Assembly: GCF_009663395.1 (NCBI RefSeq)
Contig: NZ_QKNW01000001.1
Location: 2,356,001 to 2,420,000, forward strand
DNA from: Halosegnis longus
Lineage (GTDB): Archaea > Halobacteriota > Halobacteria > Halobacteriales > Haloarculaceae
Length of the DNA stretch: 64,000 bases
Reading direction: 5' to 3'
Shown: positions 1-64,000 of the stretch, piece after piece
How positions within the stretch are numbered: position 1 is the stretch's first letter
How the letters are laid out: every line of letters begins with the position of its first letter
Position numbers and translations under genes: made by a program
The notes under the pieces: model-generated
Database searches by the model: none
Told to the model about the DNA's origin: nothing
What the model saw: the letters and a program-made list of their open reading frames with translations, nothing else

Positions 1-218
1 GTGGAGTGATTCATTCGCAGTCGATGCGCCAGTCTCGGCACTTGTCTCTATCGTCATCACCAGTTAGTATGCACTGGTATGAATTAAGACTTGTGTGTAG
101 TAATCACAATACTATACACATTCAATCGGTTCAATCAACTTCTGCGGATATCTCTGAATCGGGAGTGAGATGTATGCCCACCGCGCGCCTCTGTTAACGT
201 CCAAGAGAAAGACAGCGA

Positions 219-623
219 TTAGCTCTCAGCAGCAGGGACCGCCGTTTCAGACTGCTCATACTTCGTTTCAAACTCCTGAATGAGCTGGCCCATCTTGGCA
301 TACCAGTCGTTAAGCAGTCGCTGCATGTCGTCTGCGATTTCCGACGGGTCCGTCGGCGAGTAGACGTGATAGTAGCCGCCTTGGTCGTAGTTAATCTGGT
401 TCTTCTGAATGAAGCCGGTTTGCAATAGCCGCTGAACTGCCCGATAGGCGGTCGAACGCTCCCGTTCGACAGCGTCTGCGATTTCATCAACGGTTAGTGC
501 ATCGTCGGATTCGACGAGCGCCCGGAAGCAGTCCTTGTCAAGCTCTTTCAGTCCGTGGAAACATTCGAGGAGTCCCTCACACTCCATGTCTCGACGGAGT
601 TGTTCAGACATTGAATCTGGCAT
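219..623 (-). CDS. winged-helix transcriptional regulator (TrmB/MarR-like)
   Basis: A 134-residue DNA-binding protein. The middle (about residues 35-85) reads as a winged helix: TVDEIADAVERERSTAYRAVQ is a typical recognition-helix segment. The C-terminal ~45 residues are an amphipathic helix suited to dimerisation. The ATG at 621-623 was chosen because longer versions run through the promoter and the inverted repeat at 662-694. A paralogue with the same plan lies at 8753-9145, at the other end of the sulfur genes. By context it is a regulator of the sulfur island, possibly through the TGCACAA-type half-sites found upstream of several genes. The inducing signal cannot be read from the sequence; there is no obvious cysteine-pair redox sensor. 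Confidence 0.85.
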   Translation of the reverse strand: MPDSMSEQLRRDMECEGLLECFHGLKELDKDCFRALVESDDALTVDEIADAVERERSTAYRAVQRLLQTGFIQKNQINYDQGGYYHVYSPTDPSEIADDMQRLLNDWYAKMGQLIQEFETKYEQSETAVPAAES

Positions 624-661
624 TGTTATCACTGTACAGTACGTCTCACGCCAATAAAAGA

Positions 662-694
662 CTTGTGCGCAGACTGCACACATACGCGCACAAG
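662..694. promoter_or_regulatory. 9-bp inverted repeat, candidate operator
   Basis: CTTGTGCGC (662-670) is followed by its exact reverse complement GCGCACAAG (686-694), with TGCACA between them. It lies just upstream of a TATA-like stretch (about 650-660 read on the minus strand) for the regulator gene starting at 623. It may serve for autoregulation. Confidence 0.5.
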
Positions 695-729
695 CCGTCA
701 GGTGAGAATAGCTGCGGTGAAATTTATTC

Positions 730-1761
730 TTAGTCTGCCGCGTTAGGTGTTGGCGTTTCTTCTGAACGAAGTGCCTGAATCGAACTGACAACGACGGCAC
801 CAGCGACCAGTGTGGCAGCACCAAGGATGATAACCAGCGAGACAGTCTGCAGGACTGGTATATCCATGACGTTCCCAACCTTGCGGACGGCAACGGCGAG
901 TGCTCCCAAGAGTAACATCACCCCGAAGTAGACCTTGATTTCGTCTTCGTTGACGAGGCTCGTTGCTCCTGCACCAAGTCGCGCACCTAGCGCACTCCCT
1001 GCGAGTAGCGGTACAACAATCGAGAGGTTCACTGCTCCGTCCATTGCATAGAGGAAGCTCCCGATCCCTCCCGAGAAGACGATCTCGAACAGGTCTGTGC
1101 CGACTGCAATCGGGACGGGGACCCCGATGAGGTAGAACAGAGCTGGCATCCGAATGAAGCCACCACCGACACCGAGGAATCCGGAAAGGAGTCCGGTTAC
1201 GAATGCAACACCCAGAATCATCCATAGGGAGACGGTGATGCCACCTCGAAGACTCATCATCGGGGGAACCCGATAGGATTGAATCTTCTTGGCAATCTCC
1301 GGGATATCCTCTGCGTCAGCCTCAGCGTCGGCATCGTGACTGATGCCACCACTACTGTCCCCCTTGGTCGCCTGATAGGTGATGAACGCACCAATCCCGC
1401 CCAATAACCCGACGTAGATGATGCTCACAACAGTATCAGCGAGGCCCATTCCTTGGAGGAAATGAAGGCCGATTTTGCCCACTTCAATGCCGGCTGTGGT
1501 TCCAGCAATCATGAGCACACCGAGCTTGTAGTCCACCTGCCCGAGATCTCGGTGTTTGAGTGTTGCAATGACGGACGTTGCAAACACGAACGCGAGCCCA
1601 GACGCGACGGCGACATCTGTCTTGTACCCCATCACCAGCAGTGCAGGGGTCACTAAGAATGAGCCACCCATGCCAAAGAAGCCGAATAACAGCCCAATGA
1701 GAACGCCAAAGCCTACAAACAGGGCGAGCAGAGGCGCTGGGCTTCCGAGTAATTCAATCAT
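730..1761 (-). CDS. TauE/SafE-family sulfite/sulfur-compound exporter
   Basis: A 343-residue polytopic membrane protein of the TauE/SafE family. It has the two glycine-rich repeats expected: GFFGMGGSFLVTPALLVMG near residue 27 and GFLGVGGGFIRMPALFYLIG near residue 194. A longer hydrophilic acidic loop (about 135-165) separates the halves, followed by a short cytoplasmic tail. Family members export sulfite, sulfoacetate or related organosulfur anions. The start codon overlaps the stop of the 50-residue ORF at 1758-1910 (ATGA overlap), so the two are translationally coupled. The neighbouring YeeE, rhodanese and TusA genes support a role in sulfur anion movement. Substrate is inferred from family only. 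Confidence 0.9.
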   Translation of the reverse strand: MIELLGSPAPLLALFVGFGVLIGLLFGFFGMGGSFLVTPALLVMGYKTDVAVASGLAFVFATSVIATLKHRDLGQVDYKLGVLMIAGTTAGIEVGKIGLHFLQGMGLADTVVSIIYVGLLGGIGAFITYQATKGDSSGGISHDADAEADAEDIPEIAKKIQSYRVPPMMSLRGGITVSLWMILGVAFVTGLLSGFLGVGGGFIRMPALFYLIGVPVPIAVGTDLFEIVFSGGIGSFLYAMDGAVNLSIVVPLLAGSALGARLGAGATSLVNEDEIKVYFGVMLLLGALAVAVRKVGNVMDIPVLQTVSLVIILGAATLVAGAVVVSSIQALRSEETPTPNAAD

Positions 1762-1910
1762 TCTTGGCGACTCACCGCGTTGATGATAGTCTTGCCAAAG
1801 ACGCGCTCAAGTAGGCCATAGCCCAGATACAGGACAATAGCCTCTAGCAATACAACTCCGACGACAAGCATGGCACCGTCAATGCCACTTGCAGTTTCAA
1901 GTCCGAACAT
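1758..1910 (-). CDS. small single-span membrane protein (50 aa) coupled to TauE
   Basis: A 50-codon frame starting MFGLETASGIDGAM. It holds one hydrophobic helix (about residues 13-35, LVVGVVLLEAIVLYLGYGLL) followed by a basic end. Its TGA overlaps the ATG of the TauE/SafE gene. Short proteins of this type occur beside TauE genes in other haloarchaea (I recall a DUF7512-like family, not verified). A TATTGTGCA element lies 20-28 nt upstream of the ATG. It may be an accessory subunit or stabiliser of the exporter. Confidence rests on the overlap, the clean membrane helix and the promoter. Confidence 0.7.
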   Translation of the reverse strand: MFGLETASGIDGAMLVVGVVLLEAIVLYLGYGLLERVFGKTIINAVSRQE

Positions 1911-1929
1911 TCGCCACCACCGTTGGCAG

Positions 1930-2009
1930 TATTGTGCATTTCATGGTTTACTACTCATTTCCGCGTAACCGGTGGTAGGGTATAACAGTTTTGGAACTTT
2001 TGCACAATA
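1930..2009. promoter_or_regulatory. pair of TGCACAATA-type elements
   Basis: TATTGTGCA at 1930-1938 and its exact reverse complement TGCACAATA at 2001-2009 flank an ~60-bp stretch without genes, upstream of the minus-strand small-protein/TauE operon. The same nonamer recurs before other genes of the sulfur island. Confidence 0.5.
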
Positions 2010-2194
2010 CTATCCAGCGCGGGAAGCAGTAAGTTATATCAAACTCATAGACACCGGGCCGACGAAAGTCTCTCTGCAGGGTTGTAAAATCGAATCTGTG
2101 GATTGCTTGTGAGGTTCGGAGGATAATAGCGGTGTACGTGTAGTCAGTTGATAACAAAGGATTGGTTTGATGATACTATATTAGATGATGAGTT

Positions 2195-3370
2195 TCACAC
2201 TAGGATCATTCCAGCGAGATATGCGAGGCTGAATGACAGAGCGAACGACCCAGCCCACGCGCCTACTGTCATGAGAATCTTCCGTGCATCTATGGCCGCT
2301 CGCCCTCCGACCGCTGCGCCACTACCAATAATAGCACTAACGACGATCTCGTTGAAAGACACTGGGACACCCAACAAGACCGCAAGTTGGGCGATGAGGA
2401 ACGACGGCACGAGTGCAGATATCGACCGGCGTGGCCCAAGCGATGAGTAATCTTGCGCAAGCGATTTAATCATCCTGGGTGCGCCTGTCCAAGAGCCGAT
2501 GAGCATACCCAGGCCGCCGCCAACAAGGACAACAGAGGTCGGCACCATTCCAACCTCATCGAGCAGGGGCAACAGTGGTCCAACAGCAAGCCCGACCTGA
2601 CTGCCACCGGCAGAAAATGCGACGAGCGCCCCAAGGCTCAGTAAGACGTGTCGCAGGCCGCTGGCTCTGTCGTGGCGGATGTCGAACCAGGTAAGACCTG
2701 CAAGCACAAGTGAGACAATTGCAGTGATTCCAGTGACCGACCCAACCCCCTCCATCGCTAGTCCCCGTCGTATAACCCCGCTAATCGTCCCCGGTGTAGT
2801 CCCGACACCAAGGAAGCTGAACTGAATATTCACAAGAACTGCTCCGACGAGAGCGACGAGTATCGGGATACTGTAGCGTTCTGGAACCGTTTCGCGAGGG
2901 AGTAGACTTGCGATAACGAATGCGACTCCTCCGCCGACAAATGGTGTAAGTACCCAGACGGCGGCAATCTGCTGATACTTTACCCACACAGGGGTCCCCC
3001 CGAGAGCTAGTCCGACACCAATCACTGCGCCCGTCACAGTAAATGCTGTCGCAATCGGGTATCCAGTCAGGATTCCGATAGCCATCAGTCCAGCTCCCAA
3101 CACCAGTACAAGAATCACACCAGCAATGGGGAGACTAACCCCACCGATGAGACCACTTCCAACTGCTTCTGAGATACTCCCCCCTTGAATAACGGCTCCG
3201 GCAAAGCCGAAGATCCCAACAAGAAACGCCGCCCGCATCGTTGCGATTGCATTCGCGCCAACGGCAGGTGCAAACGGGGTTGCACCGCTTGAGCCAGCAC
3301 CGATGACCCATGCCATGAACAGGCTAGCGAGCGCTGCAGCAACAAAGAGAGCGATAAGAGCGAAATCCAT
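2195..3370 (-). CDS. PiT-family (Pho4-type) anion permease
   Basis: A 391-residue integral membrane protein of the inorganic phosphate transporter (PiT/Pho4) family. It shows the duplicated signature: residues ~35-60 contain VGANAIATMRAAFLVGIFGF and the C-terminal half contains an equivalent segment near GAPRMIKSLAQDYSSLGPRR. About ten hydrophobic helices are visible. PiT homologues transport phosphate, but some (CysP of Bacillus) carry sulfate. Since the gene sits 11 nt downstream of a YeeE/YedE gene in a sulfur operon, sulfate or thiosulfate is an attractive alternative substrate. That choice is inference from context. Confidence 0.85.
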   Translation of the reverse strand: MDFALIALFVAAALASLFMAWVIGAGSSGATPFAPAVGANAIATMRAAFLVGIFGFAGAVIQGGSISEAVGSGLIGGVSLPIAGVILVLVLGAGLMAIGILTGYPIATAFTVTGAVIGVGLALGGTPVWVKYQQIAAVWVLTPFVGGGVAFVIASLLPRETVPERYSIPILVALVGAVLVNIQFSFLGVGTTPGTISGVIRRGLAMEGVGSVTGITAIVSLVLAGLTWFDIRHDRASGLRHVLLSLGALVAFSAGGSQVGLAVGPLLPLLDEVGMVPTSVVLVGGGLGMLIGSWTGAPRMIKSLAQDYSSLGPRRSISALVPSFLIAQLAVLLGVPVSFNEIVVSAIIGSGAAVGGRAAIDARKILMTVGAWAGSFALSFSLAYLAGMILV

Positions 3371-3381
3371 AGAATCGGGAA

Positions 3382-3840
3382 TTAATCCGCGCTAACTGCG
3401 GTAGAGTCCCGCTCTGCACGGCGACTCCGCCAGTAGCCTTGGGCATACGCACCGAGGAACATCCCTGCCAGTGCCCAGAGAATGGTGATATTACCAACAC
3501 CGAGACTAGCATAGGCGGCACCGGGACAAATTCCTGAGAGTCCCCACCCGACGCCAAAGATTGCGCCACCGATGAGCACATTACGATCAAACGGCTTCAA
3601 GCGTCGCTCGTATCGGTTTCCGGTGAGCGGTGCGGTTTCTCGGATGCGCGGCAGTAGGGCGAACGCGATGCCGGAGACGATTGCCGCTCCGAACATCACG
3701 AACGGAAGCCCCAAATCCTCGAATAGGAGGAAGTTCACTACGACCTCTGGGCGTGCCATATGGCTAAACCCGAGTCCGAATCCGAACACTAAGCCGCCAA
3801 CAAAAATCAGCGGCTTGAACAACGGATGCCGGTTACTCAT
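3382..3840 (-). CDS. YeeE/YedE-family membrane protein, half-transporter B
   Basis: A 152-residue membrane protein with four or so helices and the YeeE/YedE (DUF395) hallmark GWGLSGICPGAAYASLG, with a conserved Cys at residue 105. Members of this family (YeeE, PmpA/B) import thiosulfate or other sulfur species by passing them between conserved cysteines. The ATG at 3838-3840 was chosen because it overlaps the stop of the upstream partner at 3837-4394 and gives the normal length; a longer frame extends over that gene. The two halves probably form one channel. Confidence 0.85.
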   Translation of the reverse strand: MSNRHPLFKPLIFVGGLVFGFGLGFSHMARPEVVVNFLLFEDLGLPFVMFGAAIVSGIAFALLPRIRETAPLTGNRYERRLKPFDRNVLIGGAIFGVGWGLSGICPGAAYASLGVGNITILWALAGMFLGAYAQGYWRSRRAERDSTAVSAD

Positions 3841-4394
3841 GGGCTCACCCCCAGGGCTGCGACGACCTGTGCCGTGCCGATTGCAACAGTCAGGAACGTC
3901 AATACGCCCACTAACGATGTCTTCGATGCTGATCCGACCCCGCAGACTCCGTGGCCCGACGTACATCCCTTCCCAACGCGGGTGCCGATACCCACGAGGA
4001 TGCCACCAAAGAAGAGGCGCCACGGCTGGATATCGGTCGTCCAGAGTGTGACGCCAGCGACCTCGTACAGCTGGCCGGTCGTTCCGGGCTCATACAGCGG
4101 ACTTGTGATGAGACCGGACTGGAACGTCGCGGCAAACGCTAGCGCTCCAAGAATGATGCCTGCCGTGAACAGTACTCGCCAGTCTCTTGAGGCGACATAC
4201 TGTTGGAACCGCGATTGGTCGGAAACGTACGATAACGTCGACTCTAAGAATGTACTCGCTCCGGCTGGAATCCCCGTTCCGAGATAGATGAGAACGGTCC
4301 CAAGCCCAACAAGGAGGCCACCGACGGCGTAGCGACTAATCCCATTTGGGAAGAATTCGGCGGCTGCTTGGAGCAGTACTACGTCAGTGACCAT
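3837..4394 (-). CDS. YeeE/YedE-family membrane protein, half-transporter A
   Basis: A 185-residue membrane protein with the second YeeE/YedE signature, GKGCTSGHGVCGVG (Cys144 and Cys151), typical of the N-terminal half of thiosulfate transporter YeeE. Predicted helices include residues ~22-42, 73-92, 126-142 and 156-180. The stop codon overlaps the ATG of the second half (3382-3840), so the pair is translationally coupled and likely forms a split YeeE. It follows the rhodanese-MBL gene by 8 nt in the same operon, consistent with uptake of thiosulfate or sulfane sulfur feeding that enzyme. Confidence 0.88.
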   Translation of the reverse strand: MVTDVVLLQAAAEFFPNGISRYAVGGLLVGLGTVLIYLGTGIPAGASTFLESTLSYVSDQSRFQQYVASRDWRVLFTAGIILGALAFAATFQSGLITSPLYEPGTTGQLYEVAGVTLWTTDIQPWRLFFGGILVGIGTRVGKGCTSGHGVCGVGSASKTSLVGVLTFLTVAIGTAQVVAALGVSP

Positions 4395-4402
4395 TGGCGT
4401 CG

Positions 4403-5596
4403 TCAGTCCCCCGCGAGTGAGTCCTGGCTTGCGGCGCAGTTGTTTGGTCCGAGCTCAAGCGTGAACGCTTCGTCATCGTCGACAGGGTTTTTGCCGAGAT
4501 TCGTAGCAATAATATCCTCATAGTTCGCTGGCCGTGGTGGCATGTCGGAGAGGACCAGCTCGACAAACGCCTCTTTGTCCATTGTCAGAGCGTCCATTTC
4601 GGTAACGAGGTCGCCAATCGGTGCTGTGTATGTACCGTCAGCTGCCGGTTCGGCGGCGTCGCTGAAGTGTGCTCCACCGATCAGCGTCTCATCGGGGAGC
4701 GAGAGGACACGCTCCTGTAGCGACTCGTATAGCATCCGAGCAGCGTCGGGCGCTCCGTCATCTCCTTCCTCGAGGTCCGGACGAGCAACGCTCTCGATGA
4801 ACAATCCATCACCAGTGGCGAGCAGGCTATCGTCAACGAGGTAGGAGGTCATCCCAGTCGTGTGGCCTGGTGTATGAATCGCCTCGATGGTCGCGTTGCC
4901 GATGTCGAATGTATCACCATCGGCAGCTGTTGTGAACTCATCCGCATAGACGATGCCACGGCCGACAGCGGCCTCGGGGATGACCGCCTCAACCCCACGG
5001 TCGTCTAGGTCGCGTACTCCAGAGATGTGATCCGCGTGGACGTGCGTGTCGAATGCATACTTGAGATCGACACCGAACTCATCGGCATCATCGAGGTAGC
5101 GATCGGTGAAGGCGCGCAACGGGTCGATGATGGCAGCTTCATCGTCATCGTATAGGAGATATCCGAGACATCCCGAAGATGGACGCTGGTACTGGATGAG
5201 GGTCCCCTGCCCGTCGTATCGTTCGACCTCAACGGCTTCATAGATACTGGCCCAGCCGTTCATGCCGTCCTCGAGATGATCAACATCGTATCCGTGTTCC
5301 GCGAGCGTACCTGCAACGTATTCGCTGGCACCACCCTTGGCACAAAGTACCGTTATCTCACGGTCGTCCGGTATCTGGCTGAACACCTCAGTGTCGACCT
5401 CATCGTCGAGGAACTCGAAGTAGGGGATATTGATCGACGTGACGTTTTCGCCGCTAATCCGCCACTCATCGTAATCCGATTGCATACGCGCGTCGAGGAG
5501 CGTGATGTCCTCGCCGGCGTCAATGCGATCTTTGAGCGATTCTGGGTCGATTGATTCGACCTCGACATCCGGAGTCGGGAAGTCGTCTGCGTTCAT
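4403..5596 (-). CDS. rhodanese-metallo-beta-lactamase fusion (persulfide dioxygenase-like)
   Basis: A 397-residue cytoplasmic enzyme. Residues ~10-125 form a rhodanese domain with active-site loop CAKGGA (Cys85). Residues ~130-340 form a metallo-beta-lactamase fold with THVHADH at 184-190, TPGHTTG at 242-248 and TGDGLF near 261, which are the iron ligands of ETHE1-type persulfide dioxygenases and glyoxalase-II-like enzymes. In the common arrangement the MBL domain comes first; here the rhodanese is N-terminal. The expected role is transfer of sulfane sulfur to a thiol and oxidation of the persulfide to sulfite, which TauE could export. First gene of the operon with the YeeE pair and PiT permease. 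Metal and reaction are inferred. Confidence 0.88.
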   Translation of the reverse strand: MNADDFPTPDVEVESIDPESLKDRIDAGEDITLLDARMQSDYDEWRISGENVTSINIPYFEFLDDEVDTEVFSQIPDDREITVLCAKGGASEYVAGTLAEHGYDVDHLEDGMNGWASIYEAVEVERYDGQGTLIQYQRPSSGCLGYLLYDDDEAAIIDPLRAFTDRYLDDADEFGVDLKYAFDTHVHADHISGVRDLDDRGVEAVIPEAAVGRGIVYADEFTTAADGDTFDIGNATIEAIHTPGHTTGMTSYLVDDSLLATGDGLFIESVARPDLEEGDDGAPDAARMLYESLQERVLSLPDETLIGGAHFSDAAEPAADGTYTAPIGDLVTEMDALTMDKEAFVELVLSDMPPRPANYEDIIATNLGKNPVDDDEAFTLELGPNNCAASQDSLAGD

Positions 5597-5597
5597 C

Positions 5598-5630
5598 TTG
5601 TGCAGTCATTTCTACCGGTGGGATGCACAA
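5598..5630. promoter_or_regulatory. inverted TTGTGCA/TGCACAA repeat at a start codon
   Basis: TTGTGCA (5598-5604) and its exact reverse complement TGCACAA (5624-5630) lie directly upstream of the ATG at 5596, so a bound protein would cover the start region. Layout and half-sites match the repeat at 662-694. Candidate repressor site for the rhodanese-MBL/YeeE/PiT operon. Confidence 0.5.
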
Positions 5631-5766
5631 AAGGGTTTGCATAGTAATTCAGTTTCTAAGCAATACTATATCCAATTAGCATTGCTTCTGAATCCCAGAA
5701 GCCAGCCCTAAGCGGTTCTGAACAGCATATAATACGTTTATCCCGCTTAGATAGGAATCCGCGTAG

Positions 5767-5812
5767 TGCACAATAATCGATATGCTTTTACTCCCAAGGC
5801 CAATATTGTGTG
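5767..5812. promoter_or_regulatory. TGCACAATA ... TATTGTGTG pair upstream of tusA
   Basis: TGCACAATA at 5767-5775 and the near-inverted copy TATTGTGTG at 5804-5812 precede the tusA ATG at 5848. A related AAGCAATACTAT string lies at 5659-5670 in the same divergent intergenic region. Confidence 0.45.
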
Positions 5813-5847
5813 ATAGCTCCAATACAGACTAACGGAGCAGATAACCA

Positions 5848-6093
5848 ATGAGTGTAGAATTCGATATTGCGGAGACGCTTGATGTGAAAGGTGAATCGTG
5901 CCCGATGCCGGTCGTAAAGACCAAATCTACGATCGATGGTCTCAGTCAGGGAGAGGTGCTTGAGGTCCTGGCAACGGACTCGGGGAGTATGAGCGATATT
6001 GACGGCTGGGCAGATGGTACCGATGGCGTCGAACTCATCGAACAGCAAGAGGGCGATACCGTGTACAAGCACTACGTGCGTAAGACCGAGTAA
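5848..6093 (+). CDS. tusA: TusA-family sulfur carrier protein
   Basis: An 81-residue protein of normal TusA length. It carries the signature ESCPMPVVKTK with the persulfide-carrying Cys at residue 18 and the two-layer alpha/beta pattern of the family. TusA accepts sulfane sulfur from rhodaneses or desulfurases and hands it to DsrE-type proteins. It is followed after 2 nt by the DsrE-like gene, and such pairs are widely conserved in sulfur-oxidising and dissimilatory clusters. The divergent rhodanese-MBL gene provides the likely donor or acceptor. Confidence 0.93.
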   Translation: MSVEFDIAETLDVKGESCPMPVVKTKSTIDGLSQGEVLEVLATDSGSMSDIDGWADGTDGVELIEQQEGDTVYKHYVRKTE

Positions 6094-6095
6094 TA

Positions 6096-6668
6096 ATGAG
6101 TACGGACACCCCTGACGCGCCGACCAGCGACGCGCCATCGCGTGCGGAGCTAGCCGCGCGCGTTGACGAGCTTGAGGCTGCGCTGGCAGACGCCACCGAT
6201 GAGGAAGGTCAAAAGAAGATGAGTATCATCGCGACAAAGGGAACGCTTGATATGGCGTACCCTCCGCTCATCCTTGCCAGCACTGCGGCTGCCTTCGGCT
6301 ACGAAGTAACGGTCTTCCACACATTCTGGGGACTGGATATCCTGCACGAAGAGCGCTCGAAGAACCTCAAGCTCAGCTCTGTCGGGAACCCCAACATGCC
6401 TGTTCCGAACGCAGTTGCTGCGCTTCCCGGGATGGATCGGGTCACCACCAAGATGATGGAGCGGAAGATCGACGACAACGACACTGCAACGATCGAGGAG
6501 CTCATCGAAACAAGCCTCGATATGGGTGTTGAGTTCCAAGCCTGCCAGATGACTATCGACCTCATGGACTATGACGAGCAGGACTTCTATGACGGTGTGA
6601 CTACTGGCGTTGGTGCAGCAACCGCACTCCAAGATATGGCCGATGCGGATATTCAGCTGCTCGTCTAA
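6096..6668 (+). CDS. DsrE/DsrF/DrsH-like sulfur transfer protein
   Basis: A 190-residue soluble protein of the DsrE/DrsH-like family. The N-terminal ~35 residues are an acidic/Ala-rich helix (possible coiled coil), followed by KMSIIATKGTLDMAYPPLILASTAAAFGYEV-like family sequence (given here by its start at residue 41) and FHTFWGL at 74-80. The candidate sulfur-carrying cysteine is Cys150 in the segment VEFQACQMT. It is translated from an ATG 2 nt behind the tusA stop, so the pair forms a relay. DrsH-like proteins are often peripheral to the membrane; no transmembrane helix is obvious. Confidence 0.9.
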   Translation: MSTDTPDAPTSDAPSRAELAARVDELEAALADATDEEGQKKMSIIATKGTLDMAYPPLILASTAAAFGYEVTVFHTFWGLDILHEERSKNLKLSSVGNPNMPVPNAVAALPGMDRVTTKMMERKIDDNDTATIEELIETSLDMGVEFQACQMTIDLMDYDEQDFYDGVTTGVGAATALQDMADADIQLLV

Positions 6669-7101
6669 CTACTAGATTACAGATTCCTCCCATTGTCGGC
6701 GTTCTGGAGCCGTACCCTCCATACTGTCGGGTTCATGAATCAAGAGCTGGATGACACGTAGCGAGCGGAAGCCCACCCCTCCAGGGGTAGGAGAATATCA
6801 AAGGAGAATCGCATCTGCAGAATTTGTACGTCTCGAAGGGCACTCAGGGGGATTATGATCCAAGTGCCATGTCGGTTGGACGTCGCAAACTTCCTCTGAC
6901 GTTGCCCGAACTGTGATCTGCACTTACTCGCTTACATCTATCGAACTTAATTATTTTGCCAGTGTGTCTACCCTGTCGATGCGGCTATACACCAGCACAC
7001 TGTCGCTGTCTCTGCTCAATCGATTGAAGTAGTGAGTAAAGAAGTGCATACGTGTAATCAAGAAAGAGCGAGAATATCTCAACGCGGGTACACGGGCCTC
7101 C
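6669..7101. other. 433-bp intergenic stretch with an IS right-end remnant
   Basis: No credible gene. The interval separates the plus-strand tusA/dsrE pair from a convergent minus-strand enzyme. Its one recognisable element is the hairpin at about 6767-6795 (separate entry). The remainder is AT-rich with no evident coding bias. Confidence 0.5.
6767..6795 (+). mobile_element. right-end hairpin remnant of an IS200/IS605-type (TnpB) element
   Basis: GCCCACCCCTCCAGGGGTAG contains the stem ACCCCT (6775-6780) and AGGGGT (6783-6788). It closely resembles the terminal hairpin seen downstream of TnpB genes in haloarchaeal IS605-group elements. No intact tnpB or tnpA is adjacent, so it is a relic. Identification rests on recall of such ends. 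Confidence 0.4.
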
Positions 7102-8220
7102 TCAGTCCCACTCTGTCTCCAGCCCGCTTACCAAATCCGCAATCTCGGTAGATGTATTCACAGCATGGACTGATGCACGGATTGCGTTCGGTGAGGGCAA
7201 CGACCGAACAACAATGCCCCTCGAACTGAGTCGATTTACCGTCCGTTCTGGGTCCTCGACTTCGATTGTCACAAGTCCAGACTCTGGATCGATCGGGCTG
7301 TGGAGTTGTTCGTCAGGCACTCCATCAATCAACTGCTTGGACAGCATCTGAATCCGGTCTGCAATGCGGTGGACGCCGACCTCATCAATTACATCAATCG
7401 CTTCGGCCAGCGCAACATGTGAAGCCGGATTTGCTGACCCGACTTCGAACCGACGAGCGCCCGGGGAAAACTCGTACGGGTCCGAAGTTGGTGTTTCAAC
7501 GCCCCGGTAACCGATACTCGAGGGGTGGAGCTTCTCTGCAGCTTGGTGGTCGACATACAGTATTCCACCACCCCACAGCCCGAGGAGCCATTTGTGACCG
7601 GCGGCTGCAACGGCATCGGCTCCCCATTCCTTGACATCCATCGGAAGCTGCCCTGGCACTTGCACAGCATCAACGAGGACGAATGTGCCAGCATCATGAG
7701 CAATCTCCACGAGCTCTGCGACAGGTAATTGCGTGCCATGCGTCCAAGTAATCGCACTAAAACACACTAACCTCGCTCCTCTGACGGCGTCGATGAACGT
7801 ATCGACGTCGACTCGCCCATCTTCAGTTTCGATTACTTCGACGTTGACGCCCCTTTGAGCTAATCGCTGCCATGGAAGGGTTACTGCTGGATGTTCAAGA
7901 TCTGTCCGAACGACAGTGTCTCCTGGCTCCCAGTCAATTGCGTTTGCAATTGCGTTGATTCCAGCAGATGTACTCTCGGTCAGCGCAACCTCACTCGGAT
8001 TGGCACCAATGAAGTCAGCAGTCCGGCCACGCACGTTATCATACGTTTCGAACGCGACCTCATACGGATCTCTTCGGCTATTTGTCTCGTACTCGTGGGA
8101 CTGGATGAACTCACTAGCGGCATTCACAACATACTCTGGGCTCGGTCCGTGAGCGCCGAAGTTCAGATATGTATCTTCCTGCAGCGCAGGGATATCAGCA
8201 CGGAGTTCGTTTGAATCCAT
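7102..8220 (-). CDS. aminotransferase class V-fold PLP enzyme (desulfurase/epimerase-like)
   Basis: A 372-residue cytoplasmic PLP enzyme. AGHKWLLG places the Schiff-base lysine at residue 210, and VDAVQVPGQ provides the PLP-binding Asp184. SAITWTHGTQLP (about 155-166) and the N-terminal YLNFGAHGP match the cysteine desulfurase/isopenicillin-N-epimerase group. The mobile catalytic cysteine loop of true cysteine desulfurases is not evident near the C-terminus (PNAIRASVHAVN), so desulfurase activity is doubtful despite the sulfur context. It is followed 15 nt away by a thioredoxin-like gene, so the two form an operon transcribed from upstream of 8574. Confidence 0.85.
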   Translation of the reverse strand: MDSNELRADIPALQEDTYLNFGAHGPSPEYVVNAASEFIQSHEYETNSRRDPYEVAFETYDNVRGRTADFIGANPSEVALTESTSAGINAIANAIDWEPGDTVVRTDLEHPAVTLPWQRLAQRGVNVEVIETEDGRVDVDTFIDAVRGARLVCFSAITWTHGTQLPVAELVEIAHDAGTFVLVDAVQVPGQLPMDVKEWGADAVAAAGHKWLLGLWGGGILYVDHQAAEKLHPSSIGYRGVETPTSDPYEFSPGARRFEVGSANPASHVALAEAIDVIDEVGVHRIADRIQMLSKQLIDGVPDEQLHSPIDPESGLVTIEVEDPERTVNRLSSRGIVVRSLPSPNAIRASVHAVNTSTEIADLVSGLETEWD

Positions 8221-8235
8221 GATTGGGTATGTTGC

Positions 8236-8574
8236 TTACGCAGTGTACTGTTCTATCAGGTCCTTGAGTGATTCCTTAGATTGGCTACCACGAAGCCGCT
8301 TCACCGGGCTTCCTGACACGAACAGCACGAACGTGGGCGTACTCTGGGCACCAAACTCGATTGCTGTCTCAAGATTCGTTTCGATGTCTACTGTTACTAC
8401 CGTAGCATCGGTCTCCTGTGCCAAATCCTCAAGAACCGGCTCCATCTGCGTACACGATCCACACCATTCGGTGTAGAACTCAACGAGTCCGACTCCTTCC
8501 TCGCCGACAACAGTCGTTATATCACCCTCATCAAGTGAGCGAACAGTGTTTGCTACAGTTGACTGTGCTTCCAT
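8236..8574 (-). CDS. thioredoxin-family protein with CGSC active site
   Basis: A 112-residue thioredoxin fold with FYTEWCGSCTQM (Cys38, Cys41) and the cis-Pro loop STPTFVLF. The usual CGPC is CGSC here, which in other thioredoxins shifts the redox potential. The ATG at 8572-8574 was preferred to a TTG one codon earlier. It is the first gene of an operon with the PLP enzyme and is preceded by the palindrome at 8614-8627. It likely reduces persulfide or disulfide intermediates in the sulfur pathway. Confidence 0.88.
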   Translation of the reverse strand: MEAQSTVANTVRSLDEGDITTVVGEEGVGLVEFYTEWCGSCTQMEPVLEDLAQETDATVVTVDIETNLETAIEFGAQSTPTFVLFVSGSPVKRLRGSQSKESLKDLIEQYTA

Positions 8575-8613
8575 CAATCACATGTACGTACTGCTCTGGT
8601 AATAGTCTTGTGA

Positions 8614-8627
8614 ATATTGTACAATAT
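8614..8627. promoter_or_regulatory. 14-bp perfect palindrome ATATTGT|ACAATAT
   Basis: An exact palindrome 40 nt upstream of the thioredoxin ATG. Its ACAAT/ATTGT core matches the TGCACAATA elements of the sulfur island. It may be a combined core promoter and operator. Confidence 0.45.
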
Positions 8628-8752
8628 ATTCTTCAGCCAGGGCGACTCCATTGAGCAGGTGATGGGTAGGACCGGTCTTGATTTACTTCTGATTAGGACA
8701 GAGTAGTACGACATCTGGATTCAACCACAAGGCACTGAGAGACTTGTAGCAA

Positions 8753-9145
8753 CTACTCCTGAGATATCGAACTCTCCTCTGTCGAGAAGTCACATTGCCG
8801 GATTAGTTGATCCGTAACCGAGTACCAATCGTTTAGCAATGCTTGCATATCGTGTGCAATTTTCCCTGGCTCTCGTAGCCGGTACTCGTAATAATACCCA
8901 TGCTTACTTTCCACCCTTCGCTGAATTACGATGTCCAATTCTACGAGCCGCGACAGGGATCGATGCGCTGTTGACCGGTCACACGCCAATTGGGCCGCGA
9001 TCTCATCGGCAGTGCACTCCTCTGTTGCCCTGTGTATGGCTTGAAATACGGCTTTGTCTCGATCGTTGAGGCCGTAGACACAGTCTAGTAATTCGGGAGT
9101 GTGTACATCAGTGCTTAGTCTTTCACGGATAGATGTGGTTCTCAT
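8753..9145 (-). CDS. winged-helix transcriptional regulator, paralogue of the one at 219
   Basis: A 130-residue protein starting MRTTSIRERLSTD. The winged helix is at about residues 30-85 (CTADEIAAQLACDRSTAHRSLSRL). The C-terminal segment IAHDMQALLNDWYSVTDQLI lines up with IADDMQRLLNDWYAKMGQLI of the 219-623 protein, showing common ancestry. The ATG at 9143-9145 gives the same overall layout; the longer frame has no support. Cys residues in the recognition region (C46, C57) might be redox-sensitive, but this is speculative. A GCACAATAC element lies about 46 nt upstream. Confidence 0.82.
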   Translation of the reverse strand: MRTTSIRERLSTDVHTPELLDCVYGLNDRDKAVFQAIHRATEECTADEIAAQLACDRSTAHRSLSRLVELDIVIQRRVESKHGYYYEYRLREPGKIAHDMQALLNDWYSVTDQLIRQCDFSTEESSISQE

Positions 9146-9189
9146 TAGTGAAAATAGAGTGCCAACACCAATGAAAGTTATTCTGTTAT

Positions 9190-9199
9190 GGCACAATAC
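9190..9199. promoter_or_regulatory. GGCACAATAC element
   Basis: A copy of the sulfur-island element (compare TGCACAATA at 2001, 5767 and 10329), placed upstream of the minus-strand regulator starting at 9145 and about 105 nt before the plus-strand DUF302 gene. Confidence 0.35.
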
Positions 9200-9304
9200 T
9201 GGGCGGATTAGATTCTAATCCAGTAACGGGTACGAGTATAATGCAGCCTTAGCGGTGTCCCTCGCCGAAAGAGATTTGTGTCTTATGCCCATTATACTAC
9301 ACGA

Positions 9305-9745
9305 ATGTCTCTTCCAATTGACCCCGAAGAAATTGCTCCAGAAGATATCGGTGAAGCGCGTGCCACCCTCGACATGAGCCATGACGACGCGATTGAACAC
9401 GTCCGTAGTGTGTTTACTGATGCAGGGTTCGGTGTTCCCGTCGAATTTTCCCCCTCTGAGATGCTTAACGAGAAGGTCGATGCAGGTCGCGACCCATATT
9501 ACGTGCTCGGCGCCTGTAATCCATCAGTCGCCGACCGGGCCCTCGAAGCTACTGACAACAAACTCGGCGCACTCATGGCGTGTAATGTTGTTATCTGGCA
9601 AGAAGACCCCGGTACACAGATTGTGTACCACACCTCGATTATGCGTATTGCCCGGCTAGTTGGGATGGCGCCAGATGATGAAGAGATGGCAGATATCATC
9701 GCCGACACGGGTGAGCTCGTCGACGAAGCGTTCGAAAATCTATAA
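9305..9745 (+). CDS. DUF302 family protein
   Basis: A 146-residue soluble protein of the DUF302 family. It has the central pattern YYVLGACNPSVADRALEATDNKLGALMACNVVIWQ, here identified by its LGACNP and ACNVVI segments, with two cysteines (near 75 and 97). The start is the ATG at 9305, close behind the TATA-like CCATTATACTAC, so the mRNA is probably nearly leaderless. DUF302 proteins are often found with sulfur-transfer and rhodanese genes, as here; their biochemical role is not settled. The N-terminal 25 residues are acidic and lack a signal peptide. Confidence 0.88.
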   Translation: MSLPIDPEEIAPEDIGEARATLDMSHDDAIEHVRSVFTDAGFGVPVEFSPSEMLNEKVDAGRDPYYVLGACNPSVADRALEATDNKLGALMACNVVIWQEDPGTQIVYHTSIMRIARLVGMAPDDEEMADIIADTGELVDEAFENL

Positions 9746-9766
9746 CACGGGAAGACTGCTGTCGTC

Positions 9767-10327
9767 TCAGTTTGGTGAGGCGATCACAAGAAATGTCTCT
9801 GAACGTATCGCTTGGAAAGAGACATCGAATCCCGCGGCGTCGAGCTTCGTGGTTGTCTCGTCGATACTGTATCGCTCATCAACTGGTGGTCCGGCATCTC
9901 CCGGTCCATCAGCTGCCCAATCGAATACAACCAGCTTTCCGTCCGATACAATCACACGTCTTAGCTCCTCCAGGGCGGCTTCACTCGCAAACTCATGGTA
10001 CGTCATCGTCGACAACGCCACATTCAGCTCATCAGTCTCGAATGGCAACTCCTCAATCCCAGAGAGGATGAGGTCAACATTCTCGGGGACTCCCTTCTCT
10101 CGATAGAATTCATGCATCTCCTCTTGGATATCGACGGCATAGACATGATCAGATAGTGGCGCAATCACGTCGGTAAAGAATCCGGTCCCACTGCCTAAAT
10201 CAGCGACCGTGGTCTCTGATGACGGTTCAAGTGCCCACAACAGTTCCTCTTCTGAGATACGTCGATACCGCTTAGATGCATCCTCAAGTTCCGCTGCTCC
10301 ATCTGCATCAAATGTATGATGTCCCAC
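9767..10327 (-). CDS. class I SAM-dependent methyltransferase
   Basis: A 186-residue methyltransferase with motif I VADLGSGTGFFTD, motif II YAVDIQEEM, and motif III/IV STMTYHEFASE and VFDWAA. The GTG at 10325-10327 (MGHHTFDADG) is the likely start because family members begin MGHHTF; another GTG lies two codons upstream. A TGCACAATA element overlaps the immediate upstream region. The substrate is unknown; in sulfur clusters such enzymes are proposed to methylate thiols or metalloids. Confidence 0.85.
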   Translation of the reverse strand: MGHHTFDADGAAELEDASKRYRRISEEELLWALEPSSETTVADLGSGTGFFTDVIAPLSDHVYAVDIQEEMHEFYREKGVPENVDLILSGIEELPFETDELNVALSTMTYHEFASEAALEELRRVIVSDGKLVVFDWAADGPGDAGPPVDERYSIDETTTKLDAAGFDVSFQAIRSETFLVIASPN

Positions 10328-10328
10328 G

Positions 10329-10337
10329 TGCACAATA
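10329..10337. promoter_or_regulatory. TGCACAATA element at the methyltransferase start
   Basis: An exact copy of the nonamer seen at 2001-2009 and 5767-5775, immediately upstream of the GTG start at 10327. Confidence 0.4.
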
Positions 10338-10430
10338 ATGGGCGTGTCGTGAAATACTTGGCGAGCCAGCCTTCATCACGTAATCATAAACCAGATTTTG
10401 TGGACGGCCAATCGGACCCACCGTCGGGAT

Positions 10431-11324
10431 TCACTCTCCGGTCTCAATTGGGGCATTAATCATGTTACCCCATTCGACCCAAGACCCATCGTAGTTGGCT
10501 ACCTGCTCATAACCGAGTAGCTCGTGCAGCACAAACCACGTTACTGCTGAACGCTCCCCAATACGACAGTATGTGACGGTTTGTTCCTCAGGTAATAGTC
10601 CCTTATCACGATACACTGCAGCAAGTTGTGACGGCGATTTGAATTTCCGATTTGGCTTGATGTTCTCTGCCCAAAATACGTTTACTGCGCCCGGTATATG
10701 CCCACCGCGTAAGGCACTCTCGTTTGATCCTGGCGGCGCAGTAATCTTGCCAGTGTATTCCTCCTGAGTGCGAACATCAATTAGTTGGGTTGAATCGCCA
10801 ATGGCAGCTTCAATATCCTCACGTGTCGCTCGCAATTCACTGTGCTGTGCCTGAACAATATAGTTGGTCGGCTTGGGGTCTGGAACCGATGTTTCCATCG
10901 GATATCCATGCTCTTCCCAGTAGTTCCGGCCTCCGTCCATCACACGGATATCTCCGTGGCCGTAATAACTCATCATCCAATAGAAGTGAGTTGCGAACCA
11001 GTTGGCATTGTCACCATAGACAACGATTGTCGTGTCCTCGGTGATTCCGCACTCGCCCAAAACGCGCTCAAGTTCGCTTGGGCCAACGATATCACGACTT
11101 GACTCGGAGCGGAGATCATTACGCCAATCCAGTCCGATAGCCCCCGGGATATGCCGTTCCGTATAGAAACTAGTGTCCACGTCAACCTCGAGGAGTCGGT
11201 ATGATGGGTCATTGCTGGTAAACTGACCTAGATGGGCCTCAACCCAGTCTGGACTCACCAAGATATCATCTGGATACGGTTCGTCGTCTGTGGTGTGGCT
11301 GCCGTCTGGATTCGTTGGAGTCAT
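10431..11324 (-). CDS. thiosulfate/3-mercaptopyruvate sulfurtransferase (two rhodanese domains)
   Basis: A 297-residue tandem rhodanese. The first domain (about 20-145) is inactive: VVYGDNANWF occupies the loop and lacks cysteine. The second (about 165-290) carries the catalytic loop TYCRIGERSA with Cys253. This division is normal for TST/MST enzymes, which transfer sulfane sulfur from thiosulfate or mercaptopyruvate to thiol or cyanide acceptors. Its ATG overlaps the stop of the upstream regulator (11321-12046), so regulator and enzyme are co-translated. The CRIGER loop is closer to thiosulfate than to mercaptopyruvate enzymes. Confidence 0.9.
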   Translation of the reverse strand: MTPTNPDGSHTTDDEPYPDDILVSPDWVEAHLGQFTSNDPSYRLLEVDVDTSFYTERHIPGAIGLDWRNDLRSESSRDIVGPSELERVLGECGITEDTTIVVYGDNANWFATHFYWMMSYYGHGDIRVMDGGRNYWEEHGYPMETSVPDPKPTNYIVQAQHSELRATREDIEAAIGDSTQLIDVRTQEEYTGKITAPPGSNESALRGGHIPGAVNVFWAENIKPNRKFKSPSQLAAVYRDKGLLPEEQTVTYCRIGERSAVTWFVLHELLGYEQVANYDGSWVEWGNMINAPIETGE

Positions 11325-12046
11325 GGGTCAGCTGGGTACTGTGATGCGTAATGCTCGGCGAGCTGTGCGGTTGCCCTCCGAAGTCGATATGACGCTGTTG
11401 ATTCGGGTATCCCGAGATCAGCTGCGAGGTCAGCGATAGAGACCTGTCGTGGAGTCTCGAAATATCCCCTGTCAACTGCGTGGGTAAGTATATCTCGTTG
11501 GTCGTTGGGAAGTGCTTGTGGAGTGACTAACTCATTTCGCCACTGGCTTGACTCATCAAGCCGCTCAAACGTGAACGTCACATCCGCTCCAATACGTGCG
11601 GAGATAGTATCATAGATTAATCCCATCTTTTCATCGGATCGGAGTAGTACCCGATACCGCTCTGTGTCGGCTTGTTTGAATACCTCCACTAACGCACCAT
11701 CAGAGATGTACTGGGATGTGATCGTTGCGACTGCGTCACGGTACCGAATGTCGCCAAGATATGAGTAGATCACTCGACGCGTGGACGTATCGGTCAGCAG
11801 GTCATGATAACGTGTTGCCCCAATATCTCTGTCACTAATCGATTCACGGTCCAACGACGGGTTCAATGCGGCCTCAGTTGCGGCTTCAAGCGCACCTGTC
11901 TCGCCGATGATTGACTCGAGTCGCACCATCCGATTGGGGCATGTCGAGATATAGAAACTGTGTGACTGTAGACTGGTATGTGCTTGGAACAAGTCGGTGT
12001 AGACGTGATCGGGTTGCCGCTGGATGGTGAACACGAATTCATACAT
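11321..12046 (-). CDS. bacterio-opsin activator-type HTH regulator (HTH_10)
   Basis: A 241-residue haloarchaeal regulator. The C-terminal ~55 residues are the HTH_10 (Bat) DNA-binding domain: DILTHAVDRGYFETPRQVSI followed by a LADLGIPESTASYRLRRA recognition region. The N-terminal part (about 1-170) is a ligand or sensor domain of the kind seen in Bat-like regulators, with no PAS or GAF signature I can assert. It overlaps the sulfurtransferase start by 4 nt, so it probably controls its own operon in response to a sulfur or redox cue. Confidence 0.87.
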   Translation of the reverse strand: MYEFVFTIQRQPDHVYTDLFQAHTSLQSHSFYISTCPNRMVRLESIIGETGALEAATEAALNPSLDRESISDRDIGATRYHDLLTDTSTRRVIYSYLGDIRYRDAVATITSQYISDGALVEVFKQADTERYRVLLRSDEKMGLIYDTISARIGADVTFTFERLDESSQWRNELVTPQALPNDQRDILTHAVDRGYFETPRQVSIADLAADLGIPESTASYRLRRATAQLAEHYASQYPADP

Positions 12047-12256
12047 GTAATGCTACCCCCGTTCTACCGGCTGAGCAGTGATACACAGGTCTCAATATGA
12101 AGAAATCAACCTCAGTGACACTGTGACGATGAAGTACTGAGCTGTCAGTATGAGCCAGGTGCCCTTCCGGAGTGATTGTCACATCTAACGGTTAGGCTGA
12201 GACAGGATAAGGGGGCAGTTGGTCTAAGCCAAGTCCCGAGTTATCTCGACTTATTT

Positions 12257-14035
12257 CTACACTTCATTCTTATTTGTCGAGGACTCTGAATCTTCTCTCT
12301 CTTCTTCTCCACCATCTGTGAGGACAAATTGCTCTTCAAACCACTGGAACTCACGGGAGAATTGATCGATTTCCTTGAGATTCCATGGGTCACCGTCCTC
12401 GACGTCAGGCCCTTCGTAATACGACTGGACCATATTCCAAATCCAGATGATTTGTGCGAACATAATAAAGAACGCGCCAATTGTTGCGACTTGGTGGAGC
12501 GTTGTTACTTGTGCTAACGGTGCGATGAGGCTGTTAAATTCATACGTGGCGTACCGACGGGGCATTCCAAGATATCCCAGAAGCAACATTGCGAAGAACG
12601 TCAGGTTCACACCGATAGTTGTGAGCCAGAAATGCCATTTCGCGAGTGCGCCCTGGTACATCTTTCCGGTCACAAGTGGGTACCAGTAGTAGATCCCGGC
12701 GAACACTGCATACACTGTTCCTCCCATCAAGAAGTAGTGGAAGTGACCAACGACATAGTAGGTATCATGCAGGATCAAATCCACAGGGATTGCGGCAAGG
12801 AACACGCCGGTAATGCCGCCAATAACCAGATTTGCAACGAACCCGATCGAGAACAGCATCGGTGCAGTCAGCCTAATTCTTCCATTCCACATCGTCGCAA
12901 TCCAATTGAATAGCTTGACGGCTGTTGGTATCGCAATCGCGAGGGTGATTGCCATGAAACTCGCCCGAATGCGGGGGTCAACGCCAGAAGAGAACATATG
13001 ATGAGCCCACACACCGAAGGAGAGCACACCGATTGCCAGTGTCGAGTATATAACGAATTTGTACCCGAACAGCTCTCTCCCCGAGAACTTCGGAATAATC
13101 CATGAGACAAGCCCCATCGCTGGGAGAATAAGGATGTACACCTCGGGGTGCCCCCAAAACCAGAACAGGTGTTGGTATAAGATTGGGCCTCCCCCTTCAA
13201 CTGAGAAGAACGTTGTAGCGAAGTTACGATCAAGTAGTAACATAATCAGGACGCTTCCCAACAGCGGAAATGCAAACAGAATCTGTCCAGACTGAACTAG
13301 TACAGTCCACGAGAAAATATCAAGATTCGCCCACGTCACTTCGTCTCCACGTTCGGTGAATATTGTGGTGATGAAATTAATCGCCCCCATGGTAGCGGAA
13401 ATCCCGGTCAGGTGCAACCCGAGTAGCATCAAATCAACACCCGGATTTGCCTGTTCCACTGACAAGGGTGCATACATTGTCCACGACGTTTGAGCTGCCT
13501 CAACAGCCCCTCCCGTCAGTGGGTCTAAGAAGAAGCCTGCCCAAACAAGGATTGCCCCCGGCGGGAGTAGCCAGAACGCAATAGCATTGATACGGGGGAA
13601 CGCCATGTCATCAGCCCCGATCAGTAGCGGAATCAGATAATTTGAGAACGCAGCTAGAATTGGCGTCCCAAACAGGATGAGCATCGTGATTCCGTGACTC
13701 GTGAGAAGGCCATTGTACAATGCACTTCCACCTAGACCAGCAAGTGCATCCATCCCTGGAGTTGAGAGTTCGATTCGCATTATCGTCGCTGCAACTCCTG
13801 CCCAGACAAACATCGCTATGGCATAGACGCCATACATAATCCCGATATCCTTGTGATCAACTGTAGTAAGCCATCGGAGAACGCCAGATGGTTTCGCGTT
13901 GCTCACCGTCGTTCCCCCTCCAAAGGCTCCTCGTATATCCAGTGACCGAAGTGTTCCTGCCCTGGACAGGTACGTCACCACCACGACAAGAGCGACTCCC
14001 ATCAGTACTGTCCCAGCCAATTGTTCGCCTGCCAT
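12257..14035 (-). CDS. ctaD: haem-copper terminal oxidase subunit I
   Basis: A 592-residue subunit I with about 12-13 membrane helices. Haem ligands are His114 (TSHG) and the pair His431/His433 (VVGHFHYFLMGG). CuB ligands are His296 with the cross-linked Tyr300 (WGHPEVY) and His345/His346 (WAHHMF). This is the A-type pattern. The N-terminus has an extra helix (about 5-25) before VDHKDIGIMY. The C-terminus is long and acidic. No gene for subunit II, subunit III or haem assembly lies near it, so it is an orphan here and must pair with subunits elsewhere. Confidence 0.95.
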   Translation of the reverse strand: MAGEQLAGTVLMGVALVVVVTYLSRAGTLRSLDIRGAFGGGTTVSNAKPSGVLRWLTTVDHKDIGIMYGVYAIAMFVWAGVAATIMRIELSTPGMDALAGLGGSALYNGLLTSHGITMLILFGTPILAAFSNYLIPLLIGADDMAFPRINAIAFWLLPPGAILVWAGFFLDPLTGGAVEAAQTSWTMYAPLSVEQANPGVDLMLLGLHLTGISATMGAINFITTIFTERGDEVTWANLDIFSWTVLVQSGQILFAFPLLGSVLIMLLLDRNFATTFFSVEGGGPILYQHLFWFWGHPEVYILILPAMGLVSWIIPKFSGRELFGYKFVIYSTLAIGVLSFGVWAHHMFSSGVDPRIRASFMAITLAIAIPTAVKLFNWIATMWNGRIRLTAPMLFSIGFVANLVIGGITGVFLAAIPVDLILHDTYYVVGHFHYFLMGGTVYAVFAGIYYWYPLVTGKMYQGALAKWHFWLTTIGVNLTFFAMLLLGYLGMPRRYATYEFNSLIAPLAQVTTLHQVATIGAFFIMFAQIIWIWNMVQSYYEGPDVEDGDPWNLKEIDQFSREFQWFEEQFVLTDGGEEEREDSESSTNKNEV

Positions 14036-14256
14036 GGATTTCGTTCATACAGGGGGAGGCATATTCCCACGGTTGGTGTAGAACAACTCTATATTTCTCT
14101 GTGAATCTAGCCGTTGTAATCGTGCAGTATTTGAACAACAGTACCTGGGTGAAAAGTCGCTTAGTTCCCTTCTGTGCGTTCTACACTGCTTAAATATTGT
14201 AAAAAGTTTGCAAACCAACAGAACAATTTAAGATGCCAGATCCCGTGGCATAGTGT

Positions 14257-14481
14257 ATGGAAACAAACGTCGGCTCAATAGATCAGAGCGTACGTACTGC
14301 CCTCGGAGCATCTGCAGGTGGTCTCTCTCTAGCTGTCCTCGCTGGACAGGTAGAACTCCCGATGATTGCTGCTCCAGTGCTTGGCGTTATCGCACTCGTC
14401 GCACTGTTTACAGCAGCGACCAAGTCCTGTGGTGTTTACTCAGTACTCGGTGTCAGCACCTGTCCGAGAGACGCACGATAG
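14257..14481 (+). CDS. YgaP-type (DUF2892) small membrane protein
   Basis: A 74-residue protein starting METNVGSIDQSVRTALGAS. It has two hydrophobic helices (about 20-35 and 38-57) and ends CGVYSVLGVSTCPRD, with the conserved cysteines of the DUF2892/YgaP C-terminal membrane domain. In YgaP this domain is fused to a rhodanese; here it stands alone. It fits the sulfur theme, though the partner is unknown. A TATA-like ACAATTTAAG lies about 30 nt upstream. Confidence 0.8.
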   Translation: METNVGSIDQSVRTALGASAGGLSLAVLAGQVELPMIAAPVLGVIALVALFTAATKSCGVYSVLGVSTCPRDAR

Positions 14482-14489
14482 ACCGTCAG

Positions 14490-14720
14490 TGAACTACCCT
14501 GCTCACTCACCGCTGACGCGGTTCGCTCCTTGAGGATAGGGCTTCCTGATTCCACGACGCGCTTTGCAGACACGGAGGTGTCCACAGGGAGTGCAGTCCC
14601 CATAGGCGTTGATTCGGAGTGTCCCACTCCTACGTCGTTGAGGCCGCTAGAAAGGATGTTCCATGCCGCGTTCGCGTCTCTGTCCGCCTCGAACCCGCAG
14701 CCACGCCTCGAATGAGTGTT
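14490..14720 (-). pseudogene. C-terminal remnant of a TnpB (IS200/IS605-group) gene
   Basis: Read on the minus strand, the segment CGFEADRDANAAWNILSSGL is the zinc-finger/RuvC-III end of haloarchaeal TnpB proteins (G-F-x-A-D-R-D-x-N-A-A-x-N-I-L). It is followed by the variable tail ending near SEQGSS. No upstream part of the gene remains, so it is a truncated relic. It lies between two small membrane-protein genes and fills most of the 318-bp gap. Confidence 0.75.
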
Positions 14721-14799
14721 AGATATATGGAATGAACATACCAGTAGTGAGGTTTGCAGGCACAACGTCTATTTCTGTTCGTGGGTCCACTTGGCTTAG

Positions 14800-15066
14800 A
14801 TGAGTCTGTACAAGAGACTGAAGCAGGGGATTCAGAACATATGGGCACAGTCACCTCATCAGCGGATGTCAAGGGCGCTCATCAAGACGCTCCTATATCG
14901 GACACTCATGGTGGTCATCACTATCTCTGTCGCGTTCTTTTTTACTGGGAATACCGGTGATGCCCTCAGTATCGGCCTTGTCTCAAACGTCATCAAGACA
15001 GGGACCTACTATGGGTACGAGCGGCTGTGGGATAGAGTCTCGTGGGGAGTAGCGACTACTGATTGA
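14800..15066 (+). CDS. DUF2061 family small membrane protein
   Basis: An 88-residue protein. After a basic N-terminus it has KTLLYRTLMVVITISVAF (first helix, about 28-48) and GDALSIGLVSNVIKTGTYYG (second helix, about 52-72), then YERLWDRVSWG. This is the DUF2061 pattern of K-T-x-x-x-R, G-x-A-x-x-I and Y-x-H/Y-E-R-x-W. The family is of unknown function but often neighbours sulfate-assimilation and cysteine genes in bacteria, which suits the region. Start is the ATG at 14800. Confidence 0.82.
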   Translation: MSLYKRLKQGIQNIWAQSPHQRMSRALIKTLLYRTLMVVITISVAFFFTGNTGDALSIGLVSNVIKTGTYYGYERLWDRVSWGVATTD

Positions 15067-15133
15067 TAGGCAAGTCTACTGAGCAATTGGTCCAGAATCT
15101 ATGATAGACACAGGGCTCTCCCGAGGTCAAGAT

Positions 15134-15636
15134 TCAATCTACTACCTGAACGTCCAGCCGTTGGGCTATTGTGATCGCGGTGGACTCCGTTCGACCGTAC
15201 TCGTGGATGTGTCCCCTGAGCGCCCCAGCCAGCAAGCTGAGCCAGAGCGTCGTCGTGGACGCAGTATACCCGAAATCGCTACCCAAATCGGTGCCACTAT
15301 TGGCAGCCAGAGCAACTCCGACAGCGGCCCGGCGGACCCGACAGCCAACAGTTGAAGCGGCAATACGACCACCACGTTGAGTAGGGCGCTCGCGGGGTAC
15401 ATCAAGACCATCGCCGTGAGCCCGGCTAGAACGCCACGCCACACGCGAAGTCGCGGGACTCGCCAGACGACGAATCCAGCGAGGAATCCCTCAGGAACCG
15501 TCCCGGCCATTCCAATCACCTGCCCGAACAGCGGTCCATCGTACGCCTCGTCCCCCGAGGATATGATCGTCGAGATACCGACGAGTCGTGTCACTATACT
15601 AAAAGCAGTCTTGGTGAGTGCTGCGACAGTTGCCAT
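15134..15636 (-). pseudogene. frameshifted polytopic membrane protein
   Basis: From the ATG at 15634-15636 a hydrophobic protein runs to about residue 120 (LWLPIVAPIWVAISG) and then turns into a low-complexity Arg/Ser tail ending at 15166. The neighbouring frame on the same strand resumes membrane-protein-like sequence (YTASTTTLWLSLLAGALRGHIHEYGRTE) and stops at 15134. Joining the frames near 15285-15295 restores a credible ~165-residue protein with four to five helices. This indicates a single-base indel or a sequencing error. Family not recognised. Confidence 0.5.
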
Positions 15637-15999
15637 CGCGTAGTCGGCGCCCGCATCCTGTCGGTGTGGGTACGGAAGCCGGCTCGGGCCGTACGATTAA
15701 TACTGGACAGGCACATACCGGGTGTCGAGTGTAAACCGAATCACAATCTAACCGCTCGTCATCCTCAGGCATCCACATCGAGTTATGCATGGTAAGCGTC
15801 ACGGCGGCGGCGAACTCCAGTGTCATCGTCGGGGCCCCGTCCGCGTGCATTGGCGTCACAGTGAGTTCGATACTGCTCACAGTGACGTATTCAGCGACGT
15901 CTTGTTTCAATCCCGCGTCGGGTTTTGTCTTTCTCGCATCTTCTCTCCCACCACCCCTCTCCCCACTTTTTTTACGAGCGTTCGTTGTATATTTCTTTC
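15637..15999. other. 363-bp stretch without a credible gene
   Basis: On the minus strand, about 15740-15930 there is an acidic coding-like segment (QDVAEYVTVSSIELTVTP) without a good start or end. It may be the relic of a gene. A T-run (15967-15973) lies near the 3' end of the histidine kinase. Confidence 0.4.
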
Positions 16000-18900
16000 C
16001 TATCTAGAATAAGAGAATCTGGAAAGTTTACAGTAGTTAATCTGGCTCTGTTGAAATCCGTTACTGCTGTTACGAAATCGGTGCTGAATACAGGACGCAT
16101 CCACCAGCCGAAAGCAGTGGGCCGACCAATCTGTGTAGTTCCACCAAGCCCTTACGATTATCTCGACGAACCAGTTGATCAGCCACAGCCCCAGTCCCGA
16201 GCCGTGTTCTAAGGCGTGTTCTTCGCCTTTCGATATGACGTTTGCCTCCATGTCGTTGATCCCTGGCCCGTTGTCCGTGACCGAGAGCACGATCCACTCG
16301 TCGTCTTCTCTCACGTCGATCGTGACGCGTGGCTCTGGGGCCGTGTTGTGCTTCACGGCGTTTTCGATGAGTTCAGACAGCGCCTCTTCGATTTCGTCGC
16401 CGGCACAGAGCGCGCGGTCGGTCCGGACGGACATGTCGAACCTGACATCCGGGTAATCACTGCGATACGATGCAACGATATCCGCAAGGAGCGAATCAAT
16501 ATCGACCCGTTGTGGGTCGATATCTCGATTCGCGATCACTTCGAGGTCACGTGCTTTCTCACCGAGCTCCAGCAACTCCTTGGCTTGCTTTTCGATTCTC
16601 TGCCCGAGTTCCCTGCTGTTTTCGTGGGCACCACTGCTGAGTAACGCGCCGTGTCCGCTCACGACGCCCAAGTCGTTTCGGAGATTGTGTCGAAGCACCC
16701 GATTGAGGACTTCGAACAATTGCTCCCAGCGTTTCTGCTCGGTGACATCGTTCTGAATCCCGAGGAAGTGCGTCACGGTACCCGTCCCGTCTCGAACCGG
16801 GGTAATTCGGACCTGATTCCAGAACGGCGTTCCATCGTTCCGGTAGTTGGCGAGTTCGACAGACACGGGCTCGTGTGCATCGATGTGTTCCCGCAGTGTG
16901 GCAACGGCGCTTGGATCAGTCTGCTCACCCTGCAAGAACCGACAGTTTCGCCCGGTGGCACTCGATGCGTCGTAGCCAGTCATTTCCTCGAACCCCTGAT
17001 TCACGTACACTAACGGCTCGTCCGGCTGCATCGCGTCCGCGAGAGTGATTCCGGCCTGTGCTCCGTCGATCGCCCGATCTTTGATCTGTAAATCGCGTAG
17101 CGTCTCTTTTCGCTCCGTAATATCACGAGCAACACCGTGGACGCCGGCGATATCACCATCTTCGATGGCCGGTGTGCCGTTCACTTCCAGCGTCACCGTC
17201 TCACCGTCAGCAGTCAGTATGTCGAGCTCGACGTCCTCGATATCGCCGCCGTCAAGCACTGATTCGAACGCAGCCATCGCTTTCGACGCCGACTCTTCGG
17301 TAGTGTATTCGACGAACGGCTCGCCGATCATCTCGTCAGGTGCGTATCCCAGAATCCGTTCAGACGCCGAGGAGACGTACGTGAACCGGCCGTCGCGGTC
17401 GAAGCGGAACAGCAGGTCGAACGTCGTGTCCGCGATCGCCTTGAACCGGTCTCGCTCGGCTTCGAGATGCGAGCGCGTCGTCGCCAGTTCACTGATTTCG
17501 TGGACGACGCCTGCGATCGCCAGATCTCCCGACCCGATTGTCGTCGCGGAGAATTCGAATTCGACAGGCCGCACGTCCCCGTCGTCGGTTCTCAGTTCAG
17601 TTTCAACGGTCGTTCTTCCCGACGTTCGAACCCTCTCAAGGGCGGCCTCGTATGTGGATACCTCACTGGAGGGAACGAGTTCGGAGAGGGATGACCCGTG
17701 GAGGCTGGCCGCGTCATGGCCCAAGTAGGTTGCCAGCAGTTCAGTAACAAACGTCAACACGCCCTCCTCGTCCAGCAGGAACACTTTCTCGTCGAGCTGA
17801 CCGAGTGCGCGCTGCAGTCGGCGCATCTCCGTTTCCCGTTCAAGCCGGTCTAAGGCGCTGACTGCCGTCATCGCCAGGAGTTCGACAAGCGCAGCGTCGC
17901 CCTCCTCGAACGCGTCCGCTGCCGTCGACCCGATGCCGAGCACCCCGTGCTCACCCAACGGGAGAAACATCCCCGACTCGACCGGCCCGTAATCGACACC
18001 CGTCGCCCCGGACAGATCGTCAATCACGACGGGTTCCTGTGACTGGAACGCCCGCCCGGCCGGTCCCTCGTCGTCCTCGAAAACGGGTGGGTCATCGATG
18101 GTCTCGCGCGCTTGGGCGGAGTATCTCGTCGGCGGGAGGGTCCCAGACTCGGGGTCGTGCAGTCGAACCGACGCGATTCCGCATTCGAACACGTCTTCGA
18201 CCTCGTCGATAAGGACCCCGATGAGTTCAGTTTGGTTCGCGACTTCGATGAACGCCTGTGAGGCGGCGAGCAGATCGTTGAGTGTCTGCTCGCGGTCCTT
18301 ACGCTCCGTCACGTCTTGGGCCGCGCCACGAATCATCACCACTTCCCCGGCCTCGTCGGTGATCGGCACGCCCTGAACGCGAAGCCAGCGGATCTCGTTC
18401 TCGGACTTGCGGTAGCGGAGATCCACGTCGAACGGTTCCATCGATTCCATCGCCTCCTCGACGGCCTGCTCGATGATCGGCCGGTCCGCCTCCAGGTACA
18501 CGTCCAGCGCCTCGTCGAGTGACGGTTCCTCCTCGTACTCGACGCCGAGGAGTTCGAACATGTACTCCGTCCAGAAGACGTCCATCGTCGCCACGTCGAT
18601 CTCCCAGCCGCCGACGTCGGCGACGCGCTCCGTCTGATTGAGCAGGTCCTGGAACCGGGCGAGTTCCTGTTCTTGCTCTTTCCGCCCAGTGATGTCCGTG
18701 AAGTACACCGACAGTCCGTCTTCATCCGGATACGCCCGAACTTCGAACCACACCGCAAGCGGCGGGAAGTACTCCACGAACGAGACGGACTCCTGGGTGT
18801 CCAGTGCTTCGTGGTACTTTTGATAGAACGTGGTTTCGACAGCTTCGGGGACGTTCTCCCACAGATGCCGGCCGACGACGTCGGCATCGGGGTCGATCGC

Positions 18901-19950
18901 CATCGCTTCCCGAAGCACATCAGTCCCCATCTCGTTGCTGTACGTGACCTGCCACTCCGTATCGACGCTGAAGAACGCGTCGTCGACCCGTTCTAGTGTT
19001 TGCGCCAGTTCGTCCCGCGCGGATTTCAACTCCTGGCGATACTCTTGCTGTTCGAGCTGTTGGCGCAGCCATTGCGCCATGATCTCGATCAGTGCCTCCT
19101 CCCCCTCAGAGAAGTCCGACCGGTGAGGATTTTCGTCCGCGAAACACAGGGTCCCGTACAGCTCTCCGTTCACGTCGATACGGGCACCCATGTAACACCC
19201 TAACCCGAACTTCTCGAATGCCGGGTCTGTCCCCATCTCTTCTGCTGCGTTCTCGACAGCGTACGGCGAGTCAGTCTCGGTAGCGATGGTTCGACGACAG
19301 TACGTCTTCGACAGCTCACTGGTCAGTCCCGCCTGGATCAGCTCGTGCTCTCCCTGTGCGGCGACGATCTCGAAGTCATTCGATTCCGCGTCGATGTGTG
19401 AGAGGAACGCGATATCCACCCCGAACACGTCGGCCCCGAACCCGAGCAACTGGTGCAGTTGCTCGTTGAACAATCGCTCTGGATTCGACGTGATTTGGTG
19501 GAGTCGCCGCAGGGTCTCTTGACTCGCTTGTAGCTGTGCCTCGTACTCCTGGCGTTCACGGACCCGAGACACGACGGACTCAATCTGGTTAGCAACGAAA
19601 CCGCTGTGGACCTCGCCATCGGTCATCTCGACGATCCCGGTCGCTGAACCGTCGAGCACCTGATCGGCGTGTACCGCTCCGGCTGCGATCAGAACCGGGA
19701 GTTCCGGATACTCCTCTCGTAACGCAGAGAGTACAGCGACCCCGTCGATCTCGGGAGGGTCATGCCGAGTGATGACACAGTCGATATCCTCGCCAGCAAG
19801 AACAGCTCGTGCTTCCTCAAGACCAGAGACCGTCTGAATGTGAAGGCGTTCCTCGTCTTCGAAACTCAACTGCGACGCAAGATTCGTTTCCTCGGCAGGA
19901 CCCGGCTCGACGATAACCGTCCGGATACTAAACTCAGGTTCCTGTACCAT
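16000..19950 (-). CDS. multi-sensor histidine kinase (pseudo-receiver, GAF, PAS/LOV) with replaced C-terminus
   Basis: A 1316-residue soluble kinase. The order is: receiver-like domain (about 10-125, with Arg at the usual phospho-Asp position); GAF (150-300); two PAS (310-425, 430-555); GAF (560-710); two PAS (715-830, 835-960); and a PAS with the LOV signature GRNCRFLQGEQTD (965-1085). Then come a His-kinase H-box RVLRHNLRNDLG (about 1105) and the ATPase with ELIENAVKHN, VTDNGPGI and HGSGLGLWL. The conserved ending is lost: after LINWFVE the frame enters ~50 unrelated residues encoded by an IS-like fragment (16044-16158). The last beta-strands of the ATPase domain are therefore missing and activity may be impaired. 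The LOV cysteine suggests blue-light sensing. Confidence 0.85.
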   Translation of the reverse strand: MVQEPEFSIRTVIVEPGPAEETNLASQLSFEDEERLHIQTVSGLEEARAVLAGEDIDCVITRHDPPEIDGVAVLSALREEYPELPVLIAAGAVHADQVLDGSATGIVEMTDGEVHSGFVANQIESVVSRVRERQEYEAQLQASQETLRRLHQITSNPERLFNEQLHQLLGFGADVFGVDIAFLSHIDAESNDFEIVAAQGEHELIQAGLTSELSKTYCRRTIATETDSPYAVENAAEEMGTDPAFEKFGLGCYMGARIDVNGELYGTLCFADENPHRSDFSEGEEALIEIMAQWLRQQLEQQEYRQELKSARDELAQTLERVDDAFFSVDTEWQVTYSNEMGTDVLREAMAIDPDADVVGRHLWENVPEAVETTFYQKYHEALDTQESVSFVEYFPPLAVWFEVRAYPDEDGLSVYFTDITGRKEQEQELARFQDLLNQTERVADVGGWEIDVATMDVFWTEYMFELLGVEYEEEPSLDEALDVYLEADRPIIEQAVEEAMESMEPFDVDLRYRKSENEIRWLRVQGVPITDEAGEVVMIRGAAQDVTERKDREQTLNDLLAASQAFIEVANQTELIGVLIDEVEDVFECGIASVRLHDPESGTLPPTRYSAQARETIDDPPVFEDDEGPAGRAFQSQEPVVIDDLSGATGVDYGPVESGMFLPLGEHGVLGIGSTAADAFEEGDAALVELLAMTAVSALDRLERETEMRRLQRALGQLDEKVFLLDEEGVLTFVTELLATYLGHDAASLHGSSLSELVPSSEVSTYEAALERVRTSGRTTVETELRTDDGDVRPVEFEFSATTIGSGDLAIAGVVHEISELATTRSHLEAERDRFKAIADTTFDLLFRFDRDGRFTYVSSASERILGYAPDEMIGEPFVEYTTEESASKAMAAFESVLDGGDIEDVELDILTADGETVTLEVNGTPAIEDGDIAGVHGVARDITERKETLRDLQIKDRAIDGAQAGITLADAMQPDEPLVYVNQGFEEMTGYDASSATGRNCRFLQGEQTDPSAVATLREHIDAHEPVSVELANYRNDGTPFWNQVRITPVRDGTGTVTHFLGIQNDVTEQKRWEQLFEVLNRVLRHNLRNDLGVVSGHGALLSSGAHENSRELGQRIEKQAKELLELGEKARDLEVIANRDIDPQRVDIDSLLADIVASYRSDYPDVRFDMSVRTDRALCAGDEIEEALSELIENAVKHNTAPEPRVTIDVREDDEWIVLSVTDNGPGINDMEANVISKGEEHALEHGSGLGLWLINWFVEIIVRAWWNYTDWSAHCFRLVDASCIQHRFRNSSNGFQQSQINYCKLSRFSYSR
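16044..16158. mobile_element. IS-end fragment (IS6-like terminal repeat) fused to the kinase 3' end
   Basis: The fragment begins GGCTCTGTTGAAATCC (16044-16059), resembling the terminal inverted repeats of haloarchaeal IS6-family elements. It reaches to about 16158, where homology of the histidine kinase stops. No transposase frame is present and the opposite repeat was not recognised, so it is a solo end or MITE-like piece. Confidence 0.45.
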
Positions 19951-20308
19951 CCAATAATTTGAAATTTGCGGTTAGTGTTGATAATGTTGCCGAATCACGG
20001 GGTCACCCCCTGAGAAGTACGTTCGGAGTGGTGAGACAAACGTCTCGAACGGATCGTTTCAATGTCAATTGACTACTGGAAACGATTAAATGTTGCGCAA
20101 TTGTACATTACAGCTTCTGCATTGCGACTCTAACTGGTAGCGAGGCCGGTCTCACTTATCGGATAGGTCACTCGCTGAATCAAGATAGAGCCGCTGCCCA
20201 CCACGAATCCTCGATTATACAACAGCGTACAAACAGATAGACGAGGAGGGTACGAACACTGTCGCAAGAGGTGCCACACGTGTCCGAATCCTCGCGAGGC
20301 AATCTCGC
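19951..20308. other. 358-bp intergenic stretch
   Basis: No gene seen. It contains the upstream region of the histidine kinase (AT-rich AATAATTTGAAATTTG near 19953) and the 3' side of the CorC-like gene. Confidence 0.5.
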
Positions 20309-21640
20309 TCAGTTCGTCACTGAATCATCCCCTCCGTCTTCGTGAATCCAGACCGTCGAGATTCGGGCCCCCTCAGTCCCAGTTACCTCAACGACGTACC
20401 CACCGACCTCAATGTAATCGCCACGTTCTGGCGCACGGTTGAGCTGCTCAAGTACGAGCCCACCAATCGTTTCGACCTCGTCGCTTGTGAACTCCTCGTC
20501 AATCACATCGCGGACCTCCGATAACGGGACGCCTCCATCGACGTCGTACCCGTCAGTACCATGCTGGCGAATCGAGGCTTCACGCTCGTCCATATCAAAC
20601 TCATCGCGGAGGTCTCCAACGAGCGCCTCAACGACGTCTTCAATTGTTGCAATCCCCTCAAATGCCCCCCATTCGTCGATGATTGCGACCATTTGCTGCT
20701 GATCTTCCTTGAACTGTCTCAGGAGACTACTCAGTGTCATCGTCTCGGGAGCGATGATGATCTCTCGGACGATGTCACCGACTACTTCGGCATCTTCGTC
20801 CTCCACTTCGGCTCGCAACACATCTTTGACATCCACGAAGCCAACCACTTGATCGCCGTCGTCGGCATCAAGAACTGGATAGCGGGTGTGACCAGCCTCA
20901 AGAATAATCGACTGAATATCTGAGAGCGTGGCATCGGCCGGAACACTCACCACATCCGGTCGTGGAACCATGACCTCTCGCACCACGATATCGTCGAGGT
21001 CGAACACCCGCTCAATCATCGCCACTTCTGCAACGTCGATATCTCCTTCCTCACCAGATCGGGTTAGCACCCGAAGAAGTTCCCGTTCGCCGAGCGTCTC
21101 ATCCGTTTCGGAAGCAGGGGGCACGCCAAGTGCTCGTGTAAATGTGTTTGCAGCTCCATTGAACACGACGATTCCCGGATACAGGATGTAATAGAAAAGT
21201 TTCATCGGCGGGGCGAGGAACAGAGAAAGCCGCTCGGTTTGGGAGATAGCGAGCGTTTTCGGCGCGAGTTCACCAAAGACGACGTGGAGGAACGTGATGA
21301 TACTAAAGCCGATTGCGAAAGCGACGAGATGGATAACACCTCCCGGTAGAATCGGTTCCAACACGGGTTCGAGGAGTGCCGCCACGGCTGGTTCGCCGAC
21401 CCATCCCAACCCCAAAGAGGCAATGGTGATGCCGAGTTGTGTCGTTGCGAGATAGTCGTCAAGACTCCCCATCACTTCCTGAAGCGTCTTCGCACCGGTG
21501 CGTCCCTCCTCAGCAAGTTGCTCGACCGCTGTCCCTCGTATCCGAACGAACGCGAACTCTGCGGCGACGAAAAACCCATTCAACACCACAAGAACCAGCG
21601 CAAGGGCGACTTGCGCCAGCGATAACGCGATATTTACCAT
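20309..21640 (-). CDS. CNNM/CorC-type transporter (hemolysin family)
   Basis: A 443-residue membrane protein. The DUF21/CNNM membrane domain is at residues ~1-200 with the feature GFFVAAEFAFVRIR and later HVVFGELAPKTLAI. Two CBS motifs follow (about 215-335, MVPRPDVVSVPADATL and DEWGAFEGIATIEDVVEALVGDL). A CorC_HlyC domain ends the protein (about 355-437). Family members export or regulate Mg2+ or Co2+, with CBS binding ATP-Mg. Length and architecture are complete. It appears monocistronic with no link to neighbouring signalling genes. Confidence 0.93.
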   Translation of the reverse strand: MVNIALSLAQVALALVLVVLNGFFVAAEFAFVRIRGTAVEQLAEEGRTGAKTLQEVMGSLDDYLATTQLGITIASLGLGWVGEPAVAALLEPVLEPILPGGVIHLVAFAIGFSIITFLHVVFGELAPKTLAISQTERLSLFLAPPMKLFYYILYPGIVVFNGAANTFTRALGVPPASETDETLGERELLRVLTRSGEEGDIDVAEVAMIERVFDLDDIVVREVMVPRPDVVSVPADATLSDIQSIILEAGHTRYPVLDADDGDQVVGFVDVKDVLRAEVEDEDAEVVGDIVREIIIAPETMTLSSLLRQFKEDQQQMVAIIDEWGAFEGIATIEDVVEALVGDLRDEFDMDEREASIRQHGTDGYDVDGGVPLSEVRDVIDEEFTSDEVETIGGLVLEQLNRAPERGDYIEVGGYVVEVTGTEGARISTVWIHEDGGDDSVTN

Positions 21641-22122
21641 TGGTAGAGATGAGATCTATGACTGATCGATTCTCGTGTGTCCATAGAGGGACCTCTCGTT
21701 CTGTATACTAAACAGGGTGGTTCAGAGGATGTGGTTGAACGGTACATCAAGGAGACAAAACACTAACTCAAGTGTCCGGCTTCACCCCGCTGGTGTCGGT
21801 AATCGCGCTGCTGGTAGGTTGTCTCCGGTATCGCGAATAACGGATTCCACCATCCATTTGAGAGAACACAGCAGAGCTCAAGCTCCTCACTGTGGATAGC
21901 GACACTCTCGGCGGCACTCCTGACGGACGCGCTGGAATCGACGCCCATCCGTATCACAGACCGGGTAGCGATACCGTTCTCACGCTCCACGTGTGCCTGG
22001 GTGTCGAGCGGTATCACTGCCCGTGATAGCATCGGTGTAACCATCTAACACCGGCGTCCGCGAGCGCTTATTGGATTCCCCGTCGTACCTCAATTCGCTA
22101 CGGATTCACCGTATACATACAC
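21641..22122. other. 482-bp intergenic stretch
   Basis: Nothing convincing. A minus-strand frame at 21763-22044 encodes 93 residues without a recognisable fold and is not called. The plus-strand TATA-like CGTATACATACAC just before 22123 serves the LUD gene. Confidence 0.4.
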
Positions 22123-22779
22123 ATGTCTCAACAGAAATCTGACTACGCAGACGACACTGCTATTGACGGATCGCTTGATGAACTGCCAGCCGAGGAGACG
22201 ATCGACGCGACCGTGGAAAACCTCGAGGCGAACGGCTTCAACGTCATCGTTGTTGACTCTGCTGATGAAGCGCTGGAGGCGTTGCAGTCGCACATTCCTG
22301 CTGACGTCTCGGTCATGAACGGTCACTCGACCACACTCGAAGAGATCGGCTTCATCGAGTATCTGACCGACGGGGACCACGAGTGGGACGCACTCCCGAA
22401 CGAGATCTGGAGCATCGACGACGACGCCGAACGGCAGGCAGCCCGCCGGCAGTCACAGACGGCCGACTACTTCCTTGGTGGGATCAACGCCATTGCACAG
22501 TCCGGTGAACTCGTTGCGGCCGACCTCTCGGGCAGCCGAATCGGTGCCTACCCGTTCGCTGCGAGCAATGTCGTCATCGTCAGCGGAGTCAACAAGATTG
22601 TCCCGACGCTCGATGCTGCACTTGACCGACTCGAGTCCGTCGCGTATCCGCTCGAAAACGAGCGCGCGCAGGAAGCGTACGGCGTCGAATCGGCAATCGC
22701 CAAGCAGCTCATCTTGCGCCAAGAGCCCGAAGAGGACCGAACGACGATCGTCCTCATCCGCGACCAGCTGGGGTACTAA
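22123..22779 (+). CDS. LUD domain protein (LutC/YkgG-like)
   Basis: A 218-residue soluble protein of the LUD family. VMNGHSTTLEEIGFIEYL (about 66-83), ADYFLGGINAIAQSGELVAAD (about 113-133) and NVVIVSGVNKIVPTLDAAL are characteristic of LutC/YkgG-like LUD proteins. In bacteria these act with LutA/LutB in lactate oxidation, but no LutA or LutB gene is here and many LUD proteins stand alone. Start ATG 22123 with a close TATA box. Confidence 0.9.
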   Translation: MSQQKSDYADDTAIDGSLDELPAEETIDATVENLEANGFNVIVVDSADEALEALQSHIPADVSVMNGHSTTLEEIGFIEYLTDGDHEWDALPNEIWSIDDDAERQAARRQSQTADYFLGGINAIAQSGELVAADLSGSRIGAYPFAASNVVIVSGVNKIVPTLDAALDRLESVAYPLENERAQEAYGVESAIAKQLILRQEPEEDRTTIVLIRDQLGY

Positions 22780-23120
22780 CACGCTCTCGCGACGCTCTCT
22801 ACACTGCGTAGCTCCCCACATGTCGGGGTCGTCATGGTGGCAGCAGGCTGGAGTGGGCTGGCCTCCGGTGCCAGTCGACACCACGTAGCCACCGCACCCT
22901 GTTGAACGCACTGTACGAGCGCGATCATGACGGCTGGGGAGTAACGAGCAACCTCACCGTCCAAATCCGCTGGGGTGAGACGGAATCGCTTCGTAGGGTG
23001 CTCGCGTTCGGCAACTCGAAGGTGTATGAAGACAGAAATCATCAGACAGAGACCGCTTAGCAGCCGGATTGCGAGTTGCCTCACCACCTCAAGGACGGGG
23101 TCAACCGGAGGAAGCTGCAG
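22780..23120. other. 341-bp intergenic stretch
   Basis: No gene called. The plus strand around 22904-23060 contains a coding-like run (NALYERDHDGWGVTSNLTVQ) that lacks a start and may be a degraded winged-helix gene. A weak minus-strand GTG frame overlaps it. Confidence 0.35.
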
Positions 23121-24017
23121 TCAAAACGGGATGTCCACTGTCGTATACGAGAAGGCCCCGTCGTCGGGGCGAAGCGTGAACTCAGCCACACCACGGAAGC
23201 CCAAGTTGACCAGATGTGGCTGCCCCGCCGGTCCCGTGCCGACATCGTACCCCTGTGCATGGGTATGGCCGCTCACCGCTGTGAAGACGTCGTGAGACTG
23301 AATGGCCAGCTGGATGGCGATTGAGCCGGTATGGAGTACTTCGAGTGCTGCATCCCGGTCGCCAACCGAGTGGTGCCGGTCGAACGACGTATTGTACGGT
23401 GAAAGGTGAGTCGCAAGCAGGGCGTGTTCGGCGTCGGTGAGTACCCCTTCGAGCGTGTCGTATCTTGCTGCCACTGTTTCGACGCCAGTCTTGAACCGTG
23501 CCTGCTCTTCTCGAGTCAGGCCAAGCTCTGTCGCGACTGTAGAAGCTGGCTGCTCCTCGATGATGACTGCCGCACAGGCCTCGAGTAACTGGTCTGCAGC
23601 TGCATCCGCTGCGTAGCGTCGTTCACTCGGCGGCTTTGTCGTCGGGTCGAGCGGCTCGAAATCACGCACGTCGAGGGGCGGTTCGAGCGACCGTTGCGTA
23701 CATCCCCATCCAACGACCGAGAAGTCTCCCGTCTCGAAGGCAGTTTCGTGGGCGACTGCTGCGTCGTTAATGCCGTCGACCACCCGCTCCGGCATCGGCA
23801 TGTGGTCGTGATTGCCGGGGACATACAAGAGCGGCACCGCGTCGGTGACGTACTCGACGAATTCACGCGCGAGGGCTACGTCATCGGGGCCATCGCGATG
23901 CGTCAGATCGCCTACAACGAGTGCAAAATCGATCCCATCCGCAATCGGGATGCCCTCGATAGGGTGGGCCTCGCCGCCAGGCTTGAGATGTAGGTCCCCG
24001 CAGACGAGTAGCTCCAT
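23121..24017 (-). CDS. calcineurin-like metallophosphoesterase
   Basis: A 298-residue cytosolic phosphoesterase. The metal-binding motifs are in order: GDLHL (residue 7), VVGDLTHRDG (about 34), YVPGNHDHMP (about 66) and SGHTHAQGYD (about 246). Length suits YfcE/Icc-type phosphodiesterases; the substrate is not predictable. It is encoded divergently from the first PQQ-repeat gene of the large signalling region (24203), with ~185 bp between. Confidence 0.88.
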   Translation of the reverse strand: MELLVCGDLHLKPGGEAHPIEGIPIADGIDFALVVGDLTHRDGPDDVALAREFVEYVTDAVPLLYVPGNHDHMPMPERVVDGINDAAVAHETAFETGDFSVVGWGCTQRSLEPPLDVRDFEPLDPTTKPPSERRYAADAAADQLLEACAAVIIEEQPASTVATELGLTREEQARFKTGVETVAARYDTLEGVLTDAEHALLATHLSPYNTSFDRHHSVGDRDAALEVLHTGSIAIQLAIQSHDVFTAVSGHTHAQGYDVGTGPAGQPHLVNLGFRGVAEFTLRPDDGAFSYTTVDIPF

Positions 24018-24202
24018 GCTTGGAGGCGACTCGCTGCCGGCATCAGTGCTTCGCCGGCTTGTACACCATTCACATCGTCAGTCCCCGTCTATGCGCCGTC
24101 CGGAAGTCGGTCGCCAACTCACCCCTGTCTGGAGGTACCAACGCCGTGACCGAGTTATTTGTCGGTCCAAGCGAACAACGACACTAATGAGAGGACTCGC
24201 AT

Positions 24203-25369
24203 ATGCTCGATGACGACGTTGGCGTTGCGGCGATTGACCGCCGTCGTACCGGCCGAGTACACGACCAACGCGTTGGTGCGACGGCACCCACACAGGCGTG
24301 GACGACGGTCGCGGGAGGTGGAGTCGAGCGTGGTCCCGTTGGCATCGACGAGTGTGCGTACGTGTGTACGACCGAGGGGGGCCTCCACGCGATCGATGCG
24401 ACGACTGGCGAACGTCGGTGGCAGGCTAGTCTTGACGGCCACCCCGTTGGGGCACCGACCGTCGAGCGCAAGTTCCTGTACACTGGCACGAGCGAAGGCA
24501 CGTTCCACGCCTTCGAGGTTGCAACAGGCGAGCGAGAAGCGACCGTCAGCATGGATGCTGGCTTTGTTGCGCCACCGCTGATTACGCCGAACGGGTGGTA
24601 CCTGTTTCTGACCGATGCGACGATTCGGAACTACCAACCGGGACATGACGAGGCAGTCATCGATGCACCAGGACGAGCACTCGGTGTCGCTGCGGCCGCA
24701 GACGGGATGGTGTATGTTGCGACCGGCTACGGGACGGCAGACGATTCGTTGACACAGCCGGCGATACTGGCAATCGATGAAACCGCCCGCAGCGTTGCGT
24801 GGCAGCAAACGCTCCCAGCCGCCGATGGCGTCGAGACTGTAGTCGTCGCTGGCGAGCGACTGCTTGTCGTTGCCCGCGGGCAAGTGCGTGCGCTCGATCG
24901 CTCGACCGGAGAGCGTGCGTGGGACCTCCCGCTCAAATCAGTAACCGACGGGAGTGATGACGACCAGACTGGGGGACCTCACCAGCCGCGGCTGGCTGTC
25001 GATGCCGAAACCGGGATTGGGGTTGTGAGCTGCTGGGCCGGTCAGCCAGTCGTCGCGCAGTTTGAGCTCGATGCCCCAACGGGATTCGACGAACAGTGGA
25101 CGCACTCAGCCGACACTGTCACACCCAGTGTCCGGGATGGAACTCCAAGTGGTGGCGTCTCCACGCCACTGGTGTTTGACGATGCCATTGTGGTCTGTGG
25201 CCCCGGGTTACGACTCCATGCGCTTGACCGAGAGTCACTCTCGACTCGATGGACTGTCCCGCTTCCGGTCGACAGCGACCGGCCCCTGGCGACGCTGACG
25301 GCAGTCGAGGACCGAATCATTGTCGCCGACAACCACGGGGGACTCCACGCGTACCAGCTCACAGGTTGA
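24203..25369 (+). CDS. PQQ-type beta-propeller protein without signal peptide
   Basis: A 388-residue repeat protein. The recurring unit is x-L-Y-A-x-D-x-x-T-G-x-x-x-W; examples are LHAIDATTGERRWQ (about 60) and VRALDRSTGERAWD (about 235). Together the repeats form one propeller. There is no signal peptide, lipobox or membrane helix, so it is intracellular, unlike typical PQQ dehydrogenases or BamB. Unlike its neighbours it lacks the C-terminal zinc ribbon and TxVY motif. It is the first of eight propellers in the window. Such domains usually act as ligand or protein-binding sensors; no enzyme activity is implied. Confidence 0.87.
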   Translation: MLDDDVGVAAIDRRRTGRVHDQRVGATAPTQAWTTVAGGGVERGPVGIDECAYVCTTEGGLHAIDATTGERRWQASLDGHPVGAPTVERKFLYTGTSEGTFHAFEVATGEREATVSMDAGFVAPPLITPNGWYLFLTDATIRNYQPGHDEAVIDAPGRALGVAAAADGMVYVATGYGTADDSLTQPAILAIDETARSVAWQQTLPAADGVETVVVAGERLLVVARGQVRALDRSTGERAWDLPLKSVTDGSDDDQTGGPHQPRLAVDAETGIGVVSCWAGQPVVAQFELDAPTGFDEQWTHSADTVTPSVRDGTPSGGVSTPLVFDDAIVVCGPGLRLHALDRESLSTRWTVPLPVDSDRPLATLTAVEDRIIVADNHGGLHAYQLTG

Positions 25370-25534
25370 GCCGGCGTAGCGAGCGTGACTCGTGTCTATC
25401 ATACGACCACGACAGTACGCAGGGACGTAGTCGTGTGACCCGTTCATCTCCGACGACCGCGGTCGTGTCGCTGGGTCCGCGCTGTCTCACCGGCTCCCTC
25501 AGGTCTATATCAGAGGGACAACACACCTTGCTCG

Positions 25535-26713
25535 ATGCGCCAGGTTCGAATGCACAACCCGACCCATCGGTTTGATCAGGACCTCAGGAGACAGACGCCT
25601 CTTTCCGCGGAGCCGACGGTTGCTTGGCAAGATGAGTTTGGGGGCCATGTCCGAGAGATTTCGTACTGGGACGGGACCGTCTACTCAGCAACTGGCGAAG
25701 ATATCGTTGCGGTTGGAACCGATGGACGCGAGCAGTGGCGATTCAACGCAGATGCGACAGTAAACACATCCCCGGCAGTGGTCGATGGGACGGTCTACGC
25801 TGCGAGTTACGACCGGCATCTATACGCGCTGAATGCAGCGACTGGACGCGAGCAGTGGCGATTCGAGACGCTTGGAGATATTGGAACCTCACCCGCAGTC
25901 GTTAACGACACTGTCTATTTCGGGAGTAACTCCCGTACGGTATTTGCTGTCGACGCAAACAGTGGGCGCGAACAGTGGGGGTTCGATACTCAAGGGGGAC
26001 TTCAGTCGTCACCGGCCGTCGTCGATGGGACAGTCTACATTGGGACTACGAACCCCGAGAGTCGAATCTATGCTATTGACGCTGGGAGCGGGCGAGAGCG
26101 GTGGCACTTCGAGGCGAATGGACCAGTGTGGTCCTCACCAACAGTGATCGACAGCACCGTCTACGTCGGTGACAAAGCTGGCTCTGTTTTTGCACTTGAC
26201 GCGGCAAGTGGCCGTGAGCGATGGGGCTTCCGGGCTGGCGATGAGGTGGCGGGAGCTCCAGCTGTCGTCGATGGGTCCGTGTATTTCGGCAGTCACGATA
26301 CCGAGGTCCACGCGGTGGACGCAGCGACGGGTCGGGAGCAGTGGGCCTTTGAGGCGGATGGGTCGGTGAAGGCGGCACCGACGGTGGTCGGTGACGTAGT
26401 CTACGCTGGGAGTCTCTACGGGACGGTCTACGCACTGGATAGAAAAGACGGGAGCAAGTTGTGGCAGTTCGAGACCGATGGTGAGGTCGTGACATCGCCA
26501 CTGATGGCCGACGGGGTCCTGTACGTCGGGTTTGCTGATGGGACAGCGTACGCGCTCGAAGCCGATTCTGGGTCCGGAACCCACGTGTCCAGCGAGGCCG
26601 CTCCCAGTTCAGCGTCAGGCTCAAAGCCTCCTTCATTTTGTCCAGAATGTGGCGGTGACCTCTCGGATCACCGGAACGCGAACTACTGTCCAGAGTGTGG
26701 CTTCTCACTTTGA
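25535..26713 (+). CDS. PQQ-type beta-propeller with C-terminal double zinc ribbon
   Basis: A 392-residue protein. About eight near-identical blades follow residue 25, each with the core SPAVVDGTVY followed by (V/L)(Y/F)A(V/L)(D/N)AxSGREQW. The extreme similarity between blades points to recent repeat amplification. A Ser/Ala linker leads to the zinc ribbon SFCPECGGDL ... NYCPECGFSL. There is no signal peptide. The ATG at 25535 lies 25-31 nt behind TCTATAT, fitting a leaderless transcript. The linker contains only a degenerate GTHV site instead of TxVY. Cytoplasmic sensor or scaffold by inference. Confidence 0.9.
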   Translation: MRQVRMHNPTHRFDQDLRRQTPLSAEPTVAWQDEFGGHVREISYWDGTVYSATGEDIVAVGTDGREQWRFNADATVNTSPAVVDGTVYAASYDRHLYALNAATGREQWRFETLGDIGTSPAVVNDTVYFGSNSRTVFAVDANSGREQWGFDTQGGLQSSPAVVDGTVYIGTTNPESRIYAIDAGSGRERWHFEANGPVWSSPTVIDSTVYVGDKAGSVFALDAASGRERWGFRAGDEVAGAPAVVDGSVYFGSHDTEVHAVDAATGREQWAFEADGSVKAAPTVVGDVVYAGSLYGTVYALDRKDGSKLWQFETDGEVVTSPLMADGVLYVGFADGTAYALEADSGSGTHVSSEAAPSSASGSKPPSFCPECGGDLSDHRNANYCPECGFSL

Positions 26714-26864
26714 GCTGCAGAATCCCACAGTTTCGACCTCTCGCTCGCCACACAGAACACGCATCGCTGGTCTGCCGACTATCGTACACCGTGGACCCCG
26801 AATCGCCGGCGGATATCCTCGTTCCGGCGGTATGAGGCAAGCCCGGTGAAATCGGGAGCGTACG

Positions 26865-27725
26865 TTATCGAGGCGAGCCATCGCCGTCTCGTACCGCAAG
26901 CTCGCCCGAGAGGTCATGCTGTGTGGTCGTACTCAGGTCAATCCCGGCAGCGTCACATCGCTGTTTGACCGATTGAATGTACTCCGAGCGGGTGACCGAG
27001 AAATCCTCTCGATCCGGGTCCGAAATCCAAAATCGTGCCTGCAACAGCACTGCGCTGTCACCAAGCTCAGTAACACGAACCGAGGGCGCGGGATCGGCCA
27101 GTATGTCGTCGTGGTCCGCGGCTGCATCGGTGAGGATTCGCGTCGTCTCATCGATGTCGTCCCCGTAGCCGATACCGAGACTGTAGGAGATCCGGAGCGT
27201 CTCGTTGCTCATCCGGTTCGTGACGCCGGTCGTCGCTAACTCCGTATTCGGAACGGTGATGGTCTCGTTATCGAACGTCCGAATTCTTGTCACGCGGAAC
27301 CCGATATCCTCGATGAAGCCGGCCTTGTCATCCCATTCGATCCAATCGTCAATGTTGAAGTTCTTATCCTGAACGATGAACAGCCCGGCGACGAAGTTCG
27401 AGAGCACGTCCTGTGCGGCAAAGCCGACAGCGAGGGTAAGGGCGGCGACGATGAGTGCTGAGCCACCCAGAAAGACAGTGAAGCCGGCCATCCACGCACC
27501 AATAGTGATAGCGCCGATTATAACCCCGACCCCCAGAACCTTCTCGAACGCGCGTTCCAACGTCGGTTCGAACTCCTGTCGCTCGAACACCCAGCGCACC
27601 GTCGGTACGACCACGATCCGCCCGATCCCGTACACGAGAAGCGAGACAACAACGAACTCGGCCAGCTGACCGAAAAACCCCGTATATTTTGCTACGATGT
27701 CGTCGGGAAGCGTTTGCGGGGCCAT
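26865..27725 (-). CDS. MscS-family mechanosensitive channel
   Basis: A 286-residue membrane protein. Three helices lie at about 15-37, 60-84 and 88-118, with the pore-lining TM3 pattern LTLAVGFAAQDVLSNFVAGLFI. The MscS beta-domain follows (FNIDDWIEWDDKAGFIEDIGFRVTRIRT, quoted by its start at about 126). Start ATG 27723-27725 is preferred over an in-frame codon 36 residues earlier because the extension has no membrane or conserved sequence. It gates on membrane tension during osmotic downshock. Not visibly linked to the zinc-ribbon system. Confidence 0.92.
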   Translation of the reverse strand: MAPQTLPDDIVAKYTGFFGQLAEFVVVSLLVYGIGRIVVVPTVRWVFERQEFEPTLERAFEKVLGVGVIIGAITIGAWMAGFTVFLGGSALIVAALTLAVGFAAQDVLSNFVAGLFIVQDKNFNIDDWIEWDDKAGFIEDIGFRVTRIRTFDNETITVPNTELATTGVTNRMSNETLRISYSLGIGYGDDIDETTRILTDAAADHDDILADPAPSVRVTELGDSAVLLQARFWISDPDREDFSVTRSEYIQSVKQRCDAAGIDLSTTTQHDLSGELAVRDGDGSPR

Positions 27726-27925
27726 ACCGTGCCAACTTACGGCTGCAAAATGAAGCTTGGCAAAGCTATGCGATGAATCAAGACGTGGGCATAGTTTGCG
27801 CGTGAACCGCCTGAAATCGAGACCCTGAGGCACTCGGCCTACTCAGCCTGTAGGCCAGCAACATTCCCGACAGACAGCTCCAACCATACCAAGCTCGTAA
27901 CGATCCCGCTTGACGGGCTCGACAC

Positions 27926-29605
27926 TCATCCAGTAGCGGGAAGTAGCTCAACGCCACCGATTTCGATCCGGACCCCGTCACGATACGTCGGATCAATTTC
28001 GACTGTCCATCCGTGACTACTCGCAATCGCCCGCATTGTCGGAAACAGCATCCCGGTCTCGGCGGACGGCTTCGCCTCACCGTAGGCGAACACATCCTCA
28101 ATCGTCTCGGCTGGTATCGGCTCCCCGTCAGTTGTGAGCGTAATGATGGTCCCATCAGATTCGACGGCTAACTCGGACGCGCCGTGCAAATCAGCGAAGC
28201 GGACGACAGTGGAGAGCAACTCAAGCAGTAGTGACTGATCGGCCCGGAGGGAGATGTCCTCACAGTTGCGAAGTGACAGTCCGTCCGTATCGACATCGGA
28301 AAATGCGGCCGCAGCGACCGAACTAAGCTCACACGCCTCCATCTCATCGATTGTCTGTCCACGGCGAGCCAATCGCGCTAAATCGGACACGATGCGTTCC
28401 ATCCGCTCGTGGGTCTCTTTGACCGTCTCGACAGCCTCGTCGCTACTGTCTTCTGGCCGCTCTTCGGCGATCATCCCGAAGTAGCCGATCGCGATTGTCA
28501 GCGTATTCCGGAGCTCGTGGGTAATCGCATCAGCGAAGGCATCAAGTTGCTCGTTTTGTCGGTCGAGTTGCTCGTTCTTGCGTTCGAGCTGTCGGCGCTG
28601 GCGTTCCAGGTCGGTTACGTCTGCACACACGACAGCCTGTCCGACGACGACATCGACCTGCGTCAGCGGCGTCTTGGTGACGTAGAGATACCGTTCCGTC
28701 TCGTCGTCAGGCTGTCCAACAGTAATGATCTCTCCGCCTTCTTCGGCCGCACAGGCTAGCGATGACACCACATCGGTCAGCGGTGTATCTTCGCGGCCAC
28801 GCAACTCGGGGAAGATCTCGAGAGCCCGTCGGTTGTAGTCGCGGAGCCGACCGGCACCGTCAGTGACCACGATCGCTTCGTTAATCTCGTCGAGGATCTG
28901 CGCGCGCCAGAACCGTGGAATCGCGGTGAACTGCTCGTCAACGAAGTAGAGAGCACCGACAGCGAACACAGCGACACCAAGCGGTTCGTAATGGAGGGTA
29001 ACGAGGCCGCCGGTGTCGACGAGCGTGGCCAAGTAGAAAACGATCGGTAAGGCCGTTGTTGCCATGAGTGCCCCGAGCATTCGAACGTCTGATTTCGACC
29101 TGCTGAGCATCTCGTACAGGAGATAAAATCCGATTGCAGCAAGTGCGTACGACAGGCCAGTAACAATCCAGTGAATCGTGCTCAGTTCAATTACGACGTG
29201 GGGAAATGGCTGTGTCGTCGTCGTAGTCTCGAAGTAGAGCCCGTGGAGTGGGTTGGTGATTTTGATAGTGATAATCGCGACGTAAAGACCGAGCGCAGCG
29301 CGGCGGATCCATGGTTGTCTGTGGTGGTCGTGGCCAGTATAGGCAGAACAGAAGTACAGCCACGCTCCAATCGTCGCGAGACCGACAACGAGGCCCGTAA
29401 CGTAAAATCCGAGCTGGCCTGCCGGCGAGATTGGAAGCAGTCGGCCGACGTGCGTAATCGCCCAGAGTCCACTCAGTCCCAACAGCGCTCGGAGTCCGCG
29501 CTGTGTGTCCGGGTCGCTAACTCTGGACACCCGTCTGAGGCTCAAAAGACAGGCTACAGCCGCAAAAGTAAACCCCCCGATATACGCCACCCGGACGGCG
29601 TCCAT
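27926..29605 (-). CDS. membrane histidine kinase with 7TM N-terminus and PAS domain
   Basis: A 559-residue kinase. Residues 1-230 hold about seven hydrophobic helices of the N-terminal 7TM type common in haloarchaeal kinases. A PAS domain follows (about 240-335, EINEAIVVTDGAGRLRDYN), then a Q/L/E-rich coiled coil and the H-box DAITHELRNTLTIAIGY (about 365). The ATPase domain is degenerate: the N-box reads ELLSTVVRFADLHG without the Asn, and the G2 box is weak. Phosphotransfer may therefore be compromised, or the protein may act as a phosphatase or partner. No response regulator is adjacent. Confidence 0.85.
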   Translation of the reverse strand: MDAVRVAYIGGFTFAAVACLLSLRRVSRVSDPDTQRGLRALLGLSGLWAITHVGRLLPISPAGQLGFYVTGLVVGLATIGAWLYFCSAYTGHDHHRQPWIRRAALGLYVAIITIKITNPLHGLYFETTTTTQPFPHVVIELSTIHWIVTGLSYALAAIGFYLLYEMLSRSKSDVRMLGALMATTALPIVFYLATLVDTGGLVTLHYEPLGVAVFAVGALYFVDEQFTAIPRFWRAQILDEINEAIVVTDGAGRLRDYNRRALEIFPELRGREDTPLTDVVSSLACAAEEGGEIITVGQPDDETERYLYVTKTPLTQVDVVVGQAVVCADVTDLERQRRQLERKNEQLDRQNEQLDAFADAITHELRNTLTIAIGYFGMIAEERPEDSSDEAVETVKETHERMERIVSDLARLARRGQTIDEMEACELSSVAAAAFSDVDTDGLSLRNCEDISLRADQSLLLELLSTVVRFADLHGASELAVESDGTIITLTTDGEPIPAETIEDVFAYGEAKPSAETGMLFPTMRAIASSHGWTVEIDPTYRDGVRIEIGGVELLPATG

Positions 29606-29961
29606 GAATAGCCATGCGTATCTGAAATCAAATAATACCTGCCTAATCGGAGTCTATTACATCAATATTCTATCGGAGCCAAGTTTCTCAACCAGGATAG
29701 ATACGATTAATATGAAAATTCGAAAAATAGAGCTGGGATAAGATACGCAAATACGGGATAGACAAGTCCGGCGGTGAGGTCCGAAGAAAGAATACCGCCC
29801 AACGGGCTCCACTCTGCAGTGCTCACTGCCACTTCAGACTGAATCTTCCCATCGGATTCGTACTTGGTGGAGGGACGTGCCACCCAGATGCAGTTCCGCG
29901 GCGCTCTTGGAGTGTGCGTCCAAGCGGTACAATAAAATTTCAGCCGACGAGAGTACAGTTC
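29606..29961. other. 356-bp intergenic stretch between divergent genes
   Basis: AT-rich near the kinase start and GC-richer near the phosphoesterase. The TATA-like AATAAAATTT at 29931-29940 sits 22-31 nt ahead of the ATG at 29962. No further gene is seen. Confidence 0.5.
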
Positions 29962-30822
29962 ATGGACGACCGCGTCTCCTCAGTCGACAGTACTGATTCT
30001 ACCCCACCAATCGTCCACATTAGCGACATTCACGGGTATCTTAGCGACGCCCGGAGTGCGCTTCAGGCGCTCGACGACACCGATGAATTCGCCCCAATTG
30101 TGACGCAGGACGCCGATGGCACACTCCACTGGGCCGACAACGACTACGTCCTCGTCGTCAACGGCGATGTGGTCGACCGTGGTCCCCGCAACGAGGACTG
30201 CGTTGCGCTGGTCCGACGCCTCCAGGCTGAGGCACCGGCCGGCCGGGTCCGATATCATATCGGCAACCACGAGATGGGGATTCTCTTGCCCGACATCTTC
30301 CACTGGCCCAACACCTATTCGACATCTCTCGCGGCTGAAAAGCGGGAAGATTTCCTCCGGTACGTCACCGATGGGTGGGTGAGCGCGGCGTACGACGGCT
30401 ACAGTTACACCTACACGCATGCCGGCTCGAACGACGCGGTCGCTGCTGCGGAACTGAACCAGCAGCTCATCGACGCAGCGACGCAGCTACTCGATGCCGG
30501 CTCATCGCTGTCGGAGACCGCCCAGCGAGAGTACATCAACGAGTATCCAGACCTCTTCGGGCTGGGCGGAAGCGGGGGGCGTGGTCCAGGGGCCGGCATC
30601 TGTTGGCTGGACTTCGAACACTTGGACCCCGGAGCGCCGTCCCAGATCGTCGGCCACTCGATGCGGGAGTACCCCGTTCGGAACGGAAACGTCGTCTGCG
30701 GGAATATTATCCGGCTGAACCACGAGCGGGCCGGAGGGGAGGGCGTCATCGTCGAAGAACCGGACGGGTTGACCGCTGTCACGCGCCGTCCAGACGCGTC
30801 CGTCAAAACAGCCGAACTCTGA
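29962..30822 (+). CDS. PPP-like metallophosphoesterase
   Basis: A 286-residue phosphoesterase with the three signatures of the PPP serine/threonine phosphatase group: SDIHGYL (about 20, Ser in place of the first Gly), NGDVVDRGP (about 65) and GNHEMG (about 100). Later metal-ligand candidates are YTHAG (about 152) and VGHSM (about 230). Proteins of this group act on phosphoproteins or diadenosine polyphosphates. Being inside a kinase/FHA-rich region, it is a candidate protein phosphatase, but that is inference. Start is ATG 29962, next to the TATA box; a longer frame begins upstream of the promoter. Confidence 0.85.
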   Translation: MDDRVSSVDSTDSTPPIVHISDIHGYLSDARSALQALDDTDEFAPIVTQDADGTLHWADNDYVLVVNGDVVDRGPRNEDCVALVRRLQAEAPAGRVRYHIGNHEMGILLPDIFHWPNTYSTSLAAEKREDFLRYVTDGWVSAAYDGYSYTYTHAGSNDAVAAAELNQQLIDAATQLLDAGSSLSETAQREYINEYPDLFGLGGSGGRGPGAGICWLDFEHLDPGAPSQIVGHSMREYPVRNGNVVCGNIIRLNHERAGGEGVIVEEPDGLTAVTRRPDASVKTAEL

Positions 30823-30849
30823 CCCGTTCTCCCCCCGGTCAGCGAGGAG

Positions 30850-31281
30850 TTACTCCGCTTCGAGAAGCGCCAGCGTCTGCTCGTCGCGTTCGCCATCGTA
30901 GTACTGGGAAAGTGCGGCTGTGAAGCTGTCCGTCTCAGTCCCGACAGTCTCGAACAGTGTCATCGACGAACGAAACTTCAGATCGTCGGGACTGCCAAAC
31001 ACCGCTGTCGGGTCTTGCTTCTCAAGCGAACACACGAGCTGCGTGCACTCGCGGAGCCGCGGGCCCAATACAGGATGGGCGAGATATGCTTCTGCCTCGC
31101 GTCGCGAATCGATACCGTATCTGTTCGAGGTGGGGCTGCGTCCGAGTCCAGTTAGCTGCGGAAAGATGAACCACATCCAGTGGCTCTGCTTTCGACCGGC
31201 TCGTAGCTCGCGCGTGACTCGACTGATTGTCTCAGCTTGCGCGTCGACGAACCGCTGTAGATTGTATGGATCTCCCGACAT
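30850..31281 (-). CDS. DUF1810 family protein
   Basis: A 143-residue soluble protein of the DUF1810 family: YNLQRFVDAQ at the start, SHWMWFIFPQLTGLGRSPTS (about 33-52) and YGIDSRREAEAYLAHPVLGPRL. The length is normal for the family. The biochemical function is not established to my knowledge. It lies convergently behind the PPP-like gene and ahead of a PQQ/zinc-ribbon gene, with no shared motif. Confidence 0.9.
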   Translation of the reverse strand: MSGDPYNLQRFVDAQAETISRVTRELRAGRKQSHWMWFIFPQLTGLGRSPTSNRYGIDSRREAEAYLAHPVLGPRLRECTQLVCSLEKQDPTAVFGSPDDLKFRSSMTLFETVGTETDSFTAALSQYYDGERDEQTLALLEAE

Positions 31282-31355
31282 TCGCTGCGAGCATCTGCAA
31301 GCTGAGTGTGACTAAACGTTCTGGCCGAATGCTAACTGCTATTACATCGCTAGTA

Positions 31356-32657
31356 TCACAGCTGTGTTCCACAGGAAGGACAGAAGTTCGTCGCAGAGAG
31401 CGCCGAGAGATCTTGGCCACACGTCGGACAGAAGGTCGGCGTGGTTTCTGAGAGCTGTCTCGCAACTTCGTACAGTGCACCGTTGGACGTTCCGTAGTAC
31501 AGTGACTCTCCGCTGAGTACGAACTGGCTGGGTCGCTGGTGGTCAAATCGGCGCGTATCCTGAACGCGTCCCGTTTCCTTCTCAAGGAGTATGAGCCGAC
31601 CATCGAGTGCCGCATACACGTACTCGGAATCTACGATGACCGACCCATCACATTCCATCGAGTCAGTTTGTGCGTCCCCCTCCGGGACTTCGTGGTTCCA
31701 TTTGATATTGCCCGAGTCTGGCTCAAGAGCAAAAACCCGCTTGTTCAAATCGTCAGTGGTGAACACCGACGTGCCGTCGTACGCAACTTGGCCCCCAGAC
31801 TGGCCGTGTTCCCACTCAATCGTTCCCGTCTGCTTGTCGAGTCTGCTCACGCCGTCTCCCATCGGTGTTCCGTCGGATGAATACTGAGAGAGGTAGACAC
31901 CGCTGTCGCCAACGGTGACGCTCGATGCCACTTCTCCCCCCTGAACGTGGCCAGCCACGCCCGTCTTCCAGCGCCGTGTGCCGTCGTAGCCGAGGGCGTG
32001 GATTTTCCCCTCGACACTCGGCTCCGGGACGTGCGCAACGACGTCCTCTGCGAGAAGATACACGGAGCTATCGTCGGCAGCCGGATGATAGAACTCGCCC
32101 GTGGAGCGTCCCGTTTCTTGATGAATCTCCTCTACCGGCGTTGGTTCCAACTGATATCGCCAGAGTTCGTCACCGTCCGTATCGAGACACACCGCCTCGG
32201 CGTCACGTGTCGCGATAATCTCTCCAGATGGGGCCACTACTGGACGCCAGTACCGTGAGCTTCCGACGGTATCTGTCGTGCTCGGTTCGATGTATGTCGT
32301 CGCTGGCTTTCCTGTCGTCGTCGCATAACCGACGAGTCCGGTCCCGCCGACGAGTAGTTCCTGCCCCCGAAGACACACCCACGGCGAACGGGGATACTGT
32401 CCTGCTGTGCCCGGTGCTGCCTGTCTCGTCCAGCGAATCTGCTGGTCTGCTGTGTCAACTGCGACCAGACAGCCATCTGCGCGGGTGAAGTACGCGATGT
32501 CCCCGTTCATGACGAGGCTTTCAACCCGTGGATTGGGCGTCACCCGGTTATCACTGTCAGTGCTAGGCAGTTCGGCGGGACCCGTAGCTCGACTCATCCC
32601 ACGTCGACGTGGCCCTCCCGCATCCATCGTCCACCGGCGAGAGCGTTCTTCAACCAT
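31356..32657 (-). CDS. PQQ-type beta-propeller with C-terminal double zinc ribbon
   Basis: A 433-residue protein. A Pro/Arg-rich N-terminal 50 residues lead into PQQ-like blades (GCLVAVDTADQQIRW about 80; RVFALEPDSGNIKWNHEV about 325). The C-terminus is TFCPTCGQDLSALSATNFCPSC, a double ribbon. No signal peptide. The linker between propeller and ribbon is short and lacks TxVY. The starting ATG at 32655-32657 gives the full-length propeller. Same family as the genes at 25535, 35941, 37343 and 57167 but divergent in the blades. Confidence 0.87.
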   Translation of the reverse strand: MVEERSRRWTMDAGGPRRRGMSRATGPAELPSTDSDNRVTPNPRVESLVMNGDIAYFTRADGCLVAVDTADQQIRWTRQAAPGTAGQYPRSPWVCLRGQELLVGGTGLVGYATTTGKPATTYIEPSTTDTVGSSRYWRPVVAPSGEIIATRDAEAVCLDTDGDELWRYQLEPTPVEEIHQETGRSTGEFYHPAADDSSVYLLAEDVVAHVPEPSVEGKIHALGYDGTRRWKTGVAGHVQGGEVASSVTVGDSGVYLSQYSSDGTPMGDGVSRLDKQTGTIEWEHGQSGGQVAYDGTSVFTTDDLNKRVFALEPDSGNIKWNHEVPEGDAQTDSMECDGSVIVDSEYVYAALDGRLILLEKETGRVQDTRRFDHQRPSQFVLSGESLYYGTSNGALYEVARQLSETTPTFCPTCGQDLSALSATNFCPSCGTQL

Positions 32658-32864
32658 GACCGACCGGTCACTGCCGACCTACTCAACAGTTCGGGTGCCC
32701 AGTTGAACCGTTCGCCCGATACATGTCTGTTCCAACTGCGGAACGTGGGGAAGCGGGCCATAGCTCAGCGTGTATCCCAGTGGTCGCTTGGCTGAAACCC
32801 TGCTCTGTGGCGCACGGAAGCCGCTGGAATAGTATTATTATCACACAACATAGAAGCTCGTACA

Positions 32865-33410
32865 ATGCCACGGCTGAGTGCGAACGACCTGCGCAAGCTG
32901 GGAGTGTACGATGTAGATGCGCTCGCGGGCGAGATCGATGCACTACGATGGTATCTAACGTCTGGCAGTACAGCAGAACAGAACGATGTGAGCGAAGCGA
33001 TGCGAAAGCTTGCGTACGCATACCCCGACAGAGCCAACGAACTCCGGTCCGAGCTCAACCAACTACAGCGTAATGCGGGGAACAGACGCATCCGCGTGAA
33101 CCTTCGGAAGGCAAAGTCATTCATCGACGAGCGTTCGACCGGGGTGAAGGACTCAATTCCCGATACCCACTCGAACGATGGATCACCATCGGGTGGGACA
33201 AATGTCCACACTCCGTCGTCGAACAACGATACCGAGGTGTACACCGACGATGCGGCCGGCGATACAGCGGTCTATACCGATACCAGTTCGAACACCGCAA
33301 GCGGAAGCGCAGGCTTCGACACGAACTTTTGTCCGGAGTGTGGCACCGACCTTTCGTCGCTCGACGGGGGCTCATACTGTCCGGAATGTGGGAACGAACT
33401 CCCCACCTGA
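32865..33410 (+). CDS. small helical protein with two TxVY motifs and double zinc ribbon
   Basis: A 181-residue protein. Residues 1-95 are helical and basic/acidic with no recognised family. A Ser/Asn/Gly-rich linker follows, with two copies of the shared motif, DTEVYTDD (122-129) and DTAVYTDT (133-140). The ribbon has cysteines 156, 159, 172 and 175. Together these are one of the clearest examples of the tag arrangement: fold, then Thr motif(s), then zinc ribbon. The likely phosphorylated residues are Thr123 and Thr134. Inferred to be a client or adaptor of the FHA proteins encoded nearby. Confidence 0.8.
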   Translation: MPRLSANDLRKLGVYDVDALAGEIDALRWYLTSGSTAEQNDVSEAMRKLAYAYPDRANELRSELNQLQRNAGNRRIRVNLRKAKSFIDERSTGVKDSIPDTHSNDGSPSGGTNVHTPSSNNDTEVYTDDAAGDTAVYTDTSSNTASGSAGFDTNFCPECGTDLSSLDGGSYCPECGNELPT

Positions 33411-33477
33411 GCAGCCCACTCAGGGCGTGGCATCCTGCTAAAAACAGACGGGCGCTATCGACCACCCTTTCGGACAG

Positions 33478-34740
33478 TCACTCCCACTGTGCGCGGATTC
33501 GCCGATGGAACACGATCGCCGAGTCAAACCGATCAGCGACCGGCTCTCGTGTCGCACGTTCAAGCACGGACCCGATGGCTGACTCCCGGCCGTAGTCGAC
33601 GGGACTCAGTCCCTGTTCTGGTCGGTCCTGTGGCAGAGTGCCTACCCGAAGGAAAATCCCCACCAGCCCGAGCTGATACACGTCGGACGCTGCACCAATC
33701 GGCTCGTCCATCTCCTCGCGTTTCTCACCGACTTCCGGCGGCGTATACGGCGTCTGTGGGTGAAGAATCGGTCCCGATCCGGCCAGATCAATTGCGATAT
33801 CGAAGTCGACGAGTGACACTGTCCCGTCGGGCTGGAGAATGATGTCTTCGGGGAGGAGATTCTGCACGATGATATCGTTCGCGTGGCATGTTGCGACGAT
33901 ATCGGTGAGCTCTTCGAGAATGTACACAACCTCGTCGTCGGCAAGTCCCCCCTCCGTCTCGACGAGTTCCTCCAGCGTCATTCCCTCGATGACCTCCTTG
34001 ACGAGGATGGCTCCGTTCTCGCGCTCGTACTCAGCGATGACCGCTGGCAACGTCTCTGCTAGCTCGGTCTCCTGTAACTTCCGCAGGATTGCGGCTTCGT
34101 TTCTGACAAGGTCGGCCCCGTCCCCGGTAGCGAGCTTCAGAATGACGGCGTGACTCGTTTCCGTATCAGTAGCCCTCCAGACGCTCGTCTCTGACTTCCC
34201 GCCCAGGGCTTGTTCCAGCCGATAGCGGTCTTCGATAACTGTCCCTGGTTCCAACGTCGACGGGTCGAGATTCATTGTTGCTGGCGAGTCGGTCGTCGTC
34301 TCTGCTGTCTGTTCGGCGGCCGATGCTGATTCCTCATCACTATCACCGGAATCGTCTGCGGAACTCGACAAGCTGGCGCTGGCAGTCTCTCGGAGCTCGT
34401 CTAACGCATCGTCGTCGGTCTCGGCTCGTCGATAAAACACCTGAAACCCGCTGGGAGTCCCCGGTGCCGGAACCAATCGTCTGGAGAGATACCCGTCGTT
34501 CACCAGCTCATCGAGGACGAGTCGTACCGCTTGCGTCGTGAGCTCGAGCTCGTCGACATCGAACCGCTCGGCGACGCGCGTTTCGGTCGCTGTCCGTTGT
34601 CCGTCGGCTGGGAGCCCGGTGAGCACATCACTCGGGGTGGACGGTTCCGTGACCTGCTCGTACACCAGTGGCGCAACAATTTCAGCTAGCTCGGCCACGT
34701 CTCGTCCCGTCTCAGTGAAGATATCGTCTGAGATTGGCAT
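33478..34740 (-). CDS. winged-helix/protein-kinase fusion, probable pseudokinase
   Basis: A 420-residue protein. Residues ~5-105 form a winged-helix-like region (FDVDELELTTQAVRLVLDELVNDGYLSRR). An acidic Ser/Asp/Glu linker (108-155) leads to a protein-kinase fold (165-420) with the beta-3 lysine Lys202 (VILKLA) and alpha-C Glu215. The catalytic loop is altered: where HRDLKPEN is expected it reads VQNLLPED (292-299), so the catalytic Asp and the Lys are gone. DFG is DFD (312-314). It should bind nucleotide weakly or act as a scaffold or allosteric partner. It shares an operon-like run with a cold-shock protein (34798), a small wHTH protein (35548) and a propeller (35941). Confidence 0.85.
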   Translation of the reverse strand: MPISDDIFTETGRDVAELAEIVAPLVYEQVTEPSTPSDVLTGLPADGQRTATETRVAERFDVDELELTTQAVRLVLDELVNDGYLSRRLVPAPGTPSGFQVFYRRAETDDDALDELRETASASLSSSADDSGDSDEESASAAEQTAETTTDSPATMNLDPSTLEPGTVIEDRYRLEQALGGKSETSVWRATDTETSHAVILKLATGDGADLVRNEAAILRKLQETELAETLPAVIAEYERENGAILVKEVIEGMTLEELVETEGGLADDEVVYILEELTDIVATCHANDIIVQNLLPEDIILQPDGTVSLVDFDIAIDLAGSGPILHPQTPYTPPEVGEKREEMDEPIGAASDVYQLGLVGIFLRVGTLPQDRPEQGLSPVDYGRESAIGSVLERATREPVADRFDSAIVFHRRIRAQWE

Positions 34741-34797
34741 CTACACTGGCCATTCCATGGTATGCTAATAGTTGTGTTGCCGACTCACAGATGCGGC

Positions 34798-35502
34798 CTA
34801 CAGTTCGGTGCCACAGTCCGGACAGAACGCTCCATCCGGGTACGCGGAGAGGTCGGTGCCACAGTAGGGACAAAACCGCGGCGACGCGTCCGTGCTGTCG
34901 TCGGTAGTACCGGTCGGCTCCTCCGTAGCCGTAGCTCCACCGGGGTCGTAGACAGACGTCTCGTCGTTCGTGCCTCCGGCGTCGTAGACTTGGGTGTCCC
35001 CTGTCTGGTCGGCTGAAGCAGTCGACGTTGTAGCTGTCTCCGATGGCGGAGCGGACGAGGCTGCTGAATGTCCACGCCGAACGTTCAGCGTTCGGGGTCC
35101 CTTTTCCGCGAACTCGACCTCAAACGTAACATCGGTTCCTTCGGTTAGATCTGGCCCGTCGAGATCTTCCATGTGGAAGAAGACGTCCTCATCGATTGCT
35201 GGTGCTTCGATGAATCCATACCCGCCAGTGTCGTTGAAAAAGTCGACTGTCCCTTCGTACTCGGTGGCGTTCCCGCTGGTGGCCCCGCCGGACGCTGTCG
35301 ACTGCGCCCGGGAGAGGTCCTCTGCACGCGGCCCCTTGTCCGCCTGCACGATTCGAAACTCGACGGGGGTCCCTTCCGGAAGCTCTGTCAGCGAGGTGTC
35401 CTCGATGTGGAAAAATACCTCCTCGTCGGTCGCGTCCGTCTCGATGAACCCGTAGCCCCCGGTATCGTTCCAGAAGTCAACGGTGCCTTCGTGTCTGGTC
35501 AT
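34798..35502 (-). CDS. double cold-shock-domain protein with TxVY motifs and zinc ribbon
   Basis: A 234-residue protein. Two CspA-type domains lie at residues 4-65 and 82-143; each has the nucleic-acid-binding signature TGGYGFIE and VFFHxED. The linker then has two strong motifs, DTQVYDAG (169-176) and ETSVYDPG (181-188). The C-terminus is the ribbon RFCPYCGTDL ... FCPDCGTEL. ATG 35500-35502 (MTRHEG) was chosen over a GTG five codons earlier because family members begin there. ETSVYDP is the closest match in the window to GarA's ETTSVFRAD. It would link phospho-signalling to RNA chaperoning; the binding partner is inferred. Confidence 0.88.
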   Translation of the reverse strand: MTRHEGTVDFWNDTGGYGFIETDATDEEVFFHIEDTSLTELPEGTPVEFRIVQADKGPRAEDLSRAQSTASGGATSGNATEYEGTVDFFNDTGGYGFIEAPAIDEDVFFHMEDLDGPDLTEGTDVTFEVEFAEKGPRTLNVRRGHSAASSAPPSETATTSTASADQTGDTQVYDAGGTNDETSVYDPGGATATEEPTGTTDDSTDASPRFCPYCGTDLSAYPDGAFCPDCGTEL

Positions 35503-35547
35503 GTGGTCGCATGACACAGCAACTACCTAAATCGTTCCGCCGATCGC

Positions 35548-35892
35548 TCACTCTGTTTTCGCCGCGCGGTAGTAGACACGCTCGTTCCCATTTTGCACGA
35601 CGACCGCCGTTTGGACGTGGCCCTCGGCGACGAGCTGATTGAGGAAGTACTTGATCACGCGTTTTCGACCTGCGCCAGTCACCGCAGCTTTCACTGTTTC
35701 GACGACTCCGCTGCCACGTTCAGTGCTTCCCACCGGGAGGTCAACGTTGTCCGCAATCTCAATCAGCGTGAACGCCTGCTCGGCGTGGTCGGTCAAAAAC
35801 GAGTGAATCGCCCCCGACGGTGCTGGGTTCGACTGTGGCGACGCCTGGACGACATCGTTTCCCTCCTCCCACTCTGCGGCCGAAATCGGCAT
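35548..35892 (-). CDS. small winged-helix protein
   Basis: A 114-residue acidic/basic protein. TLIEIADNVDLPVG (about 42-55) and KRVIKYFLNQLVAEGHVQTAVV (about 76-97) read as helices 1-3 and wing of a winged helix. No zinc ribbon or TxVY motif. It is 45 nt behind the cold-shock gene start and 48 nt ahead of the 35941 propeller's end, all on the minus strand. A DNA-binding or protein-interaction role is inferred; the family was not recognised. Confidence 0.65.
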   Translation of the reverse strand: MPISAAEWEEGNDVVQASPQSNPAPSGAIHSFLTDHAEQAFTLIEIADNVDLPVGSTERGSGVVETVKAAVTGAGRKRVIKYFLNQLVAEGHVQTAVVVQNGNERVYYRAAKTE

Positions 35893-35940
35893 ATGTAGCC
35901 ATGATTCTGCACCGACATATAATGTGGGCTACCTGGCTGC

Positions 35941-37212
35941 TCACAGGCGAGTGAGGTCCGTGCCACATCCCGGACAGAATTTGGGGCCGTCGAGGCCGGT
36001 GACATCCGTGCCGCAGTGTGGACAGTGCGTGATATCAGGCGAGACGGCGGTGTCCACCGCCGTGAGATGCTCGCCACACGTCGGGCAGTACTCCCACGCC
36101 GGAGGCGCAGACGGGGTATTGACGGTCTCGCCCGAATCATAGATCTGCGTGTCACCGGTCGATTCAGTCGTCGTCGGGGCTGTCTTTGCGGTCGTCGACA
36201 TCTGGAGGGCGAACACGTCGCCGTTGCTGGTGCCGTAAATCAATCCAGACTCCATCACTGCCGGTGCGCGGGTGAGTTTACCACCGGCGTCTCTGGTCCA
36301 CTGTTCGCTCCCGGTCTTCGCATCGAGACAGGCGAGCTTTCCGCCCTGGTCTCCGACAATCACTGCCTCGTCAGTTGCAACTGGTGGACAGCGAATAATG
36401 CCAAATCCTTCGCTCTTCCAGTTGAGACTGCCATCTGCTGTATCGAGACCGTACACGGAGCCGTGGTCGGTCCCCACGACGACCTGCCCGTTAACGACTG
36501 CCGGTGCAGTTTGCACGTAGCCACCGACTGTATAGTCCCATTGCTTGACTCCAGAATCGGCTGCGACGGCGTAGACACGACCGTTGTTCGTACCGGCGTA
36601 GACGACTCCGTCAACAACTGTCGGCGGTCCCTCGAAGTTGTCAGCGGCTTCGATACACCACAGCTCGGCGCCAGACTCGAGGTCGAGAGCTCGAAGACAA
36701 TCATCTCGTCCACCGACAAAGGCCGTCCCAGCCGCAACCGCTGGTGCAGTTTGAACCCACTCATCGGTGTCGAATCGCCAGCGAGTCGCGCCACTCTCTC
36801 GATCAAGCGCACAGACGCCGTTGTCCCTGGTCGCGACGATGACAAAATCCTCCGTCACTGCTGCCGGCACCGTCGAGAGTCCCTCCAGCGGTTGAGTCCA
36901 GAGGAGGTCACCGGTAGCGGTTACTGCCCGGAGTTCGTCGTTGGCTGTTGCGAAGACTGCCCCCGCATCATCTGCAGTTGGTGGTCCTAGCAATCGCTCT
37001 TCAGTTGTTGTCGCGGCCATCACAGACCCATCGGCCGTCAGCATTCGCACTGTTTTGCCGGCGGCGACGTAGAGCGTGTCCGCGGTAGCGCTTACGCCGA
37101 CAATCGAGTGATCGAACGACTGGCGCCACGCGAGCGTCGGTTCGGTCGTCGGAATCCCAGCTAGCTGCCACTCGCCATGGTGTACGGGGTTGTACTGCCA
37201 TTCGACGCCCAT
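35941..37212 (-). CDS. PQQ-type beta-propeller with TxIY motif and triple CPxCG ribbon
   Basis: A 423-residue protein. A propeller of seven or eight blades spans ~25-335 (for example VYAVAADSGVKQWDYTVGG). The linker motif is DTQIYDSG at 354-361. The C-terminal zinc region is larger than usual: YCPTCGEHL, HCPHCGTDV and FCPGCGTDL, three knuckles. No signal peptide. It is divergent from the 37343 propeller, with 130 bp of shared promoter region. Thr355 is the candidate phosphosite. Confidence 0.88.
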   Translation of the reverse strand: MGVEWQYNPVHHGEWQLAGIPTTEPTLAWRQSFDHSIVGVSATADTLYVAAGKTVRMLTADGSVMAATTTEERLLGPPTADDAGAVFATANDELRAVTATGDLLWTQPLEGLSTVPAAVTEDFVIVATRDNGVCALDRESGATRWRFDTDEWVQTAPAVAAGTAFVGGRDDCLRALDLESGAELWCIEAADNFEGPPTVVDGVVYAGTNNGRVYAVAADSGVKQWDYTVGGYVQTAPAVVNGQVVVGTDHGSVYGLDTADGSLNWKSEGFGIIRCPPVATDEAVIVGDQGGKLACLDAKTGSEQWTRDAGGKLTRAPAVMESGLIYGTSNGDVFALQMSTTAKTAPTTTESTGDTQIYDSGETVNTPSAPPAWEYCPTCGEHLTAVDTAVSPDITHCPHCGTDVTGLDGPKFCPGCGTDLTRL

Positions 37213-37342
37213 GTGTGGGCCACTGCCTGCGCTGGCAAAGAGCTACTGCTACATCCGAGGGAGAAGCGCGTGGCCGACCGCGCAATGAGAGCCACACCGG
37301 CTCTGCAGAATGCATTTACTTCTCCTCTGTGACGACCACCGT

Positions 37343-38554
37343 ATGGGCGAAGACAGTGTCAATCCGACGCACCGAGGAATGGCAGTTGGAAGCCCGGGTA
37401 GCACTGTCGAAGTCGCGTGGGAGCGGCAGTTCGAGGGCGAGTTCGCTACCTTGGCAACAGACGGCGAGACGCTCTACGTCACCGATGGTACGCGGTTGTC
37501 TGCGCTCTCTCCGCACGGGGAGACGAAGTGGGAAAGTGACCTTCCGGCCGGCCCTACATATGTTCCTGCTATCGCTGGTGACCTCCTGTACACAACCGGC
37601 GACGACGGGGCATTATACGCGATTGCGCTCACGACAGGCGCTGTTCAGTGGCGGTTTTCTCCCCGCAAGCACCTCTATGGCGGCCCGGCCGTCGGTGACG
37701 GCTACGTTTTCGTTACCGATAACCACGGAACAATCCACGCAATTGACCAGAAGGCTGGTGAGCGCGTCTGGAAGTGGACGTTCCAAGACTCGACCACGGG
37801 ACCAGTAACACCGGCAGCTGCACAGCAGACGGTGTACTGTACTGGTAAAATGGGGCCCCTCGCTGCGCTCGATACGAGCGACGGGTCGCTTCGATGGCAG
37901 CTGTCGACCGAAGGAGCGCCACGCTCAGTCACTGTCTTGGACGATGTGATTGTCTACCCGACAGATTCTACTGTTATCGCGGCCGCAAGTCCTGCTGGCA
38001 CCAAACAGTGGCGAACAGACCTCGGGAGCCATCTCGCAAGCCACGGCGCGCCGGCAGTCGTCGGTGATACGGTGTATGCAACGACGACGAACATGGCCCC
38101 CGATATCGAGGCAACGACGAATCGAGGGACTGTACACGCACTCGACCTCGCGACTGGTGGTGAGACCTGGAGCTTCGAAGCCCCCGGGCTTGTTGAGACA
38201 CTCCCTGTCGTTGTCGGCGACACTGTTCTCGTTGGCTGCCACGACGGAACGCTGTACGCCCTCGACCGAGCGACCGGTACTATCAACTGGAGCCAGCAAC
38301 TCGGCGGCCAGGTCACTGTCACCCCAGTAGTGGCTGGCGAGACCATCTACGTCGGTGCTGCAAGCGGTGAGCAGATCACGATATTTGCACTCCGCGACCC
38401 ATCAACTGGGAGCGTCGCTCAGACCAACAGCTCAGGAACGAACGTATACGAGCGAGACAGTGACTCCACGCAGGTGTATTGTGTCGAGTGTGGGACTGCT
38501 CTGACAGCCCAGCCCACCCCCGACTTCTGTCCCCACTGCGGTGCAAAACAGTGA
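37343..38554 (+). CDS. PQQ-type beta-propeller with TxVY motifs and zinc ribbon
   Basis: A 403-residue protein starting MGEDSVNPTHRG; this ATG is the only one that fits the start of the propeller, and a longer frame would run into the divergent promoter. Blades show VYxTGKMGPLAALDTSDGSLRW-like sequence (about 165). The C-terminal motifs GTNVYERD (365-372) and STQVYC (375-380) immediately precede the ribbon VECGTAL ... FCPHCG, so the second motif runs directly into the first knuckle. First gene of a short operon with 38589 and 39216. Confidence 0.87.
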   Translation: MGEDSVNPTHRGMAVGSPGSTVEVAWERQFEGEFATLATDGETLYVTDGTRLSALSPHGETKWESDLPAGPTYVPAIAGDLLYTTGDDGALYAIALTTGAVQWRFSPRKHLYGGPAVGDGYVFVTDNHGTIHAIDQKAGERVWKWTFQDSTTGPVTPAAAQQTVYCTGKMGPLAALDTSDGSLRWQLSTEGAPRSVTVLDDVIVYPTDSTVIAAASPAGTKQWRTDLGSHLASHGAPAVVGDTVYATTTNMAPDIEATTNRGTVHALDLATGGETWSFEAPGLVETLPVVVGDTVLVGCHDGTLYALDRATGTINWSQQLGGQVTVTPVVAGETIYVGAASGEQITIFALRDPSTGSVAQTNSSGTNVYERDSDSTQVYCVECGTALTAQPTPDFCPHCGAKQ

Positions 38555-38588
38555 CTGTGTTTGCGAATCTCCGGAGGTGTCTCGACCA

Positions 38589-39125
38589 ATGATACCAGTT
38601 CAAACAGCCTCACCCCAGGAAGTCGATATTGATCTCCCTCGCCCGCACCGAAAACGAATTCAAGAGACAGCCACGCCGGGAGACGAGGTCGTGTTGTCGC
38701 TCGGGACAGCGACGGCGACGCTACTCGGGAATCAGGGTAAAATACGGGAGAACCGGGAGCTTGACACGGAGATTCCACTCCGGGTGATTGAGACAGGCGA
38801 GAGTATCAAACTCGGCTCTCTTCCGAGGCGGATTGATGACGACATCAGAGGCGGACACAAAGGCATCGGTGAAGTCGAGCGGGTCTCCGCAGAGGTAGTC
38901 GATATCCACGCCGGTGAAACCGGTGGTACGGAACCCGTCACTGGTGTGAGAGACGCCGAGGCTGACCCACCCCGTAGCGACTCACCCGACGTTCCACCAG
39001 CGGAGCATCGGTCGGCCGCTGCAATCCAGTTTTGTCCCCAGTGTGGCGTCGATCTGCGATCACACAGCGACCCCGTATACTGTCCTGAATGTGGCACAGA
39101 GCTTCCCACTCAGGAGAGCGAGTAG
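38589..39125 (+). CDS. protein of unknown fold with C-terminal double zinc ribbon
   Basis: A 178-residue protein. The ATG at 38589 has a good Shine-Dalgarno (GGAGGTG, about 38572-38579) 10 nt upstream; a GTG overlapping the previous gene's end is less likely. Residues ~8-85 look like a small beta domain (ATPGDEVVLSLGTATATLLG). The rest is acidic linker, and the ribbon is FCPQCGVDL ... YCPECGTEL. No TxVY. Not assignable to a family. It is 34 nt behind the propeller gene and 90 nt ahead of the membrane gene 39216, in one transcript. Confidence 0.72.
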   Translation: MIPVQTASPQEVDIDLPRPHRKRIQETATPGDEVVLSLGTATATLLGNQGKIRENRELDTEIPLRVIETGESIKLGSLPRRIDDDIRGGHKGIGEVERVSAEVVDIHAGETGGTEPVTGVRDAEADPPRSDSPDVPPAEHRSAAAIQFCPQCGVDLRSHSDPVYCPECGTELPTQESE

Positions 39126-39215
39126 ACAGGTCACAGCGCCCCTGTTGCGGCTCAGAAGAGACTCCACGCATTTGCAGGTAAATTTCATATAGGATGAACG
39201 ACCAGAGCAACAATC

Positions 39216-40649
39216 ATGGGACCATCTCTCGCTGCGGACCTCCGTGATCTGGCGCATTCTACGGGACTCTTCGTCGTGGGAGAGATGTTGCTCCTCTTGC
39301 TGTTCTACTTGCTCGTCTTCCGAGCGCCGCGGGTATTGATGCAAGAGTTTGGGGACTCCTGGCTGCTCTTAATCTCCCCTGTGGTGCTACTGTGTCTTGT
39401 GGTAGCACTCTTTTCTGTTCTGCCTGATGAGATTGCTGGACTCTACGTCATCTTGATTCCTGTACTCAGTGTTTTACTCGTAATAAACCTCGGACTCGAT
39501 GCCATAGCAGGGGATTCTGGGTCGGCCGTTATCGAAGGTGTCCTGTTCGTGCTTTCGGCTCTGCTGCTACTCGTTGTTCTGCTGGGAGGGTGGATTGTCA
39601 CGAGTTCGACGCTATACTGGATATTAAAACGATACCCAGGTTGGTATGGCACCACGCTTCAGCGACCAATCCTCTGGACGCTCCCGCCACTCATTGTGTG
39701 TCTCTCGGTGCCTGTATTGGTCTACTGGGGCGTTGTGAGCGGGATACAGACCATCGCAGCGATTGTTTGGATTGGGTCAGCGGCTACGTTAGCAGCACGC
39801 AGCCATGTGTATCTCTCACGAGTTGGATTTAAGAACTCAGGCATAATGTTCCTGCTCGCTGGATCTATCCCGCTTGGAGCCAGTGTCACCTTGACACTCT
39901 CTGCGATTACCAAACCGTTGTTCGGACAGCGGTTCGTCATGCTCTTCGACCAGGTTGCCGCACCGATTGACCTGATTATGCTCCCAGTACGCCCGAATGA
40001 GATGGGTATTTTGCTCCTCACTCAGCCATCATTCGCGTGTGTGTCGCTGCTTGCGGTCGGGGCTATTTCCTCACTCGCAAGTGATCGAAATCCGTCGAAC
40101 ACACCCGCTACTGATCTCGACTCAACTACGAGTCGCCCCCGGAGTCCTCCCCGACCAAATCAAGACACATCATCGACGGGTACGACCAGCACAGATACTG
40201 GTAGCTCGCCGCAGCAGGCAGACTCGGGTAGCGCATCAACGGATGATGCTAGTGAGACCGGCGGTGTCCAGTGGGAGTCTCGGCTGACTCCGGATTATGA
40301 GATGTGGGTTGAGTATGCAACCGCCGACAGTAACGGGACCCAACAGTTGCTCGTCGCGTTCCCAGAGTCACAACAGACCGAAGAGGAACTCAAAGAGGCT
40401 GCTGCAGAATGGGCGTTCTATCACCCGGATCAGTCCACGGCAGTGTTTGACGACCCCGTCCGTCGCGAATGCTGGTATGCGACCGATGGAGCTATCGCCC
40501 GCCGCGATATTGACCGTGTATTTCGAGTCCGGCCCCTCAATCTAAGGGGGCCAGAGACGAGTGCGGTAGACGGCGCTGATTCATCAGCTGATAGTGGAAA
40601 TACGAAGATTTACGATCCGGATACAGACGGTGACCAGGACAAATCGTAG
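39216..40649 (+). CDS. polytopic membrane protein ending in TxIY motif
   Basis: A 477-residue protein. About seven hydrophobic helices occupy residues ~15-290 (for example MLLLLLFYLLVF near 25 and VVLLCLVVALFSVL near 57). A disordered Ser/Thr/Pro linker (~290-345) and a small cytoplasmic domain (~350-440, SRLTPDYEMWVEYATADSNG) follow. The last residues contain NTKIYDPD (462-469), one of the few motifs at the extreme C-terminus without a ribbon after it. It may recruit FHA proteins to the membrane. Family not recognised. Confidence 0.8.
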   Translation: MGPSLAADLRDLAHSTGLFVVGEMLLLLLFYLLVFRAPRVLMQEFGDSWLLLISPVVLLCLVVALFSVLPDEIAGLYVILIPVLSVLLVINLGLDAIAGDSGSAVIEGVLFVLSALLLLVVLLGGWIVTSSTLYWILKRYPGWYGTTLQRPILWTLPPLIVCLSVPVLVYWGVVSGIQTIAAIVWIGSAATLAARSHVYLSRVGFKNSGIMFLLAGSIPLGASVTLTLSAITKPLFGQRFVMLFDQVAAPIDLIMLPVRPNEMGILLLTQPSFACVSLLAVGAISSLASDRNPSNTPATDLDSTTSRPRSPPRPNQDTSSTGTTSTDTGSSPQQADSGSASTDDASETGGVQWESRLTPDYEMWVEYATADSNGTQQLLVAFPESQQTEEELKEAAAEWAFYHPDQSTAVFDDPVRRECWYATDGAIARRDIDRVFRVRPLNLRGPETSAVDGADSSADSGNTKIYDPDTDGDQDKS

Positions 40650-40661
40650 CCAGCTACTCTC

Positions 40662-41087
40662 TCACTGGTGTCGAAGCGAATCGACCACCGAAACAGCGTT
40701 ATCTCGGAGTCGTGGGTGGAGATGCGGCTGTGTCGTCTCTCGAATCGTGTCGAGGGCCGCATCGAACGATACCTCGTGAACGAGCGCGAGCGCCGCGCCA
40801 GCAACGGCAACTGACCGACTTGCACCAGCCGAACAGTGGACAACTACGCGGCGATCGGCTGTGAGTCGGTCGACCGTCGTTTGAACTGCTTGGGCGAGCG
40901 AGTCACGGTCGTTTTGTGGCCCATCGACCATCGGGTGGTCGTGCACCGACACTGCCTGCGGGTATCCGCCGTCTGGTGGCTCGTGGGTGAGCTTCACCAC
41001 ATCTGATATCTCATGCGTATCGTACCGATGCTGATCACCTGCTTGCTGAATATCTGCGATGAACAACCCGGGCGCTACGTTCTGCAT
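40662..41087 (-). CDS. dual-specificity protein phosphatase
   Basis: A 141-residue protein of the DSP/PTP fold with the CX5R loop VVVHCSAGASRSVAVAGA: nucleophile Cys85, Arg91. The candidate general acid is in HDHPMVDG (Asp50 or Asp55). The length is that of a minimal atypical DSP. It could remove phosphate from Thr, Ser or Tyr, and the shared motif T-x-[VI]-Y contains both a Thr and a Tyr. Located between two TxVY/membrane-protein genes and transcribed on the minus strand. Confidence 0.88.
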   Translation of the reverse strand: MQNVAPGLFIADIQQAGDQHRYDTHEISDVVKLTHEPPDGGYPQAVSVHDHPMVDGPQNDRDSLAQAVQTTVDRLTADRRVVVHCSAGASRSVAVAGAALALVHEVSFDAALDTIRETTQPHLHPRLRDNAVSVVDSLRHQ

Positions 41088-41179
41088 ACCAACTCATCAC
41101 AGCGAACTGAACTTGAATCTATCACAGCTCCCCCGGTTGCTGGGTTACTTTTATAAGCAATTGGACAACGTCTTAGTGT

Positions 41180-41725
41180 ATGTCCGGGGGACCGGCCGCA
41201 CAGCAGACCGCACAGCAGTACATTCGAACCCAACTCTCGGGATCAGTCGCAGATCTCTCGTACGTCGGTGGGCAGTCGGTCTCTAACGGTCGACGGCTCG
41301 GCTTCAAAGTCGCGTGGCAACGTGATTTCACCGTCGTCGGACTGATGCTCGGCGTACTGCTTGGTGGTCTATTTGGGCTTCTCATCTCCATTCTGCTGGG
41401 TCTTGTACTCCTCCTCGTCGGCTTCCCGGGAGCGCTCGTCGTACCGTTGGCGTTTCTGGGAACCGTCGGGATAGCTGGACTTGCCGGATACAGCGGGGCC
41501 TATCCGATTGAACACGAACGTCTCAGTGTCACGGTTAGCCCGAACAACTCGGTGACGATGGTGAATCGCGAGCTCTCGGAGGGAGAGTTCAGCCGTGCAC
41601 TCGGCCGGAGTTACGACCGCCAGACCGACCAATTCTCCGAGATGGCGCGAACGGCTAGCATGGAACTTATCCTGCACAAATTTGTCGACCGGTTCGTCAA
41701 CTCAAACGACAACAATCGCCCTTGA
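41180..41725 (+). CDS. membrane protein with two helices, unknown family
   Basis: A 181-residue protein. The soluble N-terminus (1-50, Gln/Ser-rich) is followed by two adjacent hydrophobic helices (about 53-78 and 80-106, LGVLLGGLFGLLISILLGL), then a cytoplasmic C-terminal region (residues 110-181) that ends in charged helices. No zinc ribbon and no TxVY. The ATG at 41180 is 92 nt from the divergent DSP gene. No recognised family. It sits convergent (2 nt gap) to the 41728 membrane/ribbon gene. Confidence 0.7.
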   Translation: MSGGPAAQQTAQQYIRTQLSGSVADLSYVGGQSVSNGRRLGFKVAWQRDFTVVGLMLGVLLGGLFGLLISILLGLVLLLVGFPGALVVPLAFLGTVGIAGLAGYSGAYPIEHERLSVTVSPNNSVTMVNRELSEGEFSRALGRSYDRQTDQFSEMARTASMELILHKFVDRFVNSNDNNRP

Positions 41726-41727
41726 GT

Positions 41728-42357
41728 CTAGAACTGCGTGCCACAGTTGGGGCAGAAGGCGCCGTCTGCAGGGACATCAGTTCCGCAACTGTCACACGTC
41801 GTCGTATCATCGTCGGTTCCGTCCTGTGTCTCGGAGCTACGTTTCATCCCGCCGTCACTCCGGAGACTAGAAAGCCCGCTCAGTGAATCGACGATGGAGT
41901 CGGTGAGAGCATCCAGGTTCGTCACCATACGGTAGCCAAGGAGTCCGAGCGGAACGAGAGCGATCAGTAGGAAGGCCAGATCGAACGTCCAGATACCCGG
42001 TTGGGGGGTGAGAAATGGCGTCACGATTGGCTTCAAGACGGTGTGGAGGAGGAGAACGGTGAGAAGGAGAATGATTAGTCGCGCACCGCGAGCAGTGGCC
42101 TGCACGATGCGGTTGTCCGATGACTTTCCGGTTGAATGAATCCGGAGTCCGACCCACGCGACGACACCGACCATCAACACCCCGATTACGGCACTGACGA
42201 CCTGGGCCACTGTGAGCTCTGTCGACGGAACTGTGTTCTCAAGGCCCGGCAGGACGGTGACGAAGATGCGGATGACGAGCAGACTCAGTAGCGCGAGTCC
42301 AGCCTTCACGATGGGGCGAACGAACGGACGCACGGCAGAGTCGATATCACTGCTCAT
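41728..42357 (-). CDS. membrane protein with C-terminal zinc ribbon
   Basis: A 209-residue protein. Four hydrophobic helices lie at about 18-37, 48-70, 90-108 and 122-142. A short Ser/Asp linker leads to the ribbon TTCDSCGTDV ... FCPNCGTQF. The linker carries no TxVY motif (TQDGTDDDTTT instead). It is a membrane-tethered ribbon protein, by analogy with 52249. Unknown family. Confidence 0.78.
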   Translation of the reverse strand: MSSDIDSAVRPFVRPIVKAGLALLSLLVIRIFVTVLPGLENTVPSTELTVAQVVSAVIGVLMVGVVAWVGLRIHSTGKSSDNRIVQATARGARLIILLLTVLLLHTVLKPIVTPFLTPQPGIWTFDLAFLLIALVPLGLLGYRMVTNLDALTDSIVDSLSGLSSLRSDGGMKRSSETQDGTDDDTTTCDSCGTDVPADGAFCPNCGTQF

Positions 42358-42452
42358 GGCTACCGGGTTGTGATAAACGAGCCATGAAAGTATTTGGGAT
42401 GGAGTACCACGCAGTGTAGCCAGGGCAAAATCCGCTCGCAGTGGCCCGAATA

Positions 42453-42460
42453 CATATATA
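42453..42460 (+). promoter_or_regulatory. TATA box of the CAP-domain gene
   Basis: CATATATA lies 30-37 nt before the GTG at 42490, supporting that start and a nearly leaderless mRNA. Confidence 0.55.
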
Positions 42461-42489
42461 CTCGGGATTCAGATACGAAGTCGAACGCC

Positions 42490-43068
42490 GTGGACGACGA
42501 CCAAACTGCTGAGCAGCCGTCACCGCCGGAAGACGGCTTCATGACGCTCGATCTGCCTGACGAGACAGGCGGGCAGACTCCCTCGGAGCTCGGCATTTCC
42601 CCGACCGCGCTCGCTCACCTGACGCATTACTACACCGAACGAGCCCGGCTCGACCACGACGCGACGCTCCTTCGCTTCGATGAAGACCTTGCACAGATCG
42701 CTGTAGCACACAGTCGCGACATGCGGACGCGGGAGTATCTCGGCCACGAATCGCCCGAGGGAGACAACGTCGGTGAACGACTCGACCGCTTCCAGTACGC
42801 GCCTCCGGAGTCTGAACGCAGGGGGGTGCGGTTCGGTGAGAACATTGCGCGGAACGCGTATCGCGTACCGGTCGAGTCAGACGGCCGCCATATCAACCAC
42901 ACTGTCGAGGACGTGGCAGCTCACGTTGTCGACCAGTGGTTGGACTCTCCGGGACACCGAGAAAATCTGTTGGACCCGACGTGGGCGCGGGAGGGAATCG
43001 GCGTTGCCTTCCATCCACATCGGTCCGGGGCCTTTGTCTTTGTCACGCAGGTCTTCAGTGACGTATAG
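42490..43068 (+). CDS. CAP-superfamily (SCP-like) domain protein, no signal peptide
   Basis: A 192-residue protein. Residues ~40-190 are a CAP domain: HYYTERARLDHDATLLRFDEDL, AVAHSRDM, YLGHESPEGDNVGERL, FGENIA, VVDQWLDSPGHRENLLDP and GIGVAF, each a separate conserved block. Most CAP proteins are secreted. This one starts (GTG 42490) with an acidic tail and has no signal or Tat motif, so it is predicted intracellular. The GTG was chosen because of the TATA box at 42453-42460. Role in the island unknown. Confidence 0.85.
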   Translation: MDDDQTAEQPSPPEDGFMTLDLPDETGGQTPSELGISPTALAHLTHYYTERARLDHDATLLRFDEDLAQIAVAHSRDMRTREYLGHESPEGDNVGERLDRFQYAPPESERRGVRFGENIARNAYRVPVESDGRHINHTVEDVAAHVVDQWLDSPGHRENLLDPTWAREGIGVAFHPHRSGAFVFVTQVFSDV

Positions 43069-43118
43069 CACGCTATTCCCTTCGGCGTGAGGACGGTGAA
43101 AATCAGCTATATCCCCCA

Positions 43119-44513
43119 TCAGGGGAGTTCAGAGCCGCAATGACCGCAGAAAGCGGCGGCGCTTGCTGGAAGCTGCTCTCCACAGTGTGGGCAAAACTGT
43201 GATGCTCCCCGAGAGTCCTCCCCTCCCTCGTTTGGATTGAACACCTCCGTTCGATTCTCTTCGTCGCTCGTTTCTGTCTCGGTCGTCGGTGACTCGTCCC
43301 GCGTCGCAGTCTCGCGGGAGGACTCACTTGCGGCGGGTTCAGCACGTGTGCTCGCAGGTTCGTCCTGCTGGGTTTCGGTAGCTGTCGTGCTGGTGTCGGT
43401 AGTCGTAGCCGTTTGTGACTGACTCGTCGTGGTGTCGCTTGTGCTGCCTGGAATCTCGGTCACCTGTTGTTCGATTGCGTCGGTCGTCGATTGGGTAGTG
43501 GCGTCCGTGCGACGACGAGTCGTCCCGGTGGACGAGCCAACCGACGGTGCCGATTCAAGCGCGGTAATCGCCTGGTCGATCATATCCGGATCAATATCCA
43601 AAACCTGCACATCTCGAACCGCTTGGAGGCCTGCGATTGCGTCGTCTGTTGGGGTAACTGTTGACGGGGTTTGGATGGCTGCACTGACAAGCGCGTAGGT
43701 TGCGTACCGACGAACGTCGATGCCTTGGGCCGTGAGGAGACGAACGAGTCCGGCTGAGGCTGCGGTGCCGACCCGCTCGGGATACTCAACTGCGACGTTT
43801 GACAGCGTCCACGCGGCGTACGTTTGCACCGACTGCTTCGAATCTTCGAGCAGTTCTGAGACGGATTCCGCTGCAGGCTCGACGTCTTCGGGAAACGCAG
43901 TGGCGATTTGGCCAAGCGTTCCGACGGCGTTGTGCCGGACGAACTCGTTCGAGTCAGTGAGGAGGCCGACACAGGGGTCGACTGCGTGGCGAATCGACGC
44001 CGGCGAGACTTTGCCGAGGTTCCAGGTGACGTAGGCGGCCGACGAGCGAACATTGGATTCGTGATGCTCGAGGAGTCGAATGGCGTCCTCCGTAATCGAC
44101 TCACACTCCGTCGGATACTCGTCGCTCAGACCGATGAACGCCGAGATTGCAGCGTCCTCTGTTGCCGTATCCTGCAAGCGACGTTTCAGCTGCGCGAGGG
44201 CCGGATGTACCTTCTCCGGATACTCGACGGCGATTCGGGAGAGACACCACGTGGCGTTCGCTCGAACGTCATCTGAATCATCAGTAAGTGCTTCCCTGAG
44301 TGCCGGAACGACGGTCGAGACGCGTTTGGGTCGCGGCTCTGCTGCTAGCGAGAGACTGTAGGCCGCAGCGTTCCGGATATCCGCCCGGTCAGCTTGCAGC
44401 ATGTCAGATAACTCGTCAACGTGCTCGGCGGCAGCCTGGGGATCTGATTCTGCGAGCGTTGCCAATTCCTGTGCTCGGTCCGGATCGAAGCGATCGTCTC
44501 CCAACAGACCCAT
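43119..44513 (-). CDS. HEAT/armadillo-repeat protein with TxVF motif and zinc ribbon
   Basis: A 464-residue protein. Residues ~10-320 comprise about nine HEAT-like helical repeats (for example DIRNAAAYSLSLAAE, DVRANATWCLSRIAVEYPEKV, SVQTYAAWTLSNVAVEYPERV). A long Thr/Ser/Glu-rich disordered linker (330-415) contains the motif RTEVFNPN (421-428), then the ribbon FCPHCGEQL ... FCGHCGSEL. HEAT repeats bind proteins. Last gene of the six-gene FHA/VWA/kinase/PP2C operon, 45 nt after the membrane FHA gene, so it is a strong candidate effector or scaffold of the cascade. Confidence 0.9.
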   Translation of the reverse strand: MGLLGDDRFDPDRAQELATLAESDPQAAAEHVDELSDMLQADRADIRNAAAYSLSLAAEPRPKRVSTVVPALREALTDDSDDVRANATWCLSRIAVEYPEKVHPALAQLKRRLQDTATEDAAISAFIGLSDEYPTECESITEDAIRLLEHHESNVRSSAAYVTWNLGKVSPASIRHAVDPCVGLLTDSNEFVRHNAVGTLGQIATAFPEDVEPAAESVSELLEDSKQSVQTYAAWTLSNVAVEYPERVGTAASAGLVRLLTAQGIDVRRYATYALVSAAIQTPSTVTPTDDAIAGLQAVRDVQVLDIDPDMIDQAITALESAPSVGSSTGTTRRRTDATTQSTTDAIEQQVTEIPGSTSDTTTSQSQTATTTDTSTTATETQQDEPASTRAEPAASESSRETATRDESPTTETETSDEENRTEVFNPNEGGEDSRGASQFCPHCGEQLPASAAAFCGHCGSELP

Positions 44514-44558
44514 TGGGAACGCATAGCATATCCCCCTACAAAATTCTATGTGTGAGCC

Positions 44559-45203
44559 TCAAGCAACCTCGAAACGGCCACGCAGCTCTCCCGCCAACAC
44601 GACTTCGTCACCGTCGGCGAGTGATGTCCACTGTTCCGGTGGAAGGCGCGTCCCGTCGAGGACGGTTCCGCCCGTCGAATCTAAGTCCTGCAGCTTGAGT
44701 TCACCATCGACCGATTCGACGATGAAATGGTCGCGGCTAATCGCTAACGCTCGCTGTTTCGCGACGCCCTGGTCGACCAAGTGGCGTCGGAGCTCTCGGC
44801 CGACTGCAACTCCCGTCGGAATCTCAATCCGGTCTCCCTCGATGTGCAACCAGACCTGTGTGCCCGCTCGGGTACCAACGTCCGGGTCGTAGACTTGCGT
44901 GGCGGTGTCGCTGTCCGCCTGCGAGTCAGACGAGCCGTCGACGCTGTCTGGCTGGTGGGCGTGCTGTACTGCTTCGGTATCACCGTCACCTCCGGCGGTT
45001 GCTGTGTCTCGCGCAGTAGCACTCGAGCTGTCATCCGACCGCTGTCGTCCCGTCGATGTGTCTGTCCCGCCGGCTGTATCGGGCGTCTCTGCGGAAGATG
45101 GTGCAGATGGGGTCCGATTTCGAGTGAGCCACCGGACACTGATTAATAAAATCGCAGAGGAGACGAGGCCGACAACAATTACGAGTGATTCGACGGAGAC
45201 CAT
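44559..45203 (-). CDS. membrane-anchored FHA domain protein with TxVY motif
   Basis: A 214-residue protein. There is one N-terminal helix (about 4-24) and then a 75-residue acidic Ser/Thr linker. The motif ATQVYDPD (101-108) lies just before an FHA domain (118-214). FHA residues recognisable are GRELRR (135-140), the SR-x-H phosphate-binding segment ISRDHF (155-160), and LDSTGGTVLDG (174-184) for the usual STNGT. The arrangement (Thr motif, then FHA) is the same as in GarA, where the phosphorylated motif binds its own FHA and switches the protein off. Second-to-last gene of the core operon. Confidence 0.88.
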   Translation of the reverse strand: MVSVESLVIVVGLVSSAILLISVRWLTRNRTPSAPSSAETPDTAGGTDTSTGRQRSDDSSSATARDTATAGGDGDTEAVQHAHQPDSVDGSSDSQADSDTATQVYDPDVGTRAGTQVWLHIEGDRIEIPTGVAVGRELRRHLVDQGVAKQRALAISRDHFIVESVDGELKLQDLDSTGGTVLDGTRLPPEQWTSLADGDEVVLAGELRGRFEVA

Positions 45204-45229
45204 TGTGAGAAACGGTTGGACGGCGCGTT

Positions 45230-46456
45230 TCAGGAGTCGTCTCCAGAGAGCCGCTCGCGGACCTTGTTTCCGAGTCGCTCCCCCACACCGCCCGACTCAG
45301 ACTCACCATCAGCAGCTTCAGCCGTGGCATCTGCGTCATCCCCGTCCTGTTCACCCGCCGGGGAATCTGTTGCGTCAGCCGAACCCGCGTTTGATTCAGC
45401 TGCGGCGTCATCATCCGCATCGTCCTCACCCCCCATGATGACGGTCTCTTCGTCGCTCACCTTCGTTTCCTCCTCGTCGATACCTCGCGGCGGGAGTGGG
45501 TCGGGAGAGTTCCCCCCAATCCCCGGGTCGGCGATGATAATCGAGATGTTATCCTTTCCGCCTCGCTCGTTGGCGATGGTGACGAGCTCCTCGTTCGCTG
45601 CTTCGAGCGTGTCGGCGGCAAGTACCGTATCCCGGATTTCGTCGTCGGTCACCGATTTCTCCAGAATCTCCTCTTTGACTTCTTCGTACTCGTCACCGGT
45701 GGCGTTCGTCAGTACGGAGTGGTAGTTCGGCGCATCAGTCCACCCGTCGATGAGCCCGTCACTCGTCACCAGGATTTTATCCTCCTGATACAGCGGAACA
45801 GAGCCGGTGTCCACGTCGACGGGCCGCATCTGCGGATCGTCGTACTGGTTTCCACCCAGTGCACGGGTAATCTGGTTTCCGTCGGGGTGGACCTCCGCCT
45901 CGACGTCATCCACTTCTCCGTCCTGTCGCATCCCCTCGACGGTCGAGTGGTCACGCGTGAGGAGGCTGATCTGGTCGTGGGCCGAGTTGATGAGATACGC
46001 CCGGCTATCGCCGACCCAGGCGAAGTGCACGAACCCGTCGTACACAAGCGCAACGACGATTGTCGTCATCGGCTCCGCTTTCGCCTCGGAGGCGTACTCG
46101 AGGATATCGGCGTGGGCGGTCTCGATTGCCGCGGTCAGCTGCTCGCGAATCTCCGTCCCGTCCGGGGCGTCATCGGTGATCGACGCCTGCATCGCGACGG
46201 CCGTCGCCTCTGGGCGGCGACGTTCAGCCGTTGCGAGGAATCCTGACAGCTCCTCCAGTACCGTGTTTGACGCGATGTACGACGCGACATCACCGTCTTG
46301 GTGGCCACCAGCCCCGTCCGCAACGACGAACAGCGCTGCCTCGCGCTCGTCATCCCGGTGGCCGGTGGCGAGCGTCGTCGCGCCGAGACTGTCTTCGTTA
46401 ATGCCGTTGCTCTGTCGTTTCCGCTTGCCGATGTCGAGGATTGTATCGTATTCCAT
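45230..46456 (-). CDS. PP2C-type serine/threonine protein phosphatase
   Basis: A 408-residue PPM-family phosphatase. Metal-binding and catalytic motifs are NEDS (20-23, Asp22), VADGAGGHQDG (45-55, Asp47), WVGDSRAYL (147-155, Asp150), LTRDHS, TSDGLIDGW (231-239, Asp233) and GGKDNISIIIAD (299-310, Asp302). The domain spans 1-310. An unusual acidic Ala/Asp tail follows, containing the motif ETKVSDEETVIMGG (330-343), which resembles the Thr motifs of other island proteins. It is the obvious phosphatase for Thr phosphorylated by the neighbouring kinase; start ATG 46454-46456. Confidence 0.94.
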   Translation of the reverse strand: MEYDTILDIGKRKRQSNGINEDSLGATTLATGHRDDEREAALFVVADGAGGHQDGDVASYIASNTVLEELSGFLATAERRRPEATAVAMQASITDDAPDGTEIREQLTAAIETAHADILEYASEAKAEPMTTIVVALVYDGFVHFAWVGDSRAYLINSAHDQISLLTRDHSTVEGMRQDGEVDDVEAEVHPDGNQITRALGGNQYDDPQMRPVDVDTGSVPLYQEDKILVTSDGLIDGWTDAPNYHSVLTNATGDEYEEVKEEILEKSVTDDEIRDTVLAADTLEAANEELVTIANERGGKDNISIIIADPGIGGNSPDPLPPRGIDEEETKVSDEETVIMGGEDDADDDAAAESNAGSADATDSPAGEQDGDDADATAEAADGESESGGVGERLGNKVRERLSGDDS

Positions 46457-46489
46457 GTGTCTGTGGTTGAGTGGTCGTGGCTCTGTGAA

Positions 46490-47719
46490 CTATCCGAGGA
46501 ACTCGCACGTGACGCCGTACGAGGGGTGAACGAATGCGATCATGTCTCCCCGGTCGAGTTGGATTTCGCTGGAGAGGTTCGACGGAACGTCTCGTCCCTG
46601 TTGTTGTTGCCGCCGTCGGCCCCGCTGGGAGAGCACCTGCTGCCACCCGTTTCCTTTGTTGACGTAGGTGCCGTTGGTGCTCTTGTCTTTGAGATACCAG
46701 TTCCCGCTGTTGTCCGTGTCGAACTCCACCTGGACCGCAGAGATGTACTCCTCGTCGTCCCGGATCGGGATTGCCGGCGGAGGATTTGTCCCCTTTCGAC
46801 CGAGGGTATCACCGGGGCTAATATCGTGTCGTGCACCCTGCTGTGGGCCTGCAACGCGACGGATACGGGCCTGTTTGGGTGGAACTGGGTCCTTATTCTC
46901 CAAGGCCCGTTTCAGGATGAGCGAATTGTTGTATCGGTCCTGCGGGAGTTCCTGGGTCGCTCGTTCGAGGATGTCGCCGAGGTACCCGGGCGCATCAATG
47001 CCGAAGTCCGCCGGTCGCACCCCGTTTCCGCGTGGGGCATTGCCGGTGATGAGGAAAAACAGGAACTTCCCCATCGAGTACACGTCTGTGTGCGGACCGA
47101 GGGGGAGCGGGTTGAGGACATTCTTGTCCTGCGTGACCTCCTTGGGATACCACTGACTGGAGCCGAACTTGGTCGACCCGTCGTTGTTCGCGCTCGGGTC
47201 GGCCTCGAACTTCGACGCGGCGTTCAGGTCGATGAGCTTGAGGTCGCCGTTATTCGTCCGCATGATGTTGTCGGGCTTCAAATCTCGGTAGACGATCTCG
47301 TTTTCGTGAAGGAAGTGGATCACGTCGGCGAGTTCAATCCCAATCTGTCTGGCTTCGTTCGGATTGAACGGCTGGCTGTTGACGATTTCGTCGAGGTCTT
47401 CGCCGTCGATTAGCTCGACGACGATGAAGTCCAGCCCGCGGTGTTGAAGCGTATCCTGTAGCCCGATTACGTTCGGGTGTCCGCCGGCGTCAGTCACCTC
47501 TTCCAGGAGGTCGACTTCCCGCTGAAACCCGCTATCGATGACCGAGTCCGCGTTGGTGCCCCCGAACCGCTGATACCGTGGGTGTTTGACGGCGTACTGC
47601 TGGCCGGTCTGCTGGTCGGTCGCTAAAAAGACAATCGCAAAGCCGCCGTGGCCGAGCTGCGATTGGAGTTCGTATCGTCCGCCGACGACGTCTCCTGCTT
47701 GTGGCTGGTAACTACTCAT
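46490..47719 (-). CDS. serine/threonine protein kinase with C-terminal FHA domain
   Basis: A 409-residue protein. Kinase domain at 15-275: glycine loop LGHGGFAIV (22-30), Lys45 (VKHP), alpha-C Glu68, catalytic loop YRDLKPDN (144-151) with Asp146, and DLN instead of DFG with Asp164. The fold is complete enough to be active. An FHA domain (~305-409) follows, with WYLKDKSTNGTYVNKGNGW near 341 matching the phosphate-binding STNGT loop. The first FHA arm, around YISAVQVEF, lacks the usual SRxH. It overlaps the VWA gene by 8 nt, so they are co-translated. Kinase-FHA fusions allow binding of phosphorylated partners. Confidence 0.93.
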   Translation of the reverse strand: MSSYQPQAGDVVGGRYELQSQLGHGGFAIVFLATDQQTGQQYAVKHPRYQRFGGTNADSVIDSGFQREVDLLEEVTDAGGHPNVIGLQDTLQHRGLDFIVVELIDGEDLDEIVNSQPFNPNEARQIGIELADVIHFLHENEIVYRDLKPDNIMRTNNGDLKLIDLNAASKFEADPSANNDGSTKFGSSQWYPKEVTQDKNVLNPLPLGPHTDVYSMGKFLFFLITGNAPRGNGVRPADFGIDAPGYLGDILERATQELPQDRYNNSLILKRALENKDPVPPKQARIRRVAGPQQGARHDISPGDTLGRKGTNPPPAIPIRDDEEYISAVQVEFDTDNSGNWYLKDKSTNGTYVNKGNGWQQVLSQRGRRRQQQQGRDVPSNLSSEIQLDRGDMIAFVHPSYGVTCEFLG

Positions 47720-48887
47720 CGTCCATCACTCGCGACACGTCGTCACGAGCGGCGCGGGGATCATCGCCTTCGACGATTGTCTGGTGGTCCTCTTCAAGGC
47801 GAGTGACCTCCTCGTGGTCCGGATGGAGTTCCTCCATCTCCTCGATTCGAGTTTCGACCTGTTCCTGCTCGACTTGGGTCTCGGCTTCGATCATCTCGTT
47901 GCGAAGCTTCGTCCCCTCGAATGCGACCTCGACGTCCTCGTTGTTCACCCGGAGCTTGTCCGGATCGTCCGTGTAGTCGATTGCGAACTGTTCGTTTTGC
48001 TCGCCGCTTCCGGTCGATAGCGTGGCGTTTGCAAGCAGGAACTCCTGTCCGGCCTCTCGCTCCGGCGCCTGGAACTTGAACACGAGCTTCTGTGCGCTCC
48101 CTTCGGCCAGGTCGGGGATTTTGATTACCGCCGTGTTATCCTGCCAGTCCACATCGACCGGCTGGACCTGTGGCATCCCCATGTACACTTCCTGAACCTC
48201 GGTTCCGGTGGTCACGTTCAGCGTGAGTTCCGGATTCGCTGCGACCACGGTCGATGCCTCCTCGACCTTGTCGCCGAAGAAGTCGCGAATGTCGTTTGCC
48301 TCCTCCAGATGTCGCCACTCACCCTGAGATTTCTCACCGAGGGTCCGCACCACGTCTTCGTCGTAATCGGTGCCGATCCCGGCTGACATGATGGACATGC
48401 CCATGTCAGCACACTCCTCTGCGAGCCGCTCGAAGTTCCCCGTGTCCTGACCGTCGGTGAGGAGCAGGATTCGACGCGCCGTCTGGTCGTCGTCCGGAAG
48501 CTGTTGGAGCGTTTGGCGGGCCTTGCGAATCCCGTCCTGGATGTCCGTTCCGCCACCGGTCGACATCTGGTCGACCATCGAGCGCACGCGGTCTTTCTGG
48601 TCTTCCGTCATTTTCGTGGCGCTTAACAGCTCGTCGGCACTGGAGTTGAACGTCACCAGACTCAGATGGTCGGCGTCGTCCAACAGTCCCAGCACCCACT
48701 GGATTCCCTGGCGAACGGAGTCAATCTTCTCGCCGTGCATCGAGCCGCTGACATCGACACAGAGTGCAATCTGGCGGGCGGCATTCCCGCTTCCGCTGTC
48801 TGGGTCGATGACCATCTCGCCGTAGGTGATTCCGCCTTTGTCCGGCAGGTTCGGTCGACTCAGCCGAGTATCGATTGAATGTCCCAT
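47712..48887 (-). CDS. von Willebrand factor A domain protein
   Basis: A 391-residue protein. Residues ~35-200 are a VWA domain with a full MIDAS: DVSGSM (45-50), Thr114 in GGGTDI and Asp145 in LLTDGQD. A beta-sandwich-like region follows (225-325) and a coiled-coil, charged C-terminus (330-391). VWA proteins with kinase and PP2C partners form the TerY-P triad described in bacterial tellurite-resistance/stress systems; this gene, the kinase and the PP2C lie in a row. It is cytosolic, with no signal peptide. It likely binds the kinase or a metal-dependent partner. Confidence 0.92.
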   Translation of the reverse strand: MGHSIDTRLSRPNLPDKGGITYGEMVIDPDSGSGNAARQIALCVDVSGSMHGEKIDSVRQGIQWVLGLLDDADHLSLVTFNSSADELLSATKMTEDQKDRVRSMVDQMSTGGGTDIQDGIRKARQTLQQLPDDDQTARRILLLTDGQDTGNFERLAEECADMGMSIMSAGIGTDYDEDVVRTLGEKSQGEWRHLEEANDIRDFFGDKVEEASTVVAANPELTLNVTTGTEVQEVYMGMPQVQPVDVDWQDNTAVIKIPDLAEGSAQKLVFKFQAPEREAGQEFLLANATLSTGSGEQNEQFAIDYTDDPDKLRVNNEDVEVAFEGTKLRNEMIEAETQVEQEQVETRIEEMEELHPDHEEVTRLEEDHQTIVEGDDPRAARDDVSRVMDDE

Positions 48888-48932
48888 TGTTGTGGTGTTG
48901 TCGTCGTTGTTTGGTTGCTGTGTCTACCGCAC

Positions 48933-49712
48933 TCACGTGATGTGTACGTCCAGCTTAGCGATACCAGACAGCTCGATTGAACTCCCGTCGCTCACCTTCG
49001 TTTCGTCACCTTCCGTCAGCGATTGTCCATCGACCTCCGTCGTGTTGCGGCCGTGATCCACGACGTACACGCCGTCGTCTCGCATCTCGAATTCGATGTG
49101 TTCACGGTGGATGTACCGGGCTTCGTCGCGGTCGGTACCGTCTCTCACGAGGGCCTCTCGAACCTCTCCTCCGACGATGTCGCCGTGTGCAATCGACATG
49201 CGCTCTCCCGCAACTTCGATCTCGACGTCTGGGTCCCCATCGTCCGGCACAGGCGTGGTGTCATCAACGTCGTCACCTGGCGGCGTATCGTCGCTCGTGT
49301 CTGTTCCGGTGTCTGGAAGTTCGGTCCCACAGTTCGAACAGTATTCGAACTCTGTGGAGGATTCCGTCCCACAGCCCGGACACTGGACGGTTCCGGGGTC
49401 TCCACCGTCGTCGTCATCGTCGTCATCGTCGTCTACGGTCAGTTCGCTTCCACATTCTCCACAGAAGTCGAATGAGGCGTCGACCTCCGACCCGCAGTTG
49501 CTACACTCAACGAGGGAGGAATCACTGCCAGTATCGTCTCCCGAATCCGTCGACTCAGTGGTAGAGCCGCCAGTATTGCCGTCATCACCGTCGGAATCTG
49601 ACTTCGCCTGTGGATGTTGTGCACCACAATCAGGGTTCGTGCAGTAGCCGCCGCTGGCCCATAAGTCAAACTGCTCCCCACACCGAGGACACTCTACTGA
49701 ATCACTCGACAT
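48933..49712 (-). CDS. FHA domain protein with three N-terminal zinc-ribbon modules
   Basis: A 259-residue protein. Cysteine pairs occur at 8/11-24/29, 70/73-84/87 and 111/114-125/128, giving three ribbons separated by Asp-rich disordered linkers (including a run of Asp around 94-102). The FHA domain is at 163-259: GGEVREALVR, IHREHIEFEM (His202 region) and DHGRNTTEVDG. The segment DETKVSDG (236-243) inside the FHA recurs in the PP2C tail. First gene of the core minus-strand operon. The ATG at 49710-49712 was selected; the longer frame includes only low-quality sequence. Adapter binding phosphorylated clients and zinc-ribbon partners is inferred. Confidence 0.87.
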   Translation of the reverse strand: MSSDSVECPRCGEQFDLWASGGYCTNPDCGAQHPQAKSDSDGDDGNTGGSTTESTDSGDDTGSDSSLVECSNCGSEVDASFDFCGECGSELTVDDDDDDDDDGGDPGTVQCPGCGTESSTEFEYCSNCGTELPDTGTDTSDDTPPGDDVDDTTPVPDDGDPDVEIEVAGERMSIAHGDIVGGEVREALVRDGTDRDEARYIHREHIEFEMRDDGVYVVDHGRNTTEVDGQSLTEGDETKVSDGSSIELSGIAKLDVHIT

Positions 49713-49840
49713 GTTTGGTGGCCATACTGCCTCTGTATTAAATCTGGCCGTGAGGTGACATCCCACACACCCACACCTACCGCGGTGGGACACTGCGCCG
49801 ACGAGCAGAAACTGATAATGATAACATTCCGACCCGAACA

Positions 49841-49848
49841 ATTATATT
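49841..49848 (+). promoter_or_regulatory. TATA box of the J-like zinc-finger gene
   Basis: ATTATATT lies 23-30 nt before the GTG at 49871, in the 158-bp interval divergent from the core operon. It supports GTG 49871 as the start rather than the upstream TTG. Confidence 0.6.
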
Positions 49849-49870
49849 GAGTAGTGTTAACAACCTCGGT

Positions 49871-51934
49871 GTGTCTTCAGTTGAGCAATTTTACGACATC
49901 CTGGGCGTCTCAGCGGACGCTGAGCCGGGGGATATAAACGAATACGCCCGGGAGAGCGTGGACTCGTTTCGCGACCGGGTCGAGAACGCTGATGACCCGA
50001 AAGCTGAAGAGCGCAAGTTGCTCGTCGCGTACGAGGTCCTCACGGACCCGGAAGAGCGGTATCTCTACGAGCTATACGGCCACGACGAGTACGTCCAACG
50101 ACGGCTGGATGGCGAGGAGCTCACGGAGATAGAAGCAGCCTCCGGGTCGGGGGGACTCACGCCCGTGTTCGGAGCCGAGGACGATACTGGCTCCAACACG
50201 CAGATTTTCGACCCGACCGAAGCCGACGGGGCTGAAACCGCCATCCAGGATGACGGAAGCGATGAGACGGTTATCCAAGGCGAAGGAGGCGACGAGACCG
50301 TCATCCAAGACAGCGCAGATGGGTCAGCAGCGACGGATGCGACCACCATAGAGGATAGCGAGGCCTCAGACGCAGATACCGACGAGACGGTCATCCAAGA
50401 CGACGAGGAGAGCCAGGAGCCGGACAAGGACGGAATTGAAACGCTCGAGGAGTCAGAGACAGTTACGAGTAAGCTTTCGCGGTTCGGAGTCTCCAAATCA
50501 CCGCTTGCGACAGCCCCAGGGATTAGTAATCAGGAATACGGCCACGTCGCGGCAGCCGGATACGCGGTTGCACTGCTCGCCGTTGTCGGTCTCATTGGAA
50601 CAGTCCTCCCGTTCGGGAGCCCAGTGCTCGGGGCGTTTGCGGCTAGCGCACTGGTCCTCGGTGTCGGAATCACGTACACAGCGGCGTGTTACGGCTACCA
50701 CCGCGATATCCGGACGCGGACCGCGATTGGCGCCGTGGCTCCGGTCTTCCTGTTAGTCGTTCCGGAGTTCGGTCTCTTCCCAGCAGTTCCCGGGGCTGTC
50801 CTCGCTATGGTCGGGCTGAGCGTTGGGCTAGCCGGCGTCTTAGGCGCTAACTCATACATTGAAGCGACACGCAACAATCTCCGTGAGCAGCGCAAAGGTG
50901 ACACGTCGCGAGGCGGGGAGAATCATGCACGCACGGACCCGCGGTCCGGCACGCCCGACGATTCGATCCCCGCGATAGACATCCTCGAAACGTTCGCGGA
51001 TGAGTACACGACACGAACCTCGACCGTTGCGGAGGATCTGACCGACGAATCCACGATTCACTCGACGCGACACTTCGTTCCGGAGCGGCACATCAAGCGC
51101 AAGCTCATCGTCACGGATACACAGCACAACAGAGAGGTGCCGGCTAGCGACTTTGCGGCCGTCGAAAGCCGGCTCCGACATGATGTCCACGAGCGAAACA
51201 ACCACCACCCGACCGGGTTCGAGACAGCAACCTACAACTATCTCGTTCCGGAGACAGTCGAGCAGCTGACCTGTCCGAAGTGTAGCGGCCGCACTCGCGT
51301 GCAGTGTCCGACCTGTTCGGGGCACGGTGAAGTGCACTGCAGCAAATGCGGCGGTGACGCACGGAATCAGTGCCGGCGGTGTAGCGGCCGCGGCCGTGTA
51401 GAGGATAGTGACGGGAACTACTCCATCTGCAGCAACTGCGGCGGCGATGGCCACAATCCGTGTGGCCGCTGTCAGGCGACCGGAACAGAGCGGTGCAGCC
51501 GGTGTAGCGGTCAGGGAGAGATTACGTGCGACCGCTGTGAGGGTGACGGCAACGTCGCCCAGTACGTCGAACTCATTCGCGAATACGAACCCCAAGAGAC
51601 TGTCAGCTACGTATCACACAGTATTCCCGAGAAGTATCTGACTGACCCGGAGGGCAAGCAGGTGCAGAAGGATCGGTCGTACAACAGCAACGTCGACGCG
51701 ACGGAGGGTGATGTCTTCATGTCTGAACACGAGATTCGGGAGATTCCCTCGGACGTCATCACCTACGAGTACGCCGGCGACCTATACGAAACGTACGAAA
51801 TCGAAGACGAGGTCGTCGCTCCGACTCACCCGAGAGAGCTTGGCGGTCGTGTGCGCATCTTTGCTGGCCTGAGCGCTGTGTTCGCGCTCGTGTACGTGTA
51901 CGCCGTAGCTGTCGGGCCGGCTGGACTCCCCTGA
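49871..51934 (+). CDS. J-like/DnaJ zinc-finger membrane protein with multiple Thr motifs
   Basis: A 687-residue protein. The N-terminus (1-78) resembles a J domain (FYDILGVSADA ... LLVAYEVLTDPEERYLYELYG) but lacks the HPD motif, so it cannot stimulate DnaK in the usual way. The linker carries NTQIFDPT (109-116) and repeated T-x-I-Q variants (ETAIQ, ETVIQ at 122-176). Three to four membrane helices lie at ~225-330. The DnaJ-type CxxCxGxG zinc-finger region (468-562) is unusually expanded, with seven or more CxxC units, followed by a beta-like region and a C-terminal helix (~662-684). Probably a membrane hub read by FHA proteins. Confidence 0.87.
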   Translation: MSSVEQFYDILGVSADAEPGDINEYARESVDSFRDRVENADDPKAEERKLLVAYEVLTDPEERYLYELYGHDEYVQRRLDGEELTEIEAASGSGGLTPVFGAEDDTGSNTQIFDPTEADGAETAIQDDGSDETVIQGEGGDETVIQDSADGSAATDATTIEDSEASDADTDETVIQDDEESQEPDKDGIETLEESETVTSKLSRFGVSKSPLATAPGISNQEYGHVAAAGYAVALLAVVGLIGTVLPFGSPVLGAFAASALVLGVGITYTAACYGYHRDIRTRTAIGAVAPVFLLVVPEFGLFPAVPGAVLAMVGLSVGLAGVLGANSYIEATRNNLREQRKGDTSRGGENHARTDPRSGTPDDSIPAIDILETFADEYTTRTSTVAEDLTDESTIHSTRHFVPERHIKRKLIVTDTQHNREVPASDFAAVESRLRHDVHERNNHHPTGFETATYNYLVPETVEQLTCPKCSGRTRVQCPTCSGHGEVHCSKCGGDARNQCRRCSGRGRVEDSDGNYSICSNCGGDGHNPCGRCQATGTERCSRCSGQGEITCDRCEGDGNVAQYVELIREYEPQETVSYVSHSIPEKYLTDPEGKQVQKDRSYNSNVDATEGDVFMSEHEIREIPSDVITYEYAGDLYETYEIEDEVVAPTHPRELGGRVRIFAGLSAVFALVYVYAVAVGPAGLP

Positions 51935-51983
51935 GTGGAAGGGTGTCCGAACATCTTTGCCGGTGGGGTCTGGACTCGTGGAT

Positions 51984-52268
51984 ATGGTCGACCCGTTCAT
52001 TCAGTGGACCCCCGAACGGTTGCGACTCATCGGGTTCACAGCAGCAATAGCGGGTGCGTCGGTGCTTCTGACGCTTCCCCTCTCAGAGCTCGATACGACA
52101 CCGCGACAGCGGCTTGTCTTGGCACTGTTCGTGGGTGCGAGTAGCTACTACATGACCGACCAGTACCCCATTTTGATGACTGCAGTCACCGTTGCGAGTC
52201 TTGGGCTGGCTCTCGCTGTACCACTAATCCTCAGCTTCCGAGTTGCTCATGATACCATCCGTAACTAG
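51984..52268 (+). CDS. small three-helix membrane protein
   Basis: A 94-residue protein starting MVDPFIQWTPERLRL. Helices lie at about 15-34, 44-60 and 64-86. The ATG 51984 (50 nt after the J-like gene) was preferred over upstream TTG/GTG codons. Its end overlaps the start of the next gene by 20 nt, suggesting translational coupling. No known family or motif. Confidence 0.65.
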   Translation: MVDPFIQWTPERLRLIGFTAAIAGASVLLTLPLSELDTTPRQRLVLALFVGASSYYMTDQYPILMTAVTVASLGLALAVPLILSFRVAHDTIRN

Positions 52269-53067
52269 CACACTCCCCCCGTTACAGATTGGATGGTTCT
52301 TCGATCCGGAGCCATCGCTGCTGCCGATCTGGCTAATTGCGCTGGGACTGGAGGCGATGTTCCTTGGCGGAACGTACCAGGCATTCGAGAACTTCTCTGG
52401 CTTACAGAGTATCTCGCAGGTCGAAAAGGCAGTCGCTGTCGGTGGGCTCGCCTTCGGATATCTGTTCTTGACACTGTCCGTTCTGCGAACGTCGTATGCA
52501 GGCTATGCTGGCTTTCTGTATCTCGTGTTCCGGGGTGTCGAGGGCGTTGCTGCGACTCATCTGTACGTGAAAATATACAATTTCCTACAGGGGAAGGGGT
52601 TGAGCGGGGATTATGCACTGAAGGCAAAGCACATGCTGGGCGTCTTCTTCGTGTTCGCCCTTGGAAGCTATCTGGCTCTGAAAGCAATCGTTGACGCGCC
52701 ACAGATCGCGGGGTATCAGTACAATCTGACGATGGTTTACACGGGGGTCGTTGCAACCGTTTCGGTGCTGGCCGTGCGATGGCGCTATCGAGATGTCGCG
52801 AAGGACCTGAATCCAGGGATTGTCGGCGGGCTAGCCCTGTGTATCGCTGGGTCGCAGATCTTCGGATTCTCGCTCAGGGGAGACGTTCTGTTGACGGTGG
52901 CTGGGAGCGTCATCTACTCGCTCGGCTTCTGGATTAGTGCGTACTTTCTCTGGGCAAACATCATCGCGGGCAGTACACACTCGGGAAATACGTGTCCACA
53001 GTGTCAGCAGACACCACCGGGCGGCACAACACCGCAGTACTGCCCTCATTGTGGACACGAGCTTTAG
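52249..53067 (+). CDS. polytopic membrane protein with C-terminal zinc ribbon
   Basis: A 272-residue protein. Seven or eight hydrophobic helices (from about 25 to 245) end in YFLWANIIAG, followed by a short ribbon TCPQCQQTPPGGTTPQYCPHCG. Its linker is minimal, with no TxVY motif. Start ATG 52249 rather than a TTG two codons before. It shares the operon with a kinase-FHA (53149). Similar in plan to 41728. Family not recognised; a membrane receptor or partner for the kinases is possible. Confidence 0.8.
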   Translation: MIPSVTSTLPPLQIGWFFDPEPSLLPIWLIALGLEAMFLGGTYQAFENFSGLQSISQVEKAVAVGGLAFGYLFLTLSVLRTSYAGYAGFLYLVFRGVEGVAATHLYVKIYNFLQGKGLSGDYALKAKHMLGVFFVFALGSYLALKAIVDAPQIAGYQYNLTMVYTGVVATVSVLAVRWRYRDVAKDLNPGIVGGLALCIAGSQIFGFSLRGDVLLTVAGSVIYSLGFWISAYFLWANIIAGSTHSGNTCPQCQQTPPGGTTPQYCPHCGHEL

Positions 53068-53148
53068 CACACTGGGAGAGAGTCACGACAGACCAAGGGC
53101 TGTCGCAACCGGGATTCTCATAGTGGTGGGCTGATTTGCCACAGACAC

Positions 53149-54381
53149 ATGACGGCAGGGAACCCACCAGTCTCACGGCTTGCTGACCGGTACGTCGTGG
53201 AAGAGCAGGTTGGAAGTGGTGGCTTCGCGACAGTCTGGCGCGCTCGCGACACCGCTGGTGGCCCTGATATCGCGGTGAAGTTCCCGAAGTCCGAGTCAGA
53301 GACCAACAACAGTAGCGACGAGGTAGCAGCCCGCTTTCGACAGGAGTACGACTCCTACTCCCAGTTCGAGGGAGCGCCGCTGCCCTCGTCGATTGCGCGC
53401 TTCGTCGTCGGAAGTCGGTCAGCCCCGGCCTACATCGGTATGGAGTTTCTCGACGGAACGGAGTTGGGCAGCGTTTTGACGAGTGGCACAGCCCGTCCGA
53501 GCCGGTCCACGATGCAGACGTATGGACTCCCCATCGTCCGTGCGCTCGCGTATCTCCATGCAAACGGGATGTGCCATCTGGACTGTAAGCCCGATAACGT
53601 GATGGTGCGGACGGCGACGGACTCACCGGCGCTGATCGATTTCAACACCGTCACAACGACCCAAGAAGCCGGAAGCACGCTGTTTTACGAAGATGGGTAC
53701 AAGCCACCTGAGCAGACCCCGAGCGAGCGACGGGAGGAACCAGTCGGGCCGTGGTCGGACGTGTACGCTGTCGGAAAGCTTCTCTGCTACTTGCTCTCTG
53801 GACAAACGTTAGACACCTCTGATACCCCACGGACGGGGATGGACCCCACGGCGTACGGGGCTGACTGCTCACCAGCAGTAGCGAGTATTCTCGAACGGGC
53901 GACCAAGGCGGACCACACCGCCAGACAACAGCACGGTGGTGAGCTGATGACGCAACTGCTCGATGCACTGGGCGAATCGACGCAGACGAGTCTGCTCCGC
54001 GATGTCGATTCAGGGAAGCAGTGTCTGGTTCGTCCGGGCGATACAGTTGGTCGCGTCACCGACAACGATACACTGCCGACGATTACCGTCGAAGACACCG
54101 AACGCCACATTTCGCCCGTTCATTTCGCGTGCACCGTTGACGGCGGCTGGCAGCTCGAAGACCGGAGTCTGAATGGGACATACGTGAATCTGAGCGATGA
54201 GTGGGTGTTTCTCCTCAGCGACAGGGGGTATGAACAGCTCTCGAAGGCCGGCCACGAGCGCGTCGCTGATGGCCGGCCGTACTCGGCGGCGCGGCTGTCC
54301 GGGCGCACAATTATCTCACCTGTCGACCCGTCGTACCCGCTCACGCTTGAGTTATCTCCCGACACGACTCCGTCGTCGTAG
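53149..54381 (+). CDS. serine/threonine protein kinase with C-terminal FHA domain (second copy)
   Basis: A 410-residue protein. Kinase domain at 12-285: VGSGGFATVW (21-30), Lys44 (AVKFP), catalytic HLDCKPDNVM (143-152) with Asp145 (HRD to HLD), and DFN with Asp164. The FHA domain (~295-400) contains ISPVHF and WQLEDRSLNGTYVN, with LNGT for the usual STNGT. It has the same order as 46490-47719 but is too divergent for a recent duplication. Downstream of the membrane/ribbon gene by 81 nt. Kinase and FHA together should let it dock on phosphorylated TxVY clients. Confidence 0.93.
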   Translation: MTAGNPPVSRLADRYVVEEQVGSGGFATVWRARDTAGGPDIAVKFPKSESETNNSSDEVAARFRQEYDSYSQFEGAPLPSSIARFVVGSRSAPAYIGMEFLDGTELGSVLTSGTARPSRSTMQTYGLPIVRALAYLHANGMCHLDCKPDNVMVRTATDSPALIDFNTVTTTQEAGSTLFYEDGYKPPEQTPSERREEPVGPWSDVYAVGKLLCYLLSGQTLDTSDTPRTGMDPTAYGADCSPAVASILERATKADHTARQQHGGELMTQLLDALGESTQTSLLRDVDSGKQCLVRPGDTVGRVTDNDTLPTITVEDTERHISPVHFACTVDGGWQLEDRSLNGTYVNLSDEWVFLLSDRGYEQLSKAGHERVADGRPYSAARLSGRTIISPVDPSYPLTLELSPDTTPSS

Positions 54382-54497
54382 CCGTCACGCGTGGGCGACC
54401 AGCGCCTCCGGGGAGGAAACGGTCAGATGGAGCGTCACTAGTTAGCAAGGTACTGATTAACAAAGCATTCAATAGATTGTACTTCGCGTTCACGAAT

Positions 54498-54953
54498 ATG
54501 AGCAATTCCCGGTCTGTCTACCGCACCTCGACCTCGCAGGACAGAAACGTCGAGAGCGTTCGTTCGATTATCGAGTCGCGCGACCAGTACGGGACCAAAG
54601 AAACTGTACTCAGGGCCCTGAGGAGTATCAACGAACAGGGTATCCAGCAGGCTGGCGAGCAGTCGCTGCCGTATTACGGGACACTAGCGCTTGCCGCCAT
54701 CATCGCTGCGATTGTCGCCAGTGTAATCCTCCCGTCCGTGCTTGGTAGTCTGGTCGGGTCGGTAGCTAACTTGGCCTTTGCCGGGCTCACTATTGCGACA
54801 CCAGCGATCATCTACTGGGACTGTAAGGCGGCCGATCGGTATCTCAACGCGAATTGGGTCGGTGGGAAGTTCATCGCCGTTGTTTCGCTGTTTCTGACAG
54901 CGCTCGTGCTCCCGTTTTATCTGTATTATCGAATCAAGAAGATGCCAAACTAA
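54498..54953 (+). CDS. membrane protein with two to three helices, unknown family
   Basis: A 151-residue protein starting MSNSRSVYRTSTSQ. A cytosolic N-terminus of ~55 residues is followed by hydrophobic helices at about 60-79, 83-100 and 122-143, ending in a basic tail. The TTG codon seven residues earlier is a poorer start. No zinc ribbon or motif beyond SVYRT at residues 6-10. Located between the second kinase and the 55019 gene in the plus-strand operon. Confidence 0.68.
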   Translation: MSNSRSVYRTSTSQDRNVESVRSIIESRDQYGTKETVLRALRSINEQGIQQAGEQSLPYYGTLALAAIIAAIVASVILPSVLGSLVGSVANLAFAGLTIATPAIIYWDCKAADRYLNANWVGGKFIAVVSLFLTALVLPFYLYYRIKKMPN

Positions 54954-55018
54954 GACAGCCGGCAGCCACGAAGCGCACGGCCCCAGCATTTTTGTTCCGG
55001 TGCTTGCCAACTACCAGC

Positions 55019-55855
55019 ATGGCCGTGGCGAATCCCGACTACTACTGGATTCGAATCAAGGACATCTACAAGCTCGTCTTTGGCTCGCTCGCGCTCCTGT
55101 TCGTTACCGGTATCATCGGTGGGGCCGTCCAGGGATTTGCCGCACTCTTGTTTCTCGCTGCTGTGGGTATCGGTCCGTTCGCATTCGTCTACTACACGTA
55201 CAAGGACAAGCAAGCGCTCGCTGCGCGTCACGACGATGTTAACGAGCGCCACTGGCTGACGATTGCAATCTTTATGTGGCTTACTGGTGGTTTGTACGCT
55301 CTCTGGTACACATTCGTTCGAGCGAGTAACTACGACCTCGTCAACCCTGGACAGACGCAAACGGGGACGCAGAAACTCCTCACCGCTGGACAATCAGTGA
55401 TGAAGCAGTTTGGCGACGACAGTAGTGCGGCTAGCAGTTCGAGCCAGTCGCAGTCGAGCGGGAGCACCACTGCGACATCCTCCGCATCTTCCTCGTCCTC
55501 GTCGAGTCGCTCCGCATCCTCCAGTTCGGCTTCAACTCGCTCAACGAGCAGTAGCAGCTCGCAGCACTCCGCTTCGTCCTCCTCTCGTGATGGTGCCAAC
55601 GGGTCAGGCTCGCCGTCGACCAGTACGAGCGGACAGGGGTCGAACACGAACCTGTACACAGATGACACCGACGATGGGACGGGGAACACTGAAGTGTACA
55701 ACCCGGCGACCGACGGAAGTTCGGGCTCGGCGACCGCATCGTCAGGGTCAGCCAGCGAAAGTTCCGACACGCGATTTTGTAGCTACTGCGGCATAGATTT
55801 ACGCCCACATGGCAATCCGAGCTTCTGTCCGGAGTGTGGAACCGAAACCGAGTGA
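55019..55855 (+). CDS. membrane protein with Ser-rich linker, TxVY motifs and zinc ribbon
   Basis: A 278-residue protein. The hydrophobic N-terminal part (15-100) has about three helices (LALLFVTGIIGGAV, AVGIGPFAFVYYTY, WLTGGLYALWYTF). A very Ser-rich linker (~135-205) follows. Motifs NTNLYTDD (209-216) and NTEVYNPA (223-230) precede the ribbon FCSYCGIDL ... FCPECGTET. Start ATG 55019 is preceded by a T-rich stretch. Last gene of the plus-strand operon; the end lies 12 nt from the convergent propeller gene. Tag layout is as in 32865-33410 but membrane-tethered. Confidence 0.83.
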   Translation: MAVANPDYYWIRIKDIYKLVFGSLALLFVTGIIGGAVQGFAALLFLAAVGIGPFAFVYYTYKDKQALAARHDDVNERHWLTIAIFMWLTGGLYALWYTFVRASNYDLVNPGQTQTGTQKLLTAGQSVMKQFGDDSSAASSSSQSQSSGSTTATSSASSSSSSSRSASSSSASTRSTSSSSSQHSASSSSRDGANGSGSPSTSTSGQGSNTNLYTDDTDDGTGNTEVYNPATDGSSGSATASSGSASESSDTRFCSYCGIDLRPHGNPSFCPECGTETE

Positions 55856-55867
55856 ACTTCGTCCGCG

Positions 55868-56953
55868 TTAGCCGTCGAAGACCTTCGTCACCTGGTCTTC
55901 GTAGGCGGTAACGCTGGTATCGCCGGCCACGAATAGCTGGTCTCCGACGGGGGCGATAGCATCGATTGGATGTGTGAGTTGAACTCGAGCCGTCTCGGCT
56001 CCCGTCTCGATATTGAGCGCCGTAATCTGTCGACCAGTAGTGAGATAGAACGTGTCGCCGGCGCTGGCTCTGGGATCGTCGTACTCCGGGGTGTCGTTGA
56101 TGCCGGTCAGCGATTGTTCCCACTCGACAGAGCCGTCGGCCAACCGTTGACACGTAACATCACCGTTGCTCGCGACGAGTGCGACGTTACCTACCAAGTG
56201 GCACTGGCTCAGTGCGCTAATGGTATTATCAACCAGAATCCCACCGTCATCTTTCCGCAGCAATGTCACGAAGTACGAATGGCCGAGCGTCCCGCCGGGA
56301 TTCCCCTTTACCAGTACCCCCTCTGGACGAGCGCCACGGAGCGCGTCATAATGCGCTTCTGCGTCGTCACGGATGATCTCCCACCGCTGTCGTCCACTGT
56401 CCAAAACAACTGCGTGGATACGCTCGTGGACCCGTGTGTATGCGTGGTCGTCACCGACGACGAACTCATGTGCCGGCCGCCCGCCGGCTTGCCAGAGGAG
56501 GCTACCGTCAGTGGTGTCGTACGCAGCCAACCCATCCGTCGTATTTACGATTAGCGTCGTTTCCGTGACCGCGAGACTATCGGGCCGGTCGGCGGTTGGT
56601 GCGATATCAATCGGGAATGTGTCGACTTCGGCACCGGACTGTGCATCAATCGCGACGACGCCGGTGTCGGTTCCGAGATAGACACGGCCCTCGGCGTACT
56701 CGACGCCGTGGGTCGGTGCCGCTTGCGTGTAGTTCCAGCGCTGGGACCCGGAGTCGGTGTCGAGGACGGACAGGCCATCAGAGCGGCCGACCAAGAGACC
56801 GTATGGCGTTGTTCGCAGCGCTTCACCGAGGACAGTTGCGTCCCGCAGTCCAACGCTCCACTGTTCGGTTAGCTGTGAGACGCTGCTCTCGCTGTCGATT
56901 GTCGCGGTCCGGGCCGGTCCCCCTCGGTATCCACGCCAGTACTCGCCACTCAT
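55868..56953 (-). CDS. PQQ-type beta-propeller ending in TKVFDG
   Basis: A 361-residue intracellular propeller without a ribbon. Blades include LSVLDTDSGSQRWNYTQ and VVAIDAQSGAEVD. The last seven residues are VTKVFDG (355-361), the shared Thr motif placed at the extreme C-terminus. ATG 56951-56953 (MSGEYWRGYRGG) was chosen because the upstream extension into the divergent promoter is not conserved in character. Same strand as the core operon but separated from it by the plus-strand operon. Confidence 0.87.
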   Translation of the reverse strand: MSGEYWRGYRGGPARTATIDSESSVSQLTEQWSVGLRDATVLGEALRTTPYGLLVGRSDGLSVLDTDSGSQRWNYTQAAPTHGVEYAEGRVYLGTDTGVVAIDAQSGAEVDTFPIDIAPTADRPDSLAVTETTLIVNTTDGLAAYDTTDGSLLWQAGGRPAHEFVVGDDHAYTRVHERIHAVVLDSGRQRWEIIRDDAEAHYDALRGARPEGVLVKGNPGGTLGHSYFVTLLRKDDGGILVDNTISALSQCHLVGNVALVASNGDVTCQRLADGSVEWEQSLTGINDTPEYDDPRASAGDTFYLTTGRQITALNIETGAETARVQLTHPIDAIAPVGDQLFVAGDTSVTAYEDQVTKVFDG

Positions 56954-57166
56954 GTGGGATGCTGTTACATGCGACGACAAAAGTGTAGGTGCCAGCATCC
57001 GGCCGGACGCCGAACTATCGTCTCAGTAGCTCGTCTCGATGAGTACTGGCTAGTGGTGCACTGCGCCGAAAGACTCCCTGGGGGCTGGTAGCATCCGCCA
57101 GAAATTTTACGACACTGCGACGAACCAGTGAATACCGTATGAGAATGCACCGAGGGTGGTCTCGCG

Positions 57167-58738
57167 ATGGGTGAGACGGTGTGGGAGGTTACGATTGGGG
57201 AGAACGTCACCTCCTCCCGTTATTTTCGCGACTTCGATGTTGTGGGAGTTCCCAGCGATAGTACGTACACGATTCTCACCGCTGGCGACGGGACAGAGCT
57301 GCTGAGAGTCGATACCGATACGGTCGCACACAGGTCAAAACCGCTTCCCGACGAGAATCTATTGTTACTTTCGACCGGCGGTGAAACGATCGCCGTCGAC
57401 ACGCAACAGTGGGAGGTCCAGTGGCGAAGCGACGGTGGGACGCCAGAGGCGATTGGTGAAGATCGGATTGTACTCGCTGATGAGGCAACCATCACAGGTG
57501 TTAACAAAGCAAGCGGTCGGCGCGAGTGGCGAGAGACACTGAGTGAGGATAGAATCGATGTGCTGTGTATCTCACAGGGAACAGTCGTACTGAGTCCCGG
57601 CGACTGGGATGATAACACGCTCATTGGAATCGACGCCGGGTCAGGCCGTCAGCGTTGGAGACACGTCGAGGACTACTGGAAGAGTTTCGAGGCCTACGAA
57701 GACGGGGTTCTCGTTGAGTGCAAGGAGTGGCCGGACGGGGATTCGTACTACTCGCTCACGAAAATCAACCCGGTGAATGGTCAAGAGCAGTGGCATGTCG
57801 ACGAGTATCTCAGTCTCATCAGCGGCGAGCTCATCGGTGACTTGTTCGTCAGTAATGGCGACCGGCTTTCGGCGGTCAATACCCGCACAGGGCGGATTGT
57901 GTGGGCAAACGAGTATCCGTCGATTAACAACCAGTTCTGGCTCTCAGAGCACGAAGAGCTGTTTGTCAGCGTGCAAGAGCCAGATTATGATGAACACCGC
58001 ATCAAACAGATTGACCCCGAAACGGGGGACACAGAGTGGGACCTGGTCGTTGATGATCAGATTCGCGGGATCGAGCGGCTCAACAATCAGGGGTTGGACA
58101 ACTGGATCGCCGGCTCGTGGACGTATGAGCAAGAGGACGACTCTTCGTTCGTGTACCGGTTATCAAGCACGTACAGTATGTGGCAGACGAACCTGCCCGA
58201 GGAGGTCAATCAGTTCGACGCGACTGGCTCGCCGGTCATTGGCGTTGGTCGCAACAATACACTGTATGCGTTTGATGAGGACGACGGAACGCTGGAATGG
58301 ACGTTCAGCGACGAGCGGCTAAATCTCATTAGTGCCGGTGACGAGAGTCTCGTCGTGTTAGCTGCCGGTGAACGGTACCTCATCAGCCGTGAAGACGGCC
58401 GGATTGAGGAGGTGTTTACCGATGGGTCTGTGGCGAGCGCCGAACAGGGAGCGATTTGGACACACGACCAGACCGTTGAGGCATATTCCCTCGGAACAGG
58501 GTCTCCTCTTGGCGATACGTCCGGGGGTACAACTGCAGACAGCGGTGATACGCAAGTCTACGCCGGTGGCGACACCGGTCCCGACGAGACGAATGTGTAC
58601 GCCGACGACAGCGGAGAATCGACCCAAGCCTCGACGACAGTCGATGACACGACGATTTCGTTTTGCCCGTCGTGTGGCTCGAATCTCGACGGCTTCGACT
58701 CCGTCGCCTTTTGTCCCAGCTGCGGGACAGAGTTGTAG
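57167..58738 (+). CDS. PQQ-type beta-propeller with two TxVY motifs and zinc ribbon
   Basis: A 523-residue protein, the longest propeller here. Blades: LIGIDAGSGRQRWRH, LSAVNTRTGRIVWANE, LYAFDEDDGTLEWTF. The linker carries DTQVYAGG (461-468) and ETNVYADD (474-481), then the ribbon FCPSCGSNL ... FCPSCGTEL. No signal peptide. The ATG at 57167 is the clearest start. Both Thr462 and Thr475 are in acidic, accessible sequence. Divergent from 55868-56953 with ~210 bp between. Confidence 0.88.
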   Translation: MGETVWEVTIGENVTSSRYFRDFDVVGVPSDSTYTILTAGDGTELLRVDTDTVAHRSKPLPDENLLLLSTGGETIAVDTQQWEVQWRSDGGTPEAIGEDRIVLADEATITGVNKASGRREWRETLSEDRIDVLCISQGTVVLSPGDWDDNTLIGIDAGSGRQRWRHVEDYWKSFEAYEDGVLVECKEWPDGDSYYSLTKINPVNGQEQWHVDEYLSLISGELIGDLFVSNGDRLSAVNTRTGRIVWANEYPSINNQFWLSEHEELFVSVQEPDYDEHRIKQIDPETGDTEWDLVVDDQIRGIERLNNQGLDNWIAGSWTYEQEDDSSFVYRLSSTYSMWQTNLPEEVNQFDATGSPVIGVGRNNTLYAFDEDDGTLEWTFSDERLNLISAGDESLVVLAAGERYLISREDGRIEEVFTDGSVASAEQGAIWTHDQTVEAYSLGTGSPLGDTSGGTTADSGDTQVYAGGDTGPDETNVYADDSGESTQASTTVDDTTISFCPSCGSNLDGFDSVAFCPSCGTEL

Positions 58739-58788
58739 GCGACACCGTGTCGACGGGCGGGGGACTCGCGCCGCTGGCTCGACTGCGA

Positions 58789-59415
58789 CTACTCGAGGTC
58801 GTAGCCGCAGCCGGGGCAGAAATCAGGTGATGCGACCTGCTGGAGGTCCTGTCCACACATCGGGCAGTAATCCTGGGTGGGACTGAACACGCGCGTCGAT
58901 GTACCGCTGGATTGTGGCGCTGGGGTCCCCGTCGGCCGCTGGACAGCGTACACGTGGTGGTCGCCGCTGGAGATGTAGACGGTGTTGCCAGCGACGGTCG
59001 GTGCTGACCGAACGCGGCCCTTGGTTTCGAAGACCCACTCTTCGCTCCCGTCGCTCGCGTCGAGGGCGTACATGTGACCGTCAGTGCTCCCGAAGAACAC
59101 CGTTCCGTCATCGATGACGGGAGTACAGGTGATACGACGGTCAGCGCTGAACGTCCACCGCACGCTCCCGTCACTGCGAGCCAGCGCGTACAGCGTCTCA
59201 TCGTCGCTGCCGACGTACACCGTATCCACAGTGACCGCCGGCGAATGGCGAATCATATCGTTCGTTTCGAACTCCCACTCGACGTTACCCGTGTCCCTGT
59301 CGAGCGCGTAAACGAAGTTGTCATCGCCCGCAACGAAAATCATCCCACGGTCCGCTGTCGGCGGCGCTCGAATCCGTGCCCCGGTTTTCTGTTGCCAATC
59401 GAGCGAGAGACTCAC
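58789..59415 (-). CDS. short PQQ-type propeller with TxVF motif and zinc ribbon
   Basis: A 208-residue protein with only four PQQ-like blades (VYALDRDTGNVEWEF, LYALARSDGSVRWTF, MYALDASDGSEEWVF), half the usual number, so it must dimerise or bind a partner to close a propeller. The motif STRVFSPT (173-180) and the ribbon DYCPMCGQDL ... FCPGCG follow. It begins at a GTG (59413-59415), since no ATG upstream extends the propeller. It may be a truncated or minimal member. It diverges from the FHA gene at 59497. Confidence 0.83.
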   Translation of the reverse strand: MSLSLDWQQKTGARIRAPPTADRGMIFVAGDDNFVYALDRDTGNVEWEFETNDMIRHSPAVTVDTVYVGSDDETLYALARSDGSVRWTFSADRRITCTPVIDDGTVFFGSTDGHMYALDASDGSEEWVFETKGRVRSAPTVAGNTVYISSGDHHVYAVQRPTGTPAPQSSGTSTRVFSPTQDYCPMCGQDLQQVASPDFCPGCGYDLE

Positions 59416-59463
59416 ACACAGCCCTGATACATCACCGCTGAAATAGCTTCCCCAAAAGCACCA

Positions 59464-59474
59464 ATATTTATTTT
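59464..59474 (+). promoter_or_regulatory. TATA box of the FHA gene at 59497
   Basis: ATATTTATTTT lies 23-33 nt before the ATG at 59497, in the 81-bp divergent region. It supports this start and a leaderless transcript. Confidence 0.55.
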
Positions 59475-59496
59475 GTTGTCACTGACACACACAGCC

Positions 59497-60555
59497 ATGG
59501 CACAGGACCAACTGGCATACAGCGACATTCCGCCGGTGTACGTCAGCACGCCGAATTACGACGATATGGGGGCGATCCTTGATCGGCTCGGTATCTCCTA
59601 CACCGATCTGGATATGGTTGACTTGTCGATGGCAAACGGGGGAGTGGTCATGCTGAACTGCTCGTTCTCGTGGCGAGATGAAGTCGATCTCGATGCCCTC
59701 GAGCAGTTCGTGGCCGACGGGGGAACGCTGATGGCCTCAGACCTGACGTCGGATGCAATCGAGTATTTCACCAGTGCGACCTTCGGCTCCGGTGGGTGGG
59801 GAAACAGCGTGCCTGCTGAAGTAGTCGATACTGAGCTCGTCGATCTACTCGGCCAGGAGACGCTCGAACTCGACTTCGACACGGCAATCAACGAGCCGAA
59901 CTCGCTACCACCCGGTTCGACGCCGCTCCTTCGAGCATCGAACCGGGACTCCGTCATTGCGTACAAGTTCTCGTATCAGCGCGGAACCGTGGTCTACACT
60001 GTCTTCCACAACCACTCACAGCCGACGGACGTCGAGGACGCACTGCTCCAAGCGCTGCTCATGGTGCCGATTGCGGAATCAGCAGACACGACAGTCGAGG
60101 AGACGTACACGACAATCGTCGGCGAACCGTCCGGTGGAGGCGACACCCAACTGCTGGATGAATCCGGAAACACGACCGAGGTGTATCGGCAGAGCGGTGG
60201 GGGGTCAGAGACGGGGATCCGAACAGAGACAAACACGACGACGGTTACCCTGCGGGCGGTCTCGGGTGGAAGCGGCGAGCTGAGCTGGACGATTGAGCCG
60301 GGGGACTCAGTCACGCTCGGTCGCGGCGAATTGGGCGATATCGTCAACGACCAACACCAGTCGTACGTCTCGGGTCGCCACCTCGAGATTACACACCCGG
60401 ACTCACACGGTCCGCTGAAGATTCGGGACACCGACAGCACGAATGGCACCCAGCTCGCGGGGCAAGACATCTCTGATGGGCGAACGCGTACACTCGAGAT
60501 GGGGATGGAGCTAGCGCTCGCCGGAGACCGTGTCACGCTGGAGGTAGAGGTGTAG
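59497..60555 (+). CDS. FHA domain protein with N-terminal GATase-like domain and Thr motifs
   Basis: A 352-residue protein. Residues ~10-195 resemble a ThuA/glutamine-amidotransferase-like alpha/beta fold (VVMLNCSFSWR, FVADGGTLMASDL). A linker carries DTQLLDES (216-223) and TTEVYRQS (226-233). A canonical FHA domain follows (262-352): LGRGELG (274-280), YVSGRHLEI (290-298, Ser292 and His295) and DSTNGTQLAG (313-322). It is the best conserved FHA in the window and another protein combining the motif with an FHA on one chain, as in GarA. Catalytic residues of the N-terminal domain were not identified. Confidence 0.88.
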   Translation: MAQDQLAYSDIPPVYVSTPNYDDMGAILDRLGISYTDLDMVDLSMANGGVVMLNCSFSWRDEVDLDALEQFVADGGTLMASDLTSDAIEYFTSATFGSGGWGNSVPAEVVDTELVDLLGQETLELDFDTAINEPNSLPPGSTPLLRASNRDSVIAYKFSYQRGTVVYTVFHNHSQPTDVEDALLQALLMVPIAESADTTVEETYTTIVGEPSGGGDTQLLDESGNTTEVYRQSGGGSETGIRTETNTTTVTLRAVSGGSGELSWTIEPGDSVTLGRGELGDIVNDQHQSYVSGRHLEITHPDSHGPLKIRDTDSTNGTQLAGQDISDGRTRTLEMGMELALAGDRVTLEVEV

Positions 60556-60658
60556 TGGCTGGTGCATCCGGCACCGCCCGTCGTCGTGTCAACCGCGGAG
60601 TCGCCACCGGCTGACTGGACCGAAGGACAAGCAGCGTTTCACACCGCCGTCCAAGGCC

Positions 60659-61114
60659 ATGGATGCTGATGAGAAGCGCACGTTGGTCCGAGTGTTACAG
60701 GAGTCGGGGGGCCAAATGTACCAGTCAGATCTCGGCGACATGCTTGGTTGGTCGGCGACGAAAACGTCGGCGGCTGCGACCGAACTGAGTGAGGCTGGAC
60801 GGATCAAGAAGATACGACTGGGGACGGAGAACATTCTGGTGCTTCCAGACGAGACAGTACCAGAGGCCGACGACAGTGATTCGGCCACGGACACTGGCGA
60901 AACGAGCGTGTACGATCCATCTGCGACCAGCGCCGAGAGCGAGTCTGTCGAGACAAACGTCTACAGCGTCGACGACGCAGAGACGGCGACTCCAGACACC
61001 GAGGAGTCGTCCGAGACGCCAGAGTTCTGTACGAACTGTGGGGCAGATGTGCAGGCGTACACCGAGCCGACCTTCTGTCCGGAGTGTGGCTCGTCGCTCG
61101 GCCCCGACGACTGA
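60659..61114 (+). CDS. winged-helix protein with two TxVY motifs and zinc ribbon
   Basis: A 151-residue protein. Residues 5-62 form a winged helix (LVRVLQESGGQMYQSDLGDM then WSATKTSAAATELSEAGRIK). Linker motifs are ETSVYDPS (81-88) and ETNVYSVD (98-105), followed by the ribbon FCTNCGADV ... FCPECGSSL. The first motif again matches the GarA-type ETxSVF pattern. This is a plausible transcription or DNA-binding output of the network. The ATG is at 60659, with no better upstream start. Confidence 0.86.
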   Translation: MDADEKRTLVRVLQESGGQMYQSDLGDMLGWSATKTSAAATELSEAGRIKKIRLGTENILVLPDETVPEADDSDSATDTGETSVYDPSATSAESESVETNVYSVDDAETATPDTEESSETPEFCTNCGADVQAYTEPTFCPECGSSLGPDD

Positions 61115-61218
61115 GGACTCTACCCCTGCCGTCGGGGGAAACTATTTCAACGGCGGCTGCTCCTGATTTGATATCCATGGCCAGTCAGCTCCGGGGCCGG
61201 CTGTGACGACTTCCATCG

Positions 61219-64000
61219 ATGTTTCCACCAGCGTCCCTTCTCCAATCGTCTCCGTCAACCGCAGTTGGACTGGTTACCAGTGACCTCGCGACCGGTGCGA
61301 TGCCGGATTCGCTGGGCAAGACAGTGCTTGAGCGGCTCCGTAGCCGGGATTCATCGGCAGTAGCAGACGCGATACCGTCACTGATTGAGGCTGTTGAGAC
61401 CGGGCTGGAACCACCACAGAAGACGTACCGTGCACACCTCACACAGTTCCTGCTCGAGACCGGCCGGACCCATCCGTCGATGGCGGCGCAGCTGTCGCCG
61501 CTGCTGGGAACGATCGACGAGCACATCTTCGATGAGGAACGGATTGCCCGCTTGTTCATCGCTGTCGCTGTGCATGAGCCGGAGCACATCGCGAGGTGGG
61601 TACCCCACGTGTTATCGACAGCACACACTCCGAGCATCATCGACCACGGTCGTGGTTGGGGGCTCGCCCGAGCGGCGGCGACCGATGCAGTTGCCCTCAC
61701 AGAGACACTCCCGAAGATTGAGCCAGGGGCGGCGTCCACTGCTGTCTCAGCAAGCGCCATCGAGCAACTCGGACAGGTGGGGCTTGTCGCGCCACAGCTC
61801 GTCGAGCTACAGCTTCCAGCGCTTTTGACACTTGCTGGCGAGTCGGGGGATGACCGGCGGGCCGCTGCGCTGCGAGCGGTTGGCCGGACGCTCGGGGTCG
61901 CAGCGACCGGTGGTGACCGGTACGGGCTTGCAAGTACACACACAGCGACGACGGCAGTGGAGGTTGCTGCAACTGCCCTGACAGCCGAGTCGGCGGTAGT
62001 AATCGAGGCAGCGGCAGAGACACTCGGCTCGATTGGGGTTGCGCCACCGCAGCCGGCGGCTCCGGCCATGGAGACCCTTGTCGACGGTCTGGAGACGACT
62101 CCTGCCCCTGCCCGCGAAACCGTTCTCGAGAATCTAGAAACCATCACGGAGCGCCGCCCGCTTCCGGCGGCTGCAATCGCACCGCTTCGCCAGGTGCTGG
62201 CGGTCGCACCGTCCGACGAGCAGCGTCAGGCGCTTCGCCTTCTCGGTCGCGTTGCGGAGACGGAGGGGGTGGATGTGGCCATCACAGAGGCCATTGTGAC
62301 GGGATTCCGCGAGGGGACCCACCACACTCGCCGCGGGGCAGTCACGGCGTGTGAGCGGCTGCTATCGACGTGGACGGACCCGCCGACAGCACTGCGGGAG
62401 CTGCTTTATGACGCGACGGAGGATTCACACAGATGGGTTCGCGATGACGCGTACTCGGCGCTTGCAGCGGGACCAGCCTCGACGCGAACGGAACAGACGC
62501 TACAGACGGCTGCACAGACCGCCAGCCACGTGCAGGCGGCGCTCTCGGCCGCACGGGCGCTAGACTTGCCAGCAGTGACGACGACCGCCGTCGAACAGTT
62601 TGCAGCAGCGCTTCCGCTGTCCCAAGACGAGGACGAGGGTGACCAACGAGAGATCGACTGGAAGCGGTACGCCAGCGCGCTCACCACTGTTGCTGATGAC
62701 CGACCAATCCATCTCGCTCCGCACGTGGACACCCTATGTTCCCTGCTGGAGACGCGAACGGCGGGCGGGGAGGCGATTGCAGCCATGCTGCACAACGTAG
62801 CGTCGGCTGTGCCGACAGCAATCGACGGCGAGACCGACCGCTTGCGCCGATACTGTACGACGCACCCCGAACAGCCACACACTGGTGCGGTATTAGCAGC
62901 GTTGCTGGCCACGGACTGGTACGATTCGGACTGTGTCGCGCAGGTGGCGCGTCGGGGGCCAACTGGACGGCTGGCACCGGCTGCACCGGCGATAGCAGAC
63001 CGACAGCCGGCACACGTCTTCGAAATGCTAGCTGCGCTCGAAACCCGGTTCCTCCACGATACGACTCACGAGGAGAACGAATGGTGGCTCCACGAGCTTC
63101 CGGCGCTCGCCGAAGCGACGCAACTCGTCCACCAGCCGTTAGTCGACTTGAGCGAGCGACTACTTCGGGCGCAGGATGAAGACTGGGTCCGTTGGGACGG
63201 AGCGAAGACGCTGGCAGCAGTCGGCCGTCCCCGACCGACATCGCTGCGGCTTGCTGAAGCAGCGATGCTGGACGGCCTCGACGATTGGAACTCAAACGTC
63301 CCGCTGTGGACCCTTCGGGCGGTTCGCCGGCTCCCGAACGACCAGATTCGCCAGTCACCACCGGTCCAGAGCTTCCGGGGACACCCGTACGGCAACATTC
63401 GGCGTGCAGGGTATGCGTCTCGTGCCGGGCCGGCCGACGAGTCACTGACAGCGAACCGCTGGGCAACTGCAATCCGGGCAGGCGAGTCACACGCCCGGTC
63501 GGTCGCGACTGTATTTCGGGACGTATCGCCGGCCGAGCGGACGACGGCCATCGAAGTAGCCTGCACTGGGCTTCGGTCACCGGAGCCAGCGGTACGTGAA
63601 CGCGCAGTCGAGGGCCTGACAGCGGTAGTTAGCGGAGAGCCTGAGACAGCAAGTGACGCGTTGATTGCACTGCTCGGTGAGGGTACGCCCGCCGAGCAGG
63701 CGCTTGCCGTGTACACTGCAGGCGAGATAGCAGCAGGGGAGACAGATGCGAATCTGGATCGCTTGCGCGCCTGTCTCGAGACCGGGCTGACAGCGTCACC
63801 GCTGGCTGTCCGTCGGTGGGCGGTTCGTAGCCTTGGTCGCTTGGCGACGACGGCTCCGCTGGTGACTGCGACAGCCCTACCGGACGTGATAGCGGCGCTC
63901 GAAAGTGATGACGCGTGTGTGCGAGCGTACGCTGCTTGGACACTCGCAGAGCTAGCGTGGACACGCCCGGCCGCCGCACGTCCGGCCGCCCAGGCTATCG
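61219..64000 (+). CDS. very large HEAT-like repeat protein, 3' end outside window
   Basis: An open frame of more than 927 codons that continues past the window end without a stop. It is rich in Ala/Leu/Glu helical repeats of HEAT type (for example RRAAALRAVGRTLG, AVRERAVEGLTAVVSG, SPLAVRRWAVRSLGRLATTAP and ACVRAYAAWTLAELAW). The last resembles repeats in 43119-44513, so the two are probably related. The start may be ATG 61219 or the later ATG 61300; an in-frame stop at 61204 excludes an earlier start. No motif or ribbon is seen yet; they could lie in the missing C-terminus. It is probably a scaffold or platform for the system. Confidence 0.8.
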   Translation, partial: MFPPASLLQSSPSTAVGLVTSDLATGAMPDSLGKTVLERLRSRDSSAVADAIPSLIEAVETGLEPPQKTYRAHLTQFLLETGRTHPSMAAQLSPLLGTIDEHIFDEERIARLFIAVAVHEPEHIARWVPHVLSTAHTPSIIDHGRGWGLARAAATDAVALTETLPKIEPGAASTAVSASAIEQLGQVGLVAPQLVELQLPALLTLAGESGDDRRAAALRAVGRTLGVAATGGDRYGLASTHTATTAVEVAATALTAESAVVIEAAAETLGSIGVAPPQPAAPAMETLVDGLETTPAPARETVLENLETITERRPLPAAAIAPLRQVLAVAPSDEQRQALRLLGRVAETEGVDVAITEAIVTGFREGTHHTRRGAVTACERLLSTWTDPPTALRELLYDATEDSHRWVRDDAYSALAAGPASTRTEQTLQTAAQTASHVQAALSAARALDLPAVTTTAVEQFAAALPLSQDEDEGDQREIDWKRYASALTTVADDRPIHLAPHVDTLCSLLETRTAGGEAIAAMLHNVASAVPTAIDGETDRLRRYCTTHPEQPHTGAVLAALLATDWYDSDCVAQVARRGPTGRLAPAAPAIADRQPAHVFEMLAALETRFLHDTTHEENEWWLHELPALAEATQLVHQPLVDLSERLLRAQDEDWVRWDGAKTLAAVGRPRPTSLRLAEAAMLDGLDDWNSNVPLWTLRAVRRLPNDQIRQSPPVQSFRGHPYGNIRRAGYASRAGPADESLTANRWATAIRAGESHARSVATVFRDVSPAERTTAIEVACTGLRSPEPAVRERAVEGLTAVVSGEPETASDALIALLGEGTPAEQALAVYTAGEIAAGETDANLDRLRACLETGLTASPLAVRRWAVRSLGRLATTAPLVTATALPDVIAALESDDACVRAYAAWTLAELAWTRPAAARPAAQAI

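Follow-up and report, generated by a model that had tools for sequence, protein, structure and literature searches.

A haloarchaeal membrane protein combining a J-like domain, a zinc module and repeated threonine tags, encoded beside a kinase/PP2C/FHA gene cluster

In Sulfolobus, the FHA protein ArnA binds ArnB, a VWA protein, at its C-terminus, where the phosphorylation sites of ArnB lie (PMC6509490). In Corynebacterium OdhI, T15 of the stretch ETTSVF is phosphorylated and then bound by the protein's own FHA domain (PMC2784874). The TerY-P triad is defined by VWA, PP2C and kinase genes, the kinase having at its C-terminus either a zinc ribbon or an OB fold (PMC11090510), and ZnJ2 works as a holding chaperone without a J domain (PMC5818400). 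The chloroplast proteins CJD1 and ARC6 combine membrane helices with a J-like domain that lacks the HPD motif. Beyond ArnA and ArnB, we know of almost no substrates or partners of archaeal Hanks-type kinases or FHA proteins. Here we describe a locus of Halosegnis longus that shares features with these systems and departs from them. We propose, with about even confidence, that its central protein is a lineage-specific, multivalent membrane docking platform of a kinase/PP2C/FHA system, working in a phosphorylation-dependent manner; the phosphorylation and the FHA binding are what we infer.

The window analysed is a stretch of 64,000 nucleotides (C1:2356001-2420000) of a 2.77-Mb genome. An uninterrupted open reading frame at 49847-51934 (+), read from the translation of its frame, encodes 687 residues from GTG 49871 or 695 from TTG 49847. 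The GTG is the best-fitting start, because the TATA-like sequence TTATAT precedes it by about 27 nt and the protein then opens with its J-like domain. Judged from the translation and structure model m2e3701609993, the product of the gene so delimited (49871-51934, +) starts with a J-like domain, continues with a disordered linker, four membrane helices and a beta/CxxC/beta module, and ends in a further membrane helix. Hydropathy and the model place the four helices (50537-50908, +) at residues 231-253, 259-282, 286-307 and 316-354, and the C-terminal helix (51842-51913, +) at residues 666-689, numbered on the 695-residue form. The first-pass annotation had read from this gene a J-like domain without HPD, several membrane helices, at least seven DnaJ-type CxxC units, and a linker with NTQIFDPT and copies of ETAIQ and ETVIQ; each of these features is present, the CxxC count being eight. 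It had also called the architecture unfamiliar, and rightly so: our searches located the fusion of J-like domain, linker, membrane helices and zinc region in this genome and found it in no second one. Peptide patterns used to seek related loci in collections of genomes and of viruses gave no match.

The J-like domain (49883-50107, +) is recognizable but altered. It matches PF00226 (DnaJ) at E=1.2e-5 with 25.7 bits (cut-off 27.8), scores 30.5 bits for Pfam DnaJ in a six-frame search, and aligns with the J domain of E. coli DnaJ at E=7e-8. The alignment places F-R-D at the position of HPD, and because HPD is missing, the domain cannot, to judge by its sequence, play the normal role of an Hsp70 activator. 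It would instead serve as a protein–protein contact rather than as a co-chaperone trigger. The zinc region reaches only 15.8 bits for PF00684, the four-unit CxxCxGxG domain of DnaJ (cut-off 32.7), having eight CxxC units in a related fold. The C-terminal substrate-binding domains of DnaJ have no Pfam match in the protein, whose beta parts are without a fold match in the PDB. By these three defining tests, the protein falls outside the DnaJ family. It resembles CJD1 and ARC6 in joining an HPD-less J-like domain to membrane helices, but a CxxCxGxG module and threonine tags have not been reported for those proteins.

The linker (50129-50536, +) is acidic (about 32% D+E) and predicted to be disordered, with pLDDT below 50 over residues 95-237. 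It carries NTQIFDP (50195-50215), ETAIQ (50234-50248), three copies of ETVIQ (50264-50278, 50294-50308 and 50384-50398) and a weaker, tag-like ATTIE (50339-50353), all on the plus strand. NTQIFDP belongs to the same class as TEVFNP, TQVYDP and TKIYDP in neighbouring proteins. When the linker was shuffled 20,000 times, the pattern T.[VI][QYF], observed six times, occurred 0.12 times on average and at most three times; ET.IQ, observed four times, had a shuffle mean of 0.008 and a maximum of one. The codon differences among the four ET[AV]IQ copies are mainly synonymous, so that the copies are no fresh DNA repeat; this points to selection acting on the peptide rather than to recent duplication of the DNA. 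The threonines thus lie, by sequence and pLDDT, within a disordered region. The commonest FHA preferences are pTxx[ILV] and pTxx[ED] (PMC8786283), and the tags fit neither, with Q at the +3 position of ETVIQ and F at that of NTQIF. Because Q misfits the usual +3 preferences, ETVIQ may be a form of the tag that is weaker or read in another way.

Beyond the helices, the module consists of a beta-rich domain (50972-51271, +; pLDDT about 80-97) that is conserved in J-less homologues, a zinc region of the BSD2/DnaJ type (51272-51550, +) and a second beta half (51551-51817, +; pLDDT above 90 over most of it), which may resemble eukaryotic SSUH2. Six of the eight CxxC units in the zinc region take the form CxxC-x-G-x-[GA], and profile searches match the region to the cysteine-rich domain of DnaJ (1exk, 3e-8) and to BSD2 (6ekb, 6e-5). 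A structural model of the zinc region, a check that the first-pass annotation had suggested, predicts a fold that matches BSD2: in Foldseek, 6ekb was the sole match of the zinc-module model (E=3.6e-3, probability 1.00), and the full-length model found no useful match in the PDB. The resemblance to the zinc fingers of DnaJ proposed earlier stands, but a simple expansion of those fingers does not, the module forming a separate haloarchaeal beta/CxxC/beta family whose members are usually J-less. Like ZnJ2 and BSD2, the protein has a DnaJ-like CxxCxGxG zinc fold without a working, HPD-bearing J domain; ZnJ2 and BSD2, in contrast, are small, with four CxxCxGxG units and neither beta flanks nor membrane helices.

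The beta/CxxC/TM family is scattered among haloarchaea. Its members (for example in the Halosimplex genome G088) share the zinc module and the C-terminal membrane helix with the tagged protein, the closest at 30-38% identity, and the cysteines conserved in the family are retained here. They differ in having neither J-like domain nor tags. Two gene associations tie the module to chaperones. In genomes G349, G248 and G400, the module gene overlaps the end of an Hsp70-like gene directly upstream (L074 8364-9509, L075 8474-9613 and L174 323-1459); one of these three Hsp70-like genes (L174) has a weak PF00012 match (2e-4). In G198 and G246, the module gene overlaps, tail to tail, the gene of a J-domain membrane protein (L084 10644-11780 (-) and L086 10628-11719 (-)) that combines a J domain bearing HPD with a J-like domain lacking it. 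This second domain resembles the J-like domain of the tagged protein (E=4e-7 in a single comparison). Because the module adjoins a J/J-like membrane gene in those two genomes, the fusion can be read as parts that are neighbours elsewhere, with a tagged linker added. As a separate observation, the pair of Hsp70-like and CxxC/TM genes is a possible two-gene chaperone system of haloarchaea.

These associations, the BSD2-like fold and the precedent of J-less ZnJ2 all speak for a different reading, in which the protein, bound to the membrane, serves the proteins of the cluster as a ZnJ/BSD2-like holding chaperone or disulfide-type factor and the tags act as a phospho-switch rather than a scaffold. 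It would leave unexplained why one linker holds five copies of the tag, and relatives with the same module do without tags; we regard it as unlikely, if a serious contender.

The gene is divergent from an FHA operon, as noted from the outset: its neighbour (48933-49703, -) encodes a protein with a double zinc ribbon and an FHA domain (PF00498, 3.3e-6). Also on the minus strand are genes for a VWA protein (47712-48887; PF00092, 5.4e-19), a Ser/Thr kinase fused to FHA (46490-47719; PF00069, 1e-34; PF00498, 9e-8), a PP2C phosphatase with the tail EETVIMGG (45230-46456; PF13672, 4e-16) and a membrane FHA protein with the tag TQVYDP (44559-45203; PF00498, 8e-9). A second Ser/Thr kinase-FHA gene lies at 53149-54381 (+; PF00069, 1e-24). 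VWA, PP2C and Ser/Thr kinase genes adjoin one another here as in the TerY-P triad, but the kinase carries a C-terminal FHA domain instead of a zinc ribbon or OB fold. A third kinase-like protein (33478-34740, -), whose catalytic HRD stretch reads VQNLLPED, is likely a pseudokinase. A defence role is unsupported, because the PADLOC matches of the kinases are to generic Hanks-type kinases (PD-T4-6, mad6) and no match was obtained for the J-like, VWA or PP2C protein.

The tag is not confined to the linker. The 31 genes at 31-61.5 kb contain 26 matches to T.[VI][YF], where shuffles that preserve composition give 5.0; over a 400-kb sample taken elsewhere in the genome the motif is at chance level (63 against 56 in shuffles). 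The longer pattern T.[VI][YF].P occurs in eight of the 31 cluster genes and in three of 371 genes elsewhere. These gene counts are approximate, since the genes come from our own codon-score caller with ORFs added by hand. The background comprised twenty 20-kb genome stretches, and because the last of them (L071) is part of the same island, the contrast between cluster and background is conservative. The control motifs T.[YF][VI], [YF][VI].T and A.[VI][YF] showed no enrichment in the cluster; for S.[VI][YF] the counts, which were small, were about threefold elevated. Of the 26 T.[VI][YF] matches, some fall within folded domains such as the kinase core. Most lie in linkers that directly precede a C-terminal zinc ribbon, and 10 of the 13 zinc-ribbon-ended proteins of the cluster have a match in their last 130 residues, one of them inside a membrane stretch. 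Proteins of this kind fill the low-G+C island, which comprises 31000-61500 of the window and L071 (C1:2420001-2440000), extending at least about 9 kb past the window with the further tags ETRIFDP, TDVFTN, TEVFTN and TDVFDH. Among the proteins of the window, one of unusual architecture (34798-35517, -) has two cold-shock domains, two tags and a zinc ribbon, and PQQ-like beta-propeller proteins, most with a zinc ribbon and a tag in their translations, are encoded at 24203-26713, 31356-32657, 35941-38554 and 55868-59415.

Close relatives of the kinase-FHA protein are patchily distributed: of the 293 genomes of the order, 40 have one, among them Haloarcula, Halomicroarcula, Halosimplex, Salinibaculum, Halovivax and Halomicrobium. 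The non-homologous VWA, PP2C and zinc-ribbon proteins retain T-x-[IV] in otherwise variable tails across dozens of further haloarchaeal clusters; GGTDIY, the VWA MIDAS motif, and TDVYS of the kinase core were excluded from this reading as domain-internal. The C-termini of VWA orthologues end in such tags in all 27 named loci listed (for example ATKIVTD and TTVVYD), and the window's own VWA protein is without one. The zinc-ribbon protein keeps T[RQ][VI][FY] in a linker whose conservation is otherwise 20-30%. PP2C C-termini are mostly R[ED]T[VL][IL] (RETVIFSDE, RDTVIMTDE), a strict pattern being found in 22 of 38 and the other endings being mostly near variants such as RETVLLPEE. Because PP2C tails read R-[ED]-T-V-I, and that of the window EETVIMGG, the ETVI found in the J-like protein is the very tag that the phosphatase bears on its tail. 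In L120-L153, the R-[ED]-T-V-[IL] tail is a conserved feature of haloarchaeal PP2C proteins encoded beside kinase-FHA genes.

That the tag is strictest at the C-terminus of PP2C, and that I/V at +2 is more constant than the +3 residue, could reflect kinase preference and would suit a model in which the kinase or PP2C themselves use the T-x-[IV] tags for docking or as substrates, in autoregulation, and the tags are not FHA ligands. We consider this improbable: FHA domains that retain their phosphate-binding residues abound in the cluster, and the precedents from archaea and bacteria favour the reading of such tails by FHA.

An Arg, a Ser and an Asn are the phosphate-binding residues of FHA domains; their counterparts R308, S327 and N349 are invariant in 14 kinase-FHA proteins, so that FHA domains with intact phosphate-binding residues lie near the tags. 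Together with at least five FHA proteins in the cluster (by Pfam) and the ArnA/ArnB and OdhI precedents, this makes FHA, by analogy, the likely reader of the tags; PP2C, VWA or zinc ribbons are possible other readers. As in ArnA-ArnB, the system is archaeal and pairs an FHA protein with a VWA protein whose phosphorylation sites would lie in the C-terminal tail. The Sulfolobus system, by contrast, has no comparable kinase/PP2C operon and no J-like/zinc membrane protein, and to our knowledge no repeated T-x-[IV] tags. The T-S-V-F site of OdhI, with F at +3, conforms to the cluster's T-x-[IV]-[FY] pattern, and in OdhI/GarA and mycobacterial PknB-FHA a Hanks kinase phosphorylates such a site and an FHA domain reads it; those systems are bacterial and have one tag in one protein.

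The architecture, the enrichment of the tags and their conservation are computational observations. Because the five linker tags are the short threonine tag of many unrelated proteins of the system, the J-like protein is probably a membrane docking station. The cluster kinases would phosphorylate the linker threonines, the FHA domains of kinases and FHA proteins would bind several tags at once, and PP2C would reverse the modification. Binding would draw soluble FHA, VWA and zinc-ribbon proteins to the membrane, beside a zinc module resembling a holding chaperone. The first-pass annotation had suggested a multivalent membrane platform for FHA proteins; the recurrence of the tags in this and orthologous clusters and the invariant FHA residues favour it, with phosphorylation and binding as its conjectural part. 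Q at +3 of ETVIQ, where other tags have an aromatic residue, the missing C-terminal tag of the window's own VWA protein, the raised count of the control motif S.[VI][YF] and the restriction of the fusion to one genome count against it.

A broader reading, which we hold tentatively and somewhat below even confidence, is an archaeal phosphothreonine tag code, in which unrelated members (VWA, PP2C, beta-propellers, HEAT repeats, cold-shock domains and zinc ribbons) share T-x-[IV] and are gathered at the membrane by the five-tag J-like/zinc scaffold. If it is true, an archaeon wires a whole set of proteins through one linear motif, and the tagged membrane protein would be the first J-like/zinc scaffold of such a system. 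Tags kept in the variable tails of many cluster proteins are predicted phosphosites.

The G+C content of the island is 0.59, that of the genome 0.67, and searches of genomes of the genus gave no convincing orthologue of the J-like, kinase or VWA gene, the J-like gene being absent from the other five; this suggests that the island genes were horizontally acquired. This setting, the lost HPD and the occurrence in one genome could also point to a decayed DnaJ paralogue or a chance fusion on a mobile island, devoid of specific role. We think that very improbable, given the long intact frame, the retained module cysteines, the synonymous changes between tag copies and the tags common to neighbours.

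Two further observations concern gene origins and surroundings. One contig (L146) labelled as a Phycisphaerae bacterium MAG carries a haloarchaeal-type kinase-FHA gene and is probably misbinned. In a G+C-poor upstream stretch of the window (730-11324), sulfur-metabolism-like genes were recognized by eye from their translations: sulfite exporter-like, YeeE-like, rhodanese, DsrE-like and metallo-beta-lactamase-rhodanese.
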